NCBI GenBank assembly: GCA_003224085.1
Contig: QHYK01000038.1
Coordinates: 62,001 to 126,000, forward strand
Direction: 5' to 3'
From: Acidobacteriota bacterium
GTDB taxonomy: Bacteria > Acidobacteriota > Terriglobia > Acidiferrales > UBA7541
DNA length: 64,000 nucleotides
Shown: piece by piece, positions 1 to 64,000 of the stretch
How positions within the stretch are numbered: position 1 is the first letter of the stretch
Layout: each line of letters opens with the position of its first letter
Made by a program: the position numbers and the translations under genes
The notes under the pieces: model-generated
The model's input: only the letters and a program-made list of their open reading frames with translations
Databases searched by the model: none
What the model was told of the DNA's origin: nothing

Positions 1-132
1 GTGCTGCATTTCAAATATGGCGACGACGTGCACGTGCGCATCGCCGTACACTATTCGAACTACAAGCGGTTCACCTCGACGATCAAGATCGGCACCGCCA
101 CGCAGATCGATCCGCAGAAGCCGCCGCAGTAA
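1..132 (+). CDS. C-terminal end of an unidentified protein (5' cut by window edge)
   Basis: Frame 1 is open from the first base to a TAA at 130-132 and gives 43 residues ending in DPQKPPQ. The start lies outside the window, so the leading GTG codon need not be the initiator. The fragment is beta-strand-like (alternating hydrophobic and charged residues), but it is too short to assign to a family. It converges on the minus-strand DMT gene that ends 20 bases further on. Confidence 0.45.
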   Translation: MLHFKYGDDVHVRIAVHYSNYKRFTSTIKIGTATQIDPQKPPQ

Positions 133-152
133 CGTCTTAGAGGGAAGGGGCT

Positions 153-527
153 TTAGCGGCGGCTGAGCCAAACGAGCGTAACGCCGAGGCAGACGACCAG
201 GACGCCGAGCCAGCGTTGCGGGCTGATTTTTTCACGGAGAAACACAGCCGCGCCAACGGCACCAGCCGCGTAACTTAGCGCGGTCACCGGGACAACGAAA
301 CTCACGTTTTCCATGGAAAGCATGGCGAGCAAGGAGAAAAAGGCCAGCGTCATGAGCCCGATGCCGACCCACATCCATCCTACGCGGGCGGCGCGCCAGG
401 CGAATTGCAGAAGCGCGGCAGGACGAAAATCGTGAACCTCGCCAAGGGCCTTCATGGCGTGTGAGATGCAGAGTTCTCCGCCAGTTCCGGCCCCGATAAT
501 GAAAAACAAAAAAATGAGCTCCAGCAC
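153..527 (-). CDS. Half-size DMT/EamA-type membrane protein, second of a pair
   Basis: A protein of about 124 residues with four predicted membrane helices and a C-terminal segment (ALSYAAGAVGAAVFLREKI, then a last hydrophobic helix) typical of one half of an EamA/DMT transporter. The frame is open up to a GTG at 587, but I prefer the GTG at 527. That codon sits just after the TAA (530-532) of the upstream partner and has GGAG about 11 bases ahead. Half-size DMT proteins usually work as homo- or heterodimers; ArnE/ArnF, which flip undecaprenyl-phosphate-aminoarabinose, are a known example. The neighbouring sugar and lipid genes suggest a lipid-linked sugar or lipid substrate, which is inference. 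Confidence 0.75.
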   Translation of the reverse strand: MLELIFLFFIIGAGTGGELCISHAMKALGEVHDFRPAALLQFAWRAARVGWMWVGIGLMTLAFFSLLAMLSMENVSFVVPVTALSYAAGAVGAAVFLREKISPQRWLGVLVVCLGVTLVWLSRR

Positions 528-529
528 TT

Positions 530-958
530 TTAGCTTTTCTCCGTGGTTCGCGGGTGGGTGTGCCCGACAATGACAACCCCCAGGCAAATGACCGCGATGC
601 CGGACCAGCGGACCAGGTTCACGGTTTCGTTAAGAAGAAAAAATCCAAGAAAGGCCACAACGGCATAAGAAAAGGCGGACGCAGGCTGCACATAACTGTA
701 ATCCGCCCAAGTGAGGACCAGCATGTAGGCGACAAAAAAAGCCAGCAAGCACGCGATGCCCATCCAAATGTAGGCTGAGGTGAGAATGCGGACGAGAATG
801 TGAAGGAACCCCGCTGGCTCCCAGGTTCGCGCGGAGCCGATGCCTTTCATGCCCTTGCTGAGCATGACGTTTCCAACAGGGGCAAAGAAAGCGATGAACA
901 AAAGGAAAATGAAGGTTTTCAGATGCACACCGGGACGGCTTTTTATGGAATTGGACAC
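530..958 (-). CDS. Half-size DMT/EamA-type membrane protein, first of a pair
   Basis: A 142-residue protein with four hydrophobic helices. It is paralogous in layout to the gene directly downstream: both have an N-terminal helix followed by a small-residue turn and 'SKGMK' or 'SHAMK', a central WxW/WMGI segment, and an ALSYA or AFSYA motif before the third helix. The start is a GTG at 958 preceded by GAGGGG. It is co-transcribed with its partner and diverges from the glycosyltransferase at 1130. A heterodimeric flippase or exporter is the most economical reading; the substrate cannot be read from sequence. Confidence 0.75.
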   Translation of the reverse strand: MSNSIKSRPGVHLKTFIFLLFIAFFAPVGNVMLSKGMKGIGSARTWEPAGFLHILVRILTSAYIWMGIACLLAFFVAYMLVLTWADYSYVQPASAFSYAVVAFLGFFLLNETVNLVRWSGIAVICLGVVIVGHTHPRTTEKS

Positions 959-1129
959 GGGCCCCTCGGTAAGATCGTCCCCTTTGTTCTTGGAAACGCG
1001 GCTTGATTATTCTACTGGATGTCGGCTTATACCTAAAGCCTGTCCGGGCGAAAGAGTTCGCTTTTTGCTATTCTCTTTCATGGAACGGAAGCGTTTGGCA
1101 GAACGCAATATCCAGGCGCAAGGGGTGCA

Positions 1130-2311
1130 ATGAAGTCACAGGCTGCCGGTTGTCTTTTTCTCATCCTCGCAGCCACGCCTTTTATTTATTACTTGCTTGT
1201 GTTGTTCAGCACGTGGCGGTTCTTTGGAGACGCCGACAAGCGGTTGTCCACGGATCGAGGGTTTACCCCGCCCGTCAGCAACCTCAAGCCCCTTCGCGGG
1301 GTGGATCCCGAGGCTTACGAAAACCTTTCCAGTTACTGCCGGCAGGACTATCCGGAATATGAATTGATTTTTTGCGTCGGAGATGAGAGCGATCCCTCCG
1401 TGCCGGTTCTGGAAAAGTTGAAGCGGGATTTCCCGGACCGGCAGATTCGGATTCTGTTCGGTTCGGGCCGCAACGCCATCAATGACAAAGTGGCCAAGCT
1501 GGTGCGCATGGTGAACGAAGCGCGCCACGAGGTCCTGGTTATCAACGACAGCGACGTGCGGGTAGGGCCGAATTATTTGCGCACGGTCGTTGCGCCGTTG
1601 CGGAACCCGAAAGTCCGGGGCGTGACCTGCCTATACCTTTCCACGGAAGACAAAACCTTCACGCAGCATCTGCAATCCATCGGCATGATTTGCGATTTTT
1701 TTCCTGGAATTTTCGTGGCGCGGCAACTCGATGGCATTAAGTTTGCCTTCGGTCAAACCATCGTCACCACGCGCGCATGCCTGAAAGCGTTTGGAGGGTA
1801 CGAAGCGATTGAAAACCGTCCGGCCGACGATCTGCTTGTTGGCCGGTACATCGCGCAGCAGGGCTACGAAGTGGAGCTTCTTCCATATGCCGTCAGGACC
1901 GTTCCCGATTACGATTCCTTCCAAAGTCTGTTCATCAAGCGCCTGCGCTGGCTGACCGTGATGCGGCACATGCGACCCTGGGGACATATTGGGCTGACGT
2001 TTACACAGGGCTTGCCTTGGTGCCTGGCCGTGCTTTTGGTTCATCCATCCGACGGCATTGGCGCCGCCTACGCCGGTGCTTACCTGCTGTTTCGATTGGT
2101 CATCACCTGGCTTGTTGGAGTGTGGGGGCTGAAGCAGCGCGGATTGTGGAAGAAGATGCCGCTCATTGTGGTTTGGGATGCGATGGCGTTCGTTATCTGG
2201 CTGCTGACGTTTGGCCGGAGACGCATTCGCTGGCGCAATGTGGACTACCGGATTCGCGACGGCATGCTTGTTCCTGTGACGCCGAATCCGGCCCCGAATT
2301 CCTGGCGATAG
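1130..2311 (+). CDS. HpnI / ceramide-glucosyltransferase-like glycosyltransferase (GT21 type)
   Basis: A 393-residue membrane-anchored GT-A glycosyltransferase. There is an N-terminal helix at about residues 5-25, then the catalytic domain with 'SNLKPLRGVDP', the nucleotide-sugar motif NDSDVRV, the ADDLLVG acid motif and KRLRWLTVMR, which fits the (Q/R)xxRW signature. Three C-terminal hydrophobic segments follow. This D1-D2-D3-RxxRW layout is that of the GT21 family, which includes ceramide glucosyltransferase and the hopanoid enzyme HpnI. The acceptor is probably a membrane lipid. No hopanoid genes are visible nearby, so use on bacteriohopanetetrol is not established; with sqdB in the same region, another glycolipid is equally possible. 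Confidence 0.85.
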   Translation: MKSQAAGCLFLILAATPFIYYLLVLFSTWRFFGDADKRLSTDRGFTPPVSNLKPLRGVDPEAYENLSSYCRQDYPEYELIFCVGDESDPSVPVLEKLKRDFPDRQIRILFGSGRNAINDKVAKLVRMVNEARHEVLVINDSDVRVGPNYLRTVVAPLRNPKVRGVTCLYLSTEDKTFTQHLQSIGMICDFFPGIFVARQLDGIKFAFGQTIVTTRACLKAFGGYEAIENRPADDLLVGRYIAQQGYEVELLPYAVRTVPDYDSFQSLFIKRLRWLTVMRHMRPWGHIGLTFTQGLPWCLAVLLVHPSDGIGAAYAGAYLLFRLVITWLVGVWGLKQRGLWKKMPLIVVWDAMAFVIWLLTFGRRRIRWRNVDYRIRDGMLVPVTPNPAPNSWR

Positions 2312-2348
2312 AGTCTGGGCACGAAGCGCTTTTTCCGGCAAGGTGAAG

Positions 2349-3386
2349 ATGGGTGCGAAGGTTGCAGTTGCGGGCGCGGGGATTTACGGTGCAACGGTGG
2401 CCATTCGGTTGGCGGAACAAGGCCACAATGTGCGCTTGTTCGATCCGCTCGGCATTCTGCGGGCCGCTTCGGCGATCAATCAGTATCGCGTTCATGGGGG
2501 ATATCACTATCCCCGCAGCCTGGAAACGATTCAAGAGACGCTGGAAGCCCGCGCCGAATTTATCCGCGCCTTCGAACCGGCCATCGTCCGAAACAGCTGC
2601 CACTACTACGCGATTCCGAAGGAGGGTTCCCGCACGCCGCCGGATATGTACGAGCGGGTGATGAAAGGGCAGGGGCTTCCGCTTAAGCCTTGCCGGCCAG
2701 ATTGGATGAACTTTGACTTCATCGAGCAGTGCTACGAAGTCACCGAGCACATTTACGATCCTGATGTGCTGCGGGGTTTGCTCGAGAAACGGATTCATTC
2801 GCTGGGCATCCCGTTTGAAAGAGGGGAATTCACAGCGGCCATGCGACCGGAGTTTGACTTTGTGGTTTGGGCCACGTATGGCCTGGGCGCGAGCCGCCGA
2901 GCGTTCAAAATTGCCAAATTCCAAGTTGCGGAGAAGATGCTCATCGAATTGCCTCCCGCGCTGCAACATATCGCGCTGGTTGTTGTGGATGGCCCCTTTA
3001 CTGGGTTTGACCCGTACGGAAGTTCGAGCCGTTCGCTTTTTGGTTCCGCAAAGAATACGAATCAATGGACGACCACCGATCCTGACGAGCCGGTTCCCGA
3101 ACCATACGCTGGAATTCTGAACGAGTCGGAATTCCGGCCTGTGCCCTTTACGCGGTTTGAAGCGATGCGGCAGGATTGCTGCGAATCTGTGCCCGGTGCC
3201 AAGAACGCCAAGTACATTGGTTCGCGATTTACAATCCGCGTGGTTGAGGACAATCCGGAACACGACCGCCGGATCCTTTATCTGCAAGAGGGAGCACCCG
3301 GGGAGATCCACATTTTTTCCGGCAAAGTCGTGGGCGCAGTAAAGGCGGCGCGGCTAGTTTGCGAGAGGATTGCCAGCAATGGCTGA
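2349..3386 (+). CDS. FAD-dependent oxidoreductase (DAO-like)
   Basis: A protein of about 345 residues starting with a Rossmann fold, VAVAGAGIYGATVA, and a second-strand acidic end at 'LFDP', as in D-amino-acid-oxidase-type flavoproteins. It keeps a 'HGGYHYPRS' segment after the dinucleotide fold and a C-terminal 'SGKVVGAVKAA' helix of FAD-binding type. ATG at 2349 is favoured over GTG at 2343 because AAGGTG precedes it. It lies 37 bases after the glycosyltransferase and overlaps the next oxidoreductase by 8 bases, so the three genes look like one operon. The substrate is unknown; a sugar or lipid-head-group modification would fit the context. Confidence 0.75.
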   Translation: MGAKVAVAGAGIYGATVAIRLAEQGHNVRLFDPLGILRAASAINQYRVHGGYHYPRSLETIQETLEARAEFIRAFEPAIVRNSCHYYAIPKEGSRTPPDMYERVMKGQGLPLKPCRPDWMNFDFIEQCYEVTEHIYDPDVLRGLLEKRIHSLGIPFERGEFTAAMRPEFDFVVWATYGLGASRRAFKIAKFQVAEKMLIELPPALQHIALVVVDGPFTGFDPYGSSSRSLFGSAKNTNQWTTTDPDEPVPEPYAGILNESEFRPVPFTRFEAMRQDCCESVPGAKNAKYIGSRFTIRVVEDNPEHDRRILYLQEGAPGEIHIFSGKVVGAVKAARLVCERIASNG

Positions 3387-4143
3387 AAGGCCCGCGTATG
3401 TCGTCCTTGGGCGCGGCCGTTGGGCGAAAAAGATGCAGCCGATTATCGCCTCGGAAGGAAGAACTGTCGCTGCGATGGAGGAGACGCGGCAGCGATGGTC
3501 GGAGAGCGGGCCAAGCTATGTATCCCGCCTCGCGGAAGCCATGAACGCGAGCCGAGCGCAGATCGCGTGGCTTTGTGTCTCGCCAGGCCCGCACGTATCG
3601 CTCATGGCGCAGGCAGCGCTCGAAGCGGGATTGCACGTCATCGTGGAGAAACCTTGGTATGGTTCAGCAATCGATACCGAGCGCTTGCAAAGTCTTGCTC
3701 GCGCGAAGCGTAGAGTCCTGGCCATGCACTTCGAATACCTGGTTCATCGCGAAGTCGAGTATTGGAGAAACAGCTTCCATCCGGGCGCCGGTCTGCATTT
3801 TGGCGGGCATTTCTTTCTTGGCCGGGCTGACCATATAGGCATTCCTGCGATTCACAACCTGGGCTGCCATCTTATGGCAATCCACGAGTTTGCCGCGCCG
3901 GCATCGGAAATCTGTGATCTTCGATGCGCGTACGAACGTCCGGGCAAACGTTTTGTATGGCTCGAACGAGAGGGCGAGCAGATTGCCTCCATTGACCTGC
4001 TCAAGGGCAGCGAACGAATTATTCAGGACTTCATGAAAAAAGTAGAGGCCGCACTGGATAGTGCGACCTTTCCCCTCGATTTGAATTTTGCGTTGCGGGT
4101 TGCGAATCAACTCAGCGCGTACAAGTCCCAAAGCCCGGTGTAA
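3379..4143 (+). CDS. Gfo/Idh/MocA family oxidoreductase
   Basis: About 254 residues, short for the family (usually 320-380). The N-terminal Rossmann segment reads VVLGRGRWAKKM, followed by 'VSPGPHVSLMAQAALEAG' and the conserved EKPW motif that holds the lysine near the nicotinamide. The C-terminal half keeps the 'IHNLGCHLMAIHEF' helix with a candidate active-site His. The start ATG overlaps the previous gene's stop by 8 bases. Family members oxidise or reduce sugars, often nucleotide sugars or glycosides, with NAD(P). The C-terminal beta-sheet domain seems reduced, which may alter oligomerisation. It probably acts on the same product as the neighbouring flavoprotein. Confidence 0.8.
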   Translation: MAERPAYVVLGRGRWAKKMQPIIASEGRTVAAMEETRQRWSESGPSYVSRLAEAMNASRAQIAWLCVSPGPHVSLMAQAALEAGLHVIVEKPWYGSAIDTERLQSLARAKRRVLAMHFEYLVHREVEYWRNSFHPGAGLHFGGHFFLGRADHIGIPAIHNLGCHLMAIHEFAAPASEICDLRCAYERPGKRFVWLEREGEQIASIDLLKGSERIIQDFMKKVEAALDSATFPLDLNFALRVANQLSAYKSQSPV

Positions 4144-4149
4144 TTCTCG

Positions 4150-7481
<3,332 letters not shown>

Positions 7482-9498
7482 AGAAAGAGGATCAGCAGCC
7501 CCCACAAGTGGTATCCAACATTGGCTTTCCGTTCCAAATGGAGCTGAAGGAATTTGTCCATGACATCGGTGCGAAATATTTCGCCGTACTCGGTCGCGCC
7601 ATAATGCAACGCGTCAGTTAAGAGAGGGAGCAGCGGCCCGCGCAGCCATTCGTGCGCGGGAATATCAAACCCAATTTTCGGCCGCTGGAGAATGGCTGGC
7701 GGCAACCGCCCTTTCATCAATTCCTTCAGGATGACTTTTTGCTGTGCGCCGCGAATCTTTAGCGAGGCGGGAAGCTTGGCGGCAAACTCCACAATGCGAT
7801 GATCCAGAAAGGGCGGCCGAACTTCCACGGAATGCGCCATACTCATGCGGTCGCTCTTGGTCAGAATGTCGTCGGCCAAATAGTATTTCTGATCCAGCCA
7901 GAGATAAGGCGCCAAGTCATCGGAAGTCGCTGGCAGCCCGTTCAGTTGGTTCAGAATTTGATTCAGCGAAGAGGGGAGAGGCTGCTTCACAAGCGATTGC
8001 TTCTCCGCATCGGAAAAAGTGCCGTTCCAGTAGACGTGACCGCGTGCAGGGGACATCAGCGCGCCTTCCAGGAAACGCTTGACTTTGTATTCGAGACTGA
8101 TCTTGTCGTCGGAGACCGGCCAATAGTGAACTGCTCCCAAAGCCGCTCGGACAAGAGAACGCGGGAGGTTGCGAACCTTGTCCGCGAGACGGTTTGCGGG
8201 GTACGTCAAATAACCGCCGAAGAGTTCATCCGCACCTTCTCCGCTCAGCGCTACGGTGGTCTTCGTTTTGCAGAGCTTCGATAAAAACCATACCGGGAGC
8301 GCGCCCGCGTCGGCGCTCGGCTCGTCCGAATAATAAGCAAATTGTTCAATGGCTCCGCGCAGATCTTCGATGGGAGTCAGGTCCAGCTCGGTGTGATCGG
8401 TTTCGTATTGTTTTACCGCCCGGTGGATGTATTGCGTTTCGTCAAAGCTGCGCCCGCGAAACGAAATGGAAAAGGTTTTTAGTTGGGAGTTGGAAGCTTT
8501 CGCCGCATAGTGAAGAATGGTCGTCGAATCCATCCCGCCGCTGAGCCAAACGCCGAGCGGGACGTCCGAGATCAAATGCTCGCGGACGGCGTCTTCGATC
8601 AGCGCATCGAGTTCTTCTTTGGCGGAATCGAGCGGGTACGCGTTCGAAACACCGAAGGGAAGCCGCCAGTAGGATCCGGCGGAAACTTGGCCGTCTCGCC
8701 ACTCCAGCCAGTCTCCGGGGGCGAGCTTTTCGATACCGTCGACGAGCGTCCACGGAGACGGGATGTAGTTCAGGGCGAGGTAGCAATCGAGTCCCGCGAG
8801 GCTGAGCCGGCGGCCAATTTCCGGATGGACAAAGAGAGCTTTCAGCTCGGAGGCGAAAAACAAATCTTCGTCCTGCCGCGCAATATACAAAGGCTTGATC
8901 CCCATACGGTCGCGAGCAAGCACGATACGCTTGCGCGACTTGCTCCAAAGCGCGACCGCAAACATTCCCCTTAGTCTCTCGAAACAGTCTTTGTCCCATT
9001 GCAGGAACGCGCGCAGGACGGTTTCCGTGTCGGAGTGCGATTCAAAGCGATGGCCCAACTTTTCCAGTTCGGCGCGCAACGCAAGGTGGTTGTAAATCTC
9101 CCCGTTGAAAACGATGCCGCCGTCCCCATCGTCGGTGTGGAGGGGCTGGTTGCCTTGCTCGAGGTCGATGATTTTCAGGCGCGCCGCGCCCAAGGAGAAA
9201 AGATTAGATTGGAACACGCCCTGCTGATCGGGTCCGCGATGAATCAGCGTGGCGGTGGCCTGGCGGATTCTTTCCGGCGGCGCACTCCAGTTTTTAGTGG
9301 TGAACCCGGCAATCCCGCACAACGCTCAGCACCCCTCCGGTTTGCGCGACGTTTGGCGCAGCATGACCAGCAATTTCAGGAATTCCGCTCCCTGGAAGTT
9401 TATCTGGTGTACCGGCTTGGCCGCAATCGAAGACGCCACGCGCCGAGCAGTTTTTGCGCTGGCAATGGGACCCCGCCTTGAGGCGGGAACTCGGGAAA

Positions 9499-10164
9499 TC
9501 AATGGCCTCCAGCTGCGAAAGCGTGCACGAGGGCGCTCACGCCATTCCACATGATTTGCACGCCAATGCAGACCAGAAGAAACGACGAGAGCCGCAGGGT
9601 AATGATCATACCGCTTTCTCCAATGACGGCAGCCATGCGGTCAGCAAAGGCGTAGCAGAGATAGATGCTGGCTGAAACAATCGCGGAGCCAAGCACTGCG
9701 GCAACTATCGCGCGGAGGTTGGGTCCCAGGTGGCGCGGCAGGTTGGCGCCGAGAGTGATGGCAATCGAGACAGAGCCTGGACCGACGGTGAGCGGCAAGG
9801 TGAGGGGATAAAATGCATTACGGAAAATATCTTCCAGGTCCACCTTTTTCTGGACATCGCGCCCACGGTCCGGCTCTTCCTTTTGCTTCAGCATGGCCCA
9901 CCCGTTGGAAATCACGACCAGGCCGCCGCCGACTTGCACCACAGGAATAGAAATGCCGAAGAAGTGCAGGATGTGCGTGCCAACTAAGAAAGAAGCGATG
10001 AGCAAGACGAAGCTGTTCATGGCCACTTTGCGCGCCAGAGCTCGTCGTGCCGAGGCCGGATAGTGGCGCGTCAGCGCCAGAAAAACCGGGCTGCCGCCAA
10101 GCGGGTTGACGATGGGGAAAAGCGCGCTCAGGATAAGCAAGATGTGCTTGGCGGTTTCCAGCAA
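9499..10164 (-). CDS. MarC family integral membrane protein
   Basis: About 221 residues with six hydrophobic segments and the MarC signatures 'FPIVNPLGGSPVFL', 'GGGLVVISNGWAML' and 'FYPLTLPLTVGPGSVS'. The open frame extends to 10278, but the family starts close to the first helix; TTG at 10164 with GGAG seven bases ahead gives a protein of normal length. MarC proteins are inner-membrane proteins of unsettled function (the link to multiple antibiotic resistance was withdrawn for E. coli MarC). It diverges from the M28 peptidase at 10291. Confidence 0.87.
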   Translation of the reverse strand: MLETAKHILLILSALFPIVNPLGGSPVFLALTRHYPASARRALARKVAMNSFVLLIASFLVGTHILHFFGISIPVVQVGGGLVVISNGWAMLKQKEEPDRGRDVQKKVDLEDIFRNAFYPLTLPLTVGPGSVSIAITLGANLPRHLGPNLRAIVAAVLGSAIVSASIYLCYAFADRMAAVIGESGMIITLRLSSFLLVCIGVQIMWNGVSALVHAFAAGGH

Positions 10165-10253
10165 GCCGTTTCTCCGAGGCGACAGTATAGCGAAACAAAG
10201 TAAAAGCAAATAACCAGCAGCGTCCTGCGGGCGCAACTCCTTCCTTCTCCCGG

Positions 10254-10283
10254 TTGACAGCCCAAATCCAGAGGACATACGAT
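10254..10283 (+). promoter_or_regulatory. Candidate sigma-70 promoter driving a leaderless M28 peptidase mRNA
   Basis: TTGACA at 10254-10259 and TACGAT at 10278-10283, spaced 18 bases. The -10 element ends only seven bases before the ATG at 10291, so a transcript would begin at or next to the start codon. No Shine-Dalgarno sequence could fit in such a leader. This is pattern matching only. Confidence 0.4.
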
Positions 10284-10290
10284 TTTTGCT

Positions 10291-12162
10291 ATGTCCTCAA
10301 ACGTCCGAAGGGTCCCCCAATCGCATCACCTCATTCCCAATCTAAAATTCCCGGCGCGGTTGGCTTCGATTTTGCTCGCGGCGGCCGTCGTGGCGGCGGA
10401 TACGGCACCCTCCGTGCCTGCCTCCGATGCGCATCGATTCCTGGAGGACATCAAGTCACTGACGGCTCCGGCAATGGAAGGCCGCGGGGACGGCTCAAAG
10501 GGACTTACGCGCGCCGCAAGGCTGCTTGAGCAGCGCTACAAATCGCTAGGTCTCCAGCCTGCAGGGACTAATGGATATCTCCAGCCTTTCCGCCTGATCA
10601 CTGGGGCAAAACTGAAGGGGAAGAATGATTTGGTAGCGCAGTCTGGAAGTAGAAAGTCCGCGCTCAAGCTAAACCAGGACTTTGTGCCATTCAGTTTTTC
10701 TGCCAGCGGTTCAGTTGCCGGCCGACTCGTTTTTGTCGGTTATGGGGCTTCCGCGAGTGAATTCGGATACGACGATTACGCTGGCATAGATGTGCAAGAC
10801 AAGATTGTCGTCGTTTTGCGGTACGAACCCACCGGCTTTGCCGCAAAGAGCGGCAACAACGGTTTGACGATTCATTCTCAACTGGTTACGAAAGCCATTA
10901 ATGCCCGAAACCGCGGGGCTAAGGCCGTCGTGCTGGCAAATGGAAAGCTCGGGGATGGCGAGGAAGATCTATTGACTCGTTTTGGCAGCGTCAGCGGCCC
11001 GGAGAATGTTGGCATTTGCATCGTACATGTGAAAAACGCAGTCGCCGAGGATTGGTTTAAATCGGCGGGAAAATCTCTGTCTGGCGTGCAAAACGAGATT
11101 AACCAATCTACGAAACCTGATTCTTTCGAGTTTCCAGAAACGCTCCACGTCGCCCTAGACGTAGGTGTCGAAAGCACGCGGGCAACGGTAAGCAACGTTC
11201 TCGCTTACCTGCCGGGAAGAACCGATGAATACGTGATTCTCGGCGCGCACTACGATCACCTGGGCCGCGGAAACTATGACTCGCTGGCACCATCCCAAAT
11301 TGGCCAGATTCATCCCGGTGCCGACGATAATGCTTCGGGAACGGCGGGCGTGCTTGAACTGGCCCGGCTGTTTGCGCCGTTGAAGGGACAACTGCAGCGG
11401 GGAATTCTATTCATAAATTTTGCGGGGGAGGAATTGGGTCTGCTCGGCTCCGCGGAATGGGTGAAAGAACCAACGCGGCCGCTCGACAAGGCCGTGGCCA
11501 TGGTAAACATGGACATGATCGGGCGAATCAAAGATGACAAGGTTTACGTCGGGGGGGTTGGGACAGGCTCGACTTTTCAGGCAATTCTGAATCAAGCAGA
11601 AAGCAGAGCGGCGTTCAAGTATGAAAACTCTTCCGGCGGTTATTCGTCGAGCGATCACACTTCGTTCGTGACGAAACGCATTCCCGTGCTCTTTTTCTTC
11701 TCCGGGCTGCACAGCGATTATCACAAACCGTCGGATACCTGGGAAAAAATCAATGCCGATTCCGCGGCGCGACTCTTGGACGTAGTTTCAAGCGCCGAGC
11801 TGGAGCTTGCGAGTGCGGCGGCGAAGCCCGCTTTTGTGGAGGTTGCCGAAAGCCCAAATCCACACGCCGGTACGCCGAGCACGGGTGGCGGCGGGTACGG
11901 GCCGTATTTCGGGTCGATTCCGGATTTTGGCCAAACCGAGAATGGCGTGAAGTTTTCCGATGTGAAGCCGGGTTCGCCTGCAGCGAAGGCCGGATTCAAA
12001 GCGGGAGACGTTCTCGTACAGTTCGGCGACAAGCCGATCAAGAATTTGTATGACTTCACGGATGCATTGCGGCGCAGCAAAGTGGGTGACGTCGTGGAGG
12101 TCACGGTTCTCCGGGATGGAAAGCCGGTGACCGCGAGCGTGAAGCTGGAGCAGAGAAGGTAA
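10291..12162 (+). CDS. Secreted M28 family metallopeptidase with PA and PDZ domains
   Basis: 623 residues. A basic N-terminus and hydrophobic stretch (about residues 22-37) form an export signal. A PA-like insert lies around residues 140-260. The di-zinc M28 catalytic core follows, with GAHYDHLG near 318, GADDNASG near 344, FAGEELG near 378, NMDMIGR near 405 and SSDHTSF near 452, which together supply the expected His, Asp, Glu and His ligands. A PDZ domain fills roughly residues 545-620 ('VKPGSPAAKAGFKAGDV'). M28 enzymes are aminopeptidases; the PDZ domain may hold substrates. The TolB-like gene that follows is a frequent companion in acidobacteria. Confidence 0.92.
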   Translation: MSSNVRRVPQSHHLIPNLKFPARLASILLAAAVVAADTAPSVPASDAHRFLEDIKSLTAPAMEGRGDGSKGLTRAARLLEQRYKSLGLQPAGTNGYLQPFRLITGAKLKGKNDLVAQSGSRKSALKLNQDFVPFSFSASGSVAGRLVFVGYGASASEFGYDDYAGIDVQDKIVVVLRYEPTGFAAKSGNNGLTIHSQLVTKAINARNRGAKAVVLANGKLGDGEEDLLTRFGSVSGPENVGICIVHVKNAVAEDWFKSAGKSLSGVQNEINQSTKPDSFEFPETLHVALDVGVESTRATVSNVLAYLPGRTDEYVILGAHYDHLGRGNYDSLAPSQIGQIHPGADDNASGTAGVLELARLFAPLKGQLQRGILFINFAGEELGLLGSAEWVKEPTRPLDKAVAMVNMDMIGRIKDDKVYVGGVGTGSTFQAILNQAESRAAFKYENSSGGYSSSDHTSFVTKRIPVLFFFSGLHSDYHKPSDTWEKINADSAARLLDVVSSAELELASAAAKPAFVEVAESPNPHAGTPSTGGGGYGPYFGSIPDFGQTENGVKFSDVKPGSPAAKAGFKAGDVLVQFGDKPIKNLYDFTDALRRSKVGDVVEVTVLRDGKPVTASVKLEQRR

Positions 12163-12196
12163 GGGCGATAAAGCAGGTTCGGAGAGCGGCGGAACT

Positions 12197-13300
12197 ATGA
12201 GAAGGAAAGAGTTCTTCACAGCACTAGGGATGACTTTCGCGGTGTTCGCCGGCCTGGCGGGCTTCGTTTCCGGGCGGCAATCCCCTGGGACTTCGCGGAG
12301 CGGAACGGCTCTCCTGACACCGGAGGAGCAAAAACACCTGAGAAACGTGCGCCAGCTTACCTTTGGCGGGCAGAATGCCGAGGCCTATTTTTCTTGGGAT
12401 GACAAACAGCTCATTTTTCAGCACCTGGGAGCGGATGTCCCCTGCGATCAGATTTACACCATGCCGACGGACACGCCCGATGGAAAGCCAGCGACGCCGA
12501 AGCTCGTGAGCACGGGGAAAGGAAGAACGACGTGCAGCTATTTCTTTCCTGCGGGCGACCGGATTCTGTTTTCTTCGACGCACGCGGCGAGCGCTGATTG
12601 CCCGCCGAAACCCGATTACTCTCACGGATACATCTGGCCCATCTACAACACCTATCAAATCTACACCGCGAAACCGGACGGGAGCGACCTAAAGCAACTG
12701 ACGAATGCGCCGGGTTACAACGCGGAAGCGACCATCACGCGCGACGGCAAGAGAATTGTTTTTACTTCCACGCGAAACGGCGACCTCGACATCTTCACCA
12801 TGAACGCCGACGGCAGCGACGTGAAGCAATTGACTCACGAGTTGGGATACGATGGCGGGCCGTTCTGGTCGTACGACGGAAAAAAGATCGTGTACCGGGC
12901 CGAGCATCCCAAGACGCCGGAGGAAATCTCCAATTACAAAGACTTGCTGGCGAAAAATCTGATTCGGCCGGGGAATCTGGAGCTCTGGGTAATGGACGCG
13001 GACGGAGGCCGTAAGCATCAAGTGACGCACAATGGGGCGGCAAATTTCGCTCCGTATTGGCTTCCAGACGGCAAGGGGATTATTTTTGCGTCGAATATGG
13101 CGGATCCCAAAAACGGCCGTGACTTTGATTTGTACGTGATTAACGAAGATGGGACCGGGCTCGAACGGGTCACCTATCACCCCGGTTTCGATGGGTTTCC
13201 CATGTTTAGCTCCGACGGGAAGAAGCTGGTTTGGGCCTCGAACCGCAATGGAACCGCCCCGCACGAAACGAATATCTTCTTGGCGGATTGGGTGGAGTAA
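12197..13300 (+). CDS. TolB-like PD40/WD40-type beta-propeller protein, exported
   Basis: 367 residues. An N-terminal twin-Arg-poor signal segment (MRRKEFF then a hydrophobic stretch ending near residue 27) is followed by repeated PD40 blades: 'DGSDLKQLTN', 'RDGKRIVFTSTRNGDLDIF', 'ADGSDVKQLTH', 'DGKGIIFASN' and 'DGTGLERVTYHPGFDGFP'. Such propellers bind peptides or carbohydrates in the periplasm. The gene begins 34 bases after the M28 peptidase, so the two are likely co-transcribed and may work together in peptide handling. No enzymatic motif is visible. Confidence 0.85.
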   Translation: MRRKEFFTALGMTFAVFAGLAGFVSGRQSPGTSRSGTALLTPEEQKHLRNVRQLTFGGQNAEAYFSWDDKQLIFQHLGADVPCDQIYTMPTDTPDGKPATPKLVSTGKGRTTCSYFFPAGDRILFSSTHAASADCPPKPDYSHGYIWPIYNTYQIYTAKPDGSDLKQLTNAPGYNAEATITRDGKRIVFTSTRNGDLDIFTMNADGSDVKQLTHELGYDGGPFWSYDGKKIVYRAEHPKTPEEISNYKDLLAKNLIRPGNLELWVMDADGGRKHQVTHNGAANFAPYWLPDGKGIIFASNMADPKNGRDFDLYVINEDGTGLERVTYHPGFDGFPMFSSDGKKLVWASNRNGTAPHETNIFLADWVE

Positions 13301-13335
13301 GCGGGGGAAAGCCGCAGCTGGCTAGGGGAATTCTT

Positions 13336-13371
13336 CGCGGCGGGAGTCCGGGTGTGGGGGTTCCCGCCGCG
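13336..13371. terminator. Strong hairpin between the PD40 gene and the pseudogene
   Basis: Perfect 10-bp inverted repeat, CGCGGCGGGA at 13336-13345 and TCCCGCCGCG at 13362-13371, with a 16-base loop. It follows the PD40 stop by about 35 bases. There is no T-run on either side, so it is a possible but not a classical intrinsic terminator. Confidence 0.35.
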
Positions 13372-13398
13372 CCGACAGATGGAAAAGTGTCTTTCGAA

Positions 13399-14775
13399 TT
13401 AAGGGTTATTGGCTAAGTTCCGGACGCTATGCAATAGCGCTTGGGCCTGCTGAATAAGTTGGATTGCCTGTTGATCGGGTATGGGCTGGTTATTGAAAGC
13501 CGCCCCTTCCCTCAAATTGAGCATTTGCCCGGCCAGAGCGTCGCGCTGGCTCGTGAAGGTAGCGAGCTGTCCCTCCACCAAGTTATAGGTAGAATCTCCC
13601 GCGTCGTTGCTCTCGAGCCCGGCAGTGGAAGCTTGCAAGCTGGCCAGACCCAAGGCGCCAACAGGGGCGTTGATCTGCTTAAAGGCCTGCTCAAGCGGGA
13701 ACGAAGTAGGCGCTCTTTCGAACGGCCGAGGGCGTGGACCAGCCGGTAAACGTCTCCGTGAGCGCCCGCCCTTCGTGCGGATAGTCGTCAGCGAGGCCGA
13801 CCAAGGACAGGATGGTTGGATGTCGAAAGGAAGGTTTGCAAAGTTCAGCGTGGGATCTTCTTTTCCTAGCTGCTAGGAGCGATTGGATAGGAAGTTCGCC
13901 GATGGTGTTGGGGCCGGTCGTGCCGCTCGTATACGTGCATGGCACATTGACGCCGCCGCAACCGGTGTTGGTTGGCGGGCCGCCGGCAAAGCGATCGTTC
14001 TCATCGGCCAATGACAACAAAGAGCGTGTTCTGTGGAGTGATACCGTCATTGGCAAGCCGCGTAAAGAACTTGTTGAAGGCATCGTCGTAAGCGGCGAGC
14101 TGCTGGGGCGTAGCCGAGTTCGCCGGGGCCGTAAGCGCGCGAAGGGAAAGAATGCTTATCGTGTGCGTCGGAGGTATATGAGTACACCACGGGCACACCG
14201 TCTTCGAGCATGGCGGCGACATAGGCGAGCGTCTGGTATGCAGAGATGCCGCCAAATCCGGGAAAACCGGTGATGGGATTTCCGGCAAGGCCGTTGGGGG
14301 CGATGACGGGTGCGACGAAATTTGTGGCCGCTTAAGGCGCTAAATCCAGAGTAGCCGTTCGGCTCTTGGGGAAGCACATCAGGCTCGCCATGATTTGGGG
14401 TGGAGCAGACGGCATTGCCGGCGGCGCAGTGCATTGCAATGCCCTCGAAGTCCGCAATCGCTTGCGCGCGATTCGTGCTTGCCTCATTGAGAGCCGCAGC
14501 TAATTCAGTCGGGTCGCTCGCGAAAACGGTTCTTAGATCGCTGCTCACATTTTCCAGTTCCATATTCGCGATGGACACGGCCCCGAGGTTGCAGCCCGCG
14601 CGTGTGAAAGGCACCCAAGGGCCGGGGCGTTCTTTCCCTCGGTAGTCAAGGGGCTATAGGTAGGATCAGCGGAAACATCAGAGCGACCGCTCGACGTAAA
14701 GTGCCGGTGATTTGAACCTTCTTTCTGGGATGCTCGGAAAGCAATATTTCCTACCTCTTGGTAATTCGCGTTCAC
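13399..14775 (-). pseudogene. Decayed alkaline-phosphatase/phosphoesterase-family gene
   Basis: Read on the minus strand, a single protein is spread over at least four frames. 'DPTYSPLTTEGKNAPALG' (frame open 14545-14775) continues as 'PFTRAGCNLGAVSIANMELE' (14156-14614). Next come 'SRALTAPANSATPQQLAAYD' and 'FTRLANDGITPQNTLFVV' (14001-14288), then 'ADENDRFAGGPP' and 'ILSLVGLADDYPHEGRALTE' (13691-14083), and finally a C-terminal helix region ending at 13399. The ADENDRFAGG and LVGLADDY-HEGR motifs are those of secreted alkaline-phosphatase-like proteins. Between 'ELPIQSLLAAR' and 'ILSLVGL' far fewer residues remain than expected for the family, so there is also an internal deletion. The gene cannot make an intact protein. 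Confidence 0.75.
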
Positions 14776-15016
14776 AGAAACCTCCTCAACGGAACTGTGT
14801 GGCGGCTAGTAAGAACCAGGGCGGAAGACTATTCCGGCTTGGCCCAAAATGGATTACTCGGGTGAAAAATCTGGGTTAATAAAAGCAAAAAGCGCGAAGG
14901 TTTCAAGAAATTCAAGACCTCTACCGATTTCCCTTAGGTTGGAGACCGGATGGTTTGGGAAGCGGTGTTGTCTTCCGGGCGGCGGTACGTTAGAGTCCGC
15001 GGTCGAGGAACCCCGA

Positions 15017-15616
15017 ATGGAGCGGAAAGATTCCACGCGAAGCAGACAAAGGAAACAAAAAGAGAGCATACGGCCGCTGATCACGGCAGGGCGAATTCAA
15101 AAAAGAATCCAGGCGTTGGCCAAAGAGATTCGCAAAGATTTTCCTGGCGAACGGCTGCATCTAGTAAGCGTGCTGAAGGGCGGAGTCTTTTTTCTGACAG
15201 ACCTCGCACGCAGCATTCCCGGAGAAGTTTCCTTCGACTTTATCGCCGTCTCTAGCTACGGACAGAACACGCATTCGTCGGGGCAAGTGCGCCTGACGCG
15301 GGACCTGGACTCCAGCATCGAGGGCCGAACTGTCATCGTGGTGGAGGACATTCTGGATACCGGAATGACGTTGCAGTATTTGTTACGACTCTTTCAACAG
15401 CGCAAGCCGAAGCATTTGAGAGTGGCGGTGCTGCTGGATAAGCCGGAGCGGCGCATTGCCGCGGTGCGCGCGGATTACGTGGGTTTCACGATTCCCAACG
15501 AATTTGTCGTCGGATATGGGCTGGATTATTCCGAGCGCTACCGTAACTTGCCGTATGTGGGCATCTTGAAGTTGGGGAGCGGAGCAAAAGCCGCGAAAAG
15601 GATAGCAAGTGCCTAG
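15017..15616 (+). CDS. hpt: Hypoxanthine phosphoribosyltransferase
   Basis: 199 residues from the ATG at 15017, which has GAGGAA seven bases upstream; the frame is open further up to 14849, but that part does not resemble the family. 'VSVLKGGVFFLTDLAR' carries the cis-peptide PPi loop, 'AVSSYGQ' marks the mobile loop and VVEDILDTGMT is the PRPP-binding motif. 'DYVGFTIPNEFVVGYGLDY' closes the purine pocket. The enzyme salvages hypoxanthine or guanine to IMP or GMP in the cytoplasm. It stands alone, downstream of the decayed gene on the other strand. Confidence 0.93.
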   Translation: MERKDSTRSRQRKQKESIRPLITAGRIQKRIQALAKEIRKDFPGERLHLVSVLKGGVFFLTDLARSIPGEVSFDFIAVSSYGQNTHSSGQVRLTRDLDSSIEGRTVIVVEDILDTGMTLQYLLRLFQQRKPKHLRVAVLLDKPERRIAAVRADYVGFTIPNEFVVGYGLDYSERYRNLPYVGILKLGSGAKAAKRIASA

Positions 15617-15739
15617 AGTCTTGTCGATGAGCGTTATGAAGTAAACTGTGCACATGCCAATGCGGACTGCAGGCTAATTGCTGATTCGAGGTCGCAAAAC
15701 CGGCCCTTCGTTCGCCACCTGCTATACTAGTTCCACTTC

Positions 15740-17512
15740 ATGAATCCAACCGAAGAACACATTGTTACCGCGGCCCTAAACGGCGGCTCGGAAATCTCTA
15801 CCGAAGTGCTGGCGACTCTTGCCGAAATCGGCGAGGAAGTGAACGCCTCGCTGGACTTGGATGAAGTGTTGGCGCGCGCGGCGGCGCTAATCAAGCGTCA
15901 CATTGACTACGAAATTTTCGGCGTGCTGATGATTGAAGGAGACGGAAGCTATCTTCGGCACCGGTTCGCCATTGGCTATCCGCGGGAGTTGGCTGAAAAT
16001 CTGCGAATTCCAAGGGGGCAGGGAATCACCGGAACGGCCGCCGCCACCGGGCATTCCGTGCGCGTGAGCGATACTTCCAAAGATCCGCGCTACATCAACG
16101 CCATTGACAGCGTGCGCTCCGAGTTGGCCGTACCTCTGGTCGTGCGGGGGAAATGCGTGGGAGTGCTGGACATTCAAAGCCGGCACCTCGATTACTTCAC
16201 ACCCGACCAACAAAACATTTTGACGCTTTTGGGAAGCCGCCTGGCGATTGCCATTGAAAATGCGCGTTTGTTTGAGCAAGTGAAGGCGCAGGCGGACACC
16301 CTCCTTCTACTGAGCGAAGTGGGCCGCGAAACCAGCGCGATTTTGGATGTGGAAGAATTGCTCCGGGGAGCCGCCGAACAGACCAAGCGCGTCATCGATT
16401 ATCAGATTTTGAGCATCATGCTCTATGACGAGGAGCAAAAGGTCTTCCGGCATCGCGTGGACGTGAAACACGGGCGGAGCGTGCAAGGAAGGCTTCGCGC
16501 GACGGCGAGCGAAGGCATCGTAGGCGCCGCCGCGACCTTGAAGGAGCCGGTCCTGGTGCCGGATGTCACCGTGGACCCGCGCTACATCATGGTGAATCCG
16601 GAAACACGGTCGGAACTCGCGATTCCCATGGTCCACAAAGGCAAAGTCATCGGCGTGCTGGACTTGGAAAGCCCCATACCGAATTACTTCACGCCGGATC
16701 ACATACAGACACTTTCGATTCTCGCAGCGAATCTGGCAGTGTCGTTGGAAAACGCGCGTCTTTATGAACAGTTAGCGAAGGAAGAAGCGCGGCTGGAGCG
16801 TGACCTCCAAGCGGCAAGAAGAATTCAAGGCGCGCTTCTTCGAGCTGTGCCCACTGAAGATTACGGCGTGGATATCGCCGCGCGGTATTTATCGGCTCGC
16901 GAAGTTTGCGGCGACTTGTACGATTTTCTGCGCTATGGGCCCCAGCAACTGGGTATTGCGCTTGGTGACGTGAGCGGGAAAGGAACCGCCGCCGCGCTTT
17001 ATGGCGCAGTGGCGATCGGCATCATGCGCAGCCTGGCGCCGCAAAAACTTCAGCCGGCGGAAATGTTGAAGCAAATGAACCAGCTCGTGGGCGAACGCCG
17101 CATCGAAGGGCGGTTCATGACCGCGTGCTTTGCGACCTGGCAAAAGGGCCGGCAGAAACTGCGCGTAGCCAACGCAGGACAGTCGCAACCGTTGTTGTAC
17201 AAGGACAATCGCTGCGGCAAAATCGAACTGACGGGATTTCCGCTGGGAATCTACGAAGACGTGACCTACGACGAATGGGGTGTCACGTTGGAACAGGGAA
17301 ATATTCTGGTGTTTCACTCGGACGGCATCGCGGAAACCGCCAATAGCGAGGGGCAGTTCTTCGGCACGACCAGGTTGCGCGAAGTCATTGAAAAACACCA
17401 TGAGCTGACGGCAGCTGAGTTGGCCGACAGGATTTTGAGTGAAGTGGATTGGTTCTCGCAAAGCGCGCCGCTGTCGGATGACCGGACGCTGGTGGTGACG
17501 AAAGTCCGATGA
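15740..17512 (+). CDS. GAF-GAF-PP2C (SpoIIE/RsbU-type) serine phosphatase
   Basis: 590 residues. Two tandem GAF domains lie at about 25-180 and 195-350; both carry the 'RSELAVPLV' / 'RSELAIPMV' core followed by 'GVLDIQS' / 'GVLDLES'. A coiled linker with 'ERDLQAARRIQGALL' leads into the PPM/SpoIIE phosphatase at about 370-590, with the metal-site motifs VCGDLYD, GDVSGKGTAAA and HSDGIAE. Such proteins dephosphorylate anti-sigma antagonists in response to a ligand sensed by GAF. A TATACT lies at 15723-15728, 11 bases before the ATG, but I see no good -35. The stop overlaps the start of lysA by 4 bases. Confidence 0.9.
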   Translation: MNPTEEHIVTAALNGGSEISTEVLATLAEIGEEVNASLDLDEVLARAAALIKRHIDYEIFGVLMIEGDGSYLRHRFAIGYPRELAENLRIPRGQGITGTAAATGHSVRVSDTSKDPRYINAIDSVRSELAVPLVVRGKCVGVLDIQSRHLDYFTPDQQNILTLLGSRLAIAIENARLFEQVKAQADTLLLLSEVGRETSAILDVEELLRGAAEQTKRVIDYQILSIMLYDEEQKVFRHRVDVKHGRSVQGRLRATASEGIVGAAATLKEPVLVPDVTVDPRYIMVNPETRSELAIPMVHKGKVIGVLDLESPIPNYFTPDHIQTLSILAANLAVSLENARLYEQLAKEEARLERDLQAARRIQGALLRAVPTEDYGVDIAARYLSAREVCGDLYDFLRYGPQQLGIALGDVSGKGTAAALYGAVAIGIMRSLAPQKLQPAEMLKQMNQLVGERRIEGRFMTACFATWQKGRQKLRVANAGQSQPLLYKDNRCGKIELTGFPLGIYEDVTYDEWGVTLEQGNILVFHSDGIAETANSEGQFFGTTRLREVIEKHHELTAAELADRILSEVDWFSQSAPLSDDRTLVVTKVR

Positions 17513-18924
17513 GCCATTTGAACTCCGGGTCTTCCGGCAAACTGAAATATGTTGATCCCGTTGCGTTCACGCCGCATTTTGCTTGGAAGAGGGTTTCTTC
17601 CGCGGCGTCCGGCGAACAAGTGTTCTGCGAAGGCGTGTCGCTGTCGGCAGTAGCCGACAAATTCTCGACGCCAACCTATGTATATAGCAGTGCAGCCGTT
17701 GAAGATGCGTACCGGGAATTTCAGCAGGGGCTGAGCGGCATCGGCCACTTGATCTGCTTTGCGGTGAAATCCAACGGCAATCTTTCCATCTTGCAACACT
17801 TGGCCCGACTTGGCAGCGGCTTCGACATCGTGTCCGGCGGCGAGCTGAGGCTGCTTCAGCACATTGGCGTGAGCGGCAGCCGCATTGTTTTCTCTGGAGT
17901 AGGGAAGAGCCGCGAGGAGATTCGGGAAGCCCTGAATTACCGCCTTGGAGCACGGGATCGCGATTCAGGAATTCTGTTTTTCAATGTGGAGTCGGAAGCA
18001 GAACTGGAAATTCTAACCGAAGAGGCGGCGCGGATCGTTCAGAAGGGCGGAAAGTCGCCGGCAACCGCCGTCCGCGTGAATCCGGATGTGCTTGCCGGCG
18101 GCCATCCGCATATCGCTACCGGACGTCACGAACACAAGTTCGGCCTCGATTGGAAAGAAGCAAAACGGCTGTATCTTGCGCACCGTGATTCGAAATGGAT
18201 TCGCTGGGCTGGCTTGAGCGCGCACATCGGTTCGCAAATCACCACGCTCGAGCCATTTCGACGCGCGGTGAAACGCCTGGTCGGCTACGTCAAAGAGTTG
18301 AAGTTGCACGACATTCCATTGCGTTATCTCGACGTCGGCGGCGGCCTGGGAGTGCGCTACTCGGATCAAAAACCGCCGAAACGGGCGGGGTACGCGACGC
18401 TCATCAAGGAACTCGTACGCCAGACCGATGTGGAAGTTCTTTTGGAACCGGGGCGTTCCATTATTGCGCAGTCCGCCGTGCTGCTTACGCGCGTCGCGTA
18501 CACGAAAACCAATCGCGGCAAGCGCTTTGTGATTGTGGACGGCGCAATGAACGACCTGATGCGGCCCTCGCTCTACGGCGCGATTCATCCGATCACCAAA
18601 GTGACGCGCGACGGTAGGGAACAGAGGGCCAAGCGGCAACGCGCGGACATCGTTGGTCCCGTGTGCGAGACGGGTGATTGCTTTTTGCACGACTGGCCGC
18701 TTGGGGAAGTGCAAGCGGGAGACCTGCTTGCGATTTGGGGAGCTGGCGCCTATGGAATGGCGCTGGCGTCCAATTACAATGCGCGATGTCGGCCGGCGGA
18801 GGTGATCGTCGAAGGCCACAGCTTCCGGCTGATTCGCCGCCGCGAAACCCAGGAAGACTTGCAGCGAACCGATACTCTGGACTCGGGGGGCTTTTGCAAG
18901 GCCAGCTTAACCTGTTCATTCTAA
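17509..18924 (+). CDS. lysA: Diaminopimelate decarboxylase
   Basis: 471 residues, with an N-terminal extension of about 30 and a C-terminal tail beyond the usual family end. The PLP lysine lies in FAVKSNGN near residue 85. 'GSGFDIVSGGEL', 'HIGSQI', the glycine-rich 'DVGGGLGVRY', 'LLEPGRSIIA' and 'VGPVCETGDCF' are all present, and 'GAYGMALASNYNARCRP' closes the barrel-to-beta domain. It converts meso-diaminopimelate to lysine. ATG overlaps the upstream phosphatase stop (ATGA), implying translational coupling of a stress-signalling phosphatase with a lysine gene. Confidence 0.93.
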   Translation: MSHLNSGSSGKLKYVDPVAFTPHFAWKRVSSAASGEQVFCEGVSLSAVADKFSTPTYVYSSAAVEDAYREFQQGLSGIGHLICFAVKSNGNLSILQHLARLGSGFDIVSGGELRLLQHIGVSGSRIVFSGVGKSREEIREALNYRLGARDRDSGILFFNVESEAELEILTEEAARIVQKGGKSPATAVRVNPDVLAGGHPHIATGRHEHKFGLDWKEAKRLYLAHRDSKWIRWAGLSAHIGSQITTLEPFRRAVKRLVGYVKELKLHDIPLRYLDVGGGLGVRYSDQKPPKRAGYATLIKELVRQTDVEVLLEPGRSIIAQSAVLLTRVAYTKTNRGKRFVIVDGAMNDLMRPSLYGAIHPITKVTRDGREQRAKRQRADIVGPVCETGDCFLHDWPLGEVQAGDLLAIWGAGAYGMALASNYNARCRPAEVIVEGHSFRLIRRRETQEDLQRTDTLDSGGFCKASLTCSF

Positions 18925-19056
18925 ACGAGTACACTTTCAACGGCGGAGTTCCAGCGAAGACTTGGGGCACCCGTAACCTAGCTCCTGGCTAGCGCTTGCC
19001 GTCTGAGCTAATTTTCGAATGAGAGCTACTTCCTGGGGCCAAGCAAGCTCGGGCGG

Positions 19057-20736
19057 CTAATTCTTTCCCGCTTCGTAAACAACTTTGCCGCCCACAATGG
19101 TGTAGCGCGCGGCTACCTCCTTAATCTTCTCAGCAGCCATCGAAAACAAATCGCTGTCGAGCACGACGACGTCAGCTAGTTTGCCAGGTGTCAGCGAGCC
19201 TTTTTCTTGCTCGCGAAATTCCGCAAAAGCCGAACCCATCGTGTAAGCCTGGATAGCTTCTTCGAGTGTTAGCTTCTGCTCCGGGAACCATCCGCCGGGA
19301 TTTTTCCCCTCAAGCGTCGCCCTGGTTACCGCGGCATAAAGACCAGTCATGGGATTCAGGGGAGCAACCGTCCAATCGCTTCCAAACGCGAGCCGCACGC
19401 CGTGGTCGAGAAAAGTTCGCCATGCATACGACGATTTCGCGCGTTCGTGGCCAATACGCTTTTCGGCCCAGCGGCCGTCGTCAATGGCGTGATAGGGCTG
19501 CATGGAAGCGATGACGCCAAGTTGCGCAAAGCGCGCGAAATCTTCCGGACGCACATGCTGGGCGTGTTCGATGCGCCACCGACGGTCGCTGCGCGCGCCG
19601 TTCTGCTTGGCAACTTCCGTGTAAACATCCAGCATGATGCGATTGGCTTTGTCGCCGATGGCATGAACGGCGATTTGCAAACCGGCCTTGTCGGCGCCCA
19701 GCGCCATCTTCAGCATGTTCCCTTCGGGCAGCATCATTTCGTTGGGCAAGCCTGAGGTTTCCGGAGCGTCGTTATACGGCTTCTCAAAAAGCGCCGTAGT
19801 CGACCCCAGCGAGCCATCGGCAAATCCCTTGAGCGCGCCGAGGTGAATCCAGTCGTTGCCAAAACCGGCGCGAAGGCCTGCCGTGGCTGGACCCTCCCAC
19901 TGCGGAAGTGGCGTGATGCAGTAGATGCGCAGCGTCAATTCGCCCCGAGCGGCAAGTATTTGGTAAGCGCGGACGTCTTCCGTTGAGCTGATGTCGTGGA
20001 TGCCGGTCAGGCCAAAACGGCGGGCTTCCTCCATTCCCGCGTGAATCATGCGGAGGAGCTGCTCCGCGGAGGGCGGCGGAATAACGCGGAAGACCAGGCC
20101 CAGGGCCGCGTCTTTCAGCAGCCCCGTTGGGTTGCCGTCTTTGTCCCGAACAATGGTACCTCCTGGCGGATCTTTCGTCTCGCGGGTGATTCCGGCGAGC
20201 CGCAGGGCCAAGGCGTTGGCCATGGCCATGTGGCCGTCATAGCGGCTGACAAATACGGGCGTGTCGGGTGTCACCGTGTCCACCCAATCGTGGGAGGGAA
20301 GAGGCGTCCCGCCCCAGAGTTCGTGGTCCCAGGTGCCACCGAGCATCCACTCGCCCTTGGGAAGTCTCTTGGCGTGTTCGCCAATGCGGCGGGCAAATTC
20401 TTGGGGCGTTTTTGCGTCGCGCAGCTGCACGCCGCTGATTTCGCCTCCGCCGCTGCTGAAATGAACATGGGCGTCAATAAACCCGGGAAGGACGCTCTTG
20501 CTTTGCGCATCGATCTTGCTCGTTGCGGGGCCAATCCATTTCGCGATTTCCGCATCCGAACCCACTGCGACAATGCGGTCGCCGCGGATAGCAACTGCTT
20601 CGGCGCGCGGATGCTGGGCGTCCACCGTCCAAACTCGTCCATGAACGATAGCCAAGTCCGCGAAAGGAGACTCCTGAGCGCTCACGCTGGCACACGCGAA
20701 CAGGGAAACCATTGCTAGCGCCATGACAAGTCTCAT
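19057..20736 (-). CDS. Exported amidohydrolase (YtcJ-like, amidohydrolase family 3)
   Basis: 559 residues. Signal peptide MRLVMALAMVSLFACASVSAQ at residues 1-21, then the family start 'GRVWTVD', the metal motif GFIDAHVHF near residue 85, 'GSLGSTTALFE' in the middle, 'AVHAIGDKANR' with metal-binding His, 'IEHAQHVRPED', and 'FGSDWTVAPLNPM' with the catalytic Asp. These enzymes hydrolyse exocyclic or cyclic amide and related bonds; no substrate is predictable. It is the last gene of a minus-strand run, 56 bases after nadK. Confidence 0.9.
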   Translation of the reverse strand: MRLVMALAMVSLFACASVSAQESPFADLAIVHGRVWTVDAQHPRAEAVAIRGDRIVAVGSDAEIAKWIGPATSKIDAQSKSVLPGFIDAHVHFSSGGGEISGVQLRDAKTPQEFARRIGEHAKRLPKGEWMLGGTWDHELWGGTPLPSHDWVDTVTPDTPVFVSRYDGHMAMANALALRLAGITRETKDPPGGTIVRDKDGNPTGLLKDAALGLVFRVIPPPSAEQLLRMIHAGMEEARRFGLTGIHDISSTEDVRAYQILAARGELTLRIYCITPLPQWEGPATAGLRAGFGNDWIHLGALKGFADGSLGSTTALFEKPYNDAPETSGLPNEMMLPEGNMLKMALGADKAGLQIAVHAIGDKANRIMLDVYTEVAKQNGARSDRRWRIEHAQHVRPEDFARFAQLGVIASMQPYHAIDDGRWAEKRIGHERAKSSYAWRTFLDHGVRLAFGSDWTVAPLNPMTGLYAAVTRATLEGKNPGGWFPEQKLTLEEAIQAYTMGSAFAEFREQEKGSLTPGKLADVVVLDSDLFSMAAEKIKEVAARYTIVGGKVVYEAGKN

Positions 20737-20791
20737 AAGTGGCTCCGGATGAATTTAACAGTGAAATGGAAGGGGAAAGTCGGTTCGGAGA

Positions 20792-21664
20792 TCAAGCTTC
20801 GCCCCATTTTAGCTTGTTGCGCAGAATTTCGAAATACGGCTTTTGGGGCGGTTGAATCAACTGCAATTCTTCCTTGGCGCGTAGCACGCGTACGGTGTCA
20901 GTGGCTTGTAAGGGGATGCCGAGCTGGCCATCCAGCGTCAGATAAACGGAGTCTGTCTCACCGGTGAGTTGGATCTCAACCATGGAAGAATCGCGGACTA
21001 CCAGCGGACGGTCGCTTAGCATGTGGGGACAAATGGGCGTAATCACGAAGGCTTCCACATGGGGATGAACAATGGGACCACCGGCGGAAAGGGAATATGC
21101 GGTCGAGCCCGTGGGGCTGGACACGATCAGCCCGTCCGCACGATAGCGACAGACAAAGTCAGAATTTATGCCGAGTTCGAGTTGAATCATCCGAGCAAAC
21201 GCGCCTTTGTGGATAACCGCCTCGTTAAGCGCGCATTGTGCTTCGATAACGGAACCGCCGCGGACGAGTTCGGCCTGCAACATCACGCGCTGGCTAATGG
21301 ACGCGCGACCTGCAAGGGTTTCCTCGAGCGCGGGATAGAGTTCGTCCAGCGTAAAACTAGTGAGAAAACCGAGACGGCCCATATTGACCGGTAATATTGG
21401 AATTCGGCGCGGGGCTGCGAGGCGGGCCGCGGCGAGCATCGTTCCATCACCGCCGAGAACAAGTAGCAGCTGAGAAGCGTCAGCCACGAGCGGTTGCGAC
21501 ATGCCCTTCGTGCCAACCGGTAAGGCAGCCGCTGTCTTTTCATCCAGGGCGGCCTTGACACCGCGAGCCTCGAGCCATTTCAACAAAGGAGGGACAACGG
21601 CGGAAAGCTGTTCGCGGCGCGGGCGGGAAAGGATGCCAATGGTTTGAAAGGTTTTTCCAGGCAT
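20792..21664 (-). CDS. nadK: NAD kinase
   Basis: 290 residues with the full NAD-kinase signature: GGDGT near residue 72 holding the catalytic Asp, 'LNEAVIHKG' with the NE/D motif, and 'GLIVSSPTGSTAYSLSAGGPI' in the C-terminal domain. It makes NADP from NAD and ATP. The start is 14 bases past the tlyA stop, as in the common tlyA-nadK gene order. Confidence 0.95.
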   Translation of the reverse strand: MPGKTFQTIGILSRPRREQLSAVVPPLLKWLEARGVKAALDEKTAAALPVGTKGMSQPLVADASQLLLVLGGDGTMLAAARLAAPRRIPILPVNMGRLGFLTSFTLDELYPALEETLAGRASISQRVMLQAELVRGGSVIEAQCALNEAVIHKGAFARMIQLELGINSDFVCRYRADGLIVSSPTGSTAYSLSAGGPIVHPHVEAFVITPICPHMLSDRPLVVRDSSMVEIQLTGETDSVYLTLDGQLGIPLQATDTVRVLRAKEELQLIQPPQKPYFEILRNKLKWGEA

Positions 21665-21677
21665 GGGTGTTGCGATT

Positions 21678-22430
21678 CTACTCCATGGACTTTTTCCGCG
21701 CGTACAGAAAATACTCTTGATTGCCTTCGGCGCCGGTTACGCGACTGGGACGGACTTTAAGCACCTTGAAGCCCACCGAGCCCACGTATTTGCGCACAGA
21801 CAAAATGGCTTTTTCACGCAGCCTCTTCTGCCTCACGATTCCACCGGGGCCAACCTGGTTGCGAGGCAATTCGAACTGCGGCTTGATGAGCATGACGAAC
21901 AAGGCACCGGACTTTGCGAGCTGTGCCACGGGCGCGGCAACCTTCTCGACAGAAATAAACGAAACATCGATAACCACTAGGTCCGCCGGTTCCGGAATAT
22001 CCTGTGGTTGTAGTTCGCGGGCATTGCGCCTGAGCGGAACGACGCGCGCATCCTGCCGCAGTTTCCAGTCCAGCTGTTCGATGTTGACATCCACCGCATA
22101 GACGCGTGCGGCTCCTCGTTGGAGAAGACAATCCGTAAAACCGCCGTGGGACGAGCCAACGTCCAGGCAAACTCGGCCTTTGGGATCGATGGAAAAATCT
22201 TTGAGCGCGCCTTCGAGTTTGAATCCACCTCTGCTGACATATTTCTGGTGGCGGCTGGCAACTACAATTTTCGCATTGTCGGCTATCGCCACGCCGGGCT
22301 TGTCGGCTAGCCTACCATCAACCTGGACTTCGCCGGCAAGAATCATGGCCACCGCTTTTTCCGGAGTTTCGGCAAGCTTGCGCTCCACAAGAATGAGGTC
22401 CAGGCGCTGGCGAACTGGCTTTCTCTTCAT
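21678..22430 (-). CDS. tlyA: TlyA family rRNA methyltransferase / hemolysin-like
   Basis: 250 residues. An S4 RNA-binding domain (about 8-70, 'RLDLILVERKLAETPEKA') is joined to an FtsJ-type methyltransferase with SAM motif LDVGSSHGGFTD near residue 95, the acidic 'YAVDVN' and 'DVSFISVEKV'. Actinobacterial TlyA 2'-O-methylates 16S and 23S rRNA and sets capreomycin sensitivity; family members were also called hemolysin A. It lies between ispA and nadK with 17- and 13-base gaps, so it is part of an operon. Confidence 0.93.
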   Translation of the reverse strand: MKRKPVRQRLDLILVERKLAETPEKAVAMILAGEVQVDGRLADKPGVAIADNAKIVVASRHQKYVSRGGFKLEGALKDFSIDPKGRVCLDVGSSHGGFTDCLLQRGAARVYAVDVNIEQLDWKLRQDARVVPLRRNARELQPQDIPEPADLVVIDVSFISVEKVAAPVAQLAKSGALFVMLIKPQFELPRNQVGPGGIVRQKRLREKAILSVRKYVGSVGFKVLKVRPSRVTGAEGNQEYFLYARKKSME

Positions 22431-22447
22431 TTGGGCCCCGAGTCCGC

Positions 22448-23329
22448 TCAGGTTCTACGCAGGACGAGAAATTCGGCGATTTCGCGGAGGCGCGAAGCGC
22501 GGTCGTCGTAAGGAGAAAGTTCAGCGATGGCTTTCGTTGCAAGTTCGTTGGCGATTTGATGCGAGCGTTCGAGTCCGTAGACGGCAGGATACGTCGCCTT
22601 TTGCTGCGCGAAGTCTTTTCCCGCCGTTTTGCCGAGGGCGGCGGAGGATTCTTCCACGTCAAGGATGTCATCGGTCACCTGGAAAGCCCAGCCGATGGTC
22701 TCGCCAAAGCGGCGCAAGCGCGCCACATCCTCGGAACTTGCTCCGGCACACAACGCCCCGGCAGTGACCGACGCTCGAATCAGCGCCGCGGTCTTCGACC
22801 GGTGGATGTATTCGAGCATCCTTGCATCAAGGGGCTTGTGTTCGGCTTCGATGTCCGCCACCTGGCCGCCCACCATGCCGTTGACCGTACCAGCGGCACC
22901 CGCGACTTCGGTGAGTATCGCGGCGCGCCGTTCGGCGGGAACGGGAGTCTCGCCAATCGTTTCGAACGCTAGCGTCAGTAGCCCATCTCCCGCAAGAATG
23001 GCCAAGGCCTCGCCGAACTTCTTGTGGCAAGTGGGCTTCCCGCGACGCAAATCGTCATTATCGAGCGCAGGCAAATCGTCGTGAATCAGGGAATAGGTGT
23101 GAATGAATTCCAAGGCGCACGCGGGGTGTAACGCCGGAATAACGTCGCTCGAGAAAGTGCGCGCCGTCTCCAGGCACAAGATCGGCCGAATCCGCTTGCC
23201 ACCGGCAAACACGCTGTACCTCATCGCGGTGTGGATGGAAGTTGGCGGCGTGTTCTCCGCCGGCAGAAGTTTCTCGAGAGCGGCATCGACGGCGAGGCGG
23301 TCGTCTTCAAAGAAAGAAGGGAGTTTCAT
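22448..23329 (-). CDS. ispA: Polyprenyl (farnesyl/geranylgeranyl) diphosphate synthase
   Basis: 293 residues from the ATG at 23329; the frame extends upstream, but that part overlaps xseB in another frame. It has the 'GGKRIRPIL' substrate motif, the first aspartate-rich motif DDLPALDNDD, 'KTAALI' and the second motif DDILD. The chain-length region before the first DDxxD reads 'FIHTYSLIHDD', typical of IspA-type short-chain synthases. It supplies farnesyl diphosphate for isoprenoid carriers. In many bacteria dxs follows this gene; here it does not. Confidence 0.93.
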   Translation of the reverse strand: MKLPSFFEDDRLAVDAALEKLLPAENTPPTSIHTAMRYSVFAGGKRIRPILCLETARTFSSDVIPALHPACALEFIHTYSLIHDDLPALDNDDLRRGKPTCHKKFGEALAILAGDGLLTLAFETIGETPVPAERRAAILTEVAGAAGTVNGMVGGQVADIEAEHKPLDARMLEYIHRSKTAALIRASVTAGALCAGASSEDVARLRRFGETIGWAFQVTDDILDVEESSAALGKTAGKDFAQQKATYPAVYGLERSHQIANELATKAIAELSPYDDRASRLREIAEFLVLRRT

Positions 23330-23372
23330 TGTGGGATGGAGGCCGTCCGACGATGCTGCCCGGTACGGCACT

Positions 23373-23645
23373 TCACGTTTCCGGCTCCCGTTCGGGATCA
23401 AACGGTTCCGCCGCCAGCTTTCCGTCGGCCTTTTTGAGAAGAATTTCCACGCGGCCTTCCGCCTCTTCGAGCTGCTTTTGGCATTCCCGTGAAAGCGCGA
23501 CGCCTTCCTCAAAAAGTTTCATGGCGTCGTCCAGCGAAAGCTGCGGGCTCTCCAGACGACGCACGACTTCCTCCAGCCGCGCGAGCGAGCGCTCGAAGTC
23601 CGGCTTCTTAGGCGCTTCCGGTTTTTTCTGTGCGGGTGTATTCAC
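23373..23645 (-). CDS. xseB: Exodeoxyribonuclease VII small subunit
   Basis: About 90 residues with the family core 'FERSLARLEEVVRRLES', 'LSLDDAMKLFEEG' and 'CQKQLEEAEGRVEIL', all helical. The GTG at 23645 has AAGGTG six bases upstream and is preferred over the GTG at 23654. XseB binds the large XseA subunit to form exonuclease VII, which degrades single-stranded DNA. xseA is not within the window. It precedes ispA, the usual xseB-ispA arrangement. Confidence 0.92.
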   Translation of the reverse strand: MNTPAQKKPEAPKKPDFERSLARLEEVVRRLESPQLSLDDAMKLFEEGVALSRECQKQLEEAEGRVEILLKKADGKLAAEPFDPEREPET

Positions 23646-23673
23646 AAAGCACACCTTAGATCCATCGCCAGGC

Positions 23674-24513
23674 CTATTTCTGGCACCGGCGGCAAAAATA
23701 GGTTGATCGGCCGCCCTGTTCGATCCGCTGAATCGTCCCGTCGCATCGGCGGCAGGGCTCCCCTTCGCGGCCGTAAACGCGCAAAATCTTCTCCAGTCCC
23801 TGAAACCACCATTGCGAATCGCGAAAGTCCGGCGCCGGGTGTAGGCAGCATTCTAAGGCACGCGCGAGAACCGACACAATTGCTTTGTGCAGGCGCCGCG
23901 CTTCTTCCGGCTCCAGGGATTTCGCTCGTCGCCGCGGATCCAGACGTGCATGCCAAAGTGACTCGCCGGAATAAATGTTTCCCAATCCCGCAACGCGTGT
24001 TTGGTCCATTAGAAAGTCTTTCAGCGGACGCTTGGAGCCGGCGAGCATCTCGCGGAATCGCGCTGCCTTGAAATCTCTTGAAAGCGCATCGATTCCAAGC
24101 GAGGCTAATCCAGAGCTGTCCTCAAAGCGATCCCACGCATAGACGCGCCCGAAATGTCGCCGGTCGGAAAAGCCCAGTACGCCCTTCTCCAATTCGAACG
24201 CGACGTCCACATGAACGCCATTTTCCTGCGCGTTGGCGCGTTCCCGCAATTCTCTCGCATTTGAAAACCAAACCAGCCGGCCGTCCAGTTTGAAATGCAA
24301 CGTGACTAGCCCGCGGTCCAGCCGAAGCAGCACGTATTTGCCCTTTCGATCCGCGCGCTGAATGCGCCGGTTTCTTGCCAGATCGGCCAAGCGTGACAGC
24401 GGCTGTGGCTTGACGGCTATTGGATGAAGTACGTGTACGCAGCGGATGCGCTGCCCTTGCACCAACGGGTGCAGCGTGCGCACTACAGCTTCCACCTCAG
24501 GGAGTTCCGGCAT
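23674..24513 (-). CDS. mutM: Formamidopyrimidine-DNA glycosylase (Fpg/MutM)
   Basis: 279 residues starting MPELPEVE, where Pro2 is the catalytic nucleophile and Glu3 the acid; this fixes the start at 24513 rather than at the longer frame's 24543. The middle has 'DFLMDQTRVAGLGNIYSGE', the helix-two-turn-helix, with Lys/Asn contacts. The C-terminus has the zinc finger with four Cys ('CRRC' and 'FCRRC'). The enzyme excises 8-oxoguanine and nicks the strand. It begins 26 bases after the penicillin-acylase-family gene. Confidence 0.95.
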   Translation of the reverse strand: MPELPEVEAVVRTLHPLVQGQRIRCVHVLHPIAVKPQPLSRLADLARNRRIQRADRKGKYVLLRLDRGLVTLHFKLDGRLVWFSNARELRERANAQENGVHVDVAFELEKGVLGFSDRRHFGRVYAWDRFEDSSGLASLGIDALSRDFKAARFREMLAGSKRPLKDFLMDQTRVAGLGNIYSGESLWHARLDPRRRAKSLEPEEARRLHKAIVSVLARALECCLHPAPDFRDSQWWFQGLEKILRVYGREGEPCRRCDGTIQRIEQGGRSTYFCRRCQK

Positions 24514-24539
24514 CGGCGCGTGGAGTGACCCAGAGAAGG

Positions 24540-27005
24540 TCAAGAACCCGGCTTGAGCGTCAGCGTATGTTTCCTTGCCTTGGCTTCGGCAGCATCGCTG
24601 AACGGCGCAAGAATCGGCCTGCCTTCATTCCAATAGGAAAACTGGTCGGCGTAGTGACGGCTGCCCGGCTGCCCCGATTCGCCCGAGGTAATCAGCAGAA
24701 TGGACTCGTCCCAGTTCGCGGGATTGGCCACGAAGCGCATGGCCGGCCCGTGAGTCTTTGTCGCCGCACGGACGCTGTAAACGGTGCCAGACTGCGGCTT
24801 TCCCGTAATGCTGAAAACTGTCTTCAAAAAGCCTTCATGCCCTAGCGGGTGAAGCATGTCCAGCGAATTGAAATTCCTCCACGACCAGTCCGCAACGCGT
24901 TGGCTCTGGCTGTCCTGCGCGAGCCTTTTCACCGCGGCATCGGCCGCCGCAAGCAGCAGTTCGTCATAATTCTTGTACGCGCGCGGCAGCCATTTGGACG
25001 GCCGATCCGCCAGCGTCCTCTGGAGGAAGGTCATACTGCGCCATTGGTAGAGATTCGTTTGGTCCCCAAGAACCGGCTCTAACACCAACTCCAGCGCCGC
25101 GCGTCGCACAGCAGAAAGGAAGGAAATCTCCGGCGAATTGGCGTCGGCAATGCCGTTCCAATCCTTCAAGCCGTCAATCAGTTGTTGCGCACGCGGATCT
25201 TTCGGCTTCGCCGTTTTCGCTGCGGCCAAAAGTTGGTCGGAAAGAAACACGTGCGGGTAGCTGTACGTATCGGTCTGCACCTTCAGCATGTCTTCGACAC
25301 GCAAATCGCGGCGGTCATGCAGCAAATCGTAAATGCGCGCGGTGCGATACGGCTCTTCCCAGCGGTCCGTCAAATAGGGCTTGTAATTTGGTCCCACTAC
25401 GCGCGCGTTCGCCGTGGCGATGAATCCGCTATCGGGATTGAGAGCTTGCGGCAGTTGCTCAAAGGGAAGATAGCCCGTCCACTCGTAATCGTCGGTGTCT
25501 CCGGGAACGGGCACTTCGCCGTGGCCCTTCTTTCGAATCGGCACGCGCGCCGCCATCATGTAGCCGATGTTTCCCTCAACGTCGGCATAAACCGCGTTCT
25601 GTGCGGGTCCCCAAACGCGCTTGATCGTCTCGCGAAACTCTTTCCAGTTGCGCGCTTTGCCAAGCCAGTTGTAGCTGTTGACCAACGCGCCGGGTTCCGT
25701 GGCTGTCCAGCGCATCGCGTAGCCCTTATCTCCTTGGCGACGCACGACGGGGCCGTGGCGCGTGATGGTGACTGGCAGATGTTCGTCAGGACGCCCCTTG
25801 ACACGTATGGTCTCGTCTATGGTTTGCGCCTTCACCCACTTCCGCTTGACGCGATACTCATCGGGAGCCGCCGGATTGAACGTCTCGATGTAAAGGTCCT
25901 GCACGTCCGCGCCGTTGTTGGTGAATCCCCACGCAATGCGGTCGTTGTGGCCGATAATCACCATCGGCGCGCCAGGCAAGGTCAGACCTTTGACGTTCCA
26001 TCCGGGGGCCGTGAGGTGCACTTCATACCAGATGGAAGGCATCATCAGCTCGAGATGGGTGTCGTTCGCCAGAAGAGGTTTTCCTGTGGCCGTATGCACG
26101 CCGCTGACGACCCAATCGTTGCTGCCGAGTCCTGCGCGAATTTCAGCACGCGATGCAGTGAGAAACTTCTGAACCGATAGAGCTAGCGCCGATGTCAAGT
26201 CAGCCGCGTCTCCTTCCGAAACGCCACCCTTCGCTCCCGCCAAGTCAGCCTTGAGAACCGAGTCTGGCTGCATGTCGTCATCATCATCGTCCTCCTCGTG
26301 CGGATCGCTTGCAGTTCGTTGCGAGCTGTCGTTGGGCACGTTGGGGTCGCCCACGACAAAGTGATCCAACGGTGATTCGGGAGAAAACAAATCCTTGGCG
26401 CGCTCTGGCCCCGCGCGTTCCGTAACTTTAGCGCGGTTCAACTCGCGCTCGCGCGTATCCGCCAAAGTCCGGTACATGTAGCCGGAAATCGCCAGCGTAT
26501 CCCCTGGCTGCCACGGCTGCGGCTTATAACGAAGGAGCGAGAATTCAACCGGCAGGTTGCTCGCGTGTTGCTCGATGAACCGATTCACGCCCCGTGCATA
26601 AGCTTCGAGAATCTGGCGCGGCTCTGGCTCAAGAGCTGCAGCCTCTCCCTCCGCCACTCGGCCAAGTCCCAGCGTTCGAAAGTCCTTATCAATTTGCAGC
26701 GTCCGCGCTCCCAGAATCTCCGAGAGCTGCCCTCGCGCCACCCGCCGCAGCAAATCCATTTGCCACAGCCGGTCCTGTGCCATGGCGTATCCTTGCGCCT
26801 CGGCGAGGTCTTCCTCCGAGGCAGCCCGGATGTGCGGTACACCCCAGCCGTCGCGATCCACCATGACTGGTTGCTCGAGGCCGGGAAGGGAAATGGTTCC
26901 ATCAAGCTGCGGCAAAGGGCGGTAAACGAACCACCAAACCATTGCCCCGGCAAAAACAATAAGGAACCCAAGAATCCAGAAGAAGACTCGGACGAAGGTT
27001 GGCAA
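24540..27005 (-). CDS. Penicillin acylase family (Ntn hydrolase), exported
   Basis: About 821 residues from TTG 27005, preceded by AGGAG five bases upstream; the frame is also open to 27062. An N-terminal hydrophobic anchor (about residues 5-27) is followed by the alpha chain ('DRDGWGVPHIRA', 'GYAMAQDRLWQMDLLRR'). The self-processed beta chain begins at the nucleophile Ser in SNDWVVSG near residue 297. 'LANDTHLELMMPSIWYEVH' and 'IGHNDRIAWGFTNNGADVQD' form the active-site pocket. A run of six Asp near residue 241, in the spacer that is cut out during maturation, is unusual. The natural substrate could be an acyl-homoserine lactone, N-acyl peptide or similar amide. Confidence 0.9.
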   Translation of the reverse strand: MPTFVRVFFWILGFLIVFAGAMVWWFVYRPLPQLDGTISLPGLEQPVMVDRDGWGVPHIRAASEEDLAEAQGYAMAQDRLWQMDLLRRVARGQLSEILGARTLQIDKDFRTLGLGRVAEGEAAALEPEPRQILEAYARGVNRFIEQHASNLPVEFSLLRYKPQPWQPGDTLAISGYMYRTLADTRERELNRAKVTERAGPERAKDLFSPESPLDHFVVGDPNVPNDSSQRTASDPHEEDDDDDDMQPDSVLKADLAGAKGGVSEGDAADLTSALALSVQKFLTASRAEIRAGLGSNDWVVSGVHTATGKPLLANDTHLELMMPSIWYEVHLTAPGWNVKGLTLPGAPMVIIGHNDRIAWGFTNNGADVQDLYIETFNPAAPDEYRVKRKWVKAQTIDETIRVKGRPDEHLPVTITRHGPVVRRQGDKGYAMRWTATEPGALVNSYNWLGKARNWKEFRETIKRVWGPAQNAVYADVEGNIGYMMAARVPIRKKGHGEVPVPGDTDDYEWTGYLPFEQLPQALNPDSGFIATANARVVGPNYKPYLTDRWEEPYRTARIYDLLHDRRDLRVEDMLKVQTDTYSYPHVFLSDQLLAAAKTAKPKDPRAQQLIDGLKDWNGIADANSPEISFLSAVRRAALELVLEPVLGDQTNLYQWRSMTFLQRTLADRPSKWLPRAYKNYDELLLAAADAAVKRLAQDSQSQRVADWSWRNFNSLDMLHPLGHEGFLKTVFSITGKPQSGTVYSVRAATKTHGPAMRFVANPANWDESILLITSGESGQPGSRHYADQFSYWNEGRPILAPFSDAAEAKARKHTLTLKPGS

Positions 27006-27138
27006 TGGCACTCCTGGGCAAAGTGAAAAAATCAGTTTAGAGGAGCCATTGCGCCCGTGCAACCGCGCGGCAAAGCGTTGTAACGTACTGCCAAGGCGGT
27101 AGCGGGATTAGCCGGTCGCTCTTGCCAAAAAGGGCTGT

Positions 27139-28476
27139 CTATTTTTTCTTGGGCGCTGGTGCAGGCGGAGGGGCAGGCTTGAGGCCAGCCTCGGCGCTTT
27201 GCAGGTCCGTAATCGCGGAGGAACTCAACTCATAGAGCGCAGGCTCGTTTTCACGTTTGGCAAAGTAATCGTCGCCCTTCTTGGCGACGAGCACTTTCTC
27301 CACGCGCTTCCCGTCATCCGAGGTAACCGTTATCTCCATCGCGGGCGTGGTGAAGCCGCTGTCCGGAAATTTTGTCGCGGTTAACCCGCGGATGTCCGCC
27401 ACCAAGGTGCTCAGGTTTCCTTCGTCCATTTTCACGCCGTTCGACCACCAATCCGAACCGCTGCGCGTAAGGAACGTGCTCTTCGCTCCATCGTGAATTT
27501 CGATTTTGTCCGGATCGGCAAATCCGAAATCGAACAGCTTCTTGTTGCGAAAATCGTCGAGGCCCTTGTTCATCGAAGTGCCGACGGAGGACAAGACCTT
27601 GTACACGCCAGCGACGGCGCTTGATTTTGCGTAATAATCGTCTTTGTTCTTCCGTACCTGCAGCTCTTGCGCGCTGGCAACATCGGTTAGCTTCGCGGTT
27701 GCAACCGGCGTGCCAGAATTGAACGCGCTCATGTCCTTTTTCTCGTCTTCGGTTGCACTCAGCTCCATTTTCGCGTCGCGCAGCGAGCGCACCAGGTCTT
27801 CCACCGCGGACTGGTCCGCCCGCGCCGGCTTGGGCTTCAGGATTTGCCACTGGTCTTTGTTGCGCCCAAACTCGATGGTCTGCTTTTTGGCCGTCAGTTC
27901 CACGCGGCTCAGCTTTTCCGAGTCAAATGTGAGCAGCCGCTTGTCCCGCAAATCATTCAAACCCTTGTCCAGGCTGGATTTGTGATAGCTCGCAACGACA
28001 AACACCCGCGGGTCGCCCTTCACGGCGGCGTACACGCCGGAGCTAGTCGGCGTGTCATCACCCAGAAGCACCACCTCAGTTTTTTGGTTCTTCTCTGCGA
28101 TGCTGATTTCTAGCGACGGTTTCGCTAAGCCATACGTCCCCAAGTTGGCCGCCTTATCTTCGACCACGCGGTCGGAGTCGAGCGGCGAAAGCGTCGAAAG
28201 CAGGCTCGAAACGGAATCCTGGTCCGCGGGTAACGGCTTTGGCGACGTGATTTGCCACTTACCGGCATCGTTTTTGCCGAGTTTCAAATCCTCGGCGCCT
28301 CGTTTGGAAATCTCGATCCTGGTCGCGTCAGCGGGCTTTAAGTCCAAAATCTTCGGAGACGTTTCCGCCGGCGAAAGCGTGGTACTGGCCGCCGGTTTCC
28401 GATGGTTAGACCAATACAGCGTTCCGGTCAAAACCGCGAGCACCATCGCAGCAACAAGCAGTCCTCTGCCTTTCAT
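27139..28476 (-). CDS. DUF4340 domain membrane-anchored protein
   Basis: 445 residues from the ATG at 28476 with GAGGA about eight bases upstream; a TTG at 28500 is the alternative. One N-terminal membrane helix (about 5-22) is followed by a long periplasmic region. This region has repeated DUF4340 segments: 'LKPADATRIEISKRG', then 'SEKLSRVELTAKKQTIEFGR', then 'FGFADPDKIEIHDGAKS', each with 'W.I..P'-type strands. The C-terminus is Pro/Lys-rich. DUF4340 proteins are regular partners of GldG-type ABC components; their role is unknown. Confidence 0.85.
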   Translation of the reverse strand: MKGRGLLVAAMVLAVLTGTLYWSNHRKPAASTTLSPAETSPKILDLKPADATRIEISKRGAEDLKLGKNDAGKWQITSPKPLPADQDSVSSLLSTLSPLDSDRVVEDKAANLGTYGLAKPSLEISIAEKNQKTEVVLLGDDTPTSSGVYAAVKGDPRVFVVASYHKSSLDKGLNDLRDKRLLTFDSEKLSRVELTAKKQTIEFGRNKDQWQILKPKPARADQSAVEDLVRSLRDAKMELSATEDEKKDMSAFNSGTPVATAKLTDVASAQELQVRKNKDDYYAKSSAVAGVYKVLSSVGTSMNKGLDDFRNKKLFDFGFADPDKIEIHDGAKSTFLTRSGSDWWSNGVKMDEGNLSTLVADIRGLTATKFPDSGFTTPAMEITVTSDDGKRVEKVLVAKKGDDYFAKRENEPALYELSSSAITDLQSAEAGLKPAPPPAPAPKKK

Positions 28477-28519
28477 AAGGATCTTCCTCGGAGTTTTCAA
28501 GCGCGCGAAGTGGCGCGGC

Positions 28520-29899
28520 TTATCTTCGCCGCCACCACACCGTCACGCCAGCAAGCACCACCGCGAGGGGCAGAATGCCAAGACTCGTGATGCCTAACCA
28601 ATTCAGTTGCGCGCGGGTCATGGTAATTCGCCGGTCGTCGCGATCCTTTGGGCGGATGGAAATCAGTTCTTCATCCGAGGCCAGCCAGTTGATGGCGTTC
28701 ATTGCCAGGTCGCGATTCCCGTTGAATGGAATGAACCCATTGGCAACCCAGTCCGAGCTGCCAACTACGACAAACCGCCCCTGCGTATTTTCTTTCCCGG
28801 TCCTGTAAGTGCCGGCGGCAGCCATCGTCAATGGTCCCTTTTTGTTCTTCGGGTCGTTCGCGTTGATGCGCGGAGTATCCAGCTTTTCGGTTGCGAGGCT
28901 GGACGCGGAGGATTCGAACAACTTGTCGACGGTCGTTTTGTCAGCGTTCTTGATTTCGAGCGAACGCGAATAGGGGAATGCCGTGGCCGTACCCTTCATT
29001 TCATTGACGATTTGGTGCGAGTCGTACCGCGTCACCAGTGCGTCCTGGTAGCCAAGCCCAGCGAGTTGTCCAATGGGGTTCAGATCCAGGATCAAATCCT
29101 TGTCCGGCGTGACTCCCCAAGCTTCCAGGAGCTTCGAGAGCGCCTCGTTATCCGCAATTTCCTCCCGGCCCATCTTCAATGGAGGATTGAGCAAAAACAG
29201 TGCTCGCCCGCCGTCCTCAACGTATTTCTTGATCGCATCCACTTCCGGTTGTTGGTAATCGCCCTTCGGACCGGCGACCGCGACCACGGTGCAATCGCTC
29301 GGGATCTCTGCCTTCATCAGCAGGTCAATGGACTTGCTTTCGTACCCATCTTTCTCGAGCAAGCTCTTAAATCGCGATAGTCCGTCGCCGCCCGTCTCGT
29401 CAACCTGATGTTCGCCGCTTCCCGTGACGAAACACACCGTACGCGTGTTCGACTTCAGGTCCCGAATAAACGCTCCCGTGATACCTTCTTCCGTCAAGCT
29501 CTTGGCTTCTTCTTTTCTCGTTCCAATCTGCACGATGGCGGTACCAAGGCTTTTGACGCCGGCTTCCCGCGCGGCCAGCGGATTCTTCTCCAAGTCCACA
29601 TACTCCACGCGGACCTTAGGAGAGAGATTGACGTATTGATCCAGGGTGTCTTGGGCTTGCTTGAATCCGGTCGGCCGGTCGTAATAGTAAATCGTCGCCG
29701 GTGCTTTGAGGCCCTTCACGATTTTTGCAGTCTGGTCGGAGAGGCTGTAGCGCTTGTTGGCGGTCGAGTCATACGTCTTGTTGTATCGATCGCCCAGCAC
29801 ATTGGCCACCGTGATTACGGCAAGCACCACGGCCATGTAGAGGGTCACATAGGCCGCGTACTTTGTTTGCCTGGCTTTGAGCAGCAGTGGAAGCTTCAT
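28520..29899 (-). CDS. GldG-like ABC transporter auxiliary protein
   Basis: 459 residues: an N-terminal helix (about 15-35), a large extracytoplasmic domain with 'NKRYSLSDQTAKIVKGLKAP', 'VRVEYVDLEKNPLAAREAG', 'VCFVTGSGEHQ' and 'KKYVEDGGRALFLLNPP', and a C-terminal helix before WWRRR. The layout is that of GldG/ABC_transp_aux proteins. In Bacteroidetes GldA-GldF-GldG is linked to gliding, but homologues in other phyla occur without gliding. Sits between the permease and DUF4340 genes in one operon. Confidence 0.87.
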   Translation of the reverse strand: MKLPLLLKARQTKYAAYVTLYMAVVLAVITVANVLGDRYNKTYDSTANKRYSLSDQTAKIVKGLKAPATIYYYDRPTGFKQAQDTLDQYVNLSPKVRVEYVDLEKNPLAAREAGVKSLGTAIVQIGTRKEEAKSLTEEGITGAFIRDLKSNTRTVCFVTGSGEHQVDETGGDGLSRFKSLLEKDGYESKSIDLLMKAEIPSDCTVVAVAGPKGDYQQPEVDAIKKYVEDGGRALFLLNPPLKMGREEIADNEALSKLLEAWGVTPDKDLILDLNPIGQLAGLGYQDALVTRYDSHQIVNEMKGTATAFPYSRSLEIKNADKTTVDKLFESSASSLATEKLDTPRINANDPKNKKGPLTMAAAGTYRTGKENTQGRFVVVGSSDWVANGFIPFNGNRDLAMNAINWLASDEELISIRPKDRDDRRITMTRAQLNWLGITSLGILPLAVVLAGVTVWWRRR

Positions 29900-30667
29900 T
29901 TACGCCCTCCACCGCAGAGATTCGAGCGAGCGTGCCGTTAAAAAAAGCCCCAGAAAAATCGCGCTCAGGTAATAAATCGCGTCTTTCGTATCGATCACCC
30001 CTTTAAGGAACGATTCCATGTGCGTGGTTGTCGAAATGTAGGTCATCACCCGGGCCCACGTGGAATACTGAAAGCTGCCCACCCATCCCAACACGAAGAT
30101 GAGCAGGCACACCGCAAAGGTGACCGCGCCGGCGATGATCTGGTTCTTCGTAAACGTGGAAATGAAAATGCCAATCGCCAGCAAAGCAGCCGCCTGCAGA
30201 AGCACACCCAAACAGGCAATGGCCATCGGCTTCCAATCCGGGTTCCCATACTTGAACAGAAAAAGAAAGTTCAGGCACGCGATCAGCAGCATGGCCGCAT
30301 AGACAAGGAGGGAAGCCAGCCACTTTCCAAGAATGACCTCCCCGTCCCGGATGGGTGACGTGGCAAGCAATTCGATCGTTCCATTGCGTTTTTCTTCGGC
30401 AAAAAGCCGCATGGAAATAAGGGGGATCAATAGCAGGTTGATGACATTGATGTTGCCAAACAACTGCCGCACAACCTGGTCGTTAATGTTCATCGGGAAC
30501 ATGTCCCCTCGCATTTGCGCTTCCATGCTGTAGTAAATGAACGCTCCCACCATGTTCCAGAAGAAGAAGCCAAAAATCACCGCGTAGATGATGAACAGGA
30601 TGTACGCAATCGGCGAAACGAAATAACTCCGTAGCTCTTTCTGGCAAATGATCCAAATATTTCTCAT
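29900..30667 (-). CDS. ABC transporter permease, GldF-like (ABC-2 type)
   Basis: 255 residues with six hydrophobic helices; starts MRNIWIICQKELRSYFVSPIAY, the ABC-2 permease opening, and has 'RLFAEEKRNGTIELLATSPI', the conserved cytoplasmic turn of this family. Its start overlaps the ATPase stop by 4 bases and its stop abuts the GldG start, so the subunits are translationally coupled. The transported substrate is unknown. Confidence 0.9.
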   Translation of the reverse strand: MRNIWIICQKELRSYFVSPIAYILFIIYAVIFGFFFWNMVGAFIYYSMEAQMRGDMFPMNINDQVVRQLFGNINVINLLLIPLISMRLFAEEKRNGTIELLATSPIRDGEVILGKWLASLLVYAAMLLIACLNFLFLFKYGNPDWKPMAIACLGVLLQAAALLAIGIFISTFTKNQIIAGAVTFAVCLLIFVLGWVGSFQYSTWARVMTYISTTTHMESFLKGVIDTKDAIYYLSAIFLGLFLTARSLESLRWRA

Positions 30668-31656
30668 TGCGCCGCTTCCTTTACTTTTGGCGTTTCCGTC
30701 GCAGCTTCCGCTTGACCGCCTGTAAGTTGCAAGAAAATCTCCTCCAAACTCACCGACGCTGGCCGCATTTCATTCAAGTCCCAGCCCGCCTGCACTACGG
30801 CGCGCGCCAGGTCCCCGCGCACGAAATTGCCCCTGCGGTTCTCCACTTCAAAAGCGCTTCCGTTCTGCCGTTTTTCTTTGAACGTGACTCGGCTCACCCC
30901 GGCAACGTTTTCGAGCCGTTCCCGCACCGCCGCCGTATCGAGCGCGCCGTCTCGCGACGCCACTTCCACCAGCATCGACTCCGCGCCTCGCCCGCGCGCT
31001 CGCAGATTACTCACCGAGTCCGTCGCCACCACTTTCCCTTTGCTGATGATGATGACTTGTTCGCAAGTTTGTTCCACTTCCGGCAGGATGTGCGTGCTCA
31101 AAATAATGGTGTGATCGCCCGCAAGGCTCTTGATCAGGTCGCGCGTCTCGTTGATTTGCTTGGGGTCCAGTCCGGCCGTCGGTTCGTCCAGAATCAGCAC
31201 ATCCGGATTGTGCAGCATCGCCTGCGCCAGGCCCACGCGCTGGCGGTAGCCTTTGGAAAGCTTTCCCAGCAACCTGTTTTTCACGTCGGTAATCGCGCAG
31301 CGTTCGCACGCCGTGTCCACCCGCTGCTTGAGTTCCGCTCCTGACAAGCCTTTTAGCTTCCCCACAAACATCAAGTATTCCGTCGCACGCATCTCTTGGT
31401 ACAGGGGCGGCATTTCCGGCAAATAGCCGATGCGCTTTTTCACTTCCATCGGCTGTTCGAGTACGTCGAACCCCGCCACTGTCGCTGTCCCTGACGTGGG
31501 CGGGAGAAAGCAGGTCAGCATGCGCATCGTGGTTGTCTTTCCCGCGCCGTTTGGCCCGAGAAAGCCCACGATCTGGCCTTTCTCCACCTCAAACGAGATG
31601 TGATCCACAGCCGTAGTGCGTGCGTACTTCTTTGTAAGCTCGCTGACTTTGATCAT
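30664..31656 (-). CDS. ABC transporter ATP-binding protein, GldA-like
   Basis: 330 residues: Walker A GPNGAGKTTT near residue 38, the signature LSKGYRQRVGLAQ near 135, Walker B VLILDEPTAGLD near 155 and a switch His in 'IILSTHILPEVEQ'. A C-terminal extension of about 100 residues beyond the NBD contains 'LENVAGVSRVTF', a degradosome-like fold seen in ABC-2 exporters. First gene of the operon with the GldF-like permease, GldG-like and DUF4340 proteins. The upstream region 31657-31939 holds the divergent start of the CorC-like gene. Confidence 0.92.
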   Translation of the reverse strand: MIKVSELTKKYARTTAVDHISFEVEKGQIVGFLGPNGAGKTTTMRMLTCFLPPTSGTATVAGFDVLEQPMEVKKRIGYLPEMPPLYQEMRATEYLMFVGKLKGLSGAELKQRVDTACERCAITDVKNRLLGKLSKGYRQRVGLAQAMLHNPDVLILDEPTAGLDPKQINETRDLIKSLAGDHTIILSTHILPEVEQTCEQVIIISKGKVVATDSVSNLRARGRGAESMLVEVASRDGALDTAAVRERLENVAGVSRVTFKEKRQNGSAFEVENRRGNFVRGDLARAVVQAGWDLNEMRPASVSLEEIFLQLTGGQAEAATETPKVKEAAQ

Positions 31657-31939
31657 AATTTTTTCAATTTGGAGAAAACGTCAAAACCCGAAACGGCCGA
31701 GTGCTTTCACTGATTGCGTTGCAGTGAAACCATAATCCTAAGAACTTGGCAAGCCGCCTGTCAACCCTCCTCATTTTCCCTCATTCTCTCTGATTGCGTT
31801 TTTCTGGAAAAAGCTGCCTGCGAAAACCTTGCGGGTTTTCGTGTCCAGTTTCTCTGGCGACACGCTGGGCAAGTATCCCCCGCTTGTCCTGCTACAATCG
31901 CAGCAGGGGCCACAAGGAGTCAGGAAGAGAAGCTGAGCC

Positions 31940-33361
31940 ATGTTCGTAGTGCGTCTCATTGGCGTGTTGGCGCTGGTCGCGCTCAACGGTTTCTTCGCCG
32001 CGACGGAATTCTCGCTCGTCGCGGTGCGCTTGTCGCGCATCCGCCAACTCGTGGCGAAAGGCAGCGTACGCGCCCGCGTCGTCGAAGGTTTGCTCGGCGA
32101 CTTGCACCGTGTCGTCTCCGGCGTTCAGCTAGGCATTACGCTCACCAGCCTGGCCATCGGCGCTCTCGGCGAAGTCACTCTCGCGAAGGCCATCCAATCC
32201 CTGTTGCCCGCCCACTCCGGGATGCGCGCCGTTTTTCTGATTCACGGAATCGCCTTGGCCTGCGCCCTCGCTCTGCTGAGCGCGCTGCACGTGGTCATTG
32301 GCGAACTCGTTCCCAAAACCATCAGCCTCGCCCGCCCCGAGCGCATCGCCTTGTTGGTGGCCGTCCCGTTCCGCTGGTTCCTCAACACTTTCCGCCTGGC
32401 GATCAACGTCCTCGACGGCGCGTCGAGCGCCATCGTCAAAGCTCTCGGAGTTTCCGTTGCGCCAACGCACGGCGTCGCGCATTCCACCGAAGAGCTGCAA
32501 ATCCAGATTCAGCAGGCGCGCGAACGCGGCCTGCTCGCGCCCGGCGAAGAGAAATTCATCCTCAGCGCCATCGAACTTTCGCAAATCCAAGTCCGGGAAA
32601 TCATGGTCCCTCGCCCGGACATGCATACGCTTCCCATCGAGTCCAGCCTCGATGACGTGATGCGCGCCTTCGCCACGACGCAACGCTCGCGGCTCCCGGT
32701 TTATCGCGGCTCCCTGGATCACGTTGTTGGTTTCGTGCATATCAAAGACATGATGTGGGTCCTTCTCGATCGCGAGCGCCGTCTCGAAGAAAACGTGCCC
32801 GCACCGCCCTTTGATCTTCGTCGCGTGTTGCGCGAAGTTCTCATCGTCCCTGAAACCAAGCCCGCCAGCGAATTGCTCCTGGAACTCCGCACCCGCCGTG
32901 TCGGCTTGGCCATGGTGCTCGACGAATTCGGCAGCATTCTCGGTCTTGTGACCATCGAAGACATCGTCGAACAAATGGTCGGCGAGATTCACGACGAATT
33001 TGACGTCGTCGAAAAACCGCTCCCGCTCGCCGATGGCGCCATGATTTTTGATGGCGCCTCCAACGTCCGCGACCTCGACGCGCAGTACAACATAACCTTG
33101 CCGGAAGATCCCGCTTATGCCACCGTCGGCGGTTTTGTTCTCGATCAACTCGGCTTCATTCCCAAAGGCGGCGAAAGTTTTGACTTTGGCAATTATCATT
33201 TCACAGTCATCGAAATGGATGGCAAGCGCGTTGCCCGCGTAAAAATTCAGCGGGTGCGCCCGCCGGAAGCAGAACTTAAAACAGATGGCAAGCCTTCAAA
33301 CGCCGTCGATGCCATGGTCCAGCTGGCCAAAGGCTCCAAATCCTCACGGGGAGATTCTTAG
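31940..33361 (+). CDS. CNNM/CorC-family (HlyC/CorC, UPF0053) membrane protein
   Basis: 473 residues. The DUF21/CNNM transmembrane domain (about 1-190, 'VALNGFFAATEFSLVAVR', 'GIALACALALLSALHVVIGELVPKT') is followed by a CBS pair (about 205-330, 'REIMVPRPDMHTLP', 'VLDEFGSILGLVTIEDIVE') and a CorC_HlyC domain (about 350-430). Relatives are implicated in Mg2+/Co2+ efflux or transport, and the CBS pair binds adenine nucleotides. A TACAAT at 31893-31898 is a possible -10 element and GGAAGAG precedes the ATG. Confidence 0.9.
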   Translation: MFVVRLIGVLALVALNGFFAATEFSLVAVRLSRIRQLVAKGSVRARVVEGLLGDLHRVVSGVQLGITLTSLAIGALGEVTLAKAIQSLLPAHSGMRAVFLIHGIALACALALLSALHVVIGELVPKTISLARPERIALLVAVPFRWFLNTFRLAINVLDGASSAIVKALGVSVAPTHGVAHSTEELQIQIQQARERGLLAPGEEKFILSAIELSQIQVREIMVPRPDMHTLPIESSLDDVMRAFATTQRSRLPVYRGSLDHVVGFVHIKDMMWVLLDRERRLEENVPAPPFDLRRVLREVLIVPETKPASELLLELRTRRVGLAMVLDEFGSILGLVTIEDIVEQMVGEIHDEFDVVEKPLPLADGAMIFDGASNVRDLDAQYNITLPEDPAYATVGGFVLDQLGFIPKGGESFDFGNYHFTVIEMDGKRVARVKIQRVRPPEAELKTDGKPSNAVDAMVQLAKGSKSSRGDS

Positions 33362-33386
33362 TAATTGGCTAAAACTCTGAAGAATT

Positions 33387-33408
33387 GTCATTCCGAGCGA
33401 AGCGAGGA
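33387..33408 (+). repeat. Dispersed repeat, GTCATTCCGAGCGAAGCGAG type, copy 1
   Basis: A 22-base segment beginning GTCATTCCGAGCGAAGCG between the CorC-like gene and the permease. The same motif in reverse complement lies at 46283-46304, with only two differences, and a diverged relative starts at 41262. All copies are intergenic. Confidence 0.6.
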
Positions 33409-33492
33409 AACCGGGCAAGATTTCAACGCAGGCAGCTCTCTCAAACAGAATTGTCGCCTGCAATCCACCATTCTCTTGTCCCTTCCCATTCC

Positions 33493-34413
33493 ATGACGCG
33501 CTACATTCTCAAACGCATCCTGCTTGCCCTTCCCGCGCTCTGGCTCGTTCTCACGCTCGTTTTCCTGATGATCCACATCGTCCCCGGCGACCCCGTCGAG
33601 CAGATGCTCGGCGAAGGCGCCGCTCCCGGCCAAGCGGCGCAACTGCGTCACGCACTCGGCTTGGACCGCCCGTGGCACAAACAATACGCGCGTTATTTCT
33701 GGCTTCTCGCCCACGGCGATTTGGGTCAGTCCTTCAAGTTTCAGGCACCGGTCGGCCGCGTCATCTTCGAGCGCTACCCCGCTACGTTGCAGCTTGCTTT
33801 TCTTGCGCTCGTCGTTTGCGCGGCCATCGCCATCCCGTCAGGCATGCTCGCGGCCTATCGCCGCGGTCAGTCACCCGACCGCGCCGTCGGCCTTTTCACG
33901 CTCTTCGGCTTGGCCTTTCCAAATTTCGCTCTTGGTCCGGTTCTGATTCTCGTCTTTTCCATCGAACTCGGCCTCTTGCCCGTTTCCGGCCGCGGTGGCC
34001 CGCTCAACTACCTTTTGCCCGCCGCCACGCTCGGCGCGGCGCTCGCCGCGATTCTCACGCGCATGGTGCGCGGCGCCATGCTTGAAGAACTCTCGAGCGA
34101 CTATGTCCGCACGGCTCGCGCGAAAGGACTTTCGACACGCGCCGTTCTCCTCCGCCACGCTTTTCGCAACGCGCTCATTCCTATCATCACCATCCTCGGC
34201 CTGCAATTCGGCACGCTACTCGCCGGGACCATTGTGACCGAAACCATTTTTTCCTGGCCCGGCATCGGCCGCCTCACCGTCCAGGCCATCTCCGCCCGCG
34301 ACTATCCTCTGCTCCAAGGCTGCATTCTCGTCATCGTCATCTCTTATGTGGCCGTCAACTTGCTCACGGACCTGCTCTATTCCGTCATTGACCCGCGTGT
34401 GAGGTTGTCATGA
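33493..34413 (+). CDS. ABC transporter permease, DppB-like
   Basis: 306 residues from the ATG at 33493 (the open frame begins at 33385 inside a repeat). It starts MTRYILKRILLALPALW, has six helices, 'HIVPGDPVEQMLG', and the EAA loop 'YVRTARAKGLSTRAVLLRHA' that contacts the ATPase. The ending 'LLTDLLYSVIDPRVRL' is typical for DppB/OppB. ATGA overlap with the DppC-like gene. No solute-binding protein or ATPase is adjacent. Confidence 0.92.
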   Translation: MTRYILKRILLALPALWLVLTLVFLMIHIVPGDPVEQMLGEGAAPGQAAQLRHALGLDRPWHKQYARYFWLLAHGDLGQSFKFQAPVGRVIFERYPATLQLAFLALVVCAAIAIPSGMLAAYRRGQSPDRAVGLFTLFGLAFPNFALGPVLILVFSIELGLLPVSGRGGPLNYLLPAATLGAALAAILTRMVRGAMLEELSSDYVRTARAKGLSTRAVLLRHAFRNALIPIITILGLQFGTLLAGTIVTETIFSWPGIGRLTVQAISARDYPLLQGCILVIVISYVAVNLLTDLLYSVIDPRVRLS

Positions 34414-35279
34414 CCTCTCTCGGTCCGCTTGGTGATTTCCTAAAACAAAGTTGGCTTGCCAAAATTGGCTTCGCCAGCGCATTCATCCTCTTGCTCGCCG
34501 CGCTTCTAGCTCCCTGGATTGCTCCCGCCGACCCCGCCGCGCAAAATCTGCCCGCCCGCCTCGCCCCTCCTTCATTCGCGCATTGGATGGGCACCGACGA
34601 GCTTGGCCGCGACCTCCTCTCGCGCACCCTCTACGGCGCGCGCGTCTCGTTAACCGTCTCCGTCTGCGTCGTTTGCGGCTGCGGCCTCATCGGCCTCACA
34701 CTGGGAATGCTGGCGGGCTACCTTGGTGGCTGGTTCGATGGCGTGATCAACCTGCTGCTCATCAACGCCTTTCTCTCTTTTCCGGGAATTCTGCTCGCGA
34801 TTGCCTTTGCGGCCTTCTTCGGTCCCGGCATCGGCAAGGTGATTCTCGCGCTCATCATCACCGGCTGGGCTGGCTACGCGCGCTTGGCCCGCGCGCAAGT
34901 GCTCAAGGTCAAGGAGCTGGAATTCATTCTGGCGGCGCAGTCGCTTGGCGCCTCGCGTTTGCGCATCCTGCTGCGCCACCTGCTCCCGAACATTGTGCAG
35001 CCCGTGCTCATTCAGGCCGCCATCGGCATTGCCGGCGCAATTCTTGCCGAATCCACGCTGAGTTTCCTGGGCCTCGGCGTCCTCGCGCCCGTACCTAGTT
35101 GGGGCGCCATGCTCAACGATGCCCGTGGGCACCTCTTCGACGCGCCGCACATGGTCGTTTTTCCCGCGCTCGCGGTCATGGTCGCCGTTCTTTCCTTCAA
35201 CTTGCTCGGCGACGCCTGGCGCGACTGGCTCGACCCGCGCACCCGCGCTGAACTCGAAGTCGCCCACCTCTCCCGCTGA
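34410..35279 (+). CDS. ABC transporter permease, DppC-like
   Basis: 289 residues. Has the OppC N-terminal segment (helix then 'LAPWIAPADPAAQNL'), 'HWMGTDELGRDLLSR', five further helices and the EAA loop 'LAAQSLGASRLRILLRHLLP'. It ends with 'LGDAWRDWLDPRTR', the usual DppC end. Forms a heterodimer with the DppB-like protein. The two would need ATPase and binding-protein subunits encoded elsewhere to import peptides or similar solutes. Confidence 0.92.
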   Translation: MTSLGPLGDFLKQSWLAKIGFASAFILLLAALLAPWIAPADPAAQNLPARLAPPSFAHWMGTDELGRDLLSRTLYGARVSLTVSVCVVCGCGLIGLTLGMLAGYLGGWFDGVINLLLINAFLSFPGILLAIAFAAFFGPGIGKVILALIITGWAGYARLARAQVLKVKELEFILAAQSLGASRLRILLRHLLPNIVQPVLIQAAIGIAGAILAESTLSFLGLGVLAPVPSWGAMLNDARGHLFDAPHMVVFPALAVMVAVLSFNLLGDAWRDWLDPRTRAELEVAHLSR

Positions 35280-35312
35280 CTCCGCGCGGCAGGCGTGGCC
35301 TTTGCGAGGGAA

Positions 35313-35619
35313 CTACGTTGGTTCTACGACGCTGCCCTTTGCTTCGAGAGAACCGCCGTTTGTTGAATTTTGGCGTGCCTTTCGCCGATCGCGGCACCAC
35401 GCTTTTGCTTCTTGCTCTGGTAACTCGGTTTTAGCCAGGGCTTCCGCCAAGTCGTGGCCGCGGCAAATTTTCTTTTTCGCCGGCACCAGGCAAGCAAAGG
35501 GTTGCCCGTTCTTCAGAAGCTCAAACGTCATGTTTTGATCGTGCACGCGATTGACCCGATTGATGCAATCGGAGAAATTGGGCGCCGCTTCGGTTACGCT
35601 TTATACTCGTTTTTTTCAT
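35313..35619 (-). pseudogene. Degraded Phd/YefM-type antitoxin gene
   Basis: In one frame the minus strand encodes SVTEAAPNFSDCINRV, then 'MTFELLKNGQPFACLVP' and 'GHDLAEALAKTELPEQEAKA', which matches Phd/YefM-like antitoxins from their conserved N-terminal helix on. A TAA (35601-35603) sits directly before this helix. The only nearby ATG (35619) is one frame off and runs into a stop after about 33 codons. The expected start is therefore missing. A shorter product from GTG at 35546 would lack the DNA-binding N-terminus. No toxin gene (PIN or RelE type) lies next to it. Confidence 0.55.
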
Positions 35620-35767
35620 AATCTGATTATCAAATTATCCGACTCCTCACCGAGGTCAAGTAAACCGAGCCGACCTCTCCCCACCAGAGGCAGACGCGGG
35701 AACCAGATACATCGGTCCAACGTTGCTATTACCCGCGTTCCTGGTCTATGCTGCGTCCATACCAGTC

Positions 35768-36511
35768 GTGAAGCTGACAACCGCATTTTTCCGCAATGCC
35801 GGACTCGTTCGCCCCACTCTCCTCCACGTGGGCGGCTTTTTGTCTGCGGCCATGCTTTGGGGGCATGGGGTGCACGCGCAGCGGACAGATCGGTCGAAGC
35901 CGATTGTGGTGCAGCCCGGCGCGCCCGGCAATCCGAGCCGGACGCTGCCACCGTCGACGAAGGGTGCGCTGCCGCCGCGGTCCCGGGCGGACGTGGAGTT
36001 CATGCAGGGCATGATCATGCATCATGCTCAAGCGGTCGAGATGACGGCGCTGATTGCCTCGCACACGAAAAACAAGGAGCTCCGCTTGCTCGGGGCGCGC
36101 ATTAGCCACTCGCAATCCGACGAAATCAGGTTTATGAAGCGGTGGCTGGCCGCAAGGGGAGAGCCGATTTCCATGTCTGAGCCGAAAATGGCGGACCTGG
36201 ACCACCCCATGGATATGTCGCACGAACCGATGCATCTTATGCCCGGGATGCTCACTCCCGAGCAGATGGAAGCGCTGCGCAACGCCAACGGTGCCGAGTT
36301 CGACCGTTTGTTTCTGACCGGAATGATTCAGCACCACCATGGCGCGCTGATCATGGTGAAGGATTTGTTCGCTACGGCGGGCGCGGGGCAGGATGCCGAA
36401 CTTTTCAGCTTCGCAACGGATGTGGACACGGGGCAACGGGCCGAGATCAGGATCATGCAAGGAATGTCGGAGAAAGAAGCGCCAGGAAACACGAAAGAGG
36501 ACAAGCCATGA
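35768..36511 (+). CDS. DUF305 family exported protein
   Basis: About 247 residues from a GTG at 35768; the frame is open from a TTG at 35723 and the start is uncertain. A hydrophobic export segment ends at 'GHGVHAQ'. Two DUF305 units follow: the first with 'EFMQGMIMHHAQAVEMTALI' and 'DEIRFMKRWL', the second with 'RLFLTGMIQHHHGALIMVKDL' and 'RAEIRIMQGM'. The conserved M..HH motifs in each unit suggest metal binding (copper has been proposed for relatives). Overlaps the LVIVD-repeat gene by 4 bases, so the two are coupled. Confidence 0.88.
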   Translation: MKLTTAFFRNAGLVRPTLLHVGGFLSAAMLWGHGVHAQRTDRSKPIVVQPGAPGNPSRTLPPSTKGALPPRSRADVEFMQGMIMHHAQAVEMTALIASHTKNKELRLLGARISHSQSDEIRFMKRWLAARGEPISMSEPKMADLDHPMDMSHEPMHLMPGMLTPEQMEALRNANGAEFDRLFLTGMIQHHHGALIMVKDLFATAGAGQDAELFSFATDVDTGQRAEIRIMQGMSEKEAPGNTKEDKP

Positions 36512-38595
36512 AGCGAGTGGCCGATTTTGCTTTAGGTATCGTCGTAGCAGCGTTATTTCTGTGTTTTGGAGTGAGCCGCGTGAATGCCCAGGCACCAGCA
36601 CAAACGCCTGCAACGCCTCCGCCTGCTCAGACAGGAGCGCTGCAAGCCGCGGACAAGGACAAGGCGACGAATGCGGACGTGGACAAAGAGAAGGACGACG
36701 AGGATTCGAATCCCTTTGCCCCGGAGCCCGCGACGGCGCTTCCTCCGGGAATGACGGGTTCAGATCCAAACGATCCGCGCGCCAAGCTGACGCCCGGTCT
36801 ATATGACGCGGGCGAAGCGGCGATGGGCATCAAGCATATCGCTCTGGTCAAGAAGCCCGGCGCATTTCAATTGGGTGCTTCGGATCCCGATGATCCAAAA
36901 GTGCAGAAGGCCATTGGCCAGCTCGGCATCGGCAACATGGCGGCAAAGCTTCCGAAGGAGCTGCATGTAGCGATCGCGCAGCTAGGTTTCGCGGACTCGG
37001 ACATGGCGTTCCAGGGCAATCACCTGTTCCTGGGAAATTTTTATGGCGTGAATATCTTTGACATCTCCAATCCCGCGAACGCCAAATTGCTGACTTCGAT
37101 GGTCTGCCCCGGCGGACAGGGCGACGTGTCGGTGTACAAGAATCTGATGTTCATGTCCGTCGAGATGCCGAATGGGCGCTTGGACTGCGGCACGCAAGGA
37201 TTTCCTGCGGAGCCTCCCGCGCCCGCAGACCAGGAGAAAGACAAAGAGAAAAAACGCCGCATACCAGCAGCACAAAAAGACCGTTTCCGCGGGGTGCGAA
37301 TCTTCGACATTGCTGACATCAAGAATCCGAAGCAAGTTGCCGCGGTGCAGACCTGCCGCGGCTCGCACACGCACACTCTGGTGCTCGATCCCAACGACAA
37401 GGACAACGCCTACATCTACGTCTCGGGCACATCGTTTGTCCGTCAGCCGGAAGAACTCCCCGGATGCTCAGGCGAAGCGCCGGACAAGGACCCGAACACC
37501 GCGCTGTTTCGTATCGAAGTGATCCAAGTTTCCTTGGCTGCGCCGCAGGACGCAAAGATCGTGTCCAGCCCGCGCTTATTCATCGATCCGCGAACTGGCG
37601 CACTAAACAGCCTGACCAACGGCGGCACCCACGGCAAGAAAGGCTCGGAGAAGCCGAAGGAATCGGACCAGTGTCACGACATCACGGTCTACTCGGCGAT
37701 CGGGCTGGCCGCGGGCGCGTGCTCTGGAAATGGAATTATCCTAGACGTCAAAGACCCGGTGCATCCAAAGCGTCTCGATGCGGTGAATGATCCCAACTAT
37801 TCCTATTGGCACTCCGCTTCGTTTTCGAACAATGGCGACAAAGTTGTGTTCACCGACGAGTGGGGTGGGGGCCTGGGCGCGCGCTGCCGTCCGAATGACC
37901 CGAACAAGTGGGGCGCGGACGCCATCTTCCACCTGAATGACAACAAGCTGAGGTTCGCAAATTATTACAAAATGCCCGCCGCGCAGGGTGACACGGAAAA
38001 CTGCGTGGCGCACAACGGCTCGCTGGTTCCCGTTCCTGGCCGCGACATCGAAGTGCAGGCCTGGTATCAGGGCGGCGTCTCCGTGATGGACTTCACCGAC
38101 GCAGACCGTCCTGTAGAGATTGCTTACTTCGACCGCGGGCCCATCGATCCGAAGTTGCTCGTGCTCGGCGGCGAGTGGTCGGCCTACTGGTACAACGGCT
38201 ACATTTACGGCTCGGAAATTGCGCGCGGCTTGGACGTGTTCGAACTGACCCCGACCAAATTTCTAACGCAGAACGAAATCGACGCCGCGAAAACCGTTCA
38301 CCTCCCCGAGCTGAATGTGCAAAATCAGCAAAAAATAGAGTGGCCCGCAAAATTGGCCGTCGCGAAGGCGTACCTCGACCAGTTAGAGCGCGCGCAGGCC
38401 TTGCCCGCCGAACGTATCTCCGCTCTGCGAAAGGCGATCCAGGATGCAGAATCTTCTCGCATGAACAAGGGCAAAGTGGCAAAGCTGAAGACCATGGCCC
38501 CGTCGCTCGAACAAAGCGCCACCACAGCGAAGAGCCATGCGGATGCGACACGCCTGCACGCCTTGGCAGAAATTCTCAAGCACCCGTCAGCCTGA
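36508..38595 (+). CDS. LVIVD-repeat secreted beta-propeller protein
   Basis: 695 residues. Signal peptide (about 1-28, ending 'VNAQ'), a low-complexity Ala/Pro/Asp/Lys stretch, then propeller blades with LVIVD-type motifs: 'YGVNIFDISNPANAKLL', 'RGVRIFDIADIKNPKQVA', 'GIILDVKDPVHPKRLDA' and 'GVSVMDFTDADRPVEIAYF'. 'CRGSHTHTL' and 'CHDITVYS' may bind metal. The last 100 residues are helical and Lys/Ala-rich. Proteins of this type are often encoded beside DUF305 genes in several soil phyla; their role at the cell surface is unknown. Confidence 0.85.
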   Translation: MKRVADFALGIVVAALFLCFGVSRVNAQAPAQTPATPPPAQTGALQAADKDKATNADVDKEKDDEDSNPFAPEPATALPPGMTGSDPNDPRAKLTPGLYDAGEAAMGIKHIALVKKPGAFQLGASDPDDPKVQKAIGQLGIGNMAAKLPKELHVAIAQLGFADSDMAFQGNHLFLGNFYGVNIFDISNPANAKLLTSMVCPGGQGDVSVYKNLMFMSVEMPNGRLDCGTQGFPAEPPAPADQEKDKEKKRRIPAAQKDRFRGVRIFDIADIKNPKQVAAVQTCRGSHTHTLVLDPNDKDNAYIYVSGTSFVRQPEELPGCSGEAPDKDPNTALFRIEVIQVSLAAPQDAKIVSSPRLFIDPRTGALNSLTNGGTHGKKGSEKPKESDQCHDITVYSAIGLAAGACSGNGIILDVKDPVHPKRLDAVNDPNYSYWHSASFSNNGDKVVFTDEWGGGLGARCRPNDPNKWGADAIFHLNDNKLRFANYYKMPAAQGDTENCVAHNGSLVPVPGRDIEVQAWYQGGVSVMDFTDADRPVEIAYFDRGPIDPKLLVLGGEWSAYWYNGYIYGSEIARGLDVFELTPTKFLTQNEIDAAKTVHLPELNVQNQQKIEWPAKLAVAKAYLDQLERAQALPAERISALRKAIQDAESSRMNKGKVAKLKTMAPSLEQSATTAKSHADATRLHALAEILKHPSA

Positions 38596-38699
38596 AGGCA
38601 TGTCCAAAACACCAGATGAAATCTTCGAAAACGGCCGTCGCCTCAGAGCGGAGTATGGGCATTGTTCGACTCCGTCTCCGCGCTCCTCGACATGACCCA

Positions 38700-39035
38700 A
38701 TGGGAATGAATTTTGAAGACGACCCGGATGAGTACAAGCCCGAGGCTGAAACCATTTTGCCGCGATTGCGAAGTTGCCGCTCGGCCGACGATGTCCACAA
38801 CGTAGTGTACGAAGAATTTGTTCGCTGGTTTGACCTCGCCGCTGCCGGTTCAGCAGATCGATACCAGGAAATTGCTTCTGAGATTTGGCAACTTGGGCAG
38901 AAGCATCTCGGGGGCGGCGAAAGCTACCCGGGCTCCTTCGTGAGGACGACAGCGGTCCCCCGATTCAGTCCGAGAGTGCGCGCTGCGCTGCCCTTGTTCA
39001 CGCCAATTTCCAAGAAGCCGCTCGAGCCCACATAG
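38700..39035 (+). CDS. Small conserved-looking hypothetical protein, 3' end overlapping the SAM hydrolase gene
   Basis: From the ATG at 38700 (or 38706) the frame encodes about 111 residues beginning MGMNFEDDPDEYKPEAETI, acidic and helical, with 'VHNVVYEEFVRWFDLAA' and 'YQEIASEIWQL'. This looks like a real globular protein rather than a shadow frame. The last 37 residues are antisense to the C-terminal coding end of the convergent SAM hydrolase gene and look unrelated in composition. The native 3' end may have been replaced when the two genes came together. I do not recognise a family. Confidence 0.45.
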   Translation: MGMNFEDDPDEYKPEAETILPRLRSCRSADDVHNVVYEEFVRWFDLAAAGSADRYQEIASEIWQLGQKHLGGGESYPGSFVRTTAVPRFSPRVRAALPLFTPISKKPLEPT

Positions 39036-39727
39036 GCAAACGGCTCCGCGCCATTCCCCTGCGCGAACGTTTCCACAAACCGCGTCACGGACTGCGTTCC
39101 GACTTGCAGCTGGATCGCGCCGTCTTTCGCAACGCCTTCCGGCAAATCTTCCTGGCGGAAATTTGTAATCAAGTTGCCAAACGAATCCGCCCTCAGAATC
39201 ACTCCCTTGACCACGCCGTCGGCTTCCTTGGGGCGGGGAAGCGCGAACCGCTTGAAGTCCTCAATTTGGTCACCGAAGCCGGAACTCTGCCAACTCTTCG
39301 TAAACCAAGCGGCGATCGGCGCAAAGATGTCCCGGCCATGAAATGTCTTGCTAACCGGCTGCAAGTAATAGTGTTCCGCATTGGCGTGCCGCACCATGAG
39401 GCTCTCGGCTTCGCGCTCGTACACTACCGAAAGCAGGCCATTGTCCGGCGCGACAAAATATTGATTGCCCGCACTCACCAGCAATGGCCGCCGCTCGGTG
39501 CCCACTCCGGGATCCACCACTACGACATGAACCGTCTTCGGCGGAAAATAAGAATACGCCGAACCAATGGCCAGCGCGCCATCCAGCAAATCAAACGGCG
39601 TGACGTTGTGCGTGATGTCCACGATGGTCACGTCGGGATTGATCTTCAGAATGACACCCTTCAGCGTCCCGACCAGGTGGTCGTTCGTGCCGTAGTCCGT
39701 CGTGAGCGTAATGATCGCGTTGGCCAA
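38924..39727 (-). CDS. S-adenosyl-L-methionine hydrolase (DUF62, SAM hydroxide adenosyltransferase)
   Basis: 267 residues. Starts MANAIITLTTDYGTNDHLVG with the Asp that binds the ribose, then 'VVVDPGVGTERRPL', 'APDNGLL', 'GRDIFAPIAAWF' with the water-activating Arg-Asp-His region (His precedes GRD), and 'ADSFGNLITN' in the C-terminal barrel. The family includes fluorinase and chlorinase, but the widespread members split SAM into adenosine and methionine with hydroxide. Convergent to, and overlapping, a small hypothetical gene. Confidence 0.92.
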   Translation of the reverse strand: MANAIITLTTDYGTNDHLVGTLKGVILKINPDVTIVDITHNVTPFDLLDGALAIGSAYSYFPPKTVHVVVVDPGVGTERRPLLVSAGNQYFVAPDNGLLSVVYEREAESLMVRHANAEHYYLQPVSKTFHGRDIFAPIAAWFTKSWQSSGFGDQIEDFKRFALPRPKEADGVVKGVILRADSFGNLITNFRQEDLPEGVAKDGAIQLQVGTQSVTRFVETFAQGNGAEPFAYVGSSGFLEIGVNKGSAARTLGLNRGTAVVLTKEPG

Positions 39728-39915
39728 GTCTCTCTCTGGTCAGCGAAAGTTGCGCAAGACCACCCCTGCAAAAAAAGTGCAGTCTGCGCACGCGGAGCGC
39801 GCTCGCACCGCGTCTTCTGACGCTAACGGAGGCAAGCGTCTCCGTCAAGAATTCACACAGTCTCTGCTGTGCAATCCGCAAACGTCGGTGGCGTGCCAGC
39901 AAATCCGTGGGATCT

Positions 39916-40092
39916 TCAGACGTGGCCCTGCTCGGGGGCGCAGGCATGCCATTCCGGGTCGGGGTAATGCCCGCGGCAGAACCACTGCCCGCAGCGCTCG
40001 CAATACTGCTGAGCGCCTTTATCGCAGGGTTCATCCATGCGCGAGACTCCCTGGCATGTTTGTTCTTGAGGCTTGACGGCTGGTCCGGACAT
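39916..40092 (-). CDS. Small Cys-rich (zinc-ribbon-like) protein
   Basis: 58 residues from the ATG at 40092, which follows GAGGAGGAA. The pattern is CQG, then C about a dozen residues on, then CERCGQWFCRGHY and HACAP, giving five Cys and two His in a layout like a small treble-clef or B-box-type zinc finger. It lies between the SAM hydrolase and the Vgb-like gene on the same strand. The role is unknown; small single zinc-finger proteins of this kind may mediate protein contacts. Confidence 0.65.
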   Translation of the reverse strand: MSGPAVKPQEQTCQGVSRMDEPCDKGAQQYCERCGQWFCRGHYPDPEWHACAPEQGHV

Positions 40093-40133
40093 CGGTTCCT
40101 CCTCGGCAACTGCGTTGCTGCCTTGGAAGGGGG

Positions 40134-41234
40134 TCAGCGGGCAGGTACCACGACACCCACTTTGTTCACTCCGCTGCACGCAATATACACCCGTCCGTCC
40201 GCCGTTGCAGCCATATTGCGCACGGTTCCGCCTCCGGAAGGAATATTTTCGCGCGCCATGGCCTCCGTCTTGGGATCAAAGCGCACCAGCGTGTTCGGCA
40301 TCACGCCGGACTCGCTGTACCACACCATCCCGTCCGGCGTGATGGCCATGCCGTACGGCTGGGATTTCGCGCCTCCGGGCGACGGCCACACCTTCACTTC
40401 GCCGGTTTTTGGATCGAGCCGGCCGAGGTTGCCGCCCTCAAAGTCGGTGAAGTACACCAGGTCATGCCCATCGATCGCCAGCCGCCGAGGGCGCACGCCG
40501 GTCGGCAGGAGATACTCTTGGATGTCCATGGTTTTAGGATTAATGCTTCCCAGCTTATTGGTGAAAAACATGCAAAAGAAAGGCGCTCCCTGGCTGTTGA
40601 CTTGTATGCCATAGGGATGCGCATGGACTTGCCCAACCCGGCGCAGGTCTATGTGGCCGTTCCGGGGATCCAGCCGTCCGACGTAGTTACCCACTTGCAC
40701 GGTGAACCACAACATGCCATCCGTGTCAAACACCAGCGAATGTGGATCTTCGGCTTTTGCGTCCGGCATCTTGTATTCCTTCACCTCGCCCGTCTTCACG
40801 TCGAGCTTGCCGATGTATCCCCGGAAATTCCCCGTGAACCAGATATTTCCCTCGGAGTCCGCCACCAGCCCGTGGGGGCCGGAATCGTCGACCTTCAGCG
40901 GAAACTCTTTGAAGGAGCCCGTGGACGGGTCCACGCGTCCAATCTTGTTTTGCATCTGTTCGGTGAACCATAGCGCACCGTCCAGGCCCACGGCTGGGTC
41001 ATGCGGATGCGCGCCCTTTGTCGGCACGTCCCACTCCTTGATGCTCGCGTGCAAGTCGCTTACGGCCAGCTCCGGCGGAAAGTTCTTGCTCGGCTCCGAA
41101 GCAGGTCTTGCCCCCAACTGTTGCGCTTGAATCCCTTGTGCGCTTCGCGAGGCAATGACCACCCCTGCTGCACATACCGCAACGAATGCCCCAACTGCGC
41201 CGATACCAAGAATCGTCCTCCAATTTCGGTTCAT
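40134..41234 (-). CDS. Vgb/SMP-30-like exported beta-propeller (virginiamycin B lyase-like)
   Basis: 366 residues from the ATG at 41234 with GGGAGGT five bases upstream. A membrane anchor or signal (about 8-28) is followed by six or seven blades built on the repeat 'G.LWFTE....KIGR.DP.TG..KE', for example 'DSEGNIWFTGNFRGYIGKLD'. The fold is that of streptogramin lyases and related propellers, but most such proteins are not antibiotic-inactivating; 'Vgb-like' is a fold name only. The Lys/His lyase residues cannot be assigned without an alignment. Confidence 0.85.
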   Translation of the reverse strand: MNRNWRTILGIGAVGAFVAVCAAGVVIASRSAQGIQAQQLGARPASEPSKNFPPELAVSDLHASIKEWDVPTKGAHPHDPAVGLDGALWFTEQMQNKIGRVDPSTGSFKEFPLKVDDSGPHGLVADSEGNIWFTGNFRGYIGKLDVKTGEVKEYKMPDAKAEDPHSLVFDTDGMLWFTVQVGNYVGRLDPRNGHIDLRRVGQVHAHPYGIQVNSQGAPFFCMFFTNKLGSINPKTMDIQEYLLPTGVRPRRLAIDGHDLVYFTDFEGGNLGRLDPKTGEVKVWPSPGGAKSQPYGMAITPDGMVWYSESGVMPNTLVRFDPKTEAMARENIPSGGGTVRNMAATADGRVYIACSGVNKVGVVVPAR

Positions 41235-41261
41235 AACTACCTCCCAGCCATGCAACCAACG

Positions 41262-41340
41262 GTCATTCCGAACGGAGCAGGCCGACGTTTCTCCCCGCGT
41301 TCGCTCCCGCGAATGCGTCGGCCGGCGGACGTAAGGAATC
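41262..41340. repeat. Dispersed palindromic repeat, GTCATTCC family, diverged copy
   Basis: Starts GTCATTCCGAACGGAGC and ends GTAAGGAATC. It contains an internal 8-bp inverted repeat, GGCCGACG (41280-41287) with CGTCGGCC (41316-41323). It lies in the upstream region of the Vgb-like gene and is related to the elements at 33387 and 46222. Confidence 0.5.
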
Positions 41341-41699
41341 TCTCTCTTCATCCATTTGTGAGGCCACAGCTTACGCCTCCGAGGATTCCCTGGGAAGCTG
41401 GAGTTCACGAATTGTGGGACTTGGGAACCGACACACGCTGGAAAAAGATCCACGGTGAAGTGAAGGAGACCGTATCTAGGAAAGCAGAATGGCGAGTGCA
41501 AGAGAAGGCCGCTTCCTGACTTTGGCAATATTCTGGATAGCGACTAATGGCCAACCCTTTCCTGAACTCGCTAAGTGCTGTGTCATAAGCAAGATAGCAT
41601 CGTGAACTTGTTGGACAGCAATTTGCTCAAAGACGTTACGCGGAAATTTTCTCTTTACATTCTCCTTACACCGCATGAGGCAAATCAGGAGGGACGGTC
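41341..41699. other. Intergenic stretch with no supported gene
   Basis: About 360 bases between the repeat and the small gene at 41700. Open frames on either strand here are short and have no recognisable protein character. No hairpin with a T-run, tRNA-like cloverleaf or repeat was seen. It should contain the promoters of the genes on both sides, but I cannot place them. Confidence 0.4.
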
Positions 41700-42050
41700 G
41701 TGGGTTCGAGTACGAGAAAAGACCTTCACGTACTTTGCTATCAACATCATCGGAAGATGAGTCTGGAATTCCAGAGTGGGTCGGAGAACGCGCCATTTCG
41801 TTGCTGTGAGCCGGGCTGCCTGATCCGTTACGACACTTCGCAGGGCTACTTCCTCGACACTCAGGATAAGACAACTTTGGAACAAGAAATCCTGCCGCGC
41901 GTTAGCTGTTCTGTGGACAAAAGCCCCATGTACCTTGCCGAATCTCAAACCAGGACCAAAAGTTATCGGCTCTGGAAATGCCCTGAATGCGTCGCCAGCT
42001 GGACGAATGAAGGGGCCTCGAACGAGTTAGAGAGGAAGGCAGAGGCCTGA
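41700..42050 (+). CDS. Small Cys-containing hypothetical protein
   Basis: 116 residues from a GTG at 41700, or 96 from the ATG at 41760. It contains 'CYQHHRKMSLEFQSG', 'FRCCEPGCLIRYDTSQGYF', 'VSCSVDKSPMYLAES' and 'LWKCPECVASW'. The paired Cys (CCEPGC, CPEC) and an initial CYQHH suggest two small zinc ribbons separated by beta strands. It has the feel of a conserved acidobacterial hypothetical protein, but I cannot name a family. Confidence 0.6.
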   Translation: MGSSTRKDLHVLCYQHHRKMSLEFQSGSENAPFRCCEPGCLIRYDTSQGYFLDTQDKTTLEQEILPRVSCSVDKSPMYLAESQTRTKSYRLWKCPECVASWTNEGASNELERKAEA

Positions 42051-42098
42051 CCCGTTTTTATTCGCAGGAGTTTTTTGGGGATCCACTGGGTTTTCCAG

Positions 42099-42392
42099 TT
42101 AGTAGGGCCCAGACCAGGAATCCACCCTGCTCGCAAGTTCCAAGCCGACAGCGAAGCTATTATCGCCCACAGGCTGGCAGTAAATCACCCTGGCCGACGC
42201 CCATAGCCCTTCATTGGGAGAGGTAACCACAGCTTGCTGAAGTGGCTGCAGCTTGCGCTGCATCAGCACCCGGGCGCCGTGGGCGCTCACGTTTTCAGTC
42301 CGCGTCCTTTCCTTCTGCGTTGGATTGTCGAGCAGGGAAACCTCGAGCTTTACCGTTCTTGCGATTCGCCTTTCAGATCGCCCATTTGACAT
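42099..42392 (-). CDS. PilZ-domain protein
   Basis: 97 residues from the ATG at 42392: 'MSNGRSERRIARTVKLEVSL' carries the RxxxR c-di-GMP-type motif near the N-terminus (ERRIAR). Then come 'TENVSAHGARVLMQR', matching the (D/N)xSxxG element, and 'ARVIYCQPVGDNSFAVGLEL'. It is a single PilZ barrel with no effector domain. The open frame continues upstream but without similarity. It may bind cyclic-di-GMP, although many acidobacterial stand-alone PilZ proteins are untested. Confidence 0.75.
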   Translation of the reverse strand: MSNGRSERRIARTVKLEVSLLDNPTQKERTRTENVSAHGARVLMQRKLQPLQQAVVTSPNEGLWASARVIYCQPVGDNSFAVGLELASRVDSWSGPY

Positions 42393-42616
42393 GGAGGTTA
42401 CGGTGCTGGGGAAAGGTGTGCGCCAGTGGATGATTTGCCACCTTCGGAAGACCACCTCGTTCCCGTGTGCTACGTGCTGGAGACCACAGTGGTGGTTACC
42501 ACTTTCCTGCTTCCGCTGAAAAGCCGTGGGAGACTGCAAACCCCCTGCGGGTAATTTACCGAACTCCAGCCCGGTTGTCGGCCGCGGCAGATTCAAACTT
42601 TCCGGGAGAAGCTCAC

Positions 42617-42656
42617 AAAAAAAAACGGCGGAAACCCGGAGGGGGCTCTCCGGGTT
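42617..42656 (-). terminator. Intrinsic terminator of the secreted-protein gene
   Basis: On the minus strand, a perfect 9-bp stem (AACCCGGAG at 42633-42641 pairing with CTCCGGGTT at 42648-42656, six-base loop) is followed after a short CG stretch by nine consecutive T (A-run at 42617-42625). It lies 36 bases past the stop of the gene at 42693-43145. Confidence 0.75.
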
Positions 42657-42692
42657 CCCGCGGGGTTGCCACCTCGGAAGTGGCGGGGTGCG

Positions 42693-43145
42693 CTAGGGCT
42701 TGGGCGAATAGAGGCTGGCAACTATCGTAACCTGGTCCGGCTTCCCGTTGCGCGCTAACAAGGAGGTTTGCTCCTTTTCTTGCGGTGATTTCTGGAGCTG
42801 CCTGCCGCGCGTATTCCCCGCTACCCAGATCTGCGACAGGAAATAGCGGTCGGCATAGCGGTGGAAGACCAGCTTCGATTTGGCTTGCGGTGCGTTGGAC
42901 GACGCGGTGAACGTGATCACCGCCATCGCTGCGCTTCCGTCCGTTCGTTGGATCAGCAAGGCGGCAGAGTCATCTGCCAGTTTCTCCACGCGGTACTCGC
43001 CTGCCGGAAGCGTCATTTTCCCTGCGGTAAACACAAAGGGAATATCCGCGATCAGGCGTTCCTGCGCTCTCACTGGCTGGCTCACTGCGAGCATCGCCAG
43101 CGCAAACATTCCTGTCATTGTGATTCGGAAAAGGGCTTTGTTCAT
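42693..43145 (-). CDS. Small secreted protein, function unknown
   Basis: 150 residues from the ATG at 43145 with GGAGG six bases upstream. A clean signal peptide (about 1-27, MNKALFRITMTGMFALAML then AVSQPVRAQ) precedes 'IPFVFTAGKMTLPAGEYRVE', 'SAALLIQRTDGSA' and 'KLVFHRYADRYFLSQIW', which read as a small beta-sandwich. This type of protein is common in acidobacterial genomes, in many copies, without a known role. It has its own terminator downstream. Confidence 0.72.
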   Translation of the reverse strand: MNKALFRITMTGMFALAMLAVSQPVRAQERLIADIPFVFTAGKMTLPAGEYRVEKLADDSAALLIQRTDGSAAMAVITFTASSNAPQAKSKLVFHRYADRYFLSQIWVAGNTRGRQLQKSPQEKEQTSLLARNGKPDQVTIVASLYSPKP

Positions 43146-43563
43146 GGAATCCTCCAGTTTGCCAATTTCAGCGCCGTTCAAGATCACCCAGCTTGCGCCC
43201 CTTTCACTTGAGCCGCGCTGTTGTCCCGCACTCTCGCGCATTCCTAGAGCAATGACAATGCACAGCAGGTGAACTGAAAACCCACTTTAAGTGAACTGCC
43301 AAGTCGCCCGACGAAGGCCGACTTAGCAGCTCGGCGAAGAGCGCCGTTAGGTATTACCCCGTGCTGTAGCTCAGGCCGGAGGGACCTATGAGTGCCCAGG
43401 TTTCGTTTTTTGAAATCTGGATCTTCACCCCGGAACCCACATTTCTCTGTAGCGAACGAGCGACCGACGACACTACACAATCATGAGGGAAGGCGGACCT
43501 ACTCGAGCGGAAGGCCCGGCCGTGCATCCTAGTGGTATATTCGTCCCAAGCAGAGGGATTGGG
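43146..43563. other. Intergenic region with a short palindrome
   Basis: About 420 bases between the secreted protein and the winged-helix regulator. It contains a short inverted repeat, AAGTCG (43301-43306) with CGACTT (43319-43324), and a 'CCGTTAGGTATTACCCCGTG' stretch that looks like part of a degenerate repeat element. If the regulator starts at the upstream ATG (43483), the last 80 bases are coding. Confidence 0.35.
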
Positions 43564-44289
43564 ATGACCCAGGGCGGCCAGTCCTCGGATGTTGTGCGGT
43601 TTGGCAGCTACGAAGTGCATCTGCGCGGCGGAGAACTCTACCGGGCCGGCCGCAAGATCAAGCTGCAACTCCAGCCCTTTCATGTTCTTGCGATGCTCCT
43701 GGAGCATCCCGGCGAAGTCGTCGCCCGCGAAGACCTCCAGCGACGGCTCTGGCCCGCGGACACCTTTGTGGACTTCGACCACAGCCTGAACACCGCGATC
43801 AAGAAGCTGCGCCTGGCGCTGTCCGACGACAAGAAGAATCCGCGATTCATCGAAACGCTACCCAAGCGCGGTTACCGTTTCATCGGCACACTGCAGGAGA
43901 CCGCGAACCTGCCAGTGGCGGCCACGCGCGAATCCCCCTGCAGAGGCCGGGCTTCAGCCCGGCTCACAAGCCCGTCCCCAACAAAGCCGGCGTCCTCCTG
44001 GGTTGGGCGCGTCGCCAAACTCTCTGCTGACGGCCAAAGTGACTTCGCTCTGGTCTCTGCCGACCAAGCCTCCGCGGCGGAAAGAGAAAAGCTCGATGCC
44101 GCCAATGACGACGTCGGATTGTCGCTCCTCATCGCGGCCCAAAAGCTCTTTCTAGTTGCAGACGGAACCCCGGTGAGGATACTCGAAGTCCACGAAACGG
44201 TTTCCCGTTGTCTGGTGCGCATTCTCGAAGGCGAGCATTACGGCAAAACCGCCCTCGTCCCCCTCCAATCCCTCACCGAACCGTCCTAA
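43564..44289 (+). CDS. Winged-helix (OmpR/PhoB-type) DNA-binding protein with unusual C-terminal domain
   Basis: 241 residues from ATG 43564 (alternative ATG 43483). Residues about 15-105 form a winged helix: 'LQPFHVLAMLLEHPGEVVAR', 'LWPADTFVDFDHSLN', 'AIKKLRLALSDD' and 'RFIETLPKRGYRFIG'. Such domains usually head TPR, PD40 or protein-kinase modules in acidobacteria; here only about 100 residues follow. The linker is partly encoded by a DNA palindrome (43946-43963). The last 60 residues ('LLIAAQKLFLVADGTPVRIL', 'VSRCLVRILEGEHYGKTALV') look like a small beta domain that I do not recognise. Confidence 0.82.
   Translation: MTQGGQSSDVVRFGSYEVHLRGGELYRAGRKIKLQLQPFHVLAMLLEHPGEVVAREDLQRRLWPADTFVDFDHSLNTAIKKLRLALSDDKKNPRFIETLPKRGYRFIGTLQETANLPVAATRESPCRGRASARLTSPSPTKPASSWVGRVAKLSADGQSDFALVSADQASAAEREKLDAANDDVGLSLLIAAQKLFLVADGTPVRILEVHETVSRCLVRILEGEHYGKTALVPLQSLTEPS
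43946..43963. repeat. Palindrome inside the winged-helix gene linker
   Basis: GCCGGGCT (43946-43953) and AGCCCGGC (43956-43963) form a perfect 8-bp stem with a two-base loop, flanked by AG and TC that extend it imperfectly. It is in the coding strand between the DNA-binding domain and the C-terminal domain. Confidence 0.55.
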
Positions 44290-44356
44290 CCGCAGCGCTC
44301 TCCGAACTGGATTAGCCGCAGAGGCCTTCTTTCTTTTCCTCTTTCTGCCTTCTTCT

Positions 44357-44866
44357 TTGTGCAGCTATTTGGTTGGTGGACGTGATGGATGGTGGGCGCG
44401 AGAGTTTATGAATGACTGCGCCAAGCGCGTGAAGGAGCGCATCCAAATTCCTACGGACGGCCATCGCGTTTATATGGATGCCGTCGAGGATGCTTTCGGA
44501 GCAGATGGGGACTACGCGCAATTGCAGAAGATTTACGGCGCTGTCGAGGAAAACGTTACCCGCTATTCCCCGGCACAATGCATTGGCTGTGACCTGAAAG
44601 TAGTCAGCGGCGACCCCGACCCAAAGCACGTAAGCACTAGCTTTGTCGAGCGTCAGAATCTAACAATGAGAATGGGCATGCGCCGATTCACGCGGCTAAC
44701 TAATGCCTTTTCTAAGAAAGTCGAGAATCACGCGGCAATGGTGGCGATTCATTTCCTGTACTACAATTTCGCCAGAATTCACAAGACGCTCAGGATCACG
44801 CCCGCGATGGCCGCTGGCCTATCCGATCACGTCTGGTCGCTGGAGGAAATTACACTATTAGCATGA
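44357..44866 (+). pseudogene. 5'-truncated IS1-like transposase
   Basis: 169 codons that start mid-protein at 'CSYLVGGRDGWWAREFMNDC' and include 'TDGHRVYMDAVEDAFG', 'DPKHVSTSFVERQNLTMRM' with the DDE-family Glu region, 'FTRLTNAFSKKVENH' and 'FHKTLRI'-like 'RIHKTLRITPAMAAGL'. These are the C-terminal half of IS1-like transposases that normally run to about 300 residues; the N-terminal helix-turn-helix and first catalytic Asp are missing. No intact terminal inverted repeat was found. It is a relic, just upstream of cofG. Confidence 0.8.
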
Positions 44867-45009
44867 CTGAGAATCAAAAATACTGGATCACACTGATAGC
44901 CTCGCTAATGGTTGCCTACTTGGGAAGCAAGGCTCCCAGCTACAGAATGCCGCTTGATTTGGCGGGTGGCCTACGCATCCCGCTCCAGTATAATCGGGAT
45001 CTGAGATGA
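44863..45009 (+). CDS. Possible 48-residue single-helix membrane peptide
   Basis: An ORF that overlaps both neighbours: its ATG overlaps the transposase stop (ATGA) and its TGA overlaps the cofG ATG (ATGA). It starts MTENQKYWITLIASLMVAYL, one hydrophobic helix, then a short tail. It may be a chance frame or the end of the former insertion. The double overlap is the only support. Confidence 0.2.
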   Translation: MTENQKYWITLIASLMVAYLGSKAPSYRMPLDLAGGLRIPLQYNRDLR

Positions 45010-46217
45010 GGAAAAGGATTGCCAGCACAAAGGCCGAGACGGCGTTGGAACAGGCGGGGCGAGGGCAGCGTATGAGTCGCGAAGAGGCGCTGGTGCTGGC
45101 TTGCCGCAACGGGCAGCCAGAGCCAGTGCCGCTCGACGAATTGCTGGGAGCAGCGAGCCAGGTGCGCCAGCAGGGAAAGGGCAAGACGGTCACCTTCTCG
45201 AAGAAGGTTTTTATTCCGCTGACGACGCTGTGCCGCGACTATTGCTCCTACTGCACGTTTCGTAAAGATCCGGGACAGCCTGGCGCGCACTTCATGACGC
45301 CGGACGAAGTGCTGGCGCTGGCGGAACAGGGACGCCGCGCCGGCTGCAAGGAAGCGCTGTTTAGCCTGGGCGATCAGCCGGAACGGATTTTTCCGGAAGC
45401 GCGGGAATTTCTGCGCCGGCAAGGTTACGCGTGCACGCTGGATTATCTTGCGGCGATGTGCGAGTTGGTGCTGGAGCGCACGGGTCTTCTGCCGCACGCG
45501 AATCCCGGCGTGATGGACGGCGCGCTGCTCGACAAGCTGAAAGGGTCGAACGCCAGCGTCGGGCTGATGCTGGAAAACGTCAGTGTGCGGCTGATGCGCG
45601 AAGGCTTGCCGCACGCGAACGCACCGGACAAAGTTCCCGCGTTGCGCCTGCGCACGATGGAAGAAGCGGGGAAGCGCTCGATGGCGTTTACTACCGGCAT
45701 CTTGATCGGCATTGGCGAAACGATGGAAGAGCGCGTCGATTCGCTGCTGGCGATCCGCGCGATGCACGAAAAATACGGGCACATCCAGGAAGTGATTGTG
45801 CAGAATTTTCGCGCCAAGCCGGACATTCCGATGGCGCATCACGCCGAACCTTCGCTTGAAGAAATGCTGCGGACGCTTGCCGTGGCGCGGCTGATTCTGG
45901 GCGCGCGCGTGAATCTGCAGGCGCCGCCAAATCTGAGTTATGACGATTTTCCGCGCCTGCTGGATGCGGGCATCAACGATTGGGGCGGAATCTCTCCGGT
46001 GACTAAAGATTTTATTAATCCGGAAGCGGCGTGGCCGCAAATTTCGCGTCTGCAGAAAGAAACTGAAGCCCGCGGCTTCCTATTGCGCGAAAGGCTCGCG
46101 ATCTATCCGGAGTTTGTTGCGCGCGACAAATTTGTTTCGCCGCGCGTCCGCGGAAAAATCGGCGCCCTCGCCGCCGCCGACGGCTTCGCAAGCCGAGGAG
46201 GAGTCGAAGCGCCTTGA
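45006..46217 (+). CDS. cofG: 7,8-didemethyl-8-hydroxy-5-deazariboflavin (FO) synthase subunit CofG
   Basis: 403 residues. Radical-SAM Cys triad C76-x3-C80-x2-C83 in 'LCRDYCSYCTF', 'HFMTPDEVLALAEQGRRAGC', 'FSLGDQPERIFP', 'PHANPGVM', 'LMLENVSVRL', 'TTGILIGIGET' and 'NWGGISPVTKDFINPE', all characteristic of CofG (the half of FO synthase that joins the tyrosine-derived moiety to the deazaflavin ring). CofH, its partner, is not in the window. The N-terminal 60 residues ('EEALVLACRNGQPEPV') are as expected. Coenzyme F420 production by this organism is implied. Confidence 0.93.
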   Translation: MRKRIASTKAETALEQAGRGQRMSREEALVLACRNGQPEPVPLDELLGAASQVRQQGKGKTVTFSKKVFIPLTTLCRDYCSYCTFRKDPGQPGAHFMTPDEVLALAEQGRRAGCKEALFSLGDQPERIFPEAREFLRRQGYACTLDYLAAMCELVLERTGLLPHANPGVMDGALLDKLKGSNASVGLMLENVSVRLMREGLPHANAPDKVPALRLRTMEEAGKRSMAFTTGILIGIGETMEERVDSLLAIRAMHEKYGHIQEVIVQNFRAKPDIPMAHHAEPSLEEMLRTLAVARLILGARVNLQAPPNLSYDDFPRLLDAGINDWGGISPVTKDFINPEAAWPQISRLQKETEARGFLLRERLAIYPEFVARDKFVSPRVRGKIGALAAADGFASRGGVEAP

Positions 46218-46221
46218 ATCT

Positions 46222-46304
46222 GTCATTCCAAGGAGCGGGGCGACGAGGAATGTGCTTTTGCTTCGGGCGACGAAACGCAGAACCCTCGCTTCGCTCGGGA
46301 TGAC
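46222..46304. repeat. Dispersed palindromic repeat, GTCATTCC...GGGATGAC
   Basis: An imperfect inverted element: left arm GTCATTCCAAGGAGCGGGGC from 46222, right arm CCCTCGCTTCGCTCGGGATGAC at 46283-46304. The reverse complement of the right arm matches the copy at 33387 at 20 of 22 positions. It lies between the convergent cofG and npdG genes. Confidence 0.65.
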
Positions 46305-46359
46305 TATGGTCGATCGTTTTGAACGAGGATATTTGTTCTGAATTGCGGGCGGACCACAC

Positions 46360-47058
46360 TTACTTTATTGGCGGGCCCTTCGAGGCTAAGGGTAAACCGG
46401 TGAAGCGGATGCCGGCGGTGTGAACTTTGTAGCGCGCGTTGAGGCCAATCAGCAGCGCGGTGATGGATTCGACGATGCGCGCGTTTTCGAGTTTTCCGCC
46501 GTTGAGCGCGCGCGCGCCGGGAATTTTTCCGGCTAATTCGGTGGCGACGCGTTTTGCTTCGTCATCATCGCTGCAGACCAGGATATCGCAGTCGACCGGC
46601 CCCGTTTGCGCGAGCAATTCGGCGCCCAGGTTGTGAAACGCCGCCGCGACTACCACGGATGCCGGGACAAGTTCGCGCGCCTGCTGTGCCGCGGAACCTT
46701 GCCAAACGTGGAGCATCCGCGATGGCGCGCCGCCGACGGCTGCGGCGAGGGGCACGGTCGTGTCAATGAGGATTTGTCCCGGCTTCCAGTGCGGCTTGAG
46801 TTGTTTCAGGAGCGCCGCCTGACCGGAAAAGGGAACTGTCAGTACGATGACTTCGCACTGCGCGAGGGCGGAGGCGTTGTCCGCGCCTTCAATCTTTGCG
46901 TTGGAACCGAGGCGCGCGCGAAGAATTTTCGCGGTTTCGGCGGCGCGGTTCGTGTCGCGCGAACCGATGACGATTTGCTCGCCGGCAGCGGCCCAACGCG
47001 CTGCGAGCCCCGAACCTTCCGGGCCGGTCCCGCCGAGAATTCCAATTTTTCTGCTCAT
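46360..47058 (-). CDS. npdG: NADPH-dependent F420 reductase (F420:NADP oxidoreductase)
   Basis: 232 residues: Rossmann motif GILGGTGPEGSGLA, second-strand 'VIGSRD' with Ser-Arg for the NADP phosphate, 'VIVLTVPFSG', 'LIDTTVPLA' and 'VVAAFHNLGAELL', as in Fno/NpdG enzymes. It links NADPH to F420H2. Convergent with cofG across a small repeat. The pairing with cofG supports F420 use in this genome. Confidence 0.9.
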   Translation of the reverse strand: MSRKIGILGGTGPEGSGLAARWAAAGEQIVIGSRDTNRAAETAKILRARLGSNAKIEGADNASALAQCEVIVLTVPFSGQAALLKQLKPHWKPGQILIDTTVPLAAAVGGAPSRMLHVWQGSAAQQARELVPASVVVAAAFHNLGAELLAQTGPVDCDILVCSDDDEAKRVATELAGKIPGARALNGGKLENARIVESITALLIGLNARYKVHTAGIRFTGLPLASKGPPIK

Positions 47059-47271
47059 GGTTCATCCATCTCCGCTGATGGCTGGTGTTGCACACGAGCG
47101 GGCACGTGTTGAATGGGGACGCGCTTCCCGGTGGAAAGCACCGGGGGCAAAAAACGCGAAAGCGGCCCCTACCACTGCACGCCAAAGGGGAACAGCTCAC
47201 AATCTAGTGGGTCTGGCTGATTTTTTGAAGCGGAGATTCTTGAGGCGGCACGCTTTGCAAGCGCCAATGTC

Positions 47272-47300
47272 TTGACACGACCTCTCGCACGGAATAGGCT
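47272..47300 (+). promoter_or_regulatory. Candidate promoter of the TonB-dependent receptor gene
   Basis: TTGACA at 47272-47277 and TAGGCT at 47295-47300, spaced 17 bases, with the GTG start 34 bases downstream of the -10 element. A G-rich stretch (AGGGGG) lies before the GTG. Pattern match only. Confidence 0.4.
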
Positions 47301-47333
47301 GCACGCAGGCTTTCCTTCCGCAGGGGGTGTGGA

Positions 47334-50300
47334 GTGAGTAGGAAACAATTCGTCTGTCTGCAGGCTTTGTTTGCCTTCGTGGTTTTGAGTTTCGCGTTCT
47401 TCCCTGCTTCGAATGCCCACGGGCAGGCCGTGAATGCCACGCTTTCCGGAAAAATTGTCGACGCATCTGGCGGAAGCATTGCCAAGGCCGCAGTGACGGC
47501 GACGAACACGGCGACAGGATTCTCGCGTTCCGTGCAGGCGTCCGACGGCGGCGAGTACACGATTCCCGCGCTGCCCGCGGGTGAGTACGCCGTAGCCGCG
47601 ATTTTCACGGGATTCGGCAAGCAGACCAAGGCCATCACCCTGCAAGTCGGGCAAGCCGCGGAATTGGATTTCAGCCTCACGCCGGGAAGCGTCGCGGAAA
47701 AAGTGGAAGTGGAGGCGACTTCGGAGCTGCAGGAGCCGACCCGAACGCAGGTCAGCACGGTGATCACGCAGAACCAGATCGTGGACTTGCCCGTGAACGG
47801 TCGCGAGTTCATTGATTTCGCGCTGCTGTCGCCGGCGGTGCAAATCGGAGACACGACGTCGGGCAGCACGGACGTCATCGTGGAACCAGTGACAAAACTT
47901 TCGTTCGCGGGGCAAAACATTCACTACAACTTTATCGCGGTGGATGGCGCGGACGACGTTTCGACGGCGTCAGGAATCCAGCGCGGAACGCCGCCGCAGG
48001 AATCGGTGCAGGAATTCCGCGTGATTAACACGGATTACTCGACGGAATTCGGCCGCGCGGTGGGCGGGATCGTAAACATCATCACGCGCAGCGGCACAAA
48101 CGACTGGCACGGAAGTTTGTACGAATATTTCCGCAACGACAGAATGGATGCGATCAATTTGCTGCAAGCCACCGGCGCGCACACGCTGCGGCAAAATCAA
48201 TTCGGCGGGACGATGGGCGGGCCGATCGAAAAAGACAAAACCTTTTTGTACGGCAATTACGAGGTGCAGCGGCGCGGGGAGTCCCCCTTTTACAATTCCG
48301 CGGTGCTGGCGAACATCAAGTTCATCAACGAGTTGAAGACCAACGTGTACGGCCTACCGGCAGAGCCGAGTCTCGGTGGAGTTTTGCGAACCAACGATAC
48401 GGACAACGGATTTGTGCGCGTGGACCACAGCTTCAATGCCAACCAGCAGTTGTTTGTGCGCTACTTCATCAACGACGGACGTTTGCTGAACCAGTCGCCG
48501 TTAAATGACGGATTCGACCTGCCGTCGGCGTTTAAGAACAACTTTTACCGGGACCAGTCGGTTGCGAGCACGCTGGCTTCGGTAATCCATCCGAAGCTGG
48601 TGAACGAATTGCGCATGCAATTCGCACGGCGGTCATTCGATTTTCCGACGGTGACGACACAGCCGCACCTGGAACTTTCGAATACCTTCACGCTGGGCGT
48701 GAATCGCGGCAATCCGGATTTTTACCGGGAATCGCGGTTTGAGTTGGTGGACAACGTGACGCACAACCTGGACAAGCACACGGTGAGCTTTGGCGGGAAC
48801 TACAACTTTGTGAAGACGACCGAATCGTTCCCGCTTTTTTATCCGTTCGAAGCGGATTTTCCGAGCCTGGGCGCTTATCTTGGAAATGACCGCACGAATG
48901 GGGCGAACTGCGTTTCGCCGGCGGGCGATCCCGGCGGGCCGGGGCCGGCGGGATGCCAGTATCCGAACGTGGTTTTCTTCGAGCGCTTCCAGGCGCCGAA
49001 TTACAATGAACCAGCCCTGGCCAATTTTGCTTCTATTTATGCGGGAGGACGCATCAGCTCGGCGATTCGCAATGCGGCCGAGGGATCCATGAATCACACC
49101 TACGACGGCCTCTATATTGAAGATAAATGGCGAGTTACAAGCAATCTCACGCTGAACGGCGGGATTCGCTGGGAATGGGAGACGTGGCCGAGCAACGCGT
49201 TGAACACGCAGTGGAAGAACTTTGATCCGCGGCTTGGCACGGCTTACAAAGTCGGGACCAGGAAAAATGTGGTGCTGCGCGGCGGGTTCGGACTCTTCCA
49301 CGGGATTATTCCGGCGCCTTTGCTGGCGTGCCAGATTCCGTCCTGCGGGGGCACGCCCAACATTTCTCAGCTCAATAACGGCAAATATCCTGGGCGGCCG
49401 TTCGAGGACAGTTTGAATGCCAAGACGGAGCTGTTTGCGTTTGCGAGCGGTACCGGTATCACTGCCTTCGCGCTCAATCAGCTCCTAACAAACGGCACTT
49501 ATCCGGATGCCGTTCCTTTTCCCAACGTTTGCTTCCCAGGTGAGACAACGTTGGCACAGTGCGGATTCTTCGGCCCTTCCGTGATTGTGCGGTTCGTGCA
49601 AAATCATCAGAATCCGTATGGGATTCAGGCCAGCCTTGCTTTGGAATTCGAGCCGCTGCCCGATGCGACAGTGAGCATCAGCGGACTGCACGTTCGCGGC
49701 GTGCATTTGGGAAGCTTTTTCAACGTGAATCAGCCCGATCCCAACACGGTTCTTGGGCCACAGATGCTCCACGATTCGCAGGGACGCGCGGGACCGAAGA
49801 ATATCTACTGCTCGGCTTTGCCATGCCCTTACAGCCCCGGCGTGCGCACATTTCCGATTGCGGTTTATTTCGAGGCGACGTCGCGGTGGGATTCGCAGTA
49901 TGACGGCTTGCTGATCAATTTGAACAAACGGTTGACGCGGAATATCTCCTATGGCCTGAGCTACACGTGGTCGAAAACGACTGACGACGGCCCGAATCCG
50001 AGCTTCGTGCTGATTCCACAGGACAGCGGGAATTTCCGGGAAGAACGTGCGCTGTCTTCGGATGACGTGCGGAACCGCCTGGTGCTGAACGGAACGGTAA
50101 CCACGCCGAGCGGCTGGAATATTTATGCCCGCGACTATGAACTGGGGCTGATTGCCACCATTCAATCGCCGCAGCGGTTTTCCAAGTTTGCCGGGTTCGA
50201 CGCCAACGGGGACATTTTTGGCAACAACGACCGGGTGGGCATCGAGCCGCGCAATACTTTCGTGGGGGACAATTTCCGGTCGGTCGACCTGCGCGTGGGG

Positions 50301-50561
50301 CGGAAGTTTAGGTTCCAGGAAAAGCGCAGCGCGGAGTTTTTTGCCGAGGCCTTCAACCTTTCGAATACCTTGAACGTGCGCTTCTTTAACACCGTGTATG
50401 GCGCAGCGGACTTTTGTCCATTTAACAGCACGCCCAAGGCGTTTGGGTGCCCCGCGGTTCCGTCGGGATTCCGCGAGGGCTCACCGAACCCGCTCTATGG
50501 GACACCGAGAGCGGTCAACAACCCGCGGCAGATTCAGCTAGCGTTGAAGTTCAATTTCTAG
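47334..50561 (+). CDS. Oar-like TonB-dependent receptor with carboxypeptidase-regulatory domain
   Basis: 1075 residues from GTG 47334. Signal peptide about 1-31 (ending 'SNAHGQ'), a CarboxypepD_reg-like Ig domain (about 33-118, 'SGKIVDASGGSIAKAAVTA', 'YTIPALPAGEY'), a plug domain ('IVDLPVNGREFID', 'EFRVINTDYSTEFGRAVGGI' with 'GTNDWHGSLYEYFRND') and a long outer-membrane barrel. It ends with an aromatic strand, 'QLALKFNF'. This architecture is abundant in Acidobacteriota and is thought to import large ligands such as oligosaccharides or peptides. No TonB or partner lipoprotein is next to it. Confidence 0.93.
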   Translation: MSRKQFVCLQALFAFVVLSFAFFPASNAHGQAVNATLSGKIVDASGGSIAKAAVTATNTATGFSRSVQASDGGEYTIPALPAGEYAVAAIFTGFGKQTKAITLQVGQAAELDFSLTPGSVAEKVEVEATSELQEPTRTQVSTVITQNQIVDLPVNGREFIDFALLSPAVQIGDTTSGSTDVIVEPVTKLSFAGQNIHYNFIAVDGADDVSTASGIQRGTPPQESVQEFRVINTDYSTEFGRAVGGIVNIITRSGTNDWHGSLYEYFRNDRMDAINLLQATGAHTLRQNQFGGTMGGPIEKDKTFLYGNYEVQRRGESPFYNSAVLANIKFINELKTNVYGLPAEPSLGGVLRTNDTDNGFVRVDHSFNANQQLFVRYFINDGRLLNQSPLNDGFDLPSAFKNNFYRDQSVASTLASVIHPKLVNELRMQFARRSFDFPTVTTQPHLELSNTFTLGVNRGNPDFYRESRFELVDNVTHNLDKHTVSFGGNYNFVKTTESFPLFYPFEADFPSLGAYLGNDRTNGANCVSPAGDPGGPGPAGCQYPNVVFFERFQAPNYNEPALANFASIYAGGRISSAIRNAAEGSMNHTYDGLYIEDKWRVTSNLTLNGGIRWEWETWPSNALNTQWKNFDPRLGTAYKVGTRKNVVLRGGFGLFHGIIPAPLLACQIPSCGGTPNISQLNNGKYPGRPFEDSLNAKTELFAFASGTGITAFALNQLLTNGTYPDAVPFPNVCFPGETTLAQCGFFGPSVIVRFVQNHQNPYGIQASLALEFEPLPDATVSISGLHVRGVHLGSFFNVNQPDPNTVLGPQMLHDSQGRAGPKNIYCSALPCPYSPGVRTFPIAVYFEATSRWDSQYDGLLINLNKRLTRNISYGLSYTWSKTTDDGPNPSFVLIPQDSGNFREERALSSDDVRNRLVLNGTVTTPSGWNIYARDYELGLIATIQSPQRFSKFAGFDANGDIFGNNDRVGIEPRNTFVGDNFRSVDLRVGRKFRFQEKRSAEFFAEAFNLSNTLNVRFFNTVYGAADFCPFNSTPKAFGCPAVPSGFREGSPNPLYGTPRAVNNPRQIQLALKFNF

Positions 50562-50594
50562 TGTCCTAGGCCGCTAGTTCGCGGCAAAAAGAAC

Positions 50595-50617
50595 GAGGCT
50601 TCAGGGGCTGAAGCCTC
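50595..50617. other. Perfect hairpin downstream of the TonB receptor
   Basis: GAGGCTTCAG (50595-50604), loop GGG, CTGAAGCCTC (50608-50617). On the plus strand it is followed by TTGAAAAAAAA rather than a T-run; on the minus strand by GTTCTTTTT. It could terminate transcription only from the minus strand, where there is no gene, so it may be a repeat element or an mRNA 3'-end stabiliser. Confidence 0.4.
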
Positions 50618-50773
50618 TTGAAAAAAAACGGACTTAATGTCGGATCTAAAGCTCCGACCCCCTAAAGTGTCCAGGTGAGGGGGGGCTCTGGCTCGTTCGC
50701 TGGTCCGGAAACTCCAGTGCACCGGGGCCGGACGTTCTTCGGAGAGGGGCAGCAAAACGAAGGATTTTTTCAG

Positions 50774-51910
50774 ATGACGGACATCCAATCGACTAGCAAC
50801 GCGAGGTCGATAAGCGCGGCCGGAGCTGGGTTTGCGGCGATGAGCGCGCGAAGGTTGCTGGCGCTCGGCGGAATCGGGCTGATTCTGGTGGGGATGCTGG
50901 TAGGGGATCTTTTTGCGGTTTTTGTTTTGCACCAGAACGCGGCGAAGGTGGGGGAGAGCTTGTCGGGGGCCGCGCACGCCGCAGTCTCAGGAGACGCGAA
51001 TGCGGTCGCCCGCAGTTTTAAAGCCGTCGGGAGTTTTTTGGAGAACCGCGGAACGAAAGTGGACACTCACGTCCACATGATCGCGTTTGGTTACCTGGCG
51101 CTGATGCTTGCGATTGTGCAGCCGTGGGTGGCGCTCAGCGAGGGCACGAGAAAAAAAGTGGCTTGGACTTTTCTTATCGGATCGTGGCTTCTGCCCGTTG
51201 GCGTCTTTCTGATTCATTACGTGGGGCTGGCTTACAGCCCGCTCGAGGCGATTGGGTGGGCCAGCATTTGTGCTGATTTCGGCGGCACGCTGGTGGTCGC
51301 GGCCACGCTTCTGTATTTGCTTGGAATTGCGCGGCACCTTCGGCAGCCCGGGCGTGCTCAGATGGAAGACAGCCTGCTCAAAGACCGTAGCAGCGCAGGC
51401 CGGATTTTATTGGCGGGCGGGCTGGCCCTGGTGCTTCTGGGCTTTTTTCACGGCGCCTACTACGCGGGAGCTGATCTCTATCGCCATGAGGCGCTCGACT
51501 ATGCGCTCCTTTCGGAGATGAGCATCGCGGCCACGGCGAAGAATGCGGCGGTGGTTGATGCAGCTCTCGGCGAGTATGGACAACTGGCAGGGGAAAAAGC
51601 GGTGCACATTGCGGCGCACGCACACTCGATCGAGTTTGGCCTGCTGGCGATACTGGTGGGGTTTTTCCAGCCCTACGTGAGCCTGCGCCATTCGTGGAAG
51701 CGAAATTGGGCGTGGGCGCTTCTGCTGGGCTCGCTGGGGCTGCCGGTGTTCGTTTTGTTGGAGCTGAAGCTCGGGCTTGTAGCGGGCGGGATCGCGGACG
51801 TTTGCGGGTTGCTGGTGATTGTGGCGTTGGTGGCGATGTGGATCGGGATCGTGCGATACACCGGCGAGCTTGACGCCATGGCGCTCTTGGAAGAAGGAAA
51901 AAGCGGATGA
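50774..51910 (+). CDS. Membrane protein with two tandem copies of a four-helix HxH domain
   Basis: 378 residues from the ATG at 50774. Two halves of about 185 residues share the order: 'RLLALGGIGLILVGM' / 'RILLAGGLALVLLGF' helix, a polar loop, a His motif (H99-V-H101 in THVHMIAFG; H282-A-H284 in AHAHSIEFG, with H278 nearby), a helix ending 'AIVQP' / 'GFFQP', a charged turn, and two more helices with 'GSWLLPVGVFL' / 'GSLGLPVFVLL'. Eight helices in total. The HxH pairs at the start of a helix could bind haem or metal. I do not recognise the family. Overlaps the next gene, which holds a third copy, by 4 bases. Confidence 0.75.
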   Translation: MTDIQSTSNARSISAAGAGFAAMSARRLLALGGIGLILVGMLVGDLFAVFVLHQNAAKVGESLSGAAHAAVSGDANAVARSFKAVGSFLENRGTKVDTHVHMIAFGYLALMLAIVQPWVALSEGTRKKVAWTFLIGSWLLPVGVFLIHYVGLAYSPLEAIGWASICADFGGTLVVAATLLYLLGIARHLRQPGRAQMEDSLLKDRSSAGRILLAGGLALVLLGFFHGAYYAGADLYRHEALDYALLSEMSIAATAKNAAVVDAALGEYGQLAGEKAVHIAAHAHSIEFGLLAILVGFFQPYVSLRHSWKRNWAWALLLGSLGLPVFVLLELKLGLVAGGIADVCGLLVIVALVAMWIGIVRYTGELDAMALLEEGKSG

Positions 51911-52395
51911 GCTCTGCGCGGCGCTTGCTTATCATCGGCGGAATCGGCCTGGCGTTGCTGGGCATGATCTATGGCGTGTGGTACGCCGTTTTTGCGGAAC
52001 ATCAGGAACTCGACGGGATGGGCAAATCTCTCGCGACGAGCTTCAGCGCGACAGCAAAACGAGATTCGCTGGCGGCCGGCGAGGCCTTAAAGGAATACAA
52101 AGAACTGAAGTACGCCTACGACCGGCACGTGGACGTGCACGGACACTGGATCGGACTCGCGATGATTCTGATTGTCCTGGGATTGGCGATCGATCGCGCG
52201 TTCGATGAGCGCGTCCAAATGCTCCTAGCCGCTGGGTTGATGGCGGGATCGCTGCTTTTTCCGCTGGGAGTACTGATGCAGACGCTAAACAACGGGCCCG
52301 GGCCGCGGGCGCTGGCGGTGGCGGGGTCGGCGCTGGTCATTGTGTCGCTAGCGGGAATGACGCTGGGTTTTGCGCGGGCTCGGACGGGCGACTGA
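51907..52395 (+). CDS. Membrane protein with a single copy of the four-helix HxH domain
   Basis: 162 residues, one unit of the domain duplicated in the upstream gene: 'RRLLIIGGIGLALLGMIYGV' at the N-terminus, then H74 in DRHVD, H78-G-H80 in VHGHWIGLA, a helix, a charged turn ('DRAFDERVQ') and 'AGSLLFPLGVLMQ'. The start overlaps the preceding stop (ATGA). The two gene products probably assemble into one complex with three HxH sites. Function unknown. Confidence 0.75.
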   Translation: MSSARRLLIIGGIGLALLGMIYGVWYAVFAEHQELDGMGKSLATSFSATAKRDSLAAGEALKEYKELKYAYDRHVDVHGHWIGLAMILIVLGLAIDRAFDERVQMLLAAGLMAGSLLFPLGVLMQTLNNGPGPRALAVAGSALVIVSLAGMTLGFARARTGD

Positions 52396-52584
52396 AGACT
52401 TGTAGGCGGCCGGGGCAGTTTAAAAGAAAAACGAAAGCGAAAGGTTTGGATGGACTTGCTCCCTTGCTCCAAGGTTTCGGGGGAACTAGAATGACGGCGC
52501 GGGAATTGGCCATCTGCCTGCGCAGCTTGCGGCTAGCTTCGCGATTGTTCCGAAGCAGGTGTCGAAGGAAGAGCGGAATTTAAA

Positions 52585-53487
52585 GTGTACGCGGCGCCGT
52601 TTTCTTATCATCGGGCCACCTCAGTTCAGGAGGCGGTGAAGCTGCTCCAGGAGCTAGGCGAAGAGGCCCGCGTCATCGCTGGCGGGCAGAGCTTGATTCC
52701 GCTGATGAAAATGCGCATGGCGCGGCCGACAGCTCTCGTCGACATCAATCCCATTTCCAGCCTGAGGGAAATTGAGACCTCCAAAGGAGAGCTGCGGTTT
52801 GGCGCGCTGGTGCGGCACGCCGACCTGGAGCACTCCGCGGCGGGCGCGACTGTGCCGATCATTCATGATTGCGCGGCCGGAATTGCGGATGTGCAAGTGC
52901 GTGATCAGGGAACGATTGGCGGTTCGCTGGCCGAGGCGGACCCGAGCGGCGATTGGGGGACCGCGCTGCTGGCGCTCGAGACTTCCGTGGTTTGCTTTGG
53001 ACCCGACGGGCAGCGAACCGTGCCGCTGGAAGAGTTCATCCAGGATGCGTTCACGACCGCGCTGGCGCACGACGAGATTGTGACGGCAGTGCACGTGAAG
53101 GTGCCGCCAAAGGGCAGCGCGGGCGCGCACCTGGCGTTCAAGCGCAGCGCTCCGGTGTATCCGACGGCGAGCGCGTCGGCGCAGCTCACACTGGAAGATC
53201 ACAACCGGTGCAAAGAGGTGCGCATCGTTTTGGGCTGCGTGGGGTTGACGGCGATTCGCGCGAAGGAAGCCGAAGCGGCGCTGCGAGGGAAATTGCTGGA
53301 CGAAAAGAATATCCGGGCTGCCGTGGAAGCAGCGAGGGCCGCGGCGGATCCGCAGAGCGACATGCGCGGCTCAGCGGATTACAAGCGCATGCTGGCGGGC
53401 GCTCTGGTGAAGCGCGCCATCGGGATCGCCGCACGGAGGGCGCGGGGTGAATCGGTGGAAGCAGGGCATGAGTATGTCGGACGCTAA
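52585..53487 (+). CDS. Molybdenum hydroxylase FAD subunit (CoxM/XdhB-like)
   Basis: 300 residues from GTG 52585. The FAD motifs [13 protein letters not shown] (about 32-44) and [16 protein letters not shown] (about 109-124) are those of the medium subunit of xanthine-dehydrogenase/CO-dehydrogenase-type enzymes. '[13 protein letters not shown]' and a C-terminal CO_deh_flav_C domain ('[14 protein letters not shown]') are present. Electrons pass from the Mo centre via two 2Fe-2S clusters to this FAD. First gene of the large operon; the 2Fe-2S gene starts inside its 3' end. Confidence 0.92.
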
Positions 53488-53959
53488 GAAGATTCTTGTG
53501 CGTGCCCGCGTGAATGGAGAGGCGCGGGAAGCGGAAGTGGAGCCGCGGACGCTGCTGGTGGAGTTCCTTCGCGAGCATCTGAACCTGACCGGCACGCATG
53601 TGGGCTGCGATACGTCCTACTGTGGCGCGTGCACGGTGATCCTGAATGGCCGCACGGTGAAGTCGTGCACGCTGTTTGCGCCGATGGCCGAGGGAGGAGA
53701 AATCACGACTGTCGAAGGACTTGCGAAAGGCGGCAAGCTGCATGCGATTCAGGAAGCCTTTGCGGAGTGTCACGGGTTGCAGTGCGGCTATTGCACGCCA
53801 GGGCTTTTGCTTGCCACGCTGCAACTGCTGAGGAAACATCCGCGGCCAACGGATGCGCAGATCCGCAAGGGCATCGCGGGGAACACGTGCCGGTGTACCG
53901 GCTATCAAAATGTTTTCAAGTCCATTCGCATGGCGTCTGCGGAAATGGAGAAGCGGTAG
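53468..53959 (+). CDS. Molybdenum hydroxylase 2Fe-2S subunit (CoxS/XdhC-type)
   Basis: About 163 residues from ATG 53468 (53474 is an alternative). The plant-ferredoxin-like cluster is bound by '[12 protein letters not shown]' plus the later 'KSC'. The second cluster sits in the helical domain with '[10 protein letters not shown]' and '[10 protein letters not shown]'. All eight Cys are present. Starts 20 bases before the FAD subunit stop, so the two are coupled. Confidence 0.93.
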
Positions 53960-53962
53960 GCG

Positions 53963-54406
53963 ATGGAGATCAAGCTGTCCGGCGATTTCACGGTGAAGAA
54001 GTCGCCTGAGGAGGTGTACAGCTTCCTGGTGGACCCAAAACGGTTTTGCCCGCTGCTGCCGGACTTTCAGGGCATGGAGATTTTGGATCCGAAGAATTTC
54101 TTGGTGAAGCTGAGCGTGGGCATTTCGCACATTCGGGGAACGGCGGCGGTGAAAATGACGCTGGTTGAGGATCAGCGTGCGCGGAAAGCGGTGTACGAGG
54201 GGAAAGGCGAAGTTCCGGGAGGATCGGCCACGATTCGCGCGCAGTTTGAACTTGAGGAATTGCCGGGCGGAGGGACGAACGTTACATGGTCGGGCCAGTC
54301 GAGGGTGCTGGGACGCGTGATTTCTCTGGCCGGCGGCTTGCTCGAACCGCTGGGGATAAAGAATGTGCAGAAGCTGATTGACGGGCTGCAGAAGGCGCTT
54401 GCCTAG
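53963..54406 (+). CDS. CoxG-like SRPBCC protein
   Basis: 147 residues of SRPBCC fold: 'MEIKLSGDFTVKKSPEEVYS', 'FCPLLPDFQGMEI', 'GTAAVKMTLVE', 'GGGTNVTWSGQS' and a long amphipathic C-terminal helix. CoxG proteins accompany CO-dehydrogenase-type enzymes; a quinone-binding or membrane-recruiting role has been reported for CoxG of CO dehydrogenase. This one lacks the long C-terminal tail of some CoxG. Three bases separate it from the 2Fe-2S gene. Confidence 0.88.
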   Translation: MEIKLSGDFTVKKSPEEVYSFLVDPKRFCPLLPDFQGMEILDPKNFLVKLSVGISHIRGTAAVKMTLVEDQRARKAVYEGKGEVPGGSATIRAQFELEELPGGGTNVTWSGQSRVLGRVISLAGGLLEPLGIKNVQKLIDGLQKALA

Positions 54407-54422
54407 AGATGAGATAGGTCGG

Positions 54423-56963
54423 ATGGCTGGAAAATCCATTACCAAAGTGACGAGGAAGAAGGCGGCGGGGCGCGGTTCTTCGAGGCTTTCCGCAAATGGA
54501 GCGAGAGCGTCGGCTGCAAAATGGGTGGGCCAACCCATTCGCCGCAAAGAAGAGAACCGGCTGGTGAGCGGGAAGGGCATCTTCGTCGACGACGAAAAGA
54601 TGCCGGGGATGCTGCACATTCGGTTCGTGCGGTCTTCCTACGCACACGCCAAGATCGCGCGGATTGATGTTTCGAAGGCGGGAAAGTTTCCTGGAGTTGT
54701 TTGCACACTGACTGGCGCGGAAATCAAGAAGCAAGTGCAGCCGTTTATCGAGATTGGGCCGGGGGGCGCGCAGAAAATTGCTGACTACCCGATGGCCGTG
54801 GACAAAGTTGTTTTTCAGGGTGAGCCGGTCGCCGCGGTCGTTGCGGAAACGAGGTTTGCCGCCGAGGATGCCGCGGAACTTGTGGAGGCAGACTACGAGC
54901 CCTTGCCACCGGTGGTTACGGCGGAAGACGCGCTGAAAGATGAAAGCCTTTTGCATCCCGCGATGGGCACGAACCGGAATTGGCACGGTGTGTTTGAATA
55001 TGGCGACGTGGAAAAGGCTTTCCAACAAGCGGCGCACGTCGTGCACATTGGACGATTGCATTTTCATCGGTTTTCGAGCACGCCGCTGGAATGCAATGTG
55101 ATTTTGGCGAATTGGGATCCGCGTTCGGGCGACATCGAATATCACTGCAACAATACTTTTCCTTCGTTCGCGTCGCAGTTCCTGGCGCCGGCGCTGGGCG
55201 TGCGCATCGATCAAATTCACATGAAGAGTTTCGACATTGGCGGCGGCTTCGGGATCAAGATTACAAGCTATCCGTACATGGCGGCGTGCGCGCTGGCTTC
55301 GCGCAAGGCGGGCGGGCGCGCGGTGAAATGGGTCGAGACGCGCATCGAACATATGCAAGCGAGCGCCCACGGTAACGAACGCACGTTCCTGGACACGCGC
55401 GTGGCGCTGGACAAGAATGGCGTCATTCTGGCAATCGATTCGAAACATGTGGACGATTGCGGGGCGTTTCCGCGGTACGAACCGCTGGGGTGCGTGATCT
55501 GGGCGCAGGTGCTTCCCGCGACGTATCGTGTGAAAAATATTCGCATTGCTATGCGCCAAGTGGTGACCAACAAGTGTCCCGTTGGCCCGAATCGCGGTTA
55601 CTCCCGGATGCAGCACCTGTGGTTTATGGAACGGGTGATGGATATTTGCGGGCAAGCTCTGGGGATTCCGGCTGATGAGATGCGCGTGCGTAATTACATT
55701 CGCAAAAACGAGATGCCGTACAAAACCCCGAACGGGTGCGTCTACGACTCCGGCGATTACGCGAGCATGCTGGCGATGGCGAAGAAACTGGTTGGCTGGG
55801 ACGAGTGGAAGAAGAAGCAGGCCGCGGCGCGCAAAGAAGGACGCTGGATTGGACTGGGGATTGGCTCGACGCTCGACTCCGGAACGAATAATTTTGGACA
55901 AGCGCGGATTATTAATCCTGATGCGCCGTTCTCCGGACAATCCAAAGTCGGCATCGTGAAGCTGGATATCTACGGCGAAGTGGTGGTCAGCATGGGCTCT
56001 GTGCCGCAGGGCCAGGGGCATGAGACGGCGGCGGCGCAGGTCGTTGCCGATGCGCTCAACATCACGCCAGATCTTGTAAACGTGCGGCCGGGCTTCGATA
56101 CGGCGCACAACGCGTACACGGGACACACGGGGACGTATGCGAGCCAGTTTGCGGTGACGGGGCTGTCGGCGATTCACGGCGCGGCGATAAAGCTGCGCAA
56201 AGAATTGAGCCGCCTCGCCGCGTGGAAACTGCAAGCCAAGGAGAAGGATTTGGAGTTTGGCGTGGGCGCGCAAGGGCCGGAGGTACGCGTCAAAGGGAGG
56301 CAGAAAGCGATCAATTATTGGGCGCTGGCGAATTTGGTAAACGTGAACAATGCCGGAATGCCGGAATCGCTTTGGGACATCACCTTGAACTGCAGGCACG
56401 TGTTTCATGCAAATTTTCAGATTCCCGACGTCAAGCGGAAGTACGGCAACTTAACGCTGACCTACGCCGCACAAATTCACGCTGCTGTCGTTGAGGTGGA
56501 CCGCGAAACATTTCAACCAAAGATTCTCGCTTACGCTTGCGTGGATGATTGCGGGAAAGCGGTGAACCCGCGCATCGTGGAAGGCCAGGTGCACGGAGCT
56601 GCGGCGCACGGGATTGGCGCGGCGCTGCTAGAGAATTGTGGGTACGATTCGGACGGCAACCTGCTCGCGGCAACGTTCAGCGATTACACGCCAATCACGG
56701 CCGTGAATATCCCGGAGCTTTTGTACGGGCACATGGAATCCCCTTCGCCGTTTACGCTGAACGGAGCGAAGGGCATGGGCGAAGGCGGGGCGGCTCCAGT
56801 GCACACGATTTGCGCGGCGCTCCAGGATGCGCTGTATTCGAGCGGGGTAATCATCGATGATTCGCACAACACCGGCGACTCGCTGTTCCACACGATGCAA
56901 AAGGCGGAGAGCGGCGCGTATAAGGGAATGGTGCGTGTCGAACATCGCCGTGCCGCCAGGTAG
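54423..56963 (+). CDS. Molybdenum hydroxylase Mo-binding subunit (CoxL/XdhA-like), not a canonical CO dehydrogenase
   Basis: 846 residues. The aldehyde-oxidase hammerhead domain (about 35-155, 'VFQGEPVAAVVAETRFAAEDA') precedes the Mo-binding region with 'SFDIGGGFGIKI', 'SVPQGQGHETAAAQVVADAL' for the cytosine-dinucleotide cofactor and KGMGEGGAAP, whose Glu is the expected catalytic base. In the loop where CO dehydrogenase has AYxCSFR and many XDH-type enzymes have RGAGRPE, this protein reads PVGPNRGYSRMQHL. It should hydroxylate a heterocycle or aldehyde rather than CO. The N-terminal 35 residues are Lys/Arg/Ser-rich and atypical. Confidence 0.92.
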   Translation: MAGKSITKVTRKKAAGRGSSRLSANGARASAAKWVGQPIRRKEENRLVSGKGIFVDDEKMPGMLHIRFVRSSYAHAKIARIDVSKAGKFPGVVCTLTGAEIKKQVQPFIEIGPGGAQKIADYPMAVDKVVFQGEPVAAVVAETRFAAEDAAELVEADYEPLPPVVTAEDALKDESLLHPAMGTNRNWHGVFEYGDVEKAFQQAAHVVHIGRLHFHRFSSTPLECNVILANWDPRSGDIEYHCNNTFPSFASQFLAPALGVRIDQIHMKSFDIGGGFGIKITSYPYMAACALASRKAGGRAVKWVETRIEHMQASAHGNERTFLDTRVALDKNGVILAIDSKHVDDCGAFPRYEPLGCVIWAQVLPATYRVKNIRIAMRQVVTNKCPVGPNRGYSRMQHLWFMERVMDICGQALGIPADEMRVRNYIRKNEMPYKTPNGCVYDSGDYASMLAMAKKLVGWDEWKKKQAAARKEGRWIGLGIGSTLDSGTNNFGQARIINPDAPFSGQSKVGIVKLDIYGEVVVSMGSVPQGQGHETAAAQVVADALNITPDLVNVRPGFDTAHNAYTGHTGTYASQFAVTGLSAIHGAAIKLRKELSRLAAWKLQAKEKDLEFGVGAQGPEVRVKGRQKAINYWALANLVNVNNAGMPESLWDITLNCRHVFHANFQIPDVKRKYGNLTLTYAAQIHAAVVEVDRETFQPKILAYACVDDCGKAVNPRIVEGQVHGAAAHGIGAALLENCGYDSDGNLLAATFSDYTPITAVNIPELLYGHMESPSPFTLNGAKGMGEGGAAPVHTICAALQDALYSSGVIIDDSHNTGDSLFHTMQKAESGAYKGMVRVEHRRAAR

Positions 56964-57006
56964 CGAGTCCATTCGCCATCGCCTCCGCAATGTCAGGAAA
57001 GCTTAG

Positions 57007-57954
57007 ATGAAGCGCGTTTGCATCATCGGGTGCGGGTCCATCGGCAGCTTGTATGCGGCGCATCTCGCGCGGGTGGCGGAAGTATGGGCGTTCGTGCGGC
57101 GCGCGGATCACGCTCGGGCGCTCAATGAACAGGGGCTCCGAGTCTCCGGAACGCATGATTTCCACGCGAATCTGCGCGCCACGAATGATCCTTCGGCTTT
57201 ACCACAGTTCGATTTCGGAATCGTTTCCTGCAAGGCCACGCAAACACCGGACGCCGTCGCTCCGGTCGCGCATCTTTTCAAGAATGGCGCCATTTTGTCT
57301 TCGCAAAACGGTCTGGGAAGCGAAGAAATCATCGCCGAAATTGCAGACACTTACGTCATGCGCGGAACCACGTTCATGAGCGGCACGCGTGTCGCCGACA
57401 CGCAGGTGCGCTATGAACTCGACACCGCGACGTGGATGGGCCCGTTCGAACCGACGAGGACACCATTCGCTCTGGTACAGGAGGCTGCCGCGTTGATCAG
57501 CTCCTCGGGCCTCAAAGCGATGGCTCTCGAAGATGCACGCCCGGCGCAATGGTCGAAGCTCATCTTCAACGCATCGGTCAACGCCGTGGCAGCTCTTACG
57601 GAGCTTCCGCACAGTTTTCATTTTGCGGAAGAAAAGCAATTCAGCGATCTTGGTCATTTGCTGCATGCCTTGATCGAGGAAGGGAAGAGAGTCGCGGAAG
57701 GTCTCGGCGTGAAGCTTTACGAAGATCCCTGGGAGATGAACAAGATCGGCGCGCAAACGGATCATCCGCCTTCGATGCTTTACGACATCCGCCACAAACT
57801 CGAAACTGAAGTTGATTTTCTCGGTGGAGCAATTGCCCGCGAAGCCCAACGCGCGGGCCTCCCGGCGCCACTTCACACTGCGCTCTATCGTCTGATCAAG
57901 GCCAAAGAGGCTTCGTGGACGTACCAAGGCCGGGAAAAGGCGGTTGCCAAGTGA
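57007..57954 (+). CDS. Ketopantoate-reductase-like dehydrogenase A
   Basis: 315 residues of the PanE/ApbA family: CIIGCGSIGSLYAAHL (NADP-binding), 'SQNGLGSEE', 'RGTTFMSG', 'AQWSKLIFNASVNAVAAL' with the catalytic Lys and two Asn, and 'TEVDFLGGAI' with the substrate-site Glu region. It is paralogous to the gene at 61569. Its place in a catabolic operon suggests a 2-ketoacid or hydroxyacid dehydrogenase step, not pantothenate synthesis. Stop overlaps the M24 gene start (GTGA). Confidence 0.88.
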   Translation: MKRVCIIGCGSIGSLYAAHLARVAEVWAFVRRADHARALNEQGLRVSGTHDFHANLRATNDPSALPQFDFGIVSCKATQTPDAVAPVAHLFKNGAILSSQNGLGSEEIIAEIADTYVMRGTTFMSGTRVADTQVRYELDTATWMGPFEPTRTPFALVQEAAALISSSGLKAMALEDARPAQWSKLIFNASVNAVAALTELPHSFHFAEEKQFSDLGHLLHALIEEGKRVAEGLGVKLYEDPWEMNKIGAQTDHPPSMLYDIRHKLETEVDFLGGAIAREAQRAGLPAPLHTALYRLIKAKEASWTYQGREKAVAK

Positions 57955-59126
57955 GCTATCCGGTCGACGAGAAGAAGCTCGAACGCGTGCGCGAAATCAT
58001 GGAGCGCCATCATCTCGATGTTTTAGTCGCCCGTGCGCCCGACAATATCCTGTACTTGACGAACTATTGGACGATGAAAGGCTATGACCTCGTCATTTTT
58101 CCCCGAGAAGGCGAGACGACGCTTTTGGTTATCGAGCCGCAATTTCGCGAGGCGCAGCGCACGGCTTGGAACAAGGACGTCCGCTACTTTCGTTTCTACG
58201 ACGCAAAAGATCCGCGCCCACCTATGGTGCGCTCGACCGAAATGGCCGTTGACGTTTTGCGCGAACGAAAATTGGATGGCCGTGTGGGCGTTGAACTCTC
58301 GCAGTTTTCGCAGATTTGCGATCGCATGGTGGGAGAGCCGACGGTTTACTGGCAAGGGTATTACGACGCGTTTCGCTCGAGCTGCCAGGAAGTCGTTGAC
58401 GCCGCGCCGCTGCTGGCGGAAGTGCGCATGATCAAGACAGAGCAGGAAATCGAACGCATGCGGCTCGCGAACGAATTGGCGGCGATCGGTATGGAGTATG
58501 CGCGCAAAAATGTCAAACCCGGGATGAAAGAAAGCGAAGTCGCGGCCATGATTGAAGGCCACATCCATGCTGCGGGTGTTGGTTACAGGGACAAAGTTGA
58601 AATGGCGCGCGCGTTCACTCTGGTTTGGTCGGGAAAGGGGATTGCAACGTTTACAGCGACAAGTCATCGCCCGGTGATTGAAAACGAACCGACGCTGGTT
58701 GAGATTTGGGTTTGTGCGGACGGGTACTGGACGGACCTTACGAAAAATATCTGCCCCGGCCGCCTGACTCCCGAATACAACCGGCTTTTGGATCAACTGC
58801 TGAAGATTTTCTCTGACGGCGTCGCGTGCGTTCACGATGGCGCGCCTCTCGCGGAGATTGACCGCATCCTGCGAAAGGGGATTGACGTTGCAGGGTATCC
58901 CGGCCAGCCATCGCACCCGGTAGCGCACGGCGTGGGCGCTCGCGCGCACGAACCGCCGTATTCTCATCAGGCCGCTCCGGGTAGGATGCGCTCCGGGATG
59001 GTACTCGCCATCGAGCCAGGCGTGTACTGGGAAGGCGGTGGGGGGCTGCGCCTGGAAGACAATTTTCTGGTGACCGAGAGCGGCTGCGAAAAGCTTTGCA
59101 CTTATCCGGACGATTTTCGCTTTTGA
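57951..59126 (+). CDS. M24 family peptidase (Xaa-Pro dipeptidase/aminopeptidase-like), metal site largely kept
   Basis: 391 residues from the GTG at 57951, which overlaps the previous stop. An N-terminal creatinase-type domain (about 1-140, 'LVARAPDNILYLTNYWTMKG') precedes the pita-bread catalytic domain. The five metal-ligand positions read Glu251 (usually Asp), Asp262, His326, Glu355 and Glu369, so the site is intact except for a conservative Asp-to-Glu change. 'HPVAHGVGARAHEPP' and 'AIEPGVYW' are typical. It probably cleaves an amide or C-N bond of the pathway intermediate. Confidence 0.88.
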   Translation: MSYPVDEKKLERVREIMERHHLDVLVARAPDNILYLTNYWTMKGYDLVIFPREGETTLLVIEPQFREAQRTAWNKDVRYFRFYDAKDPRPPMVRSTEMAVDVLRERKLDGRVGVELSQFSQICDRMVGEPTVYWQGYYDAFRSSCQEVVDAAPLLAEVRMIKTEQEIERMRLANELAAIGMEYARKNVKPGMKESEVAAMIEGHIHAAGVGYRDKVEMARAFTLVWSGKGIATFTATSHRPVIENEPTLVEIWVCADGYWTDLTKNICPGRLTPEYNRLLDQLLKIFSDGVACVHDGAPLAEIDRILRKGIDVAGYPGQPSHPVAHGVGARAHEPPYSHQAAPGRMRSGMVLAIEPGVYWEGGGGLRLEDNFLVTESGCEKLCTYPDDFRF

Positions 59127-59132
59127 GGCGAA

Positions 59133-60413
59133 ATGGCAACCCCGTCAACGCGAGGGCAGAGTGAGTCTATGAAGGAAGATTTGGCCAGGGCCATCCTTTC
59201 GCAGATTCGCGAAGACGAATTGGTGGCGATGTGCTGCGACGTTGTGAACATCCCCAGTCCCACCGGCGAAGAGCTGGAAATGGGCGGCTACATGCGGCGC
59301 GCTTTGGAAGAAATCGGCCTATCGGTTTCCCGGCAGGAAGTTGAGGAAGGCCGCGCGAATGTCGTGGGGCTCTGGGAAGGCGAAGGAAACGGCAAAAGCT
59401 TGATGTTCAACGGCCACATGGACACGTCCAACACCGGTCGCGAGGAATTTCTTACGGGGATCGGCTACAAGCCGAGAGCGATGGTCAAGAACGGGCTGAT
59501 CTACGGGCTCGGCATCTACAACATGAAGGGTGCGCTGGTCTGCTACACGCAGGCGGTGAAAGCGCTGAAGCGCGCGGGCGTGAAGTTAGAAGGTGAGCTG
59601 ATGATTGCCGCGGTCGTTGGTGAAATCGAAAAAACGCAGTGGAGCGACGAATTTGTGGGCAGGGAGTTTCGCGGCTATGGCGTGGGCACGCACCATCTCG
59701 TCAACCACGGCGTCTTGCCCGACATGTGCATTCTCGGCGAGCCCACGGACTTACAGTTGGTCCTCGGACATTACGGCACAGTGTGGGTGCGTTTGTCTGT
59801 GCATGGCCACTACGTGCATACGGGGTTCACGCGCGGCAAACAGGACTTGAGTTCGGTCTTCAGGATGAAAGAAATTCTGCCCGCGATTTACGATTGGATC
59901 GCTGCCTGGGAAAAGAAAGCGACCTACGACGGCTTGCCTGGGGTCGTTAACGTTGGCTGCATTCGTGGCGGCTTTCCGTGGCGCGTTAGCCGGACACCTG
60001 AGCGCACAGATGTTTTCCTGGATGTTCGCGTGCCGCCCACCATGCCACTTAAGGAAGTGCGGGTTGCGGTCAAGAAACTCGTTCTTGAGCTTCGCAAAAA
60101 GCATCCGGACTACGGCGTGGAATACGAAACTTTTGTTTCCGTTCCCGGCGCGGAAATCTCGAAAGACCATCCGCTAGTCAAGACGGTGGAGGCCTGTCAC
60201 CACAAGGTTCTGGGGACGCCTGCGAAACATGCGACCGTTTTGTGGGATTCCGACGCTTCCGTCATGGCGCGCTTTGGCATCGACACGCTGAACTATGGTC
60301 CGTCCAGCGGTCCCCGCGATGCTGAGGGCGAGAAAGTGGCCATCGAGACGCTCCTCAACACCACAAAAATTTATGCTCTAGCCGCCGCTGAAATCTGCGG
60401 AGACCACGGATAG
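59133..60413 (+). CDS. M20 family amidohydrolase-like protein with altered metal site
   Basis: 426 residues. The M20 pattern is clear: 'IPSPTGEELEMG', 'FNGHMDT' (His95, Asp97), 'GEPTDLQLVLGHYGT', 'HGHYVHTGF' in the dimerisation domain, 'VFLDVRVPPTMP'. The bridging metal ligand, Asp in the usual S-D-MKG, is Asn130 here (GIYNMKGAL), and the last His of the family end motif is replaced in 'GPSSGPRDAEGEKV'. The Glu pair is 'VGEIEKTQ' (Glu164, Glu166). The fold is that of carboxypeptidase G2, ArgE or N-carbamoylase types; whether this one binds zinc is uncertain. Starts 6 bases after the M24 stop. Confidence 0.85.
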   Translation: MATPSTRGQSESMKEDLARAILSQIREDELVAMCCDVVNIPSPTGEELEMGGYMRRALEEIGLSVSRQEVEEGRANVVGLWEGEGNGKSLMFNGHMDTSNTGREEFLTGIGYKPRAMVKNGLIYGLGIYNMKGALVCYTQAVKALKRAGVKLEGELMIAAVVGEIEKTQWSDEFVGREFRGYGVGTHHLVNHGVLPDMCILGEPTDLQLVLGHYGTVWVRLSVHGHYVHTGFTRGKQDLSSVFRMKEILPAIYDWIAAWEKKATYDGLPGVVNVGCIRGGFPWRVSRTPERTDVFLDVRVPPTMPLKEVRVAVKKLVLELRKKHPDYGVEYETFVSVPGAEISKDHPLVKTVEACHHKVLGTPAKHATVLWDSDASVMARFGIDTLNYGPSSGPRDAEGEKVAIETLLNTTKIYALAAAEICGDHG

Positions 60414-60435
60414 CGACCTATGGAAGAGGCACAAG

Positions 60436-61572
60436 ATGCCCACGCAAAAAGAGATTGATCGCCGTTACACCAACATTCGCGCGGCGATGACGGCCAACAA
60501 TATTGACGGTCTTATCGTTGGTGGCAATCAATATGCGGGTTTCGAAGGCGCGATCCGCTACGTGTCTGGCTTCGAAATCGTGCATCGCTATGTTTATGTC
60601 CTGATTCCGCTCTCAGGTGAGCCAACGCTCGTGTTTCCTCGCGAAGCACGCTGGATTGGCGACAAGAAAGCGCCTTGGGTGCGGGATCAGGTGTGGGCGG
60701 AAATTCCGGGAAAATGGCTGCGCGAGAAGATGGAAGAGAAAAAATGGAAACGCGTCGCCGTCTATGGACTGGACTTCATTATGGCCGTGCGCGACTACCG
60801 GGAATTGCAACATGGCTCCTTCGATCTTGTGCCGTTTGATTTTCAGTTCGACATGGCACGCGCGGTGAAAAGCGAAGAAGAACTGACGGGCGTGCGCGAC
60901 GCGATGGACATCATCCTCGATGGCTTCGATGCGCTTTTGAGCGCTTATCGTCCCGGAAAGACCGAAGCTGAAATCATGGCTCCGGCCGTGGAGCGTTTTT
61001 TCGCGCGGGGTGCAGGCCCGCGGATGATGAACATTGTCCTTAGCGGCACGCACGGCGAAGCCGAGGCACATTTCAAAGTTCCTTCTCTGCGCCGAGTCGC
61101 CGCCGATGATCTGTTGCTCTATTCCCTGGAAGTCACAGGCGAAGCGGGCTACTGGGTCGAATTCTCTCGCGCGCTCATCCAGGGAAAGCCGAGCGCCCGC
61201 ACGCTGGCGATGAGCGATGTTTATCCTGAAGCGATGGAAGCGGCGCGGCTCAAAATGAGGGAGGGCGCCCTTGCTTGCGATGTTCACAAAGCCGCCGCGG
61301 ATGTTTTTCAACGCGCCGGATTTGCTCTCGGCCATCTTACCGGTCACTCCATCGGTTTGACGATGATCGAGCACCCGGCCATCGGCGCAAACACGCAGAT
61401 TGAGCTGAAGGAGAACATGGTCGTCAGCTTCCATCCGCAAGTCGTCGATCAAGACGGCCAAGTGTGTCTCTACACCCAGGACACCTACCGCATTGGCAGG
61501 AAACAAGGCGAGTGCCTGGCTAGCTTGCCGTGGAAGTTTTACTCCGGCGCGGAGGCAAGTAAGACGGCATGA
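60436..61572 (+). CDS. M24-fold protein with lost metal ligands (creatinase-like)
   Basis: 378 residues with the N-terminal creatinase domain ('LIVGGNQYAGFEGAIRYVSG') and a pita-bread C-terminal domain. The five metal positions read Glu232, Glu242, His304, His333 and Gln348 instead of Asp, Asp, His, Glu, Glu, so a dinuclear site is unlikely. Metal-free catalysis in this fold is known from creatinase, which hydrolyses creatine to sarcosine and urea. 'GTHGEAEAHFKVPSLRRV' and 'LTGHSIGLTMIEHPAI' shape the pocket. Paralogue of the M24 gene at 57951. Overlaps the next gene by 4 bases. Confidence 0.85.
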   Translation: MPTQKEIDRRYTNIRAAMTANNIDGLIVGGNQYAGFEGAIRYVSGFEIVHRYVYVLIPLSGEPTLVFPREARWIGDKKAPWVRDQVWAEIPGKWLREKMEEKKWKRVAVYGLDFIMAVRDYRELQHGSFDLVPFDFQFDMARAVKSEEELTGVRDAMDIILDGFDALLSAYRPGKTEAEIMAPAVERFFARGAGPRMMNIVLSGTHGEAEAHFKVPSLRRVAADDLLLYSLEVTGEAGYWVEFSRALIQGKPSARTLAMSDVYPEAMEAARLKMREGALACDVHKAAADVFQRAGFALGHLTGHSIGLTMIEHPAIGANTQIELKENMVVSFHPQVVDQDGQVCLYTQDTYRIGRKQGECLASLPWKFYSGAEASKTA

Positions 61573-62498
61573 GTGTGAAGGTATGCATTGTGGGCTGCGG
61601 CGCAATCGGAAGTATTTTTGCCGCCCATCTGGCGCGGCTGGAGGACGTGGAGGTTCACGCTTACGACGTTTCCAGAGATCACGTTCGCGCCGTCAGGGAA
61701 CGCGGATTGAGGATCAGCGGCGCAGCGGACTTCACCGCGCGCCTGCATGCGACTTCAGACGCCTCGCAGATTCCAGCATGCGATTTTGGGATTGTCGCGA
61801 CAAAAAGCACGCACACGAGCCCCGCCATCGAGCAAACAAAGCACATCTTCAGCGCCACAAGCGCCGTTTGTTCCGTTCAAAACGGCGTTGGGAACGAGGA
61901 AATCCTCGCCGGGCACGTGAACTACGTCATTCGCGGGACAACGTTTCCTGCCGGCCATCTGATCGAGCCAGGACACGTCGGCTTTGACATCAACGGCGAC
62001 ACGTGGATTGGCCCGTTCGAACCAACAAACACTCCCTATGAGTTTGTTGAAAGACTCTCCGTGCTACTCAATCGCAGCGGGATGCGCGTGATCCCGCTCA
62101 AAGATGCGCGCGGGGCGCAGTGGACGAAACTCATCTTCAATGCTTCGACGAATCCAGTGGGCGCGCTGACGCTGCTCGACCATCGCGCGGCCACGCGCCT
62201 TGCTCAGACGGGGGCGCTGTTCAACGATCTCATCGCGGAAGGCGAAGCCGTGGCCAAAGCGCTGGGTATCCAGCTGCACGGGGATCCCAGGGTGCTCGTT
62301 GAAAAAGGCGCCAACGCCCCGGGCAAGCACAACGCCAGTATGTTGCAGGACGTGCTGGCCAAGCGCCAGACCGAAGTAGATTTCATGAATGGCGCAATCG
62401 TGGAATGGGGAAAAAAGACCGGCGTGCCTACCCCACTCAATCGAGCGATGTGGCAGTTGATTAAAGGGCTCGAACATTCTTGGACCGATCCGTCGTGA
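61569..62498 (+). CDS. Ketopantoate-reductase-like dehydrogenase B
   Basis: 309 residues: CIVGCGAIGSIFAAHL, 'VQNGVGNEE', 'RGTTFPAG', 'TWIGPFEPTNTPYEF', 'AQWTKLIFNASTNPVGAL' and 'TEVDFMNGAIVEW'. It shares these motifs with the paralogue at 57007 ('TWMGPFEPTRTPFAL', 'AQWSKLIFNASVN'), closer to each other than to typical PanE. It is coupled to the M24-like gene by an ATGA overlap. Two such enzymes in one operon suggest two successive or stereo-distinct redox steps. Confidence 0.87.
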   Translation: MSVKVCIVGCGAIGSIFAAHLARLEDVEVHAYDVSRDHVRAVRERGLRISGAADFTARLHATSDASQIPACDFGIVATKSTHTSPAIEQTKHIFSATSAVCSVQNGVGNEEILAGHVNYVIRGTTFPAGHLIEPGHVGFDINGDTWIGPFEPTNTPYEFVERLSVLLNRSGMRVIPLKDARGAQWTKLIFNASTNPVGALTLLDHRAATRLAQTGALFNDLIAEGEAVAKALGIQLHGDPRVLVEKGANAPGKHNASMLQDVLAKRQTEVDFMNGAIVEWGKKTGVPTPLNRAMWQLIKGLEHSWTDPS

Positions 62499-62550
62499 GC
62501 ATATCTCGCATAACCTTCCAGACGGTCCGCAGTCAGAGAAACTCAAATCT

Positions 62551-63636
62551 ATGACACTGCCCTTCAAGATCGGCGTTCTGCAATTGAGCATGGAGCCGCT
62601 CAACCAGACCGTGCACATGGCACAAGCATGCGATGCTGCGGGCTTCGATGTCTATTGGCTGGCAGAGGCTTATCCATGGTGGCGCAAGCAGTCGATGGAA
62701 GCGCGCTCCTCCACTGCGGCGACGGCCATCATCGCTCGCGAAACAAAAAGGATTGCGGTTGGCTGGGGCATCATCTCGCCTTACACGCGTCATCCTGTAC
62801 AGATCGCTATGGAAGCTCGAATTCTTCAAGAGGCTGCCGGGGAAGGGCGCTTCCTTCTCGGTCTCGGCGCGTCCAAAATCTTCATGAAGGAAATCGGCGA
62901 AGGCGAGAAGGGCAGGGAAATCGGCCCCGCAACGGTGATGCGCGAAAGCATAGAAATCATCAAGGCCATGCTGTCAGGCGACGAGGTGAAATATGAAGGC
63001 AAAGCGTTTCAAGCTTTCGCTCCCGCCCTGAAGTCCGACGCTCACGCGCCGAGATGGCAGCCGCCAATCTACATTGGCGCGACAGGTCCCGTCTTGCAAC
63101 GGCTTGCCGGAGCGATGACCCAAGGCTTGCTCACAGCCAGCATCAGTACTCCAAAATTTGCGACTTATTCGCGCCGAGTCATGGAAGAAGGAGCGACAAA
63201 GGCGGGGCGAGCCGGTTCGCAACTCGATCTCGGGTGCGTAGTCGTTGGCAGCGTTGGTGAAGATCCAAGAACGTCTCGCGAAGGCGCGCGCGAAATGGCC
63301 GCCATGTATCTCGCCAACAAGGTGCAGAACATCAAGGGTTCGGCGGACACGCTTCTCGAATGCGCCGGCCTGACACGCGAGGAAATTCAGCCCATCGCCG
63401 ACGCCATGGAAAAAAGCGGCCGCAAGGGTGCGGCGCGCGCAGTTTCCGATGCCACGCTCGACAAAGTCTGCCCCGTCGCTGGCTCTCCCAAGCAGTGCAT
63501 CGAAAGACTCGAGGAATATCACTCCGCGGGTTGCACGCAGATGATGCTGGAACTATGGGGCGACGATCGCCTCCAGCAAGCCCGCCTGTTCGGCGAAAAG
63601 GTTCTCCCGCACTTCCGGGCGAAACGCCGCCAGTGA
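62551..63636 (+). CDS. LLM-class (luciferase-like, F420- or FMN-dependent) oxidoreductase
   Basis: 361 residues of the bacterial luciferase TIM-barrel superfamily: 'KIGVLQLSMEPLNQTVHMAQ', 'AAGFDVYWLAEAYPWW', 'IAVGWGIISPYTRHPVQIAM', 'GEGRFLLGLGAS', 'PPIYIGATGPVLQRLAGAM'. The length and 'YTRHPVQIAMEA' pattern fit the Mer/F420-dependent branch better than two-component monooxygenases, but FMN use cannot be excluded. Last gene of the operon. F420 synthesis genes (cofG, npdG) lie about 16 kb upstream. Confidence 0.87.
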   Translation: MTLPFKIGVLQLSMEPLNQTVHMAQACDAAGFDVYWLAEAYPWWRKQSMEARSSTAATAIIARETKRIAVGWGIISPYTRHPVQIAMEARILQEAAGEGRFLLGLGASKIFMKEIGEGEKGREIGPATVMRESIEIIKAMLSGDEVKYEGKAFQAFAPALKSDAHAPRWQPPIYIGATGPVLQRLAGAMTQGLLTASISTPKFATYSRRVMEEGATKAGRAGSQLDLGCVVVGSVGEDPRTSREGAREMAAMYLANKVQNIKGSADTLLECAGLTREEIQPIADAMEKSGRKGAARAVSDATLDKVCPVAGSPKQCIERLEEYHSAGCTQMMLELWGDDRLQQARLFGEKVLPHFRAKRRQ

Positions 63637-63698
63637 CGCGCCATGCGCGAGATTCGTGATAGGATACGCGCGATTCTTTGGCTCTGCTTGAGATTCCC

Positions 63699-64000
63699 AT
63701 GGGCTCTTTGCTTGATGCCACGTGCAAGAGCTTTTTAGGATTGGGTCGGGCTGGTGATAGCCGGCTGCGTCGTGGTCTTCTTTGGTTGTTCCTTGTATTC
63801 GCAGCTCTCGTAATCCCTGGTGCGGTTTCCGCTAACGAGGAAAGGCGCTCCTTGCCGTCGCACGTCCCTCCCAAGCGTTCTTCGCAAATTGGAGATGGCT
63901 TTGGGATCAACTCCGACCTTCCCCGCGATCCGTACCTGCCTTGGAATCGGCGCTGGTGGACGCGGCTGTTTGATGCAGGCTTTAAATGGGTCCGCATCGG
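63699..64000 (+). CDS. N-terminal part of a secreted glycoside-hydrolase-like protein (3' cut by window edge)
   Basis: From the ATG at 63699 the frame stays open to the end of the window (100 codons). A long signal segment ('RRGLLWLFLVFAALVIPGAV' then SANEE) is followed by a basic linker and 'DGFGINSDLPRDPYLPWNRR' with 'WWTRLFDAGFKWVRIG'. The last part resembles the first strand and helix of GH5/GH39-type TIM-barrel enzymes ('aGf.wvRi'). The family cannot be fixed from this fragment. Confidence 0.6.
   Translation, partial: MGSLLDATCKSFLGLGRAGDSRLRRGLLWLFLVFAALVIPGAVSANEERRSLPSHVPPKRSSQIGDGFGINSDLPRDPYLPWNRRWWTRLFDAGFKWVRI

Follow-up and report, generated by a model that had tools for sequence, protein, structure and literature searches.

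A two-plus-one gene pair with a predicted haem-copper oxidase fold and invariant HxH motifs, found near oxidative catabolic genes of Acidobacteriota and marine Gammaproteobacteria

Four-helix units in oxidases and related membrane proteins

Respiratory oxidases are thought to come from a triplicated four-helix unit. In their subunit I, the first histidine of the HxH motif of helix X binds the high-spin haem and the second one the low-spin haem, with helix II contributing the histidine that completes the ligation of the latter; the copper ligands are supplied by helix VI (one) and helix VII (two). Considered unit by unit, the third unit keeps both HxH-type histidines, and a single one is kept in each of the other two. 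NnrS is another oxidase-like 12-helix protein and, for it as well as for other proteins with homology to haem-copper oxidases, a role in the scavenging or sensing of small reactive molecules has been suggested. Regarding the HCOH proteins of Pei et al. 2014, their oxidase-like units are reportedly encoded singly or in threes, with homo- or heterotrimers being proposed; that work is said to describe one-unit and three-unit proteins and no two-plus-one pair.

Among single-unit proteins, styrene oxide isomerase is presented as a trimer of four-helix subunits carrying haem b at the interfaces through one histidine, this ligand being located on TM2, with cytosolic termini and a catabolic setting (PMC11374702, PMC12502698). 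Its authors indicate no substantial DALI match to other proteins (PMC11374702). YgdD and MAPEG are trimers of four-helix units as well and are described as resembling the oxidase core (PMC4602095).

Here, we report the analysis of a pair of adjacent genes, hereafter A and B, found in a stretch of 64,000 nucleotides from an Acidobacteriota genome (the window; contig QHYK01000038.1). Our best reading, which relies on predicted structures, is that A and B encode oxidase-fold proteins akin to the HCOH proteins and to styrene oxide isomerase rather than a respiratory oxidase. With subunit I of haem-copper oxidases and NOR they would share a predicted 12-helix fold made of three four-helix units and, with oxidase subunit I, an HxH motif on the second helix of a unit; they differ from the latter in that the genes are split two plus one and in that HxH is present in all three units. 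The likeness to styrene oxide isomerase would lie in four-helix units assembled in threes, a TM2 histidine and the catabolic setting; however, the isomerase is a homotrimer of single units with one TM2 histidine, whereas A and B have HxH. YgdD and MAPEG are likewise single-unit homotrimers, unlike A and B, and their likeness stems from the published description. As for the HCOH proteins, they would have in common with A and B oxidase-like four-helix units and would differ from them by lacking the two-plus-one split. What would be new in A and B is this gene split and the retention of all six second-helix histidines.

On the grounds of unit homology, HxH invariance, gene coupling and fusion, operon context and a predicted fold, we propose, with a probability of roughly 55%, that A and B form an inner-membrane pseudo-trimer of oxidase fold, most likely with haem b, that serves as a redox or catalytic module in oxidative breakdown. 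Its recognition would account for a gene pair so far left blank in operons for oxidative catabolism in soil Acidobacteriota and marine Gammaproteobacteria, possibly as a new membrane haem protein. Moreover, a living family whose units are still recognizable by sequence, split two plus one and fused once, would open the origin of the oxidases to biochemical tests. Our literature search retrieved no paper on the A/B pair, with a mention in Pei et al. 2014 being possible.

The A/B gene pair and its three homologous units

An earlier note on this DNA described a duplicated two-unit protein and a single-unit protein whose genes are translationally coupled, and this description is borne out (Table 1). 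Indeed, the ATGA overlap recurs in nearly all of the 38 pairs in which A and B are separate, the exceptions being two loci with an overlap of 1 base (L056 and L061) and one with a gap of 10 bases (L077), and in one further locus both genes are joined naturally in a single open frame of 564 residues from the chosen start (L070:9908-11599). As L070 carries A and B in one frame, the two proteins very likely function as one object. In the window, an in-frame GTG is found at 50675, upstream of the ATG of A, and the conserved sequence starts from about residue 20 of A. The genome that bears A and B amounts to 6.8 Mb, the window lying on its contig C151.

Table 1. Position in the window of genes A and B, their units and motifs, and the adjacent genes
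Feature	Position	Strand	Remarks
TonB-dependent receptor-like outer-membrane protein	47334..50561	+	carboxypeptidase-regulatory-like domain (Pfam)
Gene A	50774..51910	+	378 aa, ATG start, two four-helix units
Unit A1	50843..51346	+	residues 24-191 of A; homologous to the other units
HxH of A1, H99-V-H101	51068..51076	+	both His 40/40
Unit A2	51386..51874	+	residues 205-367 of A; homologous to the other units
HxH of A2, H282-A-H284	51617..51625	+	both His 40/40
Gene B	51907..52395	+	162 aa, one four-helix unit
ATGA overlap, B start / A stop	51907..51910	+	4-base overlap in 35/38 separate A/B pairs
HxH of B, H78-G-H80	52138..52146	+	both His 40/40
Molybdenum hydroxylase genes (FAD subunit, 2Fe-2S subunit, CoxG-like, Mo subunit)	52585..56963	+	Pfam

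Matches to A were retrieved at E <= 1e-3 in 15 of 61 genomes, its own genome counted; one of them, in G046 (E 9e-4), falls in a 491-aa ORF that reads like a NADH dehydrogenase subunit and was taken as chance. A pattern scan, which detects only genomes bearing one of two peptide patterns, yielded 43 loci, several of them on the same contigs as in the 61-genome search: 37 belong to Acidobacteriota-type assemblies and six to Gammaproteobacteria (L071, L073, L075, L077, L078 and L079). Named relatives are mostly soil Acidobacteria and Terriglobia assemblies. Compared with five relatives, dN/dS values are 0.08-0.17 for A and 0.17-0.23 for B, which indicates purifying selection on both.

Residues were counted over 40 sequences, that is, the window and the 39 of the 43 loci having whole A and B, with L065, L067, L072 and L080 set aside since A is incomplete or split there. 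The earlier note had singled out the pairs H99/H101, H282/H284 and H78/H80 and tied their value to conservation among homologues; all six histidines stand at these positions and are invariant (40/40), the motif being present in every unit-1, unit-2 and unit-3 row (40/40 each) from Acidobacteriota to marine Gammaproteobacteria. Over all units, one glycine and the two histidines of HxH make up the complete set of invariant columns (alignment of 72 rows from 24 of the 39 loci). In two of the three units, a further invariant histidine follows TM1 (H53 of A and H32 of B, 40/40 each); the histidines closest to this place in the middle unit, H226 (24/40) and H238 (26/40), are variable, and the fused protein of L070 has a leucine at the equivalent of H226. 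On their third helices, the units bear H148 (37/40, tyrosine in three), E330 (40/40) or Q125 (36/40, glutamate in four).

The three units are homologous. In pairwise hhalign comparisons, they align over near full unit length with E-values, each for a single comparison, of 6.3e-32 (U1-U2), 3e-25 (U1-U3) and 1.7e-20 (U2-U3). In a tree of the units from 17 loci and four single-unit relatives, each unit forms one clade containing both phyla (support 96/98, 100/98 and 94/95), implying that the three kinds of units predate either the split of the phyla or a transfer between them. A1 and A2 are grouped (98/96), provided that the tree is rooted towards the single-unit relatives, which have long branches and join with a support of 92/81; from these sequences, A looks like the product of a duplication within the family.

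Stand-alone four-helix HxH proteins occur in other Acidobacteriota (L033, L114, L115 and L116), a search for single units giving any match in 6 of 247 genomes; the locus L117 from this search is left aside here. With the profile of these relatives, an E-value of 2.5e-12 is obtained for the B unit and one of 1.9e-11 for all units, compared with 0.11 for the reversed profile, these E-values being flattering as the proteins were recruited with profiles of the A/B family. One of them, L033, adjoins a multihaem cytochrome-like ORF.

A few loci depart from the usual arrangement. At L080:4729-6121, the two units of A are encoded in separate, overlapping ORFs ahead of B, either a genuine three-gene version or an assembly frameshift. 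At L032:1504-1932 (G316), B follows a TonB-type gene, lacks most of its TM1 and has no A beside it, and at L015 (G032, minus strand, approximately 1192-1668) the last part of A2 continues in frame into the central part of B, as though an internal segment had dropped out, which is possibly a decaying copy.

Predicted fold and relation to known families

Sequence searches assign the pair to no described family. Pfam and NCBIfam searches with A and B, and Pfam searches with 12 A and 11 B members, gave no fitting family; the lowest Pfam E-value, 0.0054 for PMP22_Claudin, was obtained in one of 12 members and is not convincing. The oxidase family PF00115 returned no match up to E 10 with A, B or the same 12 A and 11 B members, and unit profiles compared with 26 PF00115 and 31 CcoN-like sequences gave E-values of 0.15-0.62, against 0.18-0.84 for reversed controls. 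The best alignment of the all-unit profile to PF00115 sequences does pair HxH with HxH, at a non-significant P of 0.18; likewise, in the comparison with HCOH proteins the predicted fold agrees and the sequence similarity to oxidase helices 9-12 is non-significant. Neither A nor B has the HH pair of oxidase helix VII and, with neither this pair nor a PF00115 match, A and B are not taken as a respiratory oxidase. Furthermore, no gene for a subunit II or a NorC-like protein was detected by Pfam and NCBIfam among 13 neighbours in the window. DUF2871 was considered as a single-unit relative and rejected, with one match in 41 genomes that lies below the cut-off and in a COX1-family, CcoN-like protein; there (L111:1-1200), DUF2871 falls weakly on the HxH region (E 0.005-0.0065, below cut-off).

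Structure prediction points to the oxidase superfamily. AlphaFold2 models were obtained for A (pLDDT 79.3, pTM 0.78, 13 sequences) and for the L070 fusion (pLDDT 87.0, pTM 0.85, 538 residues modelled). The latter was folded with an alignment of 29 rows (L070, 12 A and 16 B), chosen among 49 row sets tried so that the B rows lie on the C-terminal unit, the first alignment having placed them on A1. In the model of the fusion, 12 helices fall into three sets of four, each beginning with two helices of 44-53 residues. Foldseek against the PDB gave oxidase subunit I as top match for A (E 0.029) and for the fusion (E 0.008), with ranks 1-23 of the fusion being oxidases or NOR and rank 24 a chloride channel; no match reached E <= 0.001 for either model, and TM-scores were around 0.2-0.3 with high rmsd. 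With VIA, all 50 matches listed for each model are oxidases, NORs or supercomplexes containing one. The best of these is cbb3 CcoN for A (Z 19.4, rmsd 4.0, 271 residues aligned), which is the closest oxidase among the matches listed; the best one for the fusion has Z 18.8 (rmsd 4.4, 277 residues aligned), where about 14 is the typical best Z for helical models having no clear match. As VIA re-aligns Foldseek candidates only and its rows are redundant, these results count as one finding, and they leave B mostly unaligned.

From these models, A and B are predicted to share the fold of haem-copper oxidase subunit I. The earlier note had considered that the fold might match a known non-redox family; the best fold matches, by Foldseek and VIA, are redox proteins. 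Its 12-helix assembly of three HxH units is supported by residue conservation, the occurrence of a natural fusion and the structure models; that the three sites are equal would be an inference. As to its suggestion of a haem- or quinol-binding redox module, indirect support comes from the predicted oxidase fold and from an HxH on helix 2 comparable to that of helix X.

In the best VIA rows, residues 24-374 of the A model align with CcoN 13-471 and residues 6-360 of the fusion with 6-467, B being left out by the sequential alignment, and a few ba3 rows reach into B. These ranges agree with a placement in which the first oxidase unit seems to be occupied by A1 and the last by A2, leaving the middle place to B. 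If this placement, read from alignment ranges, holds, the path from A1 to A2 would run round the ring in the direction opposite to that of the oxidases, and the fusion would be independent of theirs. At lower odds, this may be carried further: A and B could be related to the oxidase core while being fully symmetric and having retained all six second-helix histidines, so that each inter-unit pocket would hold a bis-histidine haem (alternatively, two haems and one metal site could be present, H148 of A1 being an extra ligand), and could have derived from single-unit trimers through fusion in the opposite direction, by a separate route of 1+1+1, 2+1 and 3 units, the last represented by L070. Like the copper ligands of oxidase helix VII, H148 of A1 is carried by a third helix. 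If true, this would be a separate evolutionary route to the architecture of respiratory oxidases.

A different chemistry is suggested by styrene oxide isomerase, in which a five-coordinate ferric haem b at the interfaces would polarise an oxygen of a reactive intermediate of catabolism for a rearrangement that involves no electron transfer. Up to E 10, this isomerase is the sole PDB match of the A profile, placing H282 on the presumed haem ligand, with a second collinear stretch at TM4; its four-helix units, cytosolic termini and interface haem and its occurrence, like that of A and B, with catabolic genes point in the same direction. However, the match has an E-value of 2.3 and is lost with the all-unit profile, which gives six chance matches, and the B profile gives none up to E 10. 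In the register of the E 2.3 match, F105, F288 and L84 stand at the position of isomerase Asn64, which follows the haem ligand by six residues, the second invariant histidine of A and B has no counterpart there in the isomerase, and A and B are found in operons of different chemistry. We regard a Lewis-acid enzyme of this type as rather unlikely. Isomerase and MAPEG are both absent among the VIA matches listed, an absence that excludes nothing.

Putative role and catabolic neighbourhood

In the pseudo-trimer that we favour, A1, A2 and B would be arranged as three homologous four-helix units, with N termini probably in the cytoplasm and hence the long TM1-TM2 hairpin of each unit in the periplasm. 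The charges of A (K/R:D/E) fit a cytoplasmic N terminus: 2:0 at the N terminus, 3:1 in TM2-3, 6:3 in TM4-5, 3:0 in TM6-7 and 0:1 in TM3-4. The TM2-3 loop of B, with two K/R and three D/E, departs from the positive-inside pattern, and the topology is proposed with corresponding reserve. The HxH on TM2 of each unit would stand where oxidase helix X has its own and, by three-fold symmetry, the two histidines of one pair would face two neighbouring inter-unit pockets; pairs split in this manner would offer two histidines to each of three pockets. Haem b would most likely be bound in at least one of them. The complex would act at the periplasmic face as a membrane haem protein with redox or catalytic function, which may contact a quinone or a substrate; its reaction could serve to break down oxidatively a compound that the cell takes up, often with a TonB-type receptor gene nearby.

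Regarding this receptor, 18 of the 40 loci with more than 600 bp upstream have a homologue no farther than 1.2 kb ahead of A, and TonB receptors are also present in the gammaproteobacterial loci L078 and L079. This frequent neighbour, together with the lack of another inner-membrane carrier among the window neighbours scanned, would suit an inner-membrane permease, or a metal transporter as the earlier note had proposed, handling a compound or metal delivered by the receptor and binding metal rather than haem through HxH. The predicted fold argues against it, as all matches above the chance level of the tool belong to the oxidase superfamily, and we know of no transporter with a haem-copper oxidase fold. 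The transporter guess has gained no support and appears to us quite improbable.

A coxM homologue occurs at a distance of at most 2.5 kb from B in 26 of 37 loci. The order of genes in many Acidobacteriota loci is TonB-type receptor, A, B, molybdenum hydroxylase genes, then ketopantoate-reductase-like, M24, M20, M24 and ketopantoate-reductase-like genes. The Mo subunit of the window (CoxL-like, 54378-56963) has neither AYxCSFR nor AYRGAGR, which we take to be the motifs of CO dehydrogenases; with both tested motifs absent, a plain CO-dehydrogenase role was rejected and, judging from its sequence, this subunit is probably not a CO dehydrogenase. CofG, NpdG and an F420-type luciferase-like gene are also near A and B in the window. 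In the region 45006-63636, these three genes lie around the conserved cluster of two ketopantoate-reductase-like, two M24 and one M20 genes, which is possibly an F420-dependent catabolic pathway, partly common to Halieaceae.

A and B could also scavenge or sense small reactive molecules that arise from oxidative catabolism, such as nitric oxide or oxygen, a role that their presence beside several unlike oxidative pathways would suit. The predicted fold would be common to NOR (VIA for A, 3o0r, Z 18.0) and, in one locus on a Halieaceae contig, B is separated by 8.6 kb from an NnrS gene (L079:17451-18626). Such a role is nevertheless improbable: none of the 13 window neighbours scanned is a denitrification gene, and the tight link to one catabolic cluster in most Acidobacteriota loci exceeds what a general scavenger would need.

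Finally, the neighbours of the pair vary among loci. In Gammaproteobacteria, A and B are near luciferase-like, FAH, HMGL-like and M20-like genes. The operons, with their molybdenum hydroxylase, CoA-pathway and flavin genes, seem to share the theme of oxidative breakdown with substrates that differ and, as their chemistry differs, no single substrate is implied. In one locus (L040), enoyl-CoA hydratase and acyl-CoA dehydrogenase genes are found near the pair, and in another one (L048:1421-12436) a salicylyl-CoA 5-hydroxylase equivalog with benzoate-CoA-ligase-family and tryptophan-dioxygenase-like genes, neighbours that suggest a tryptophan or anthranilate route.
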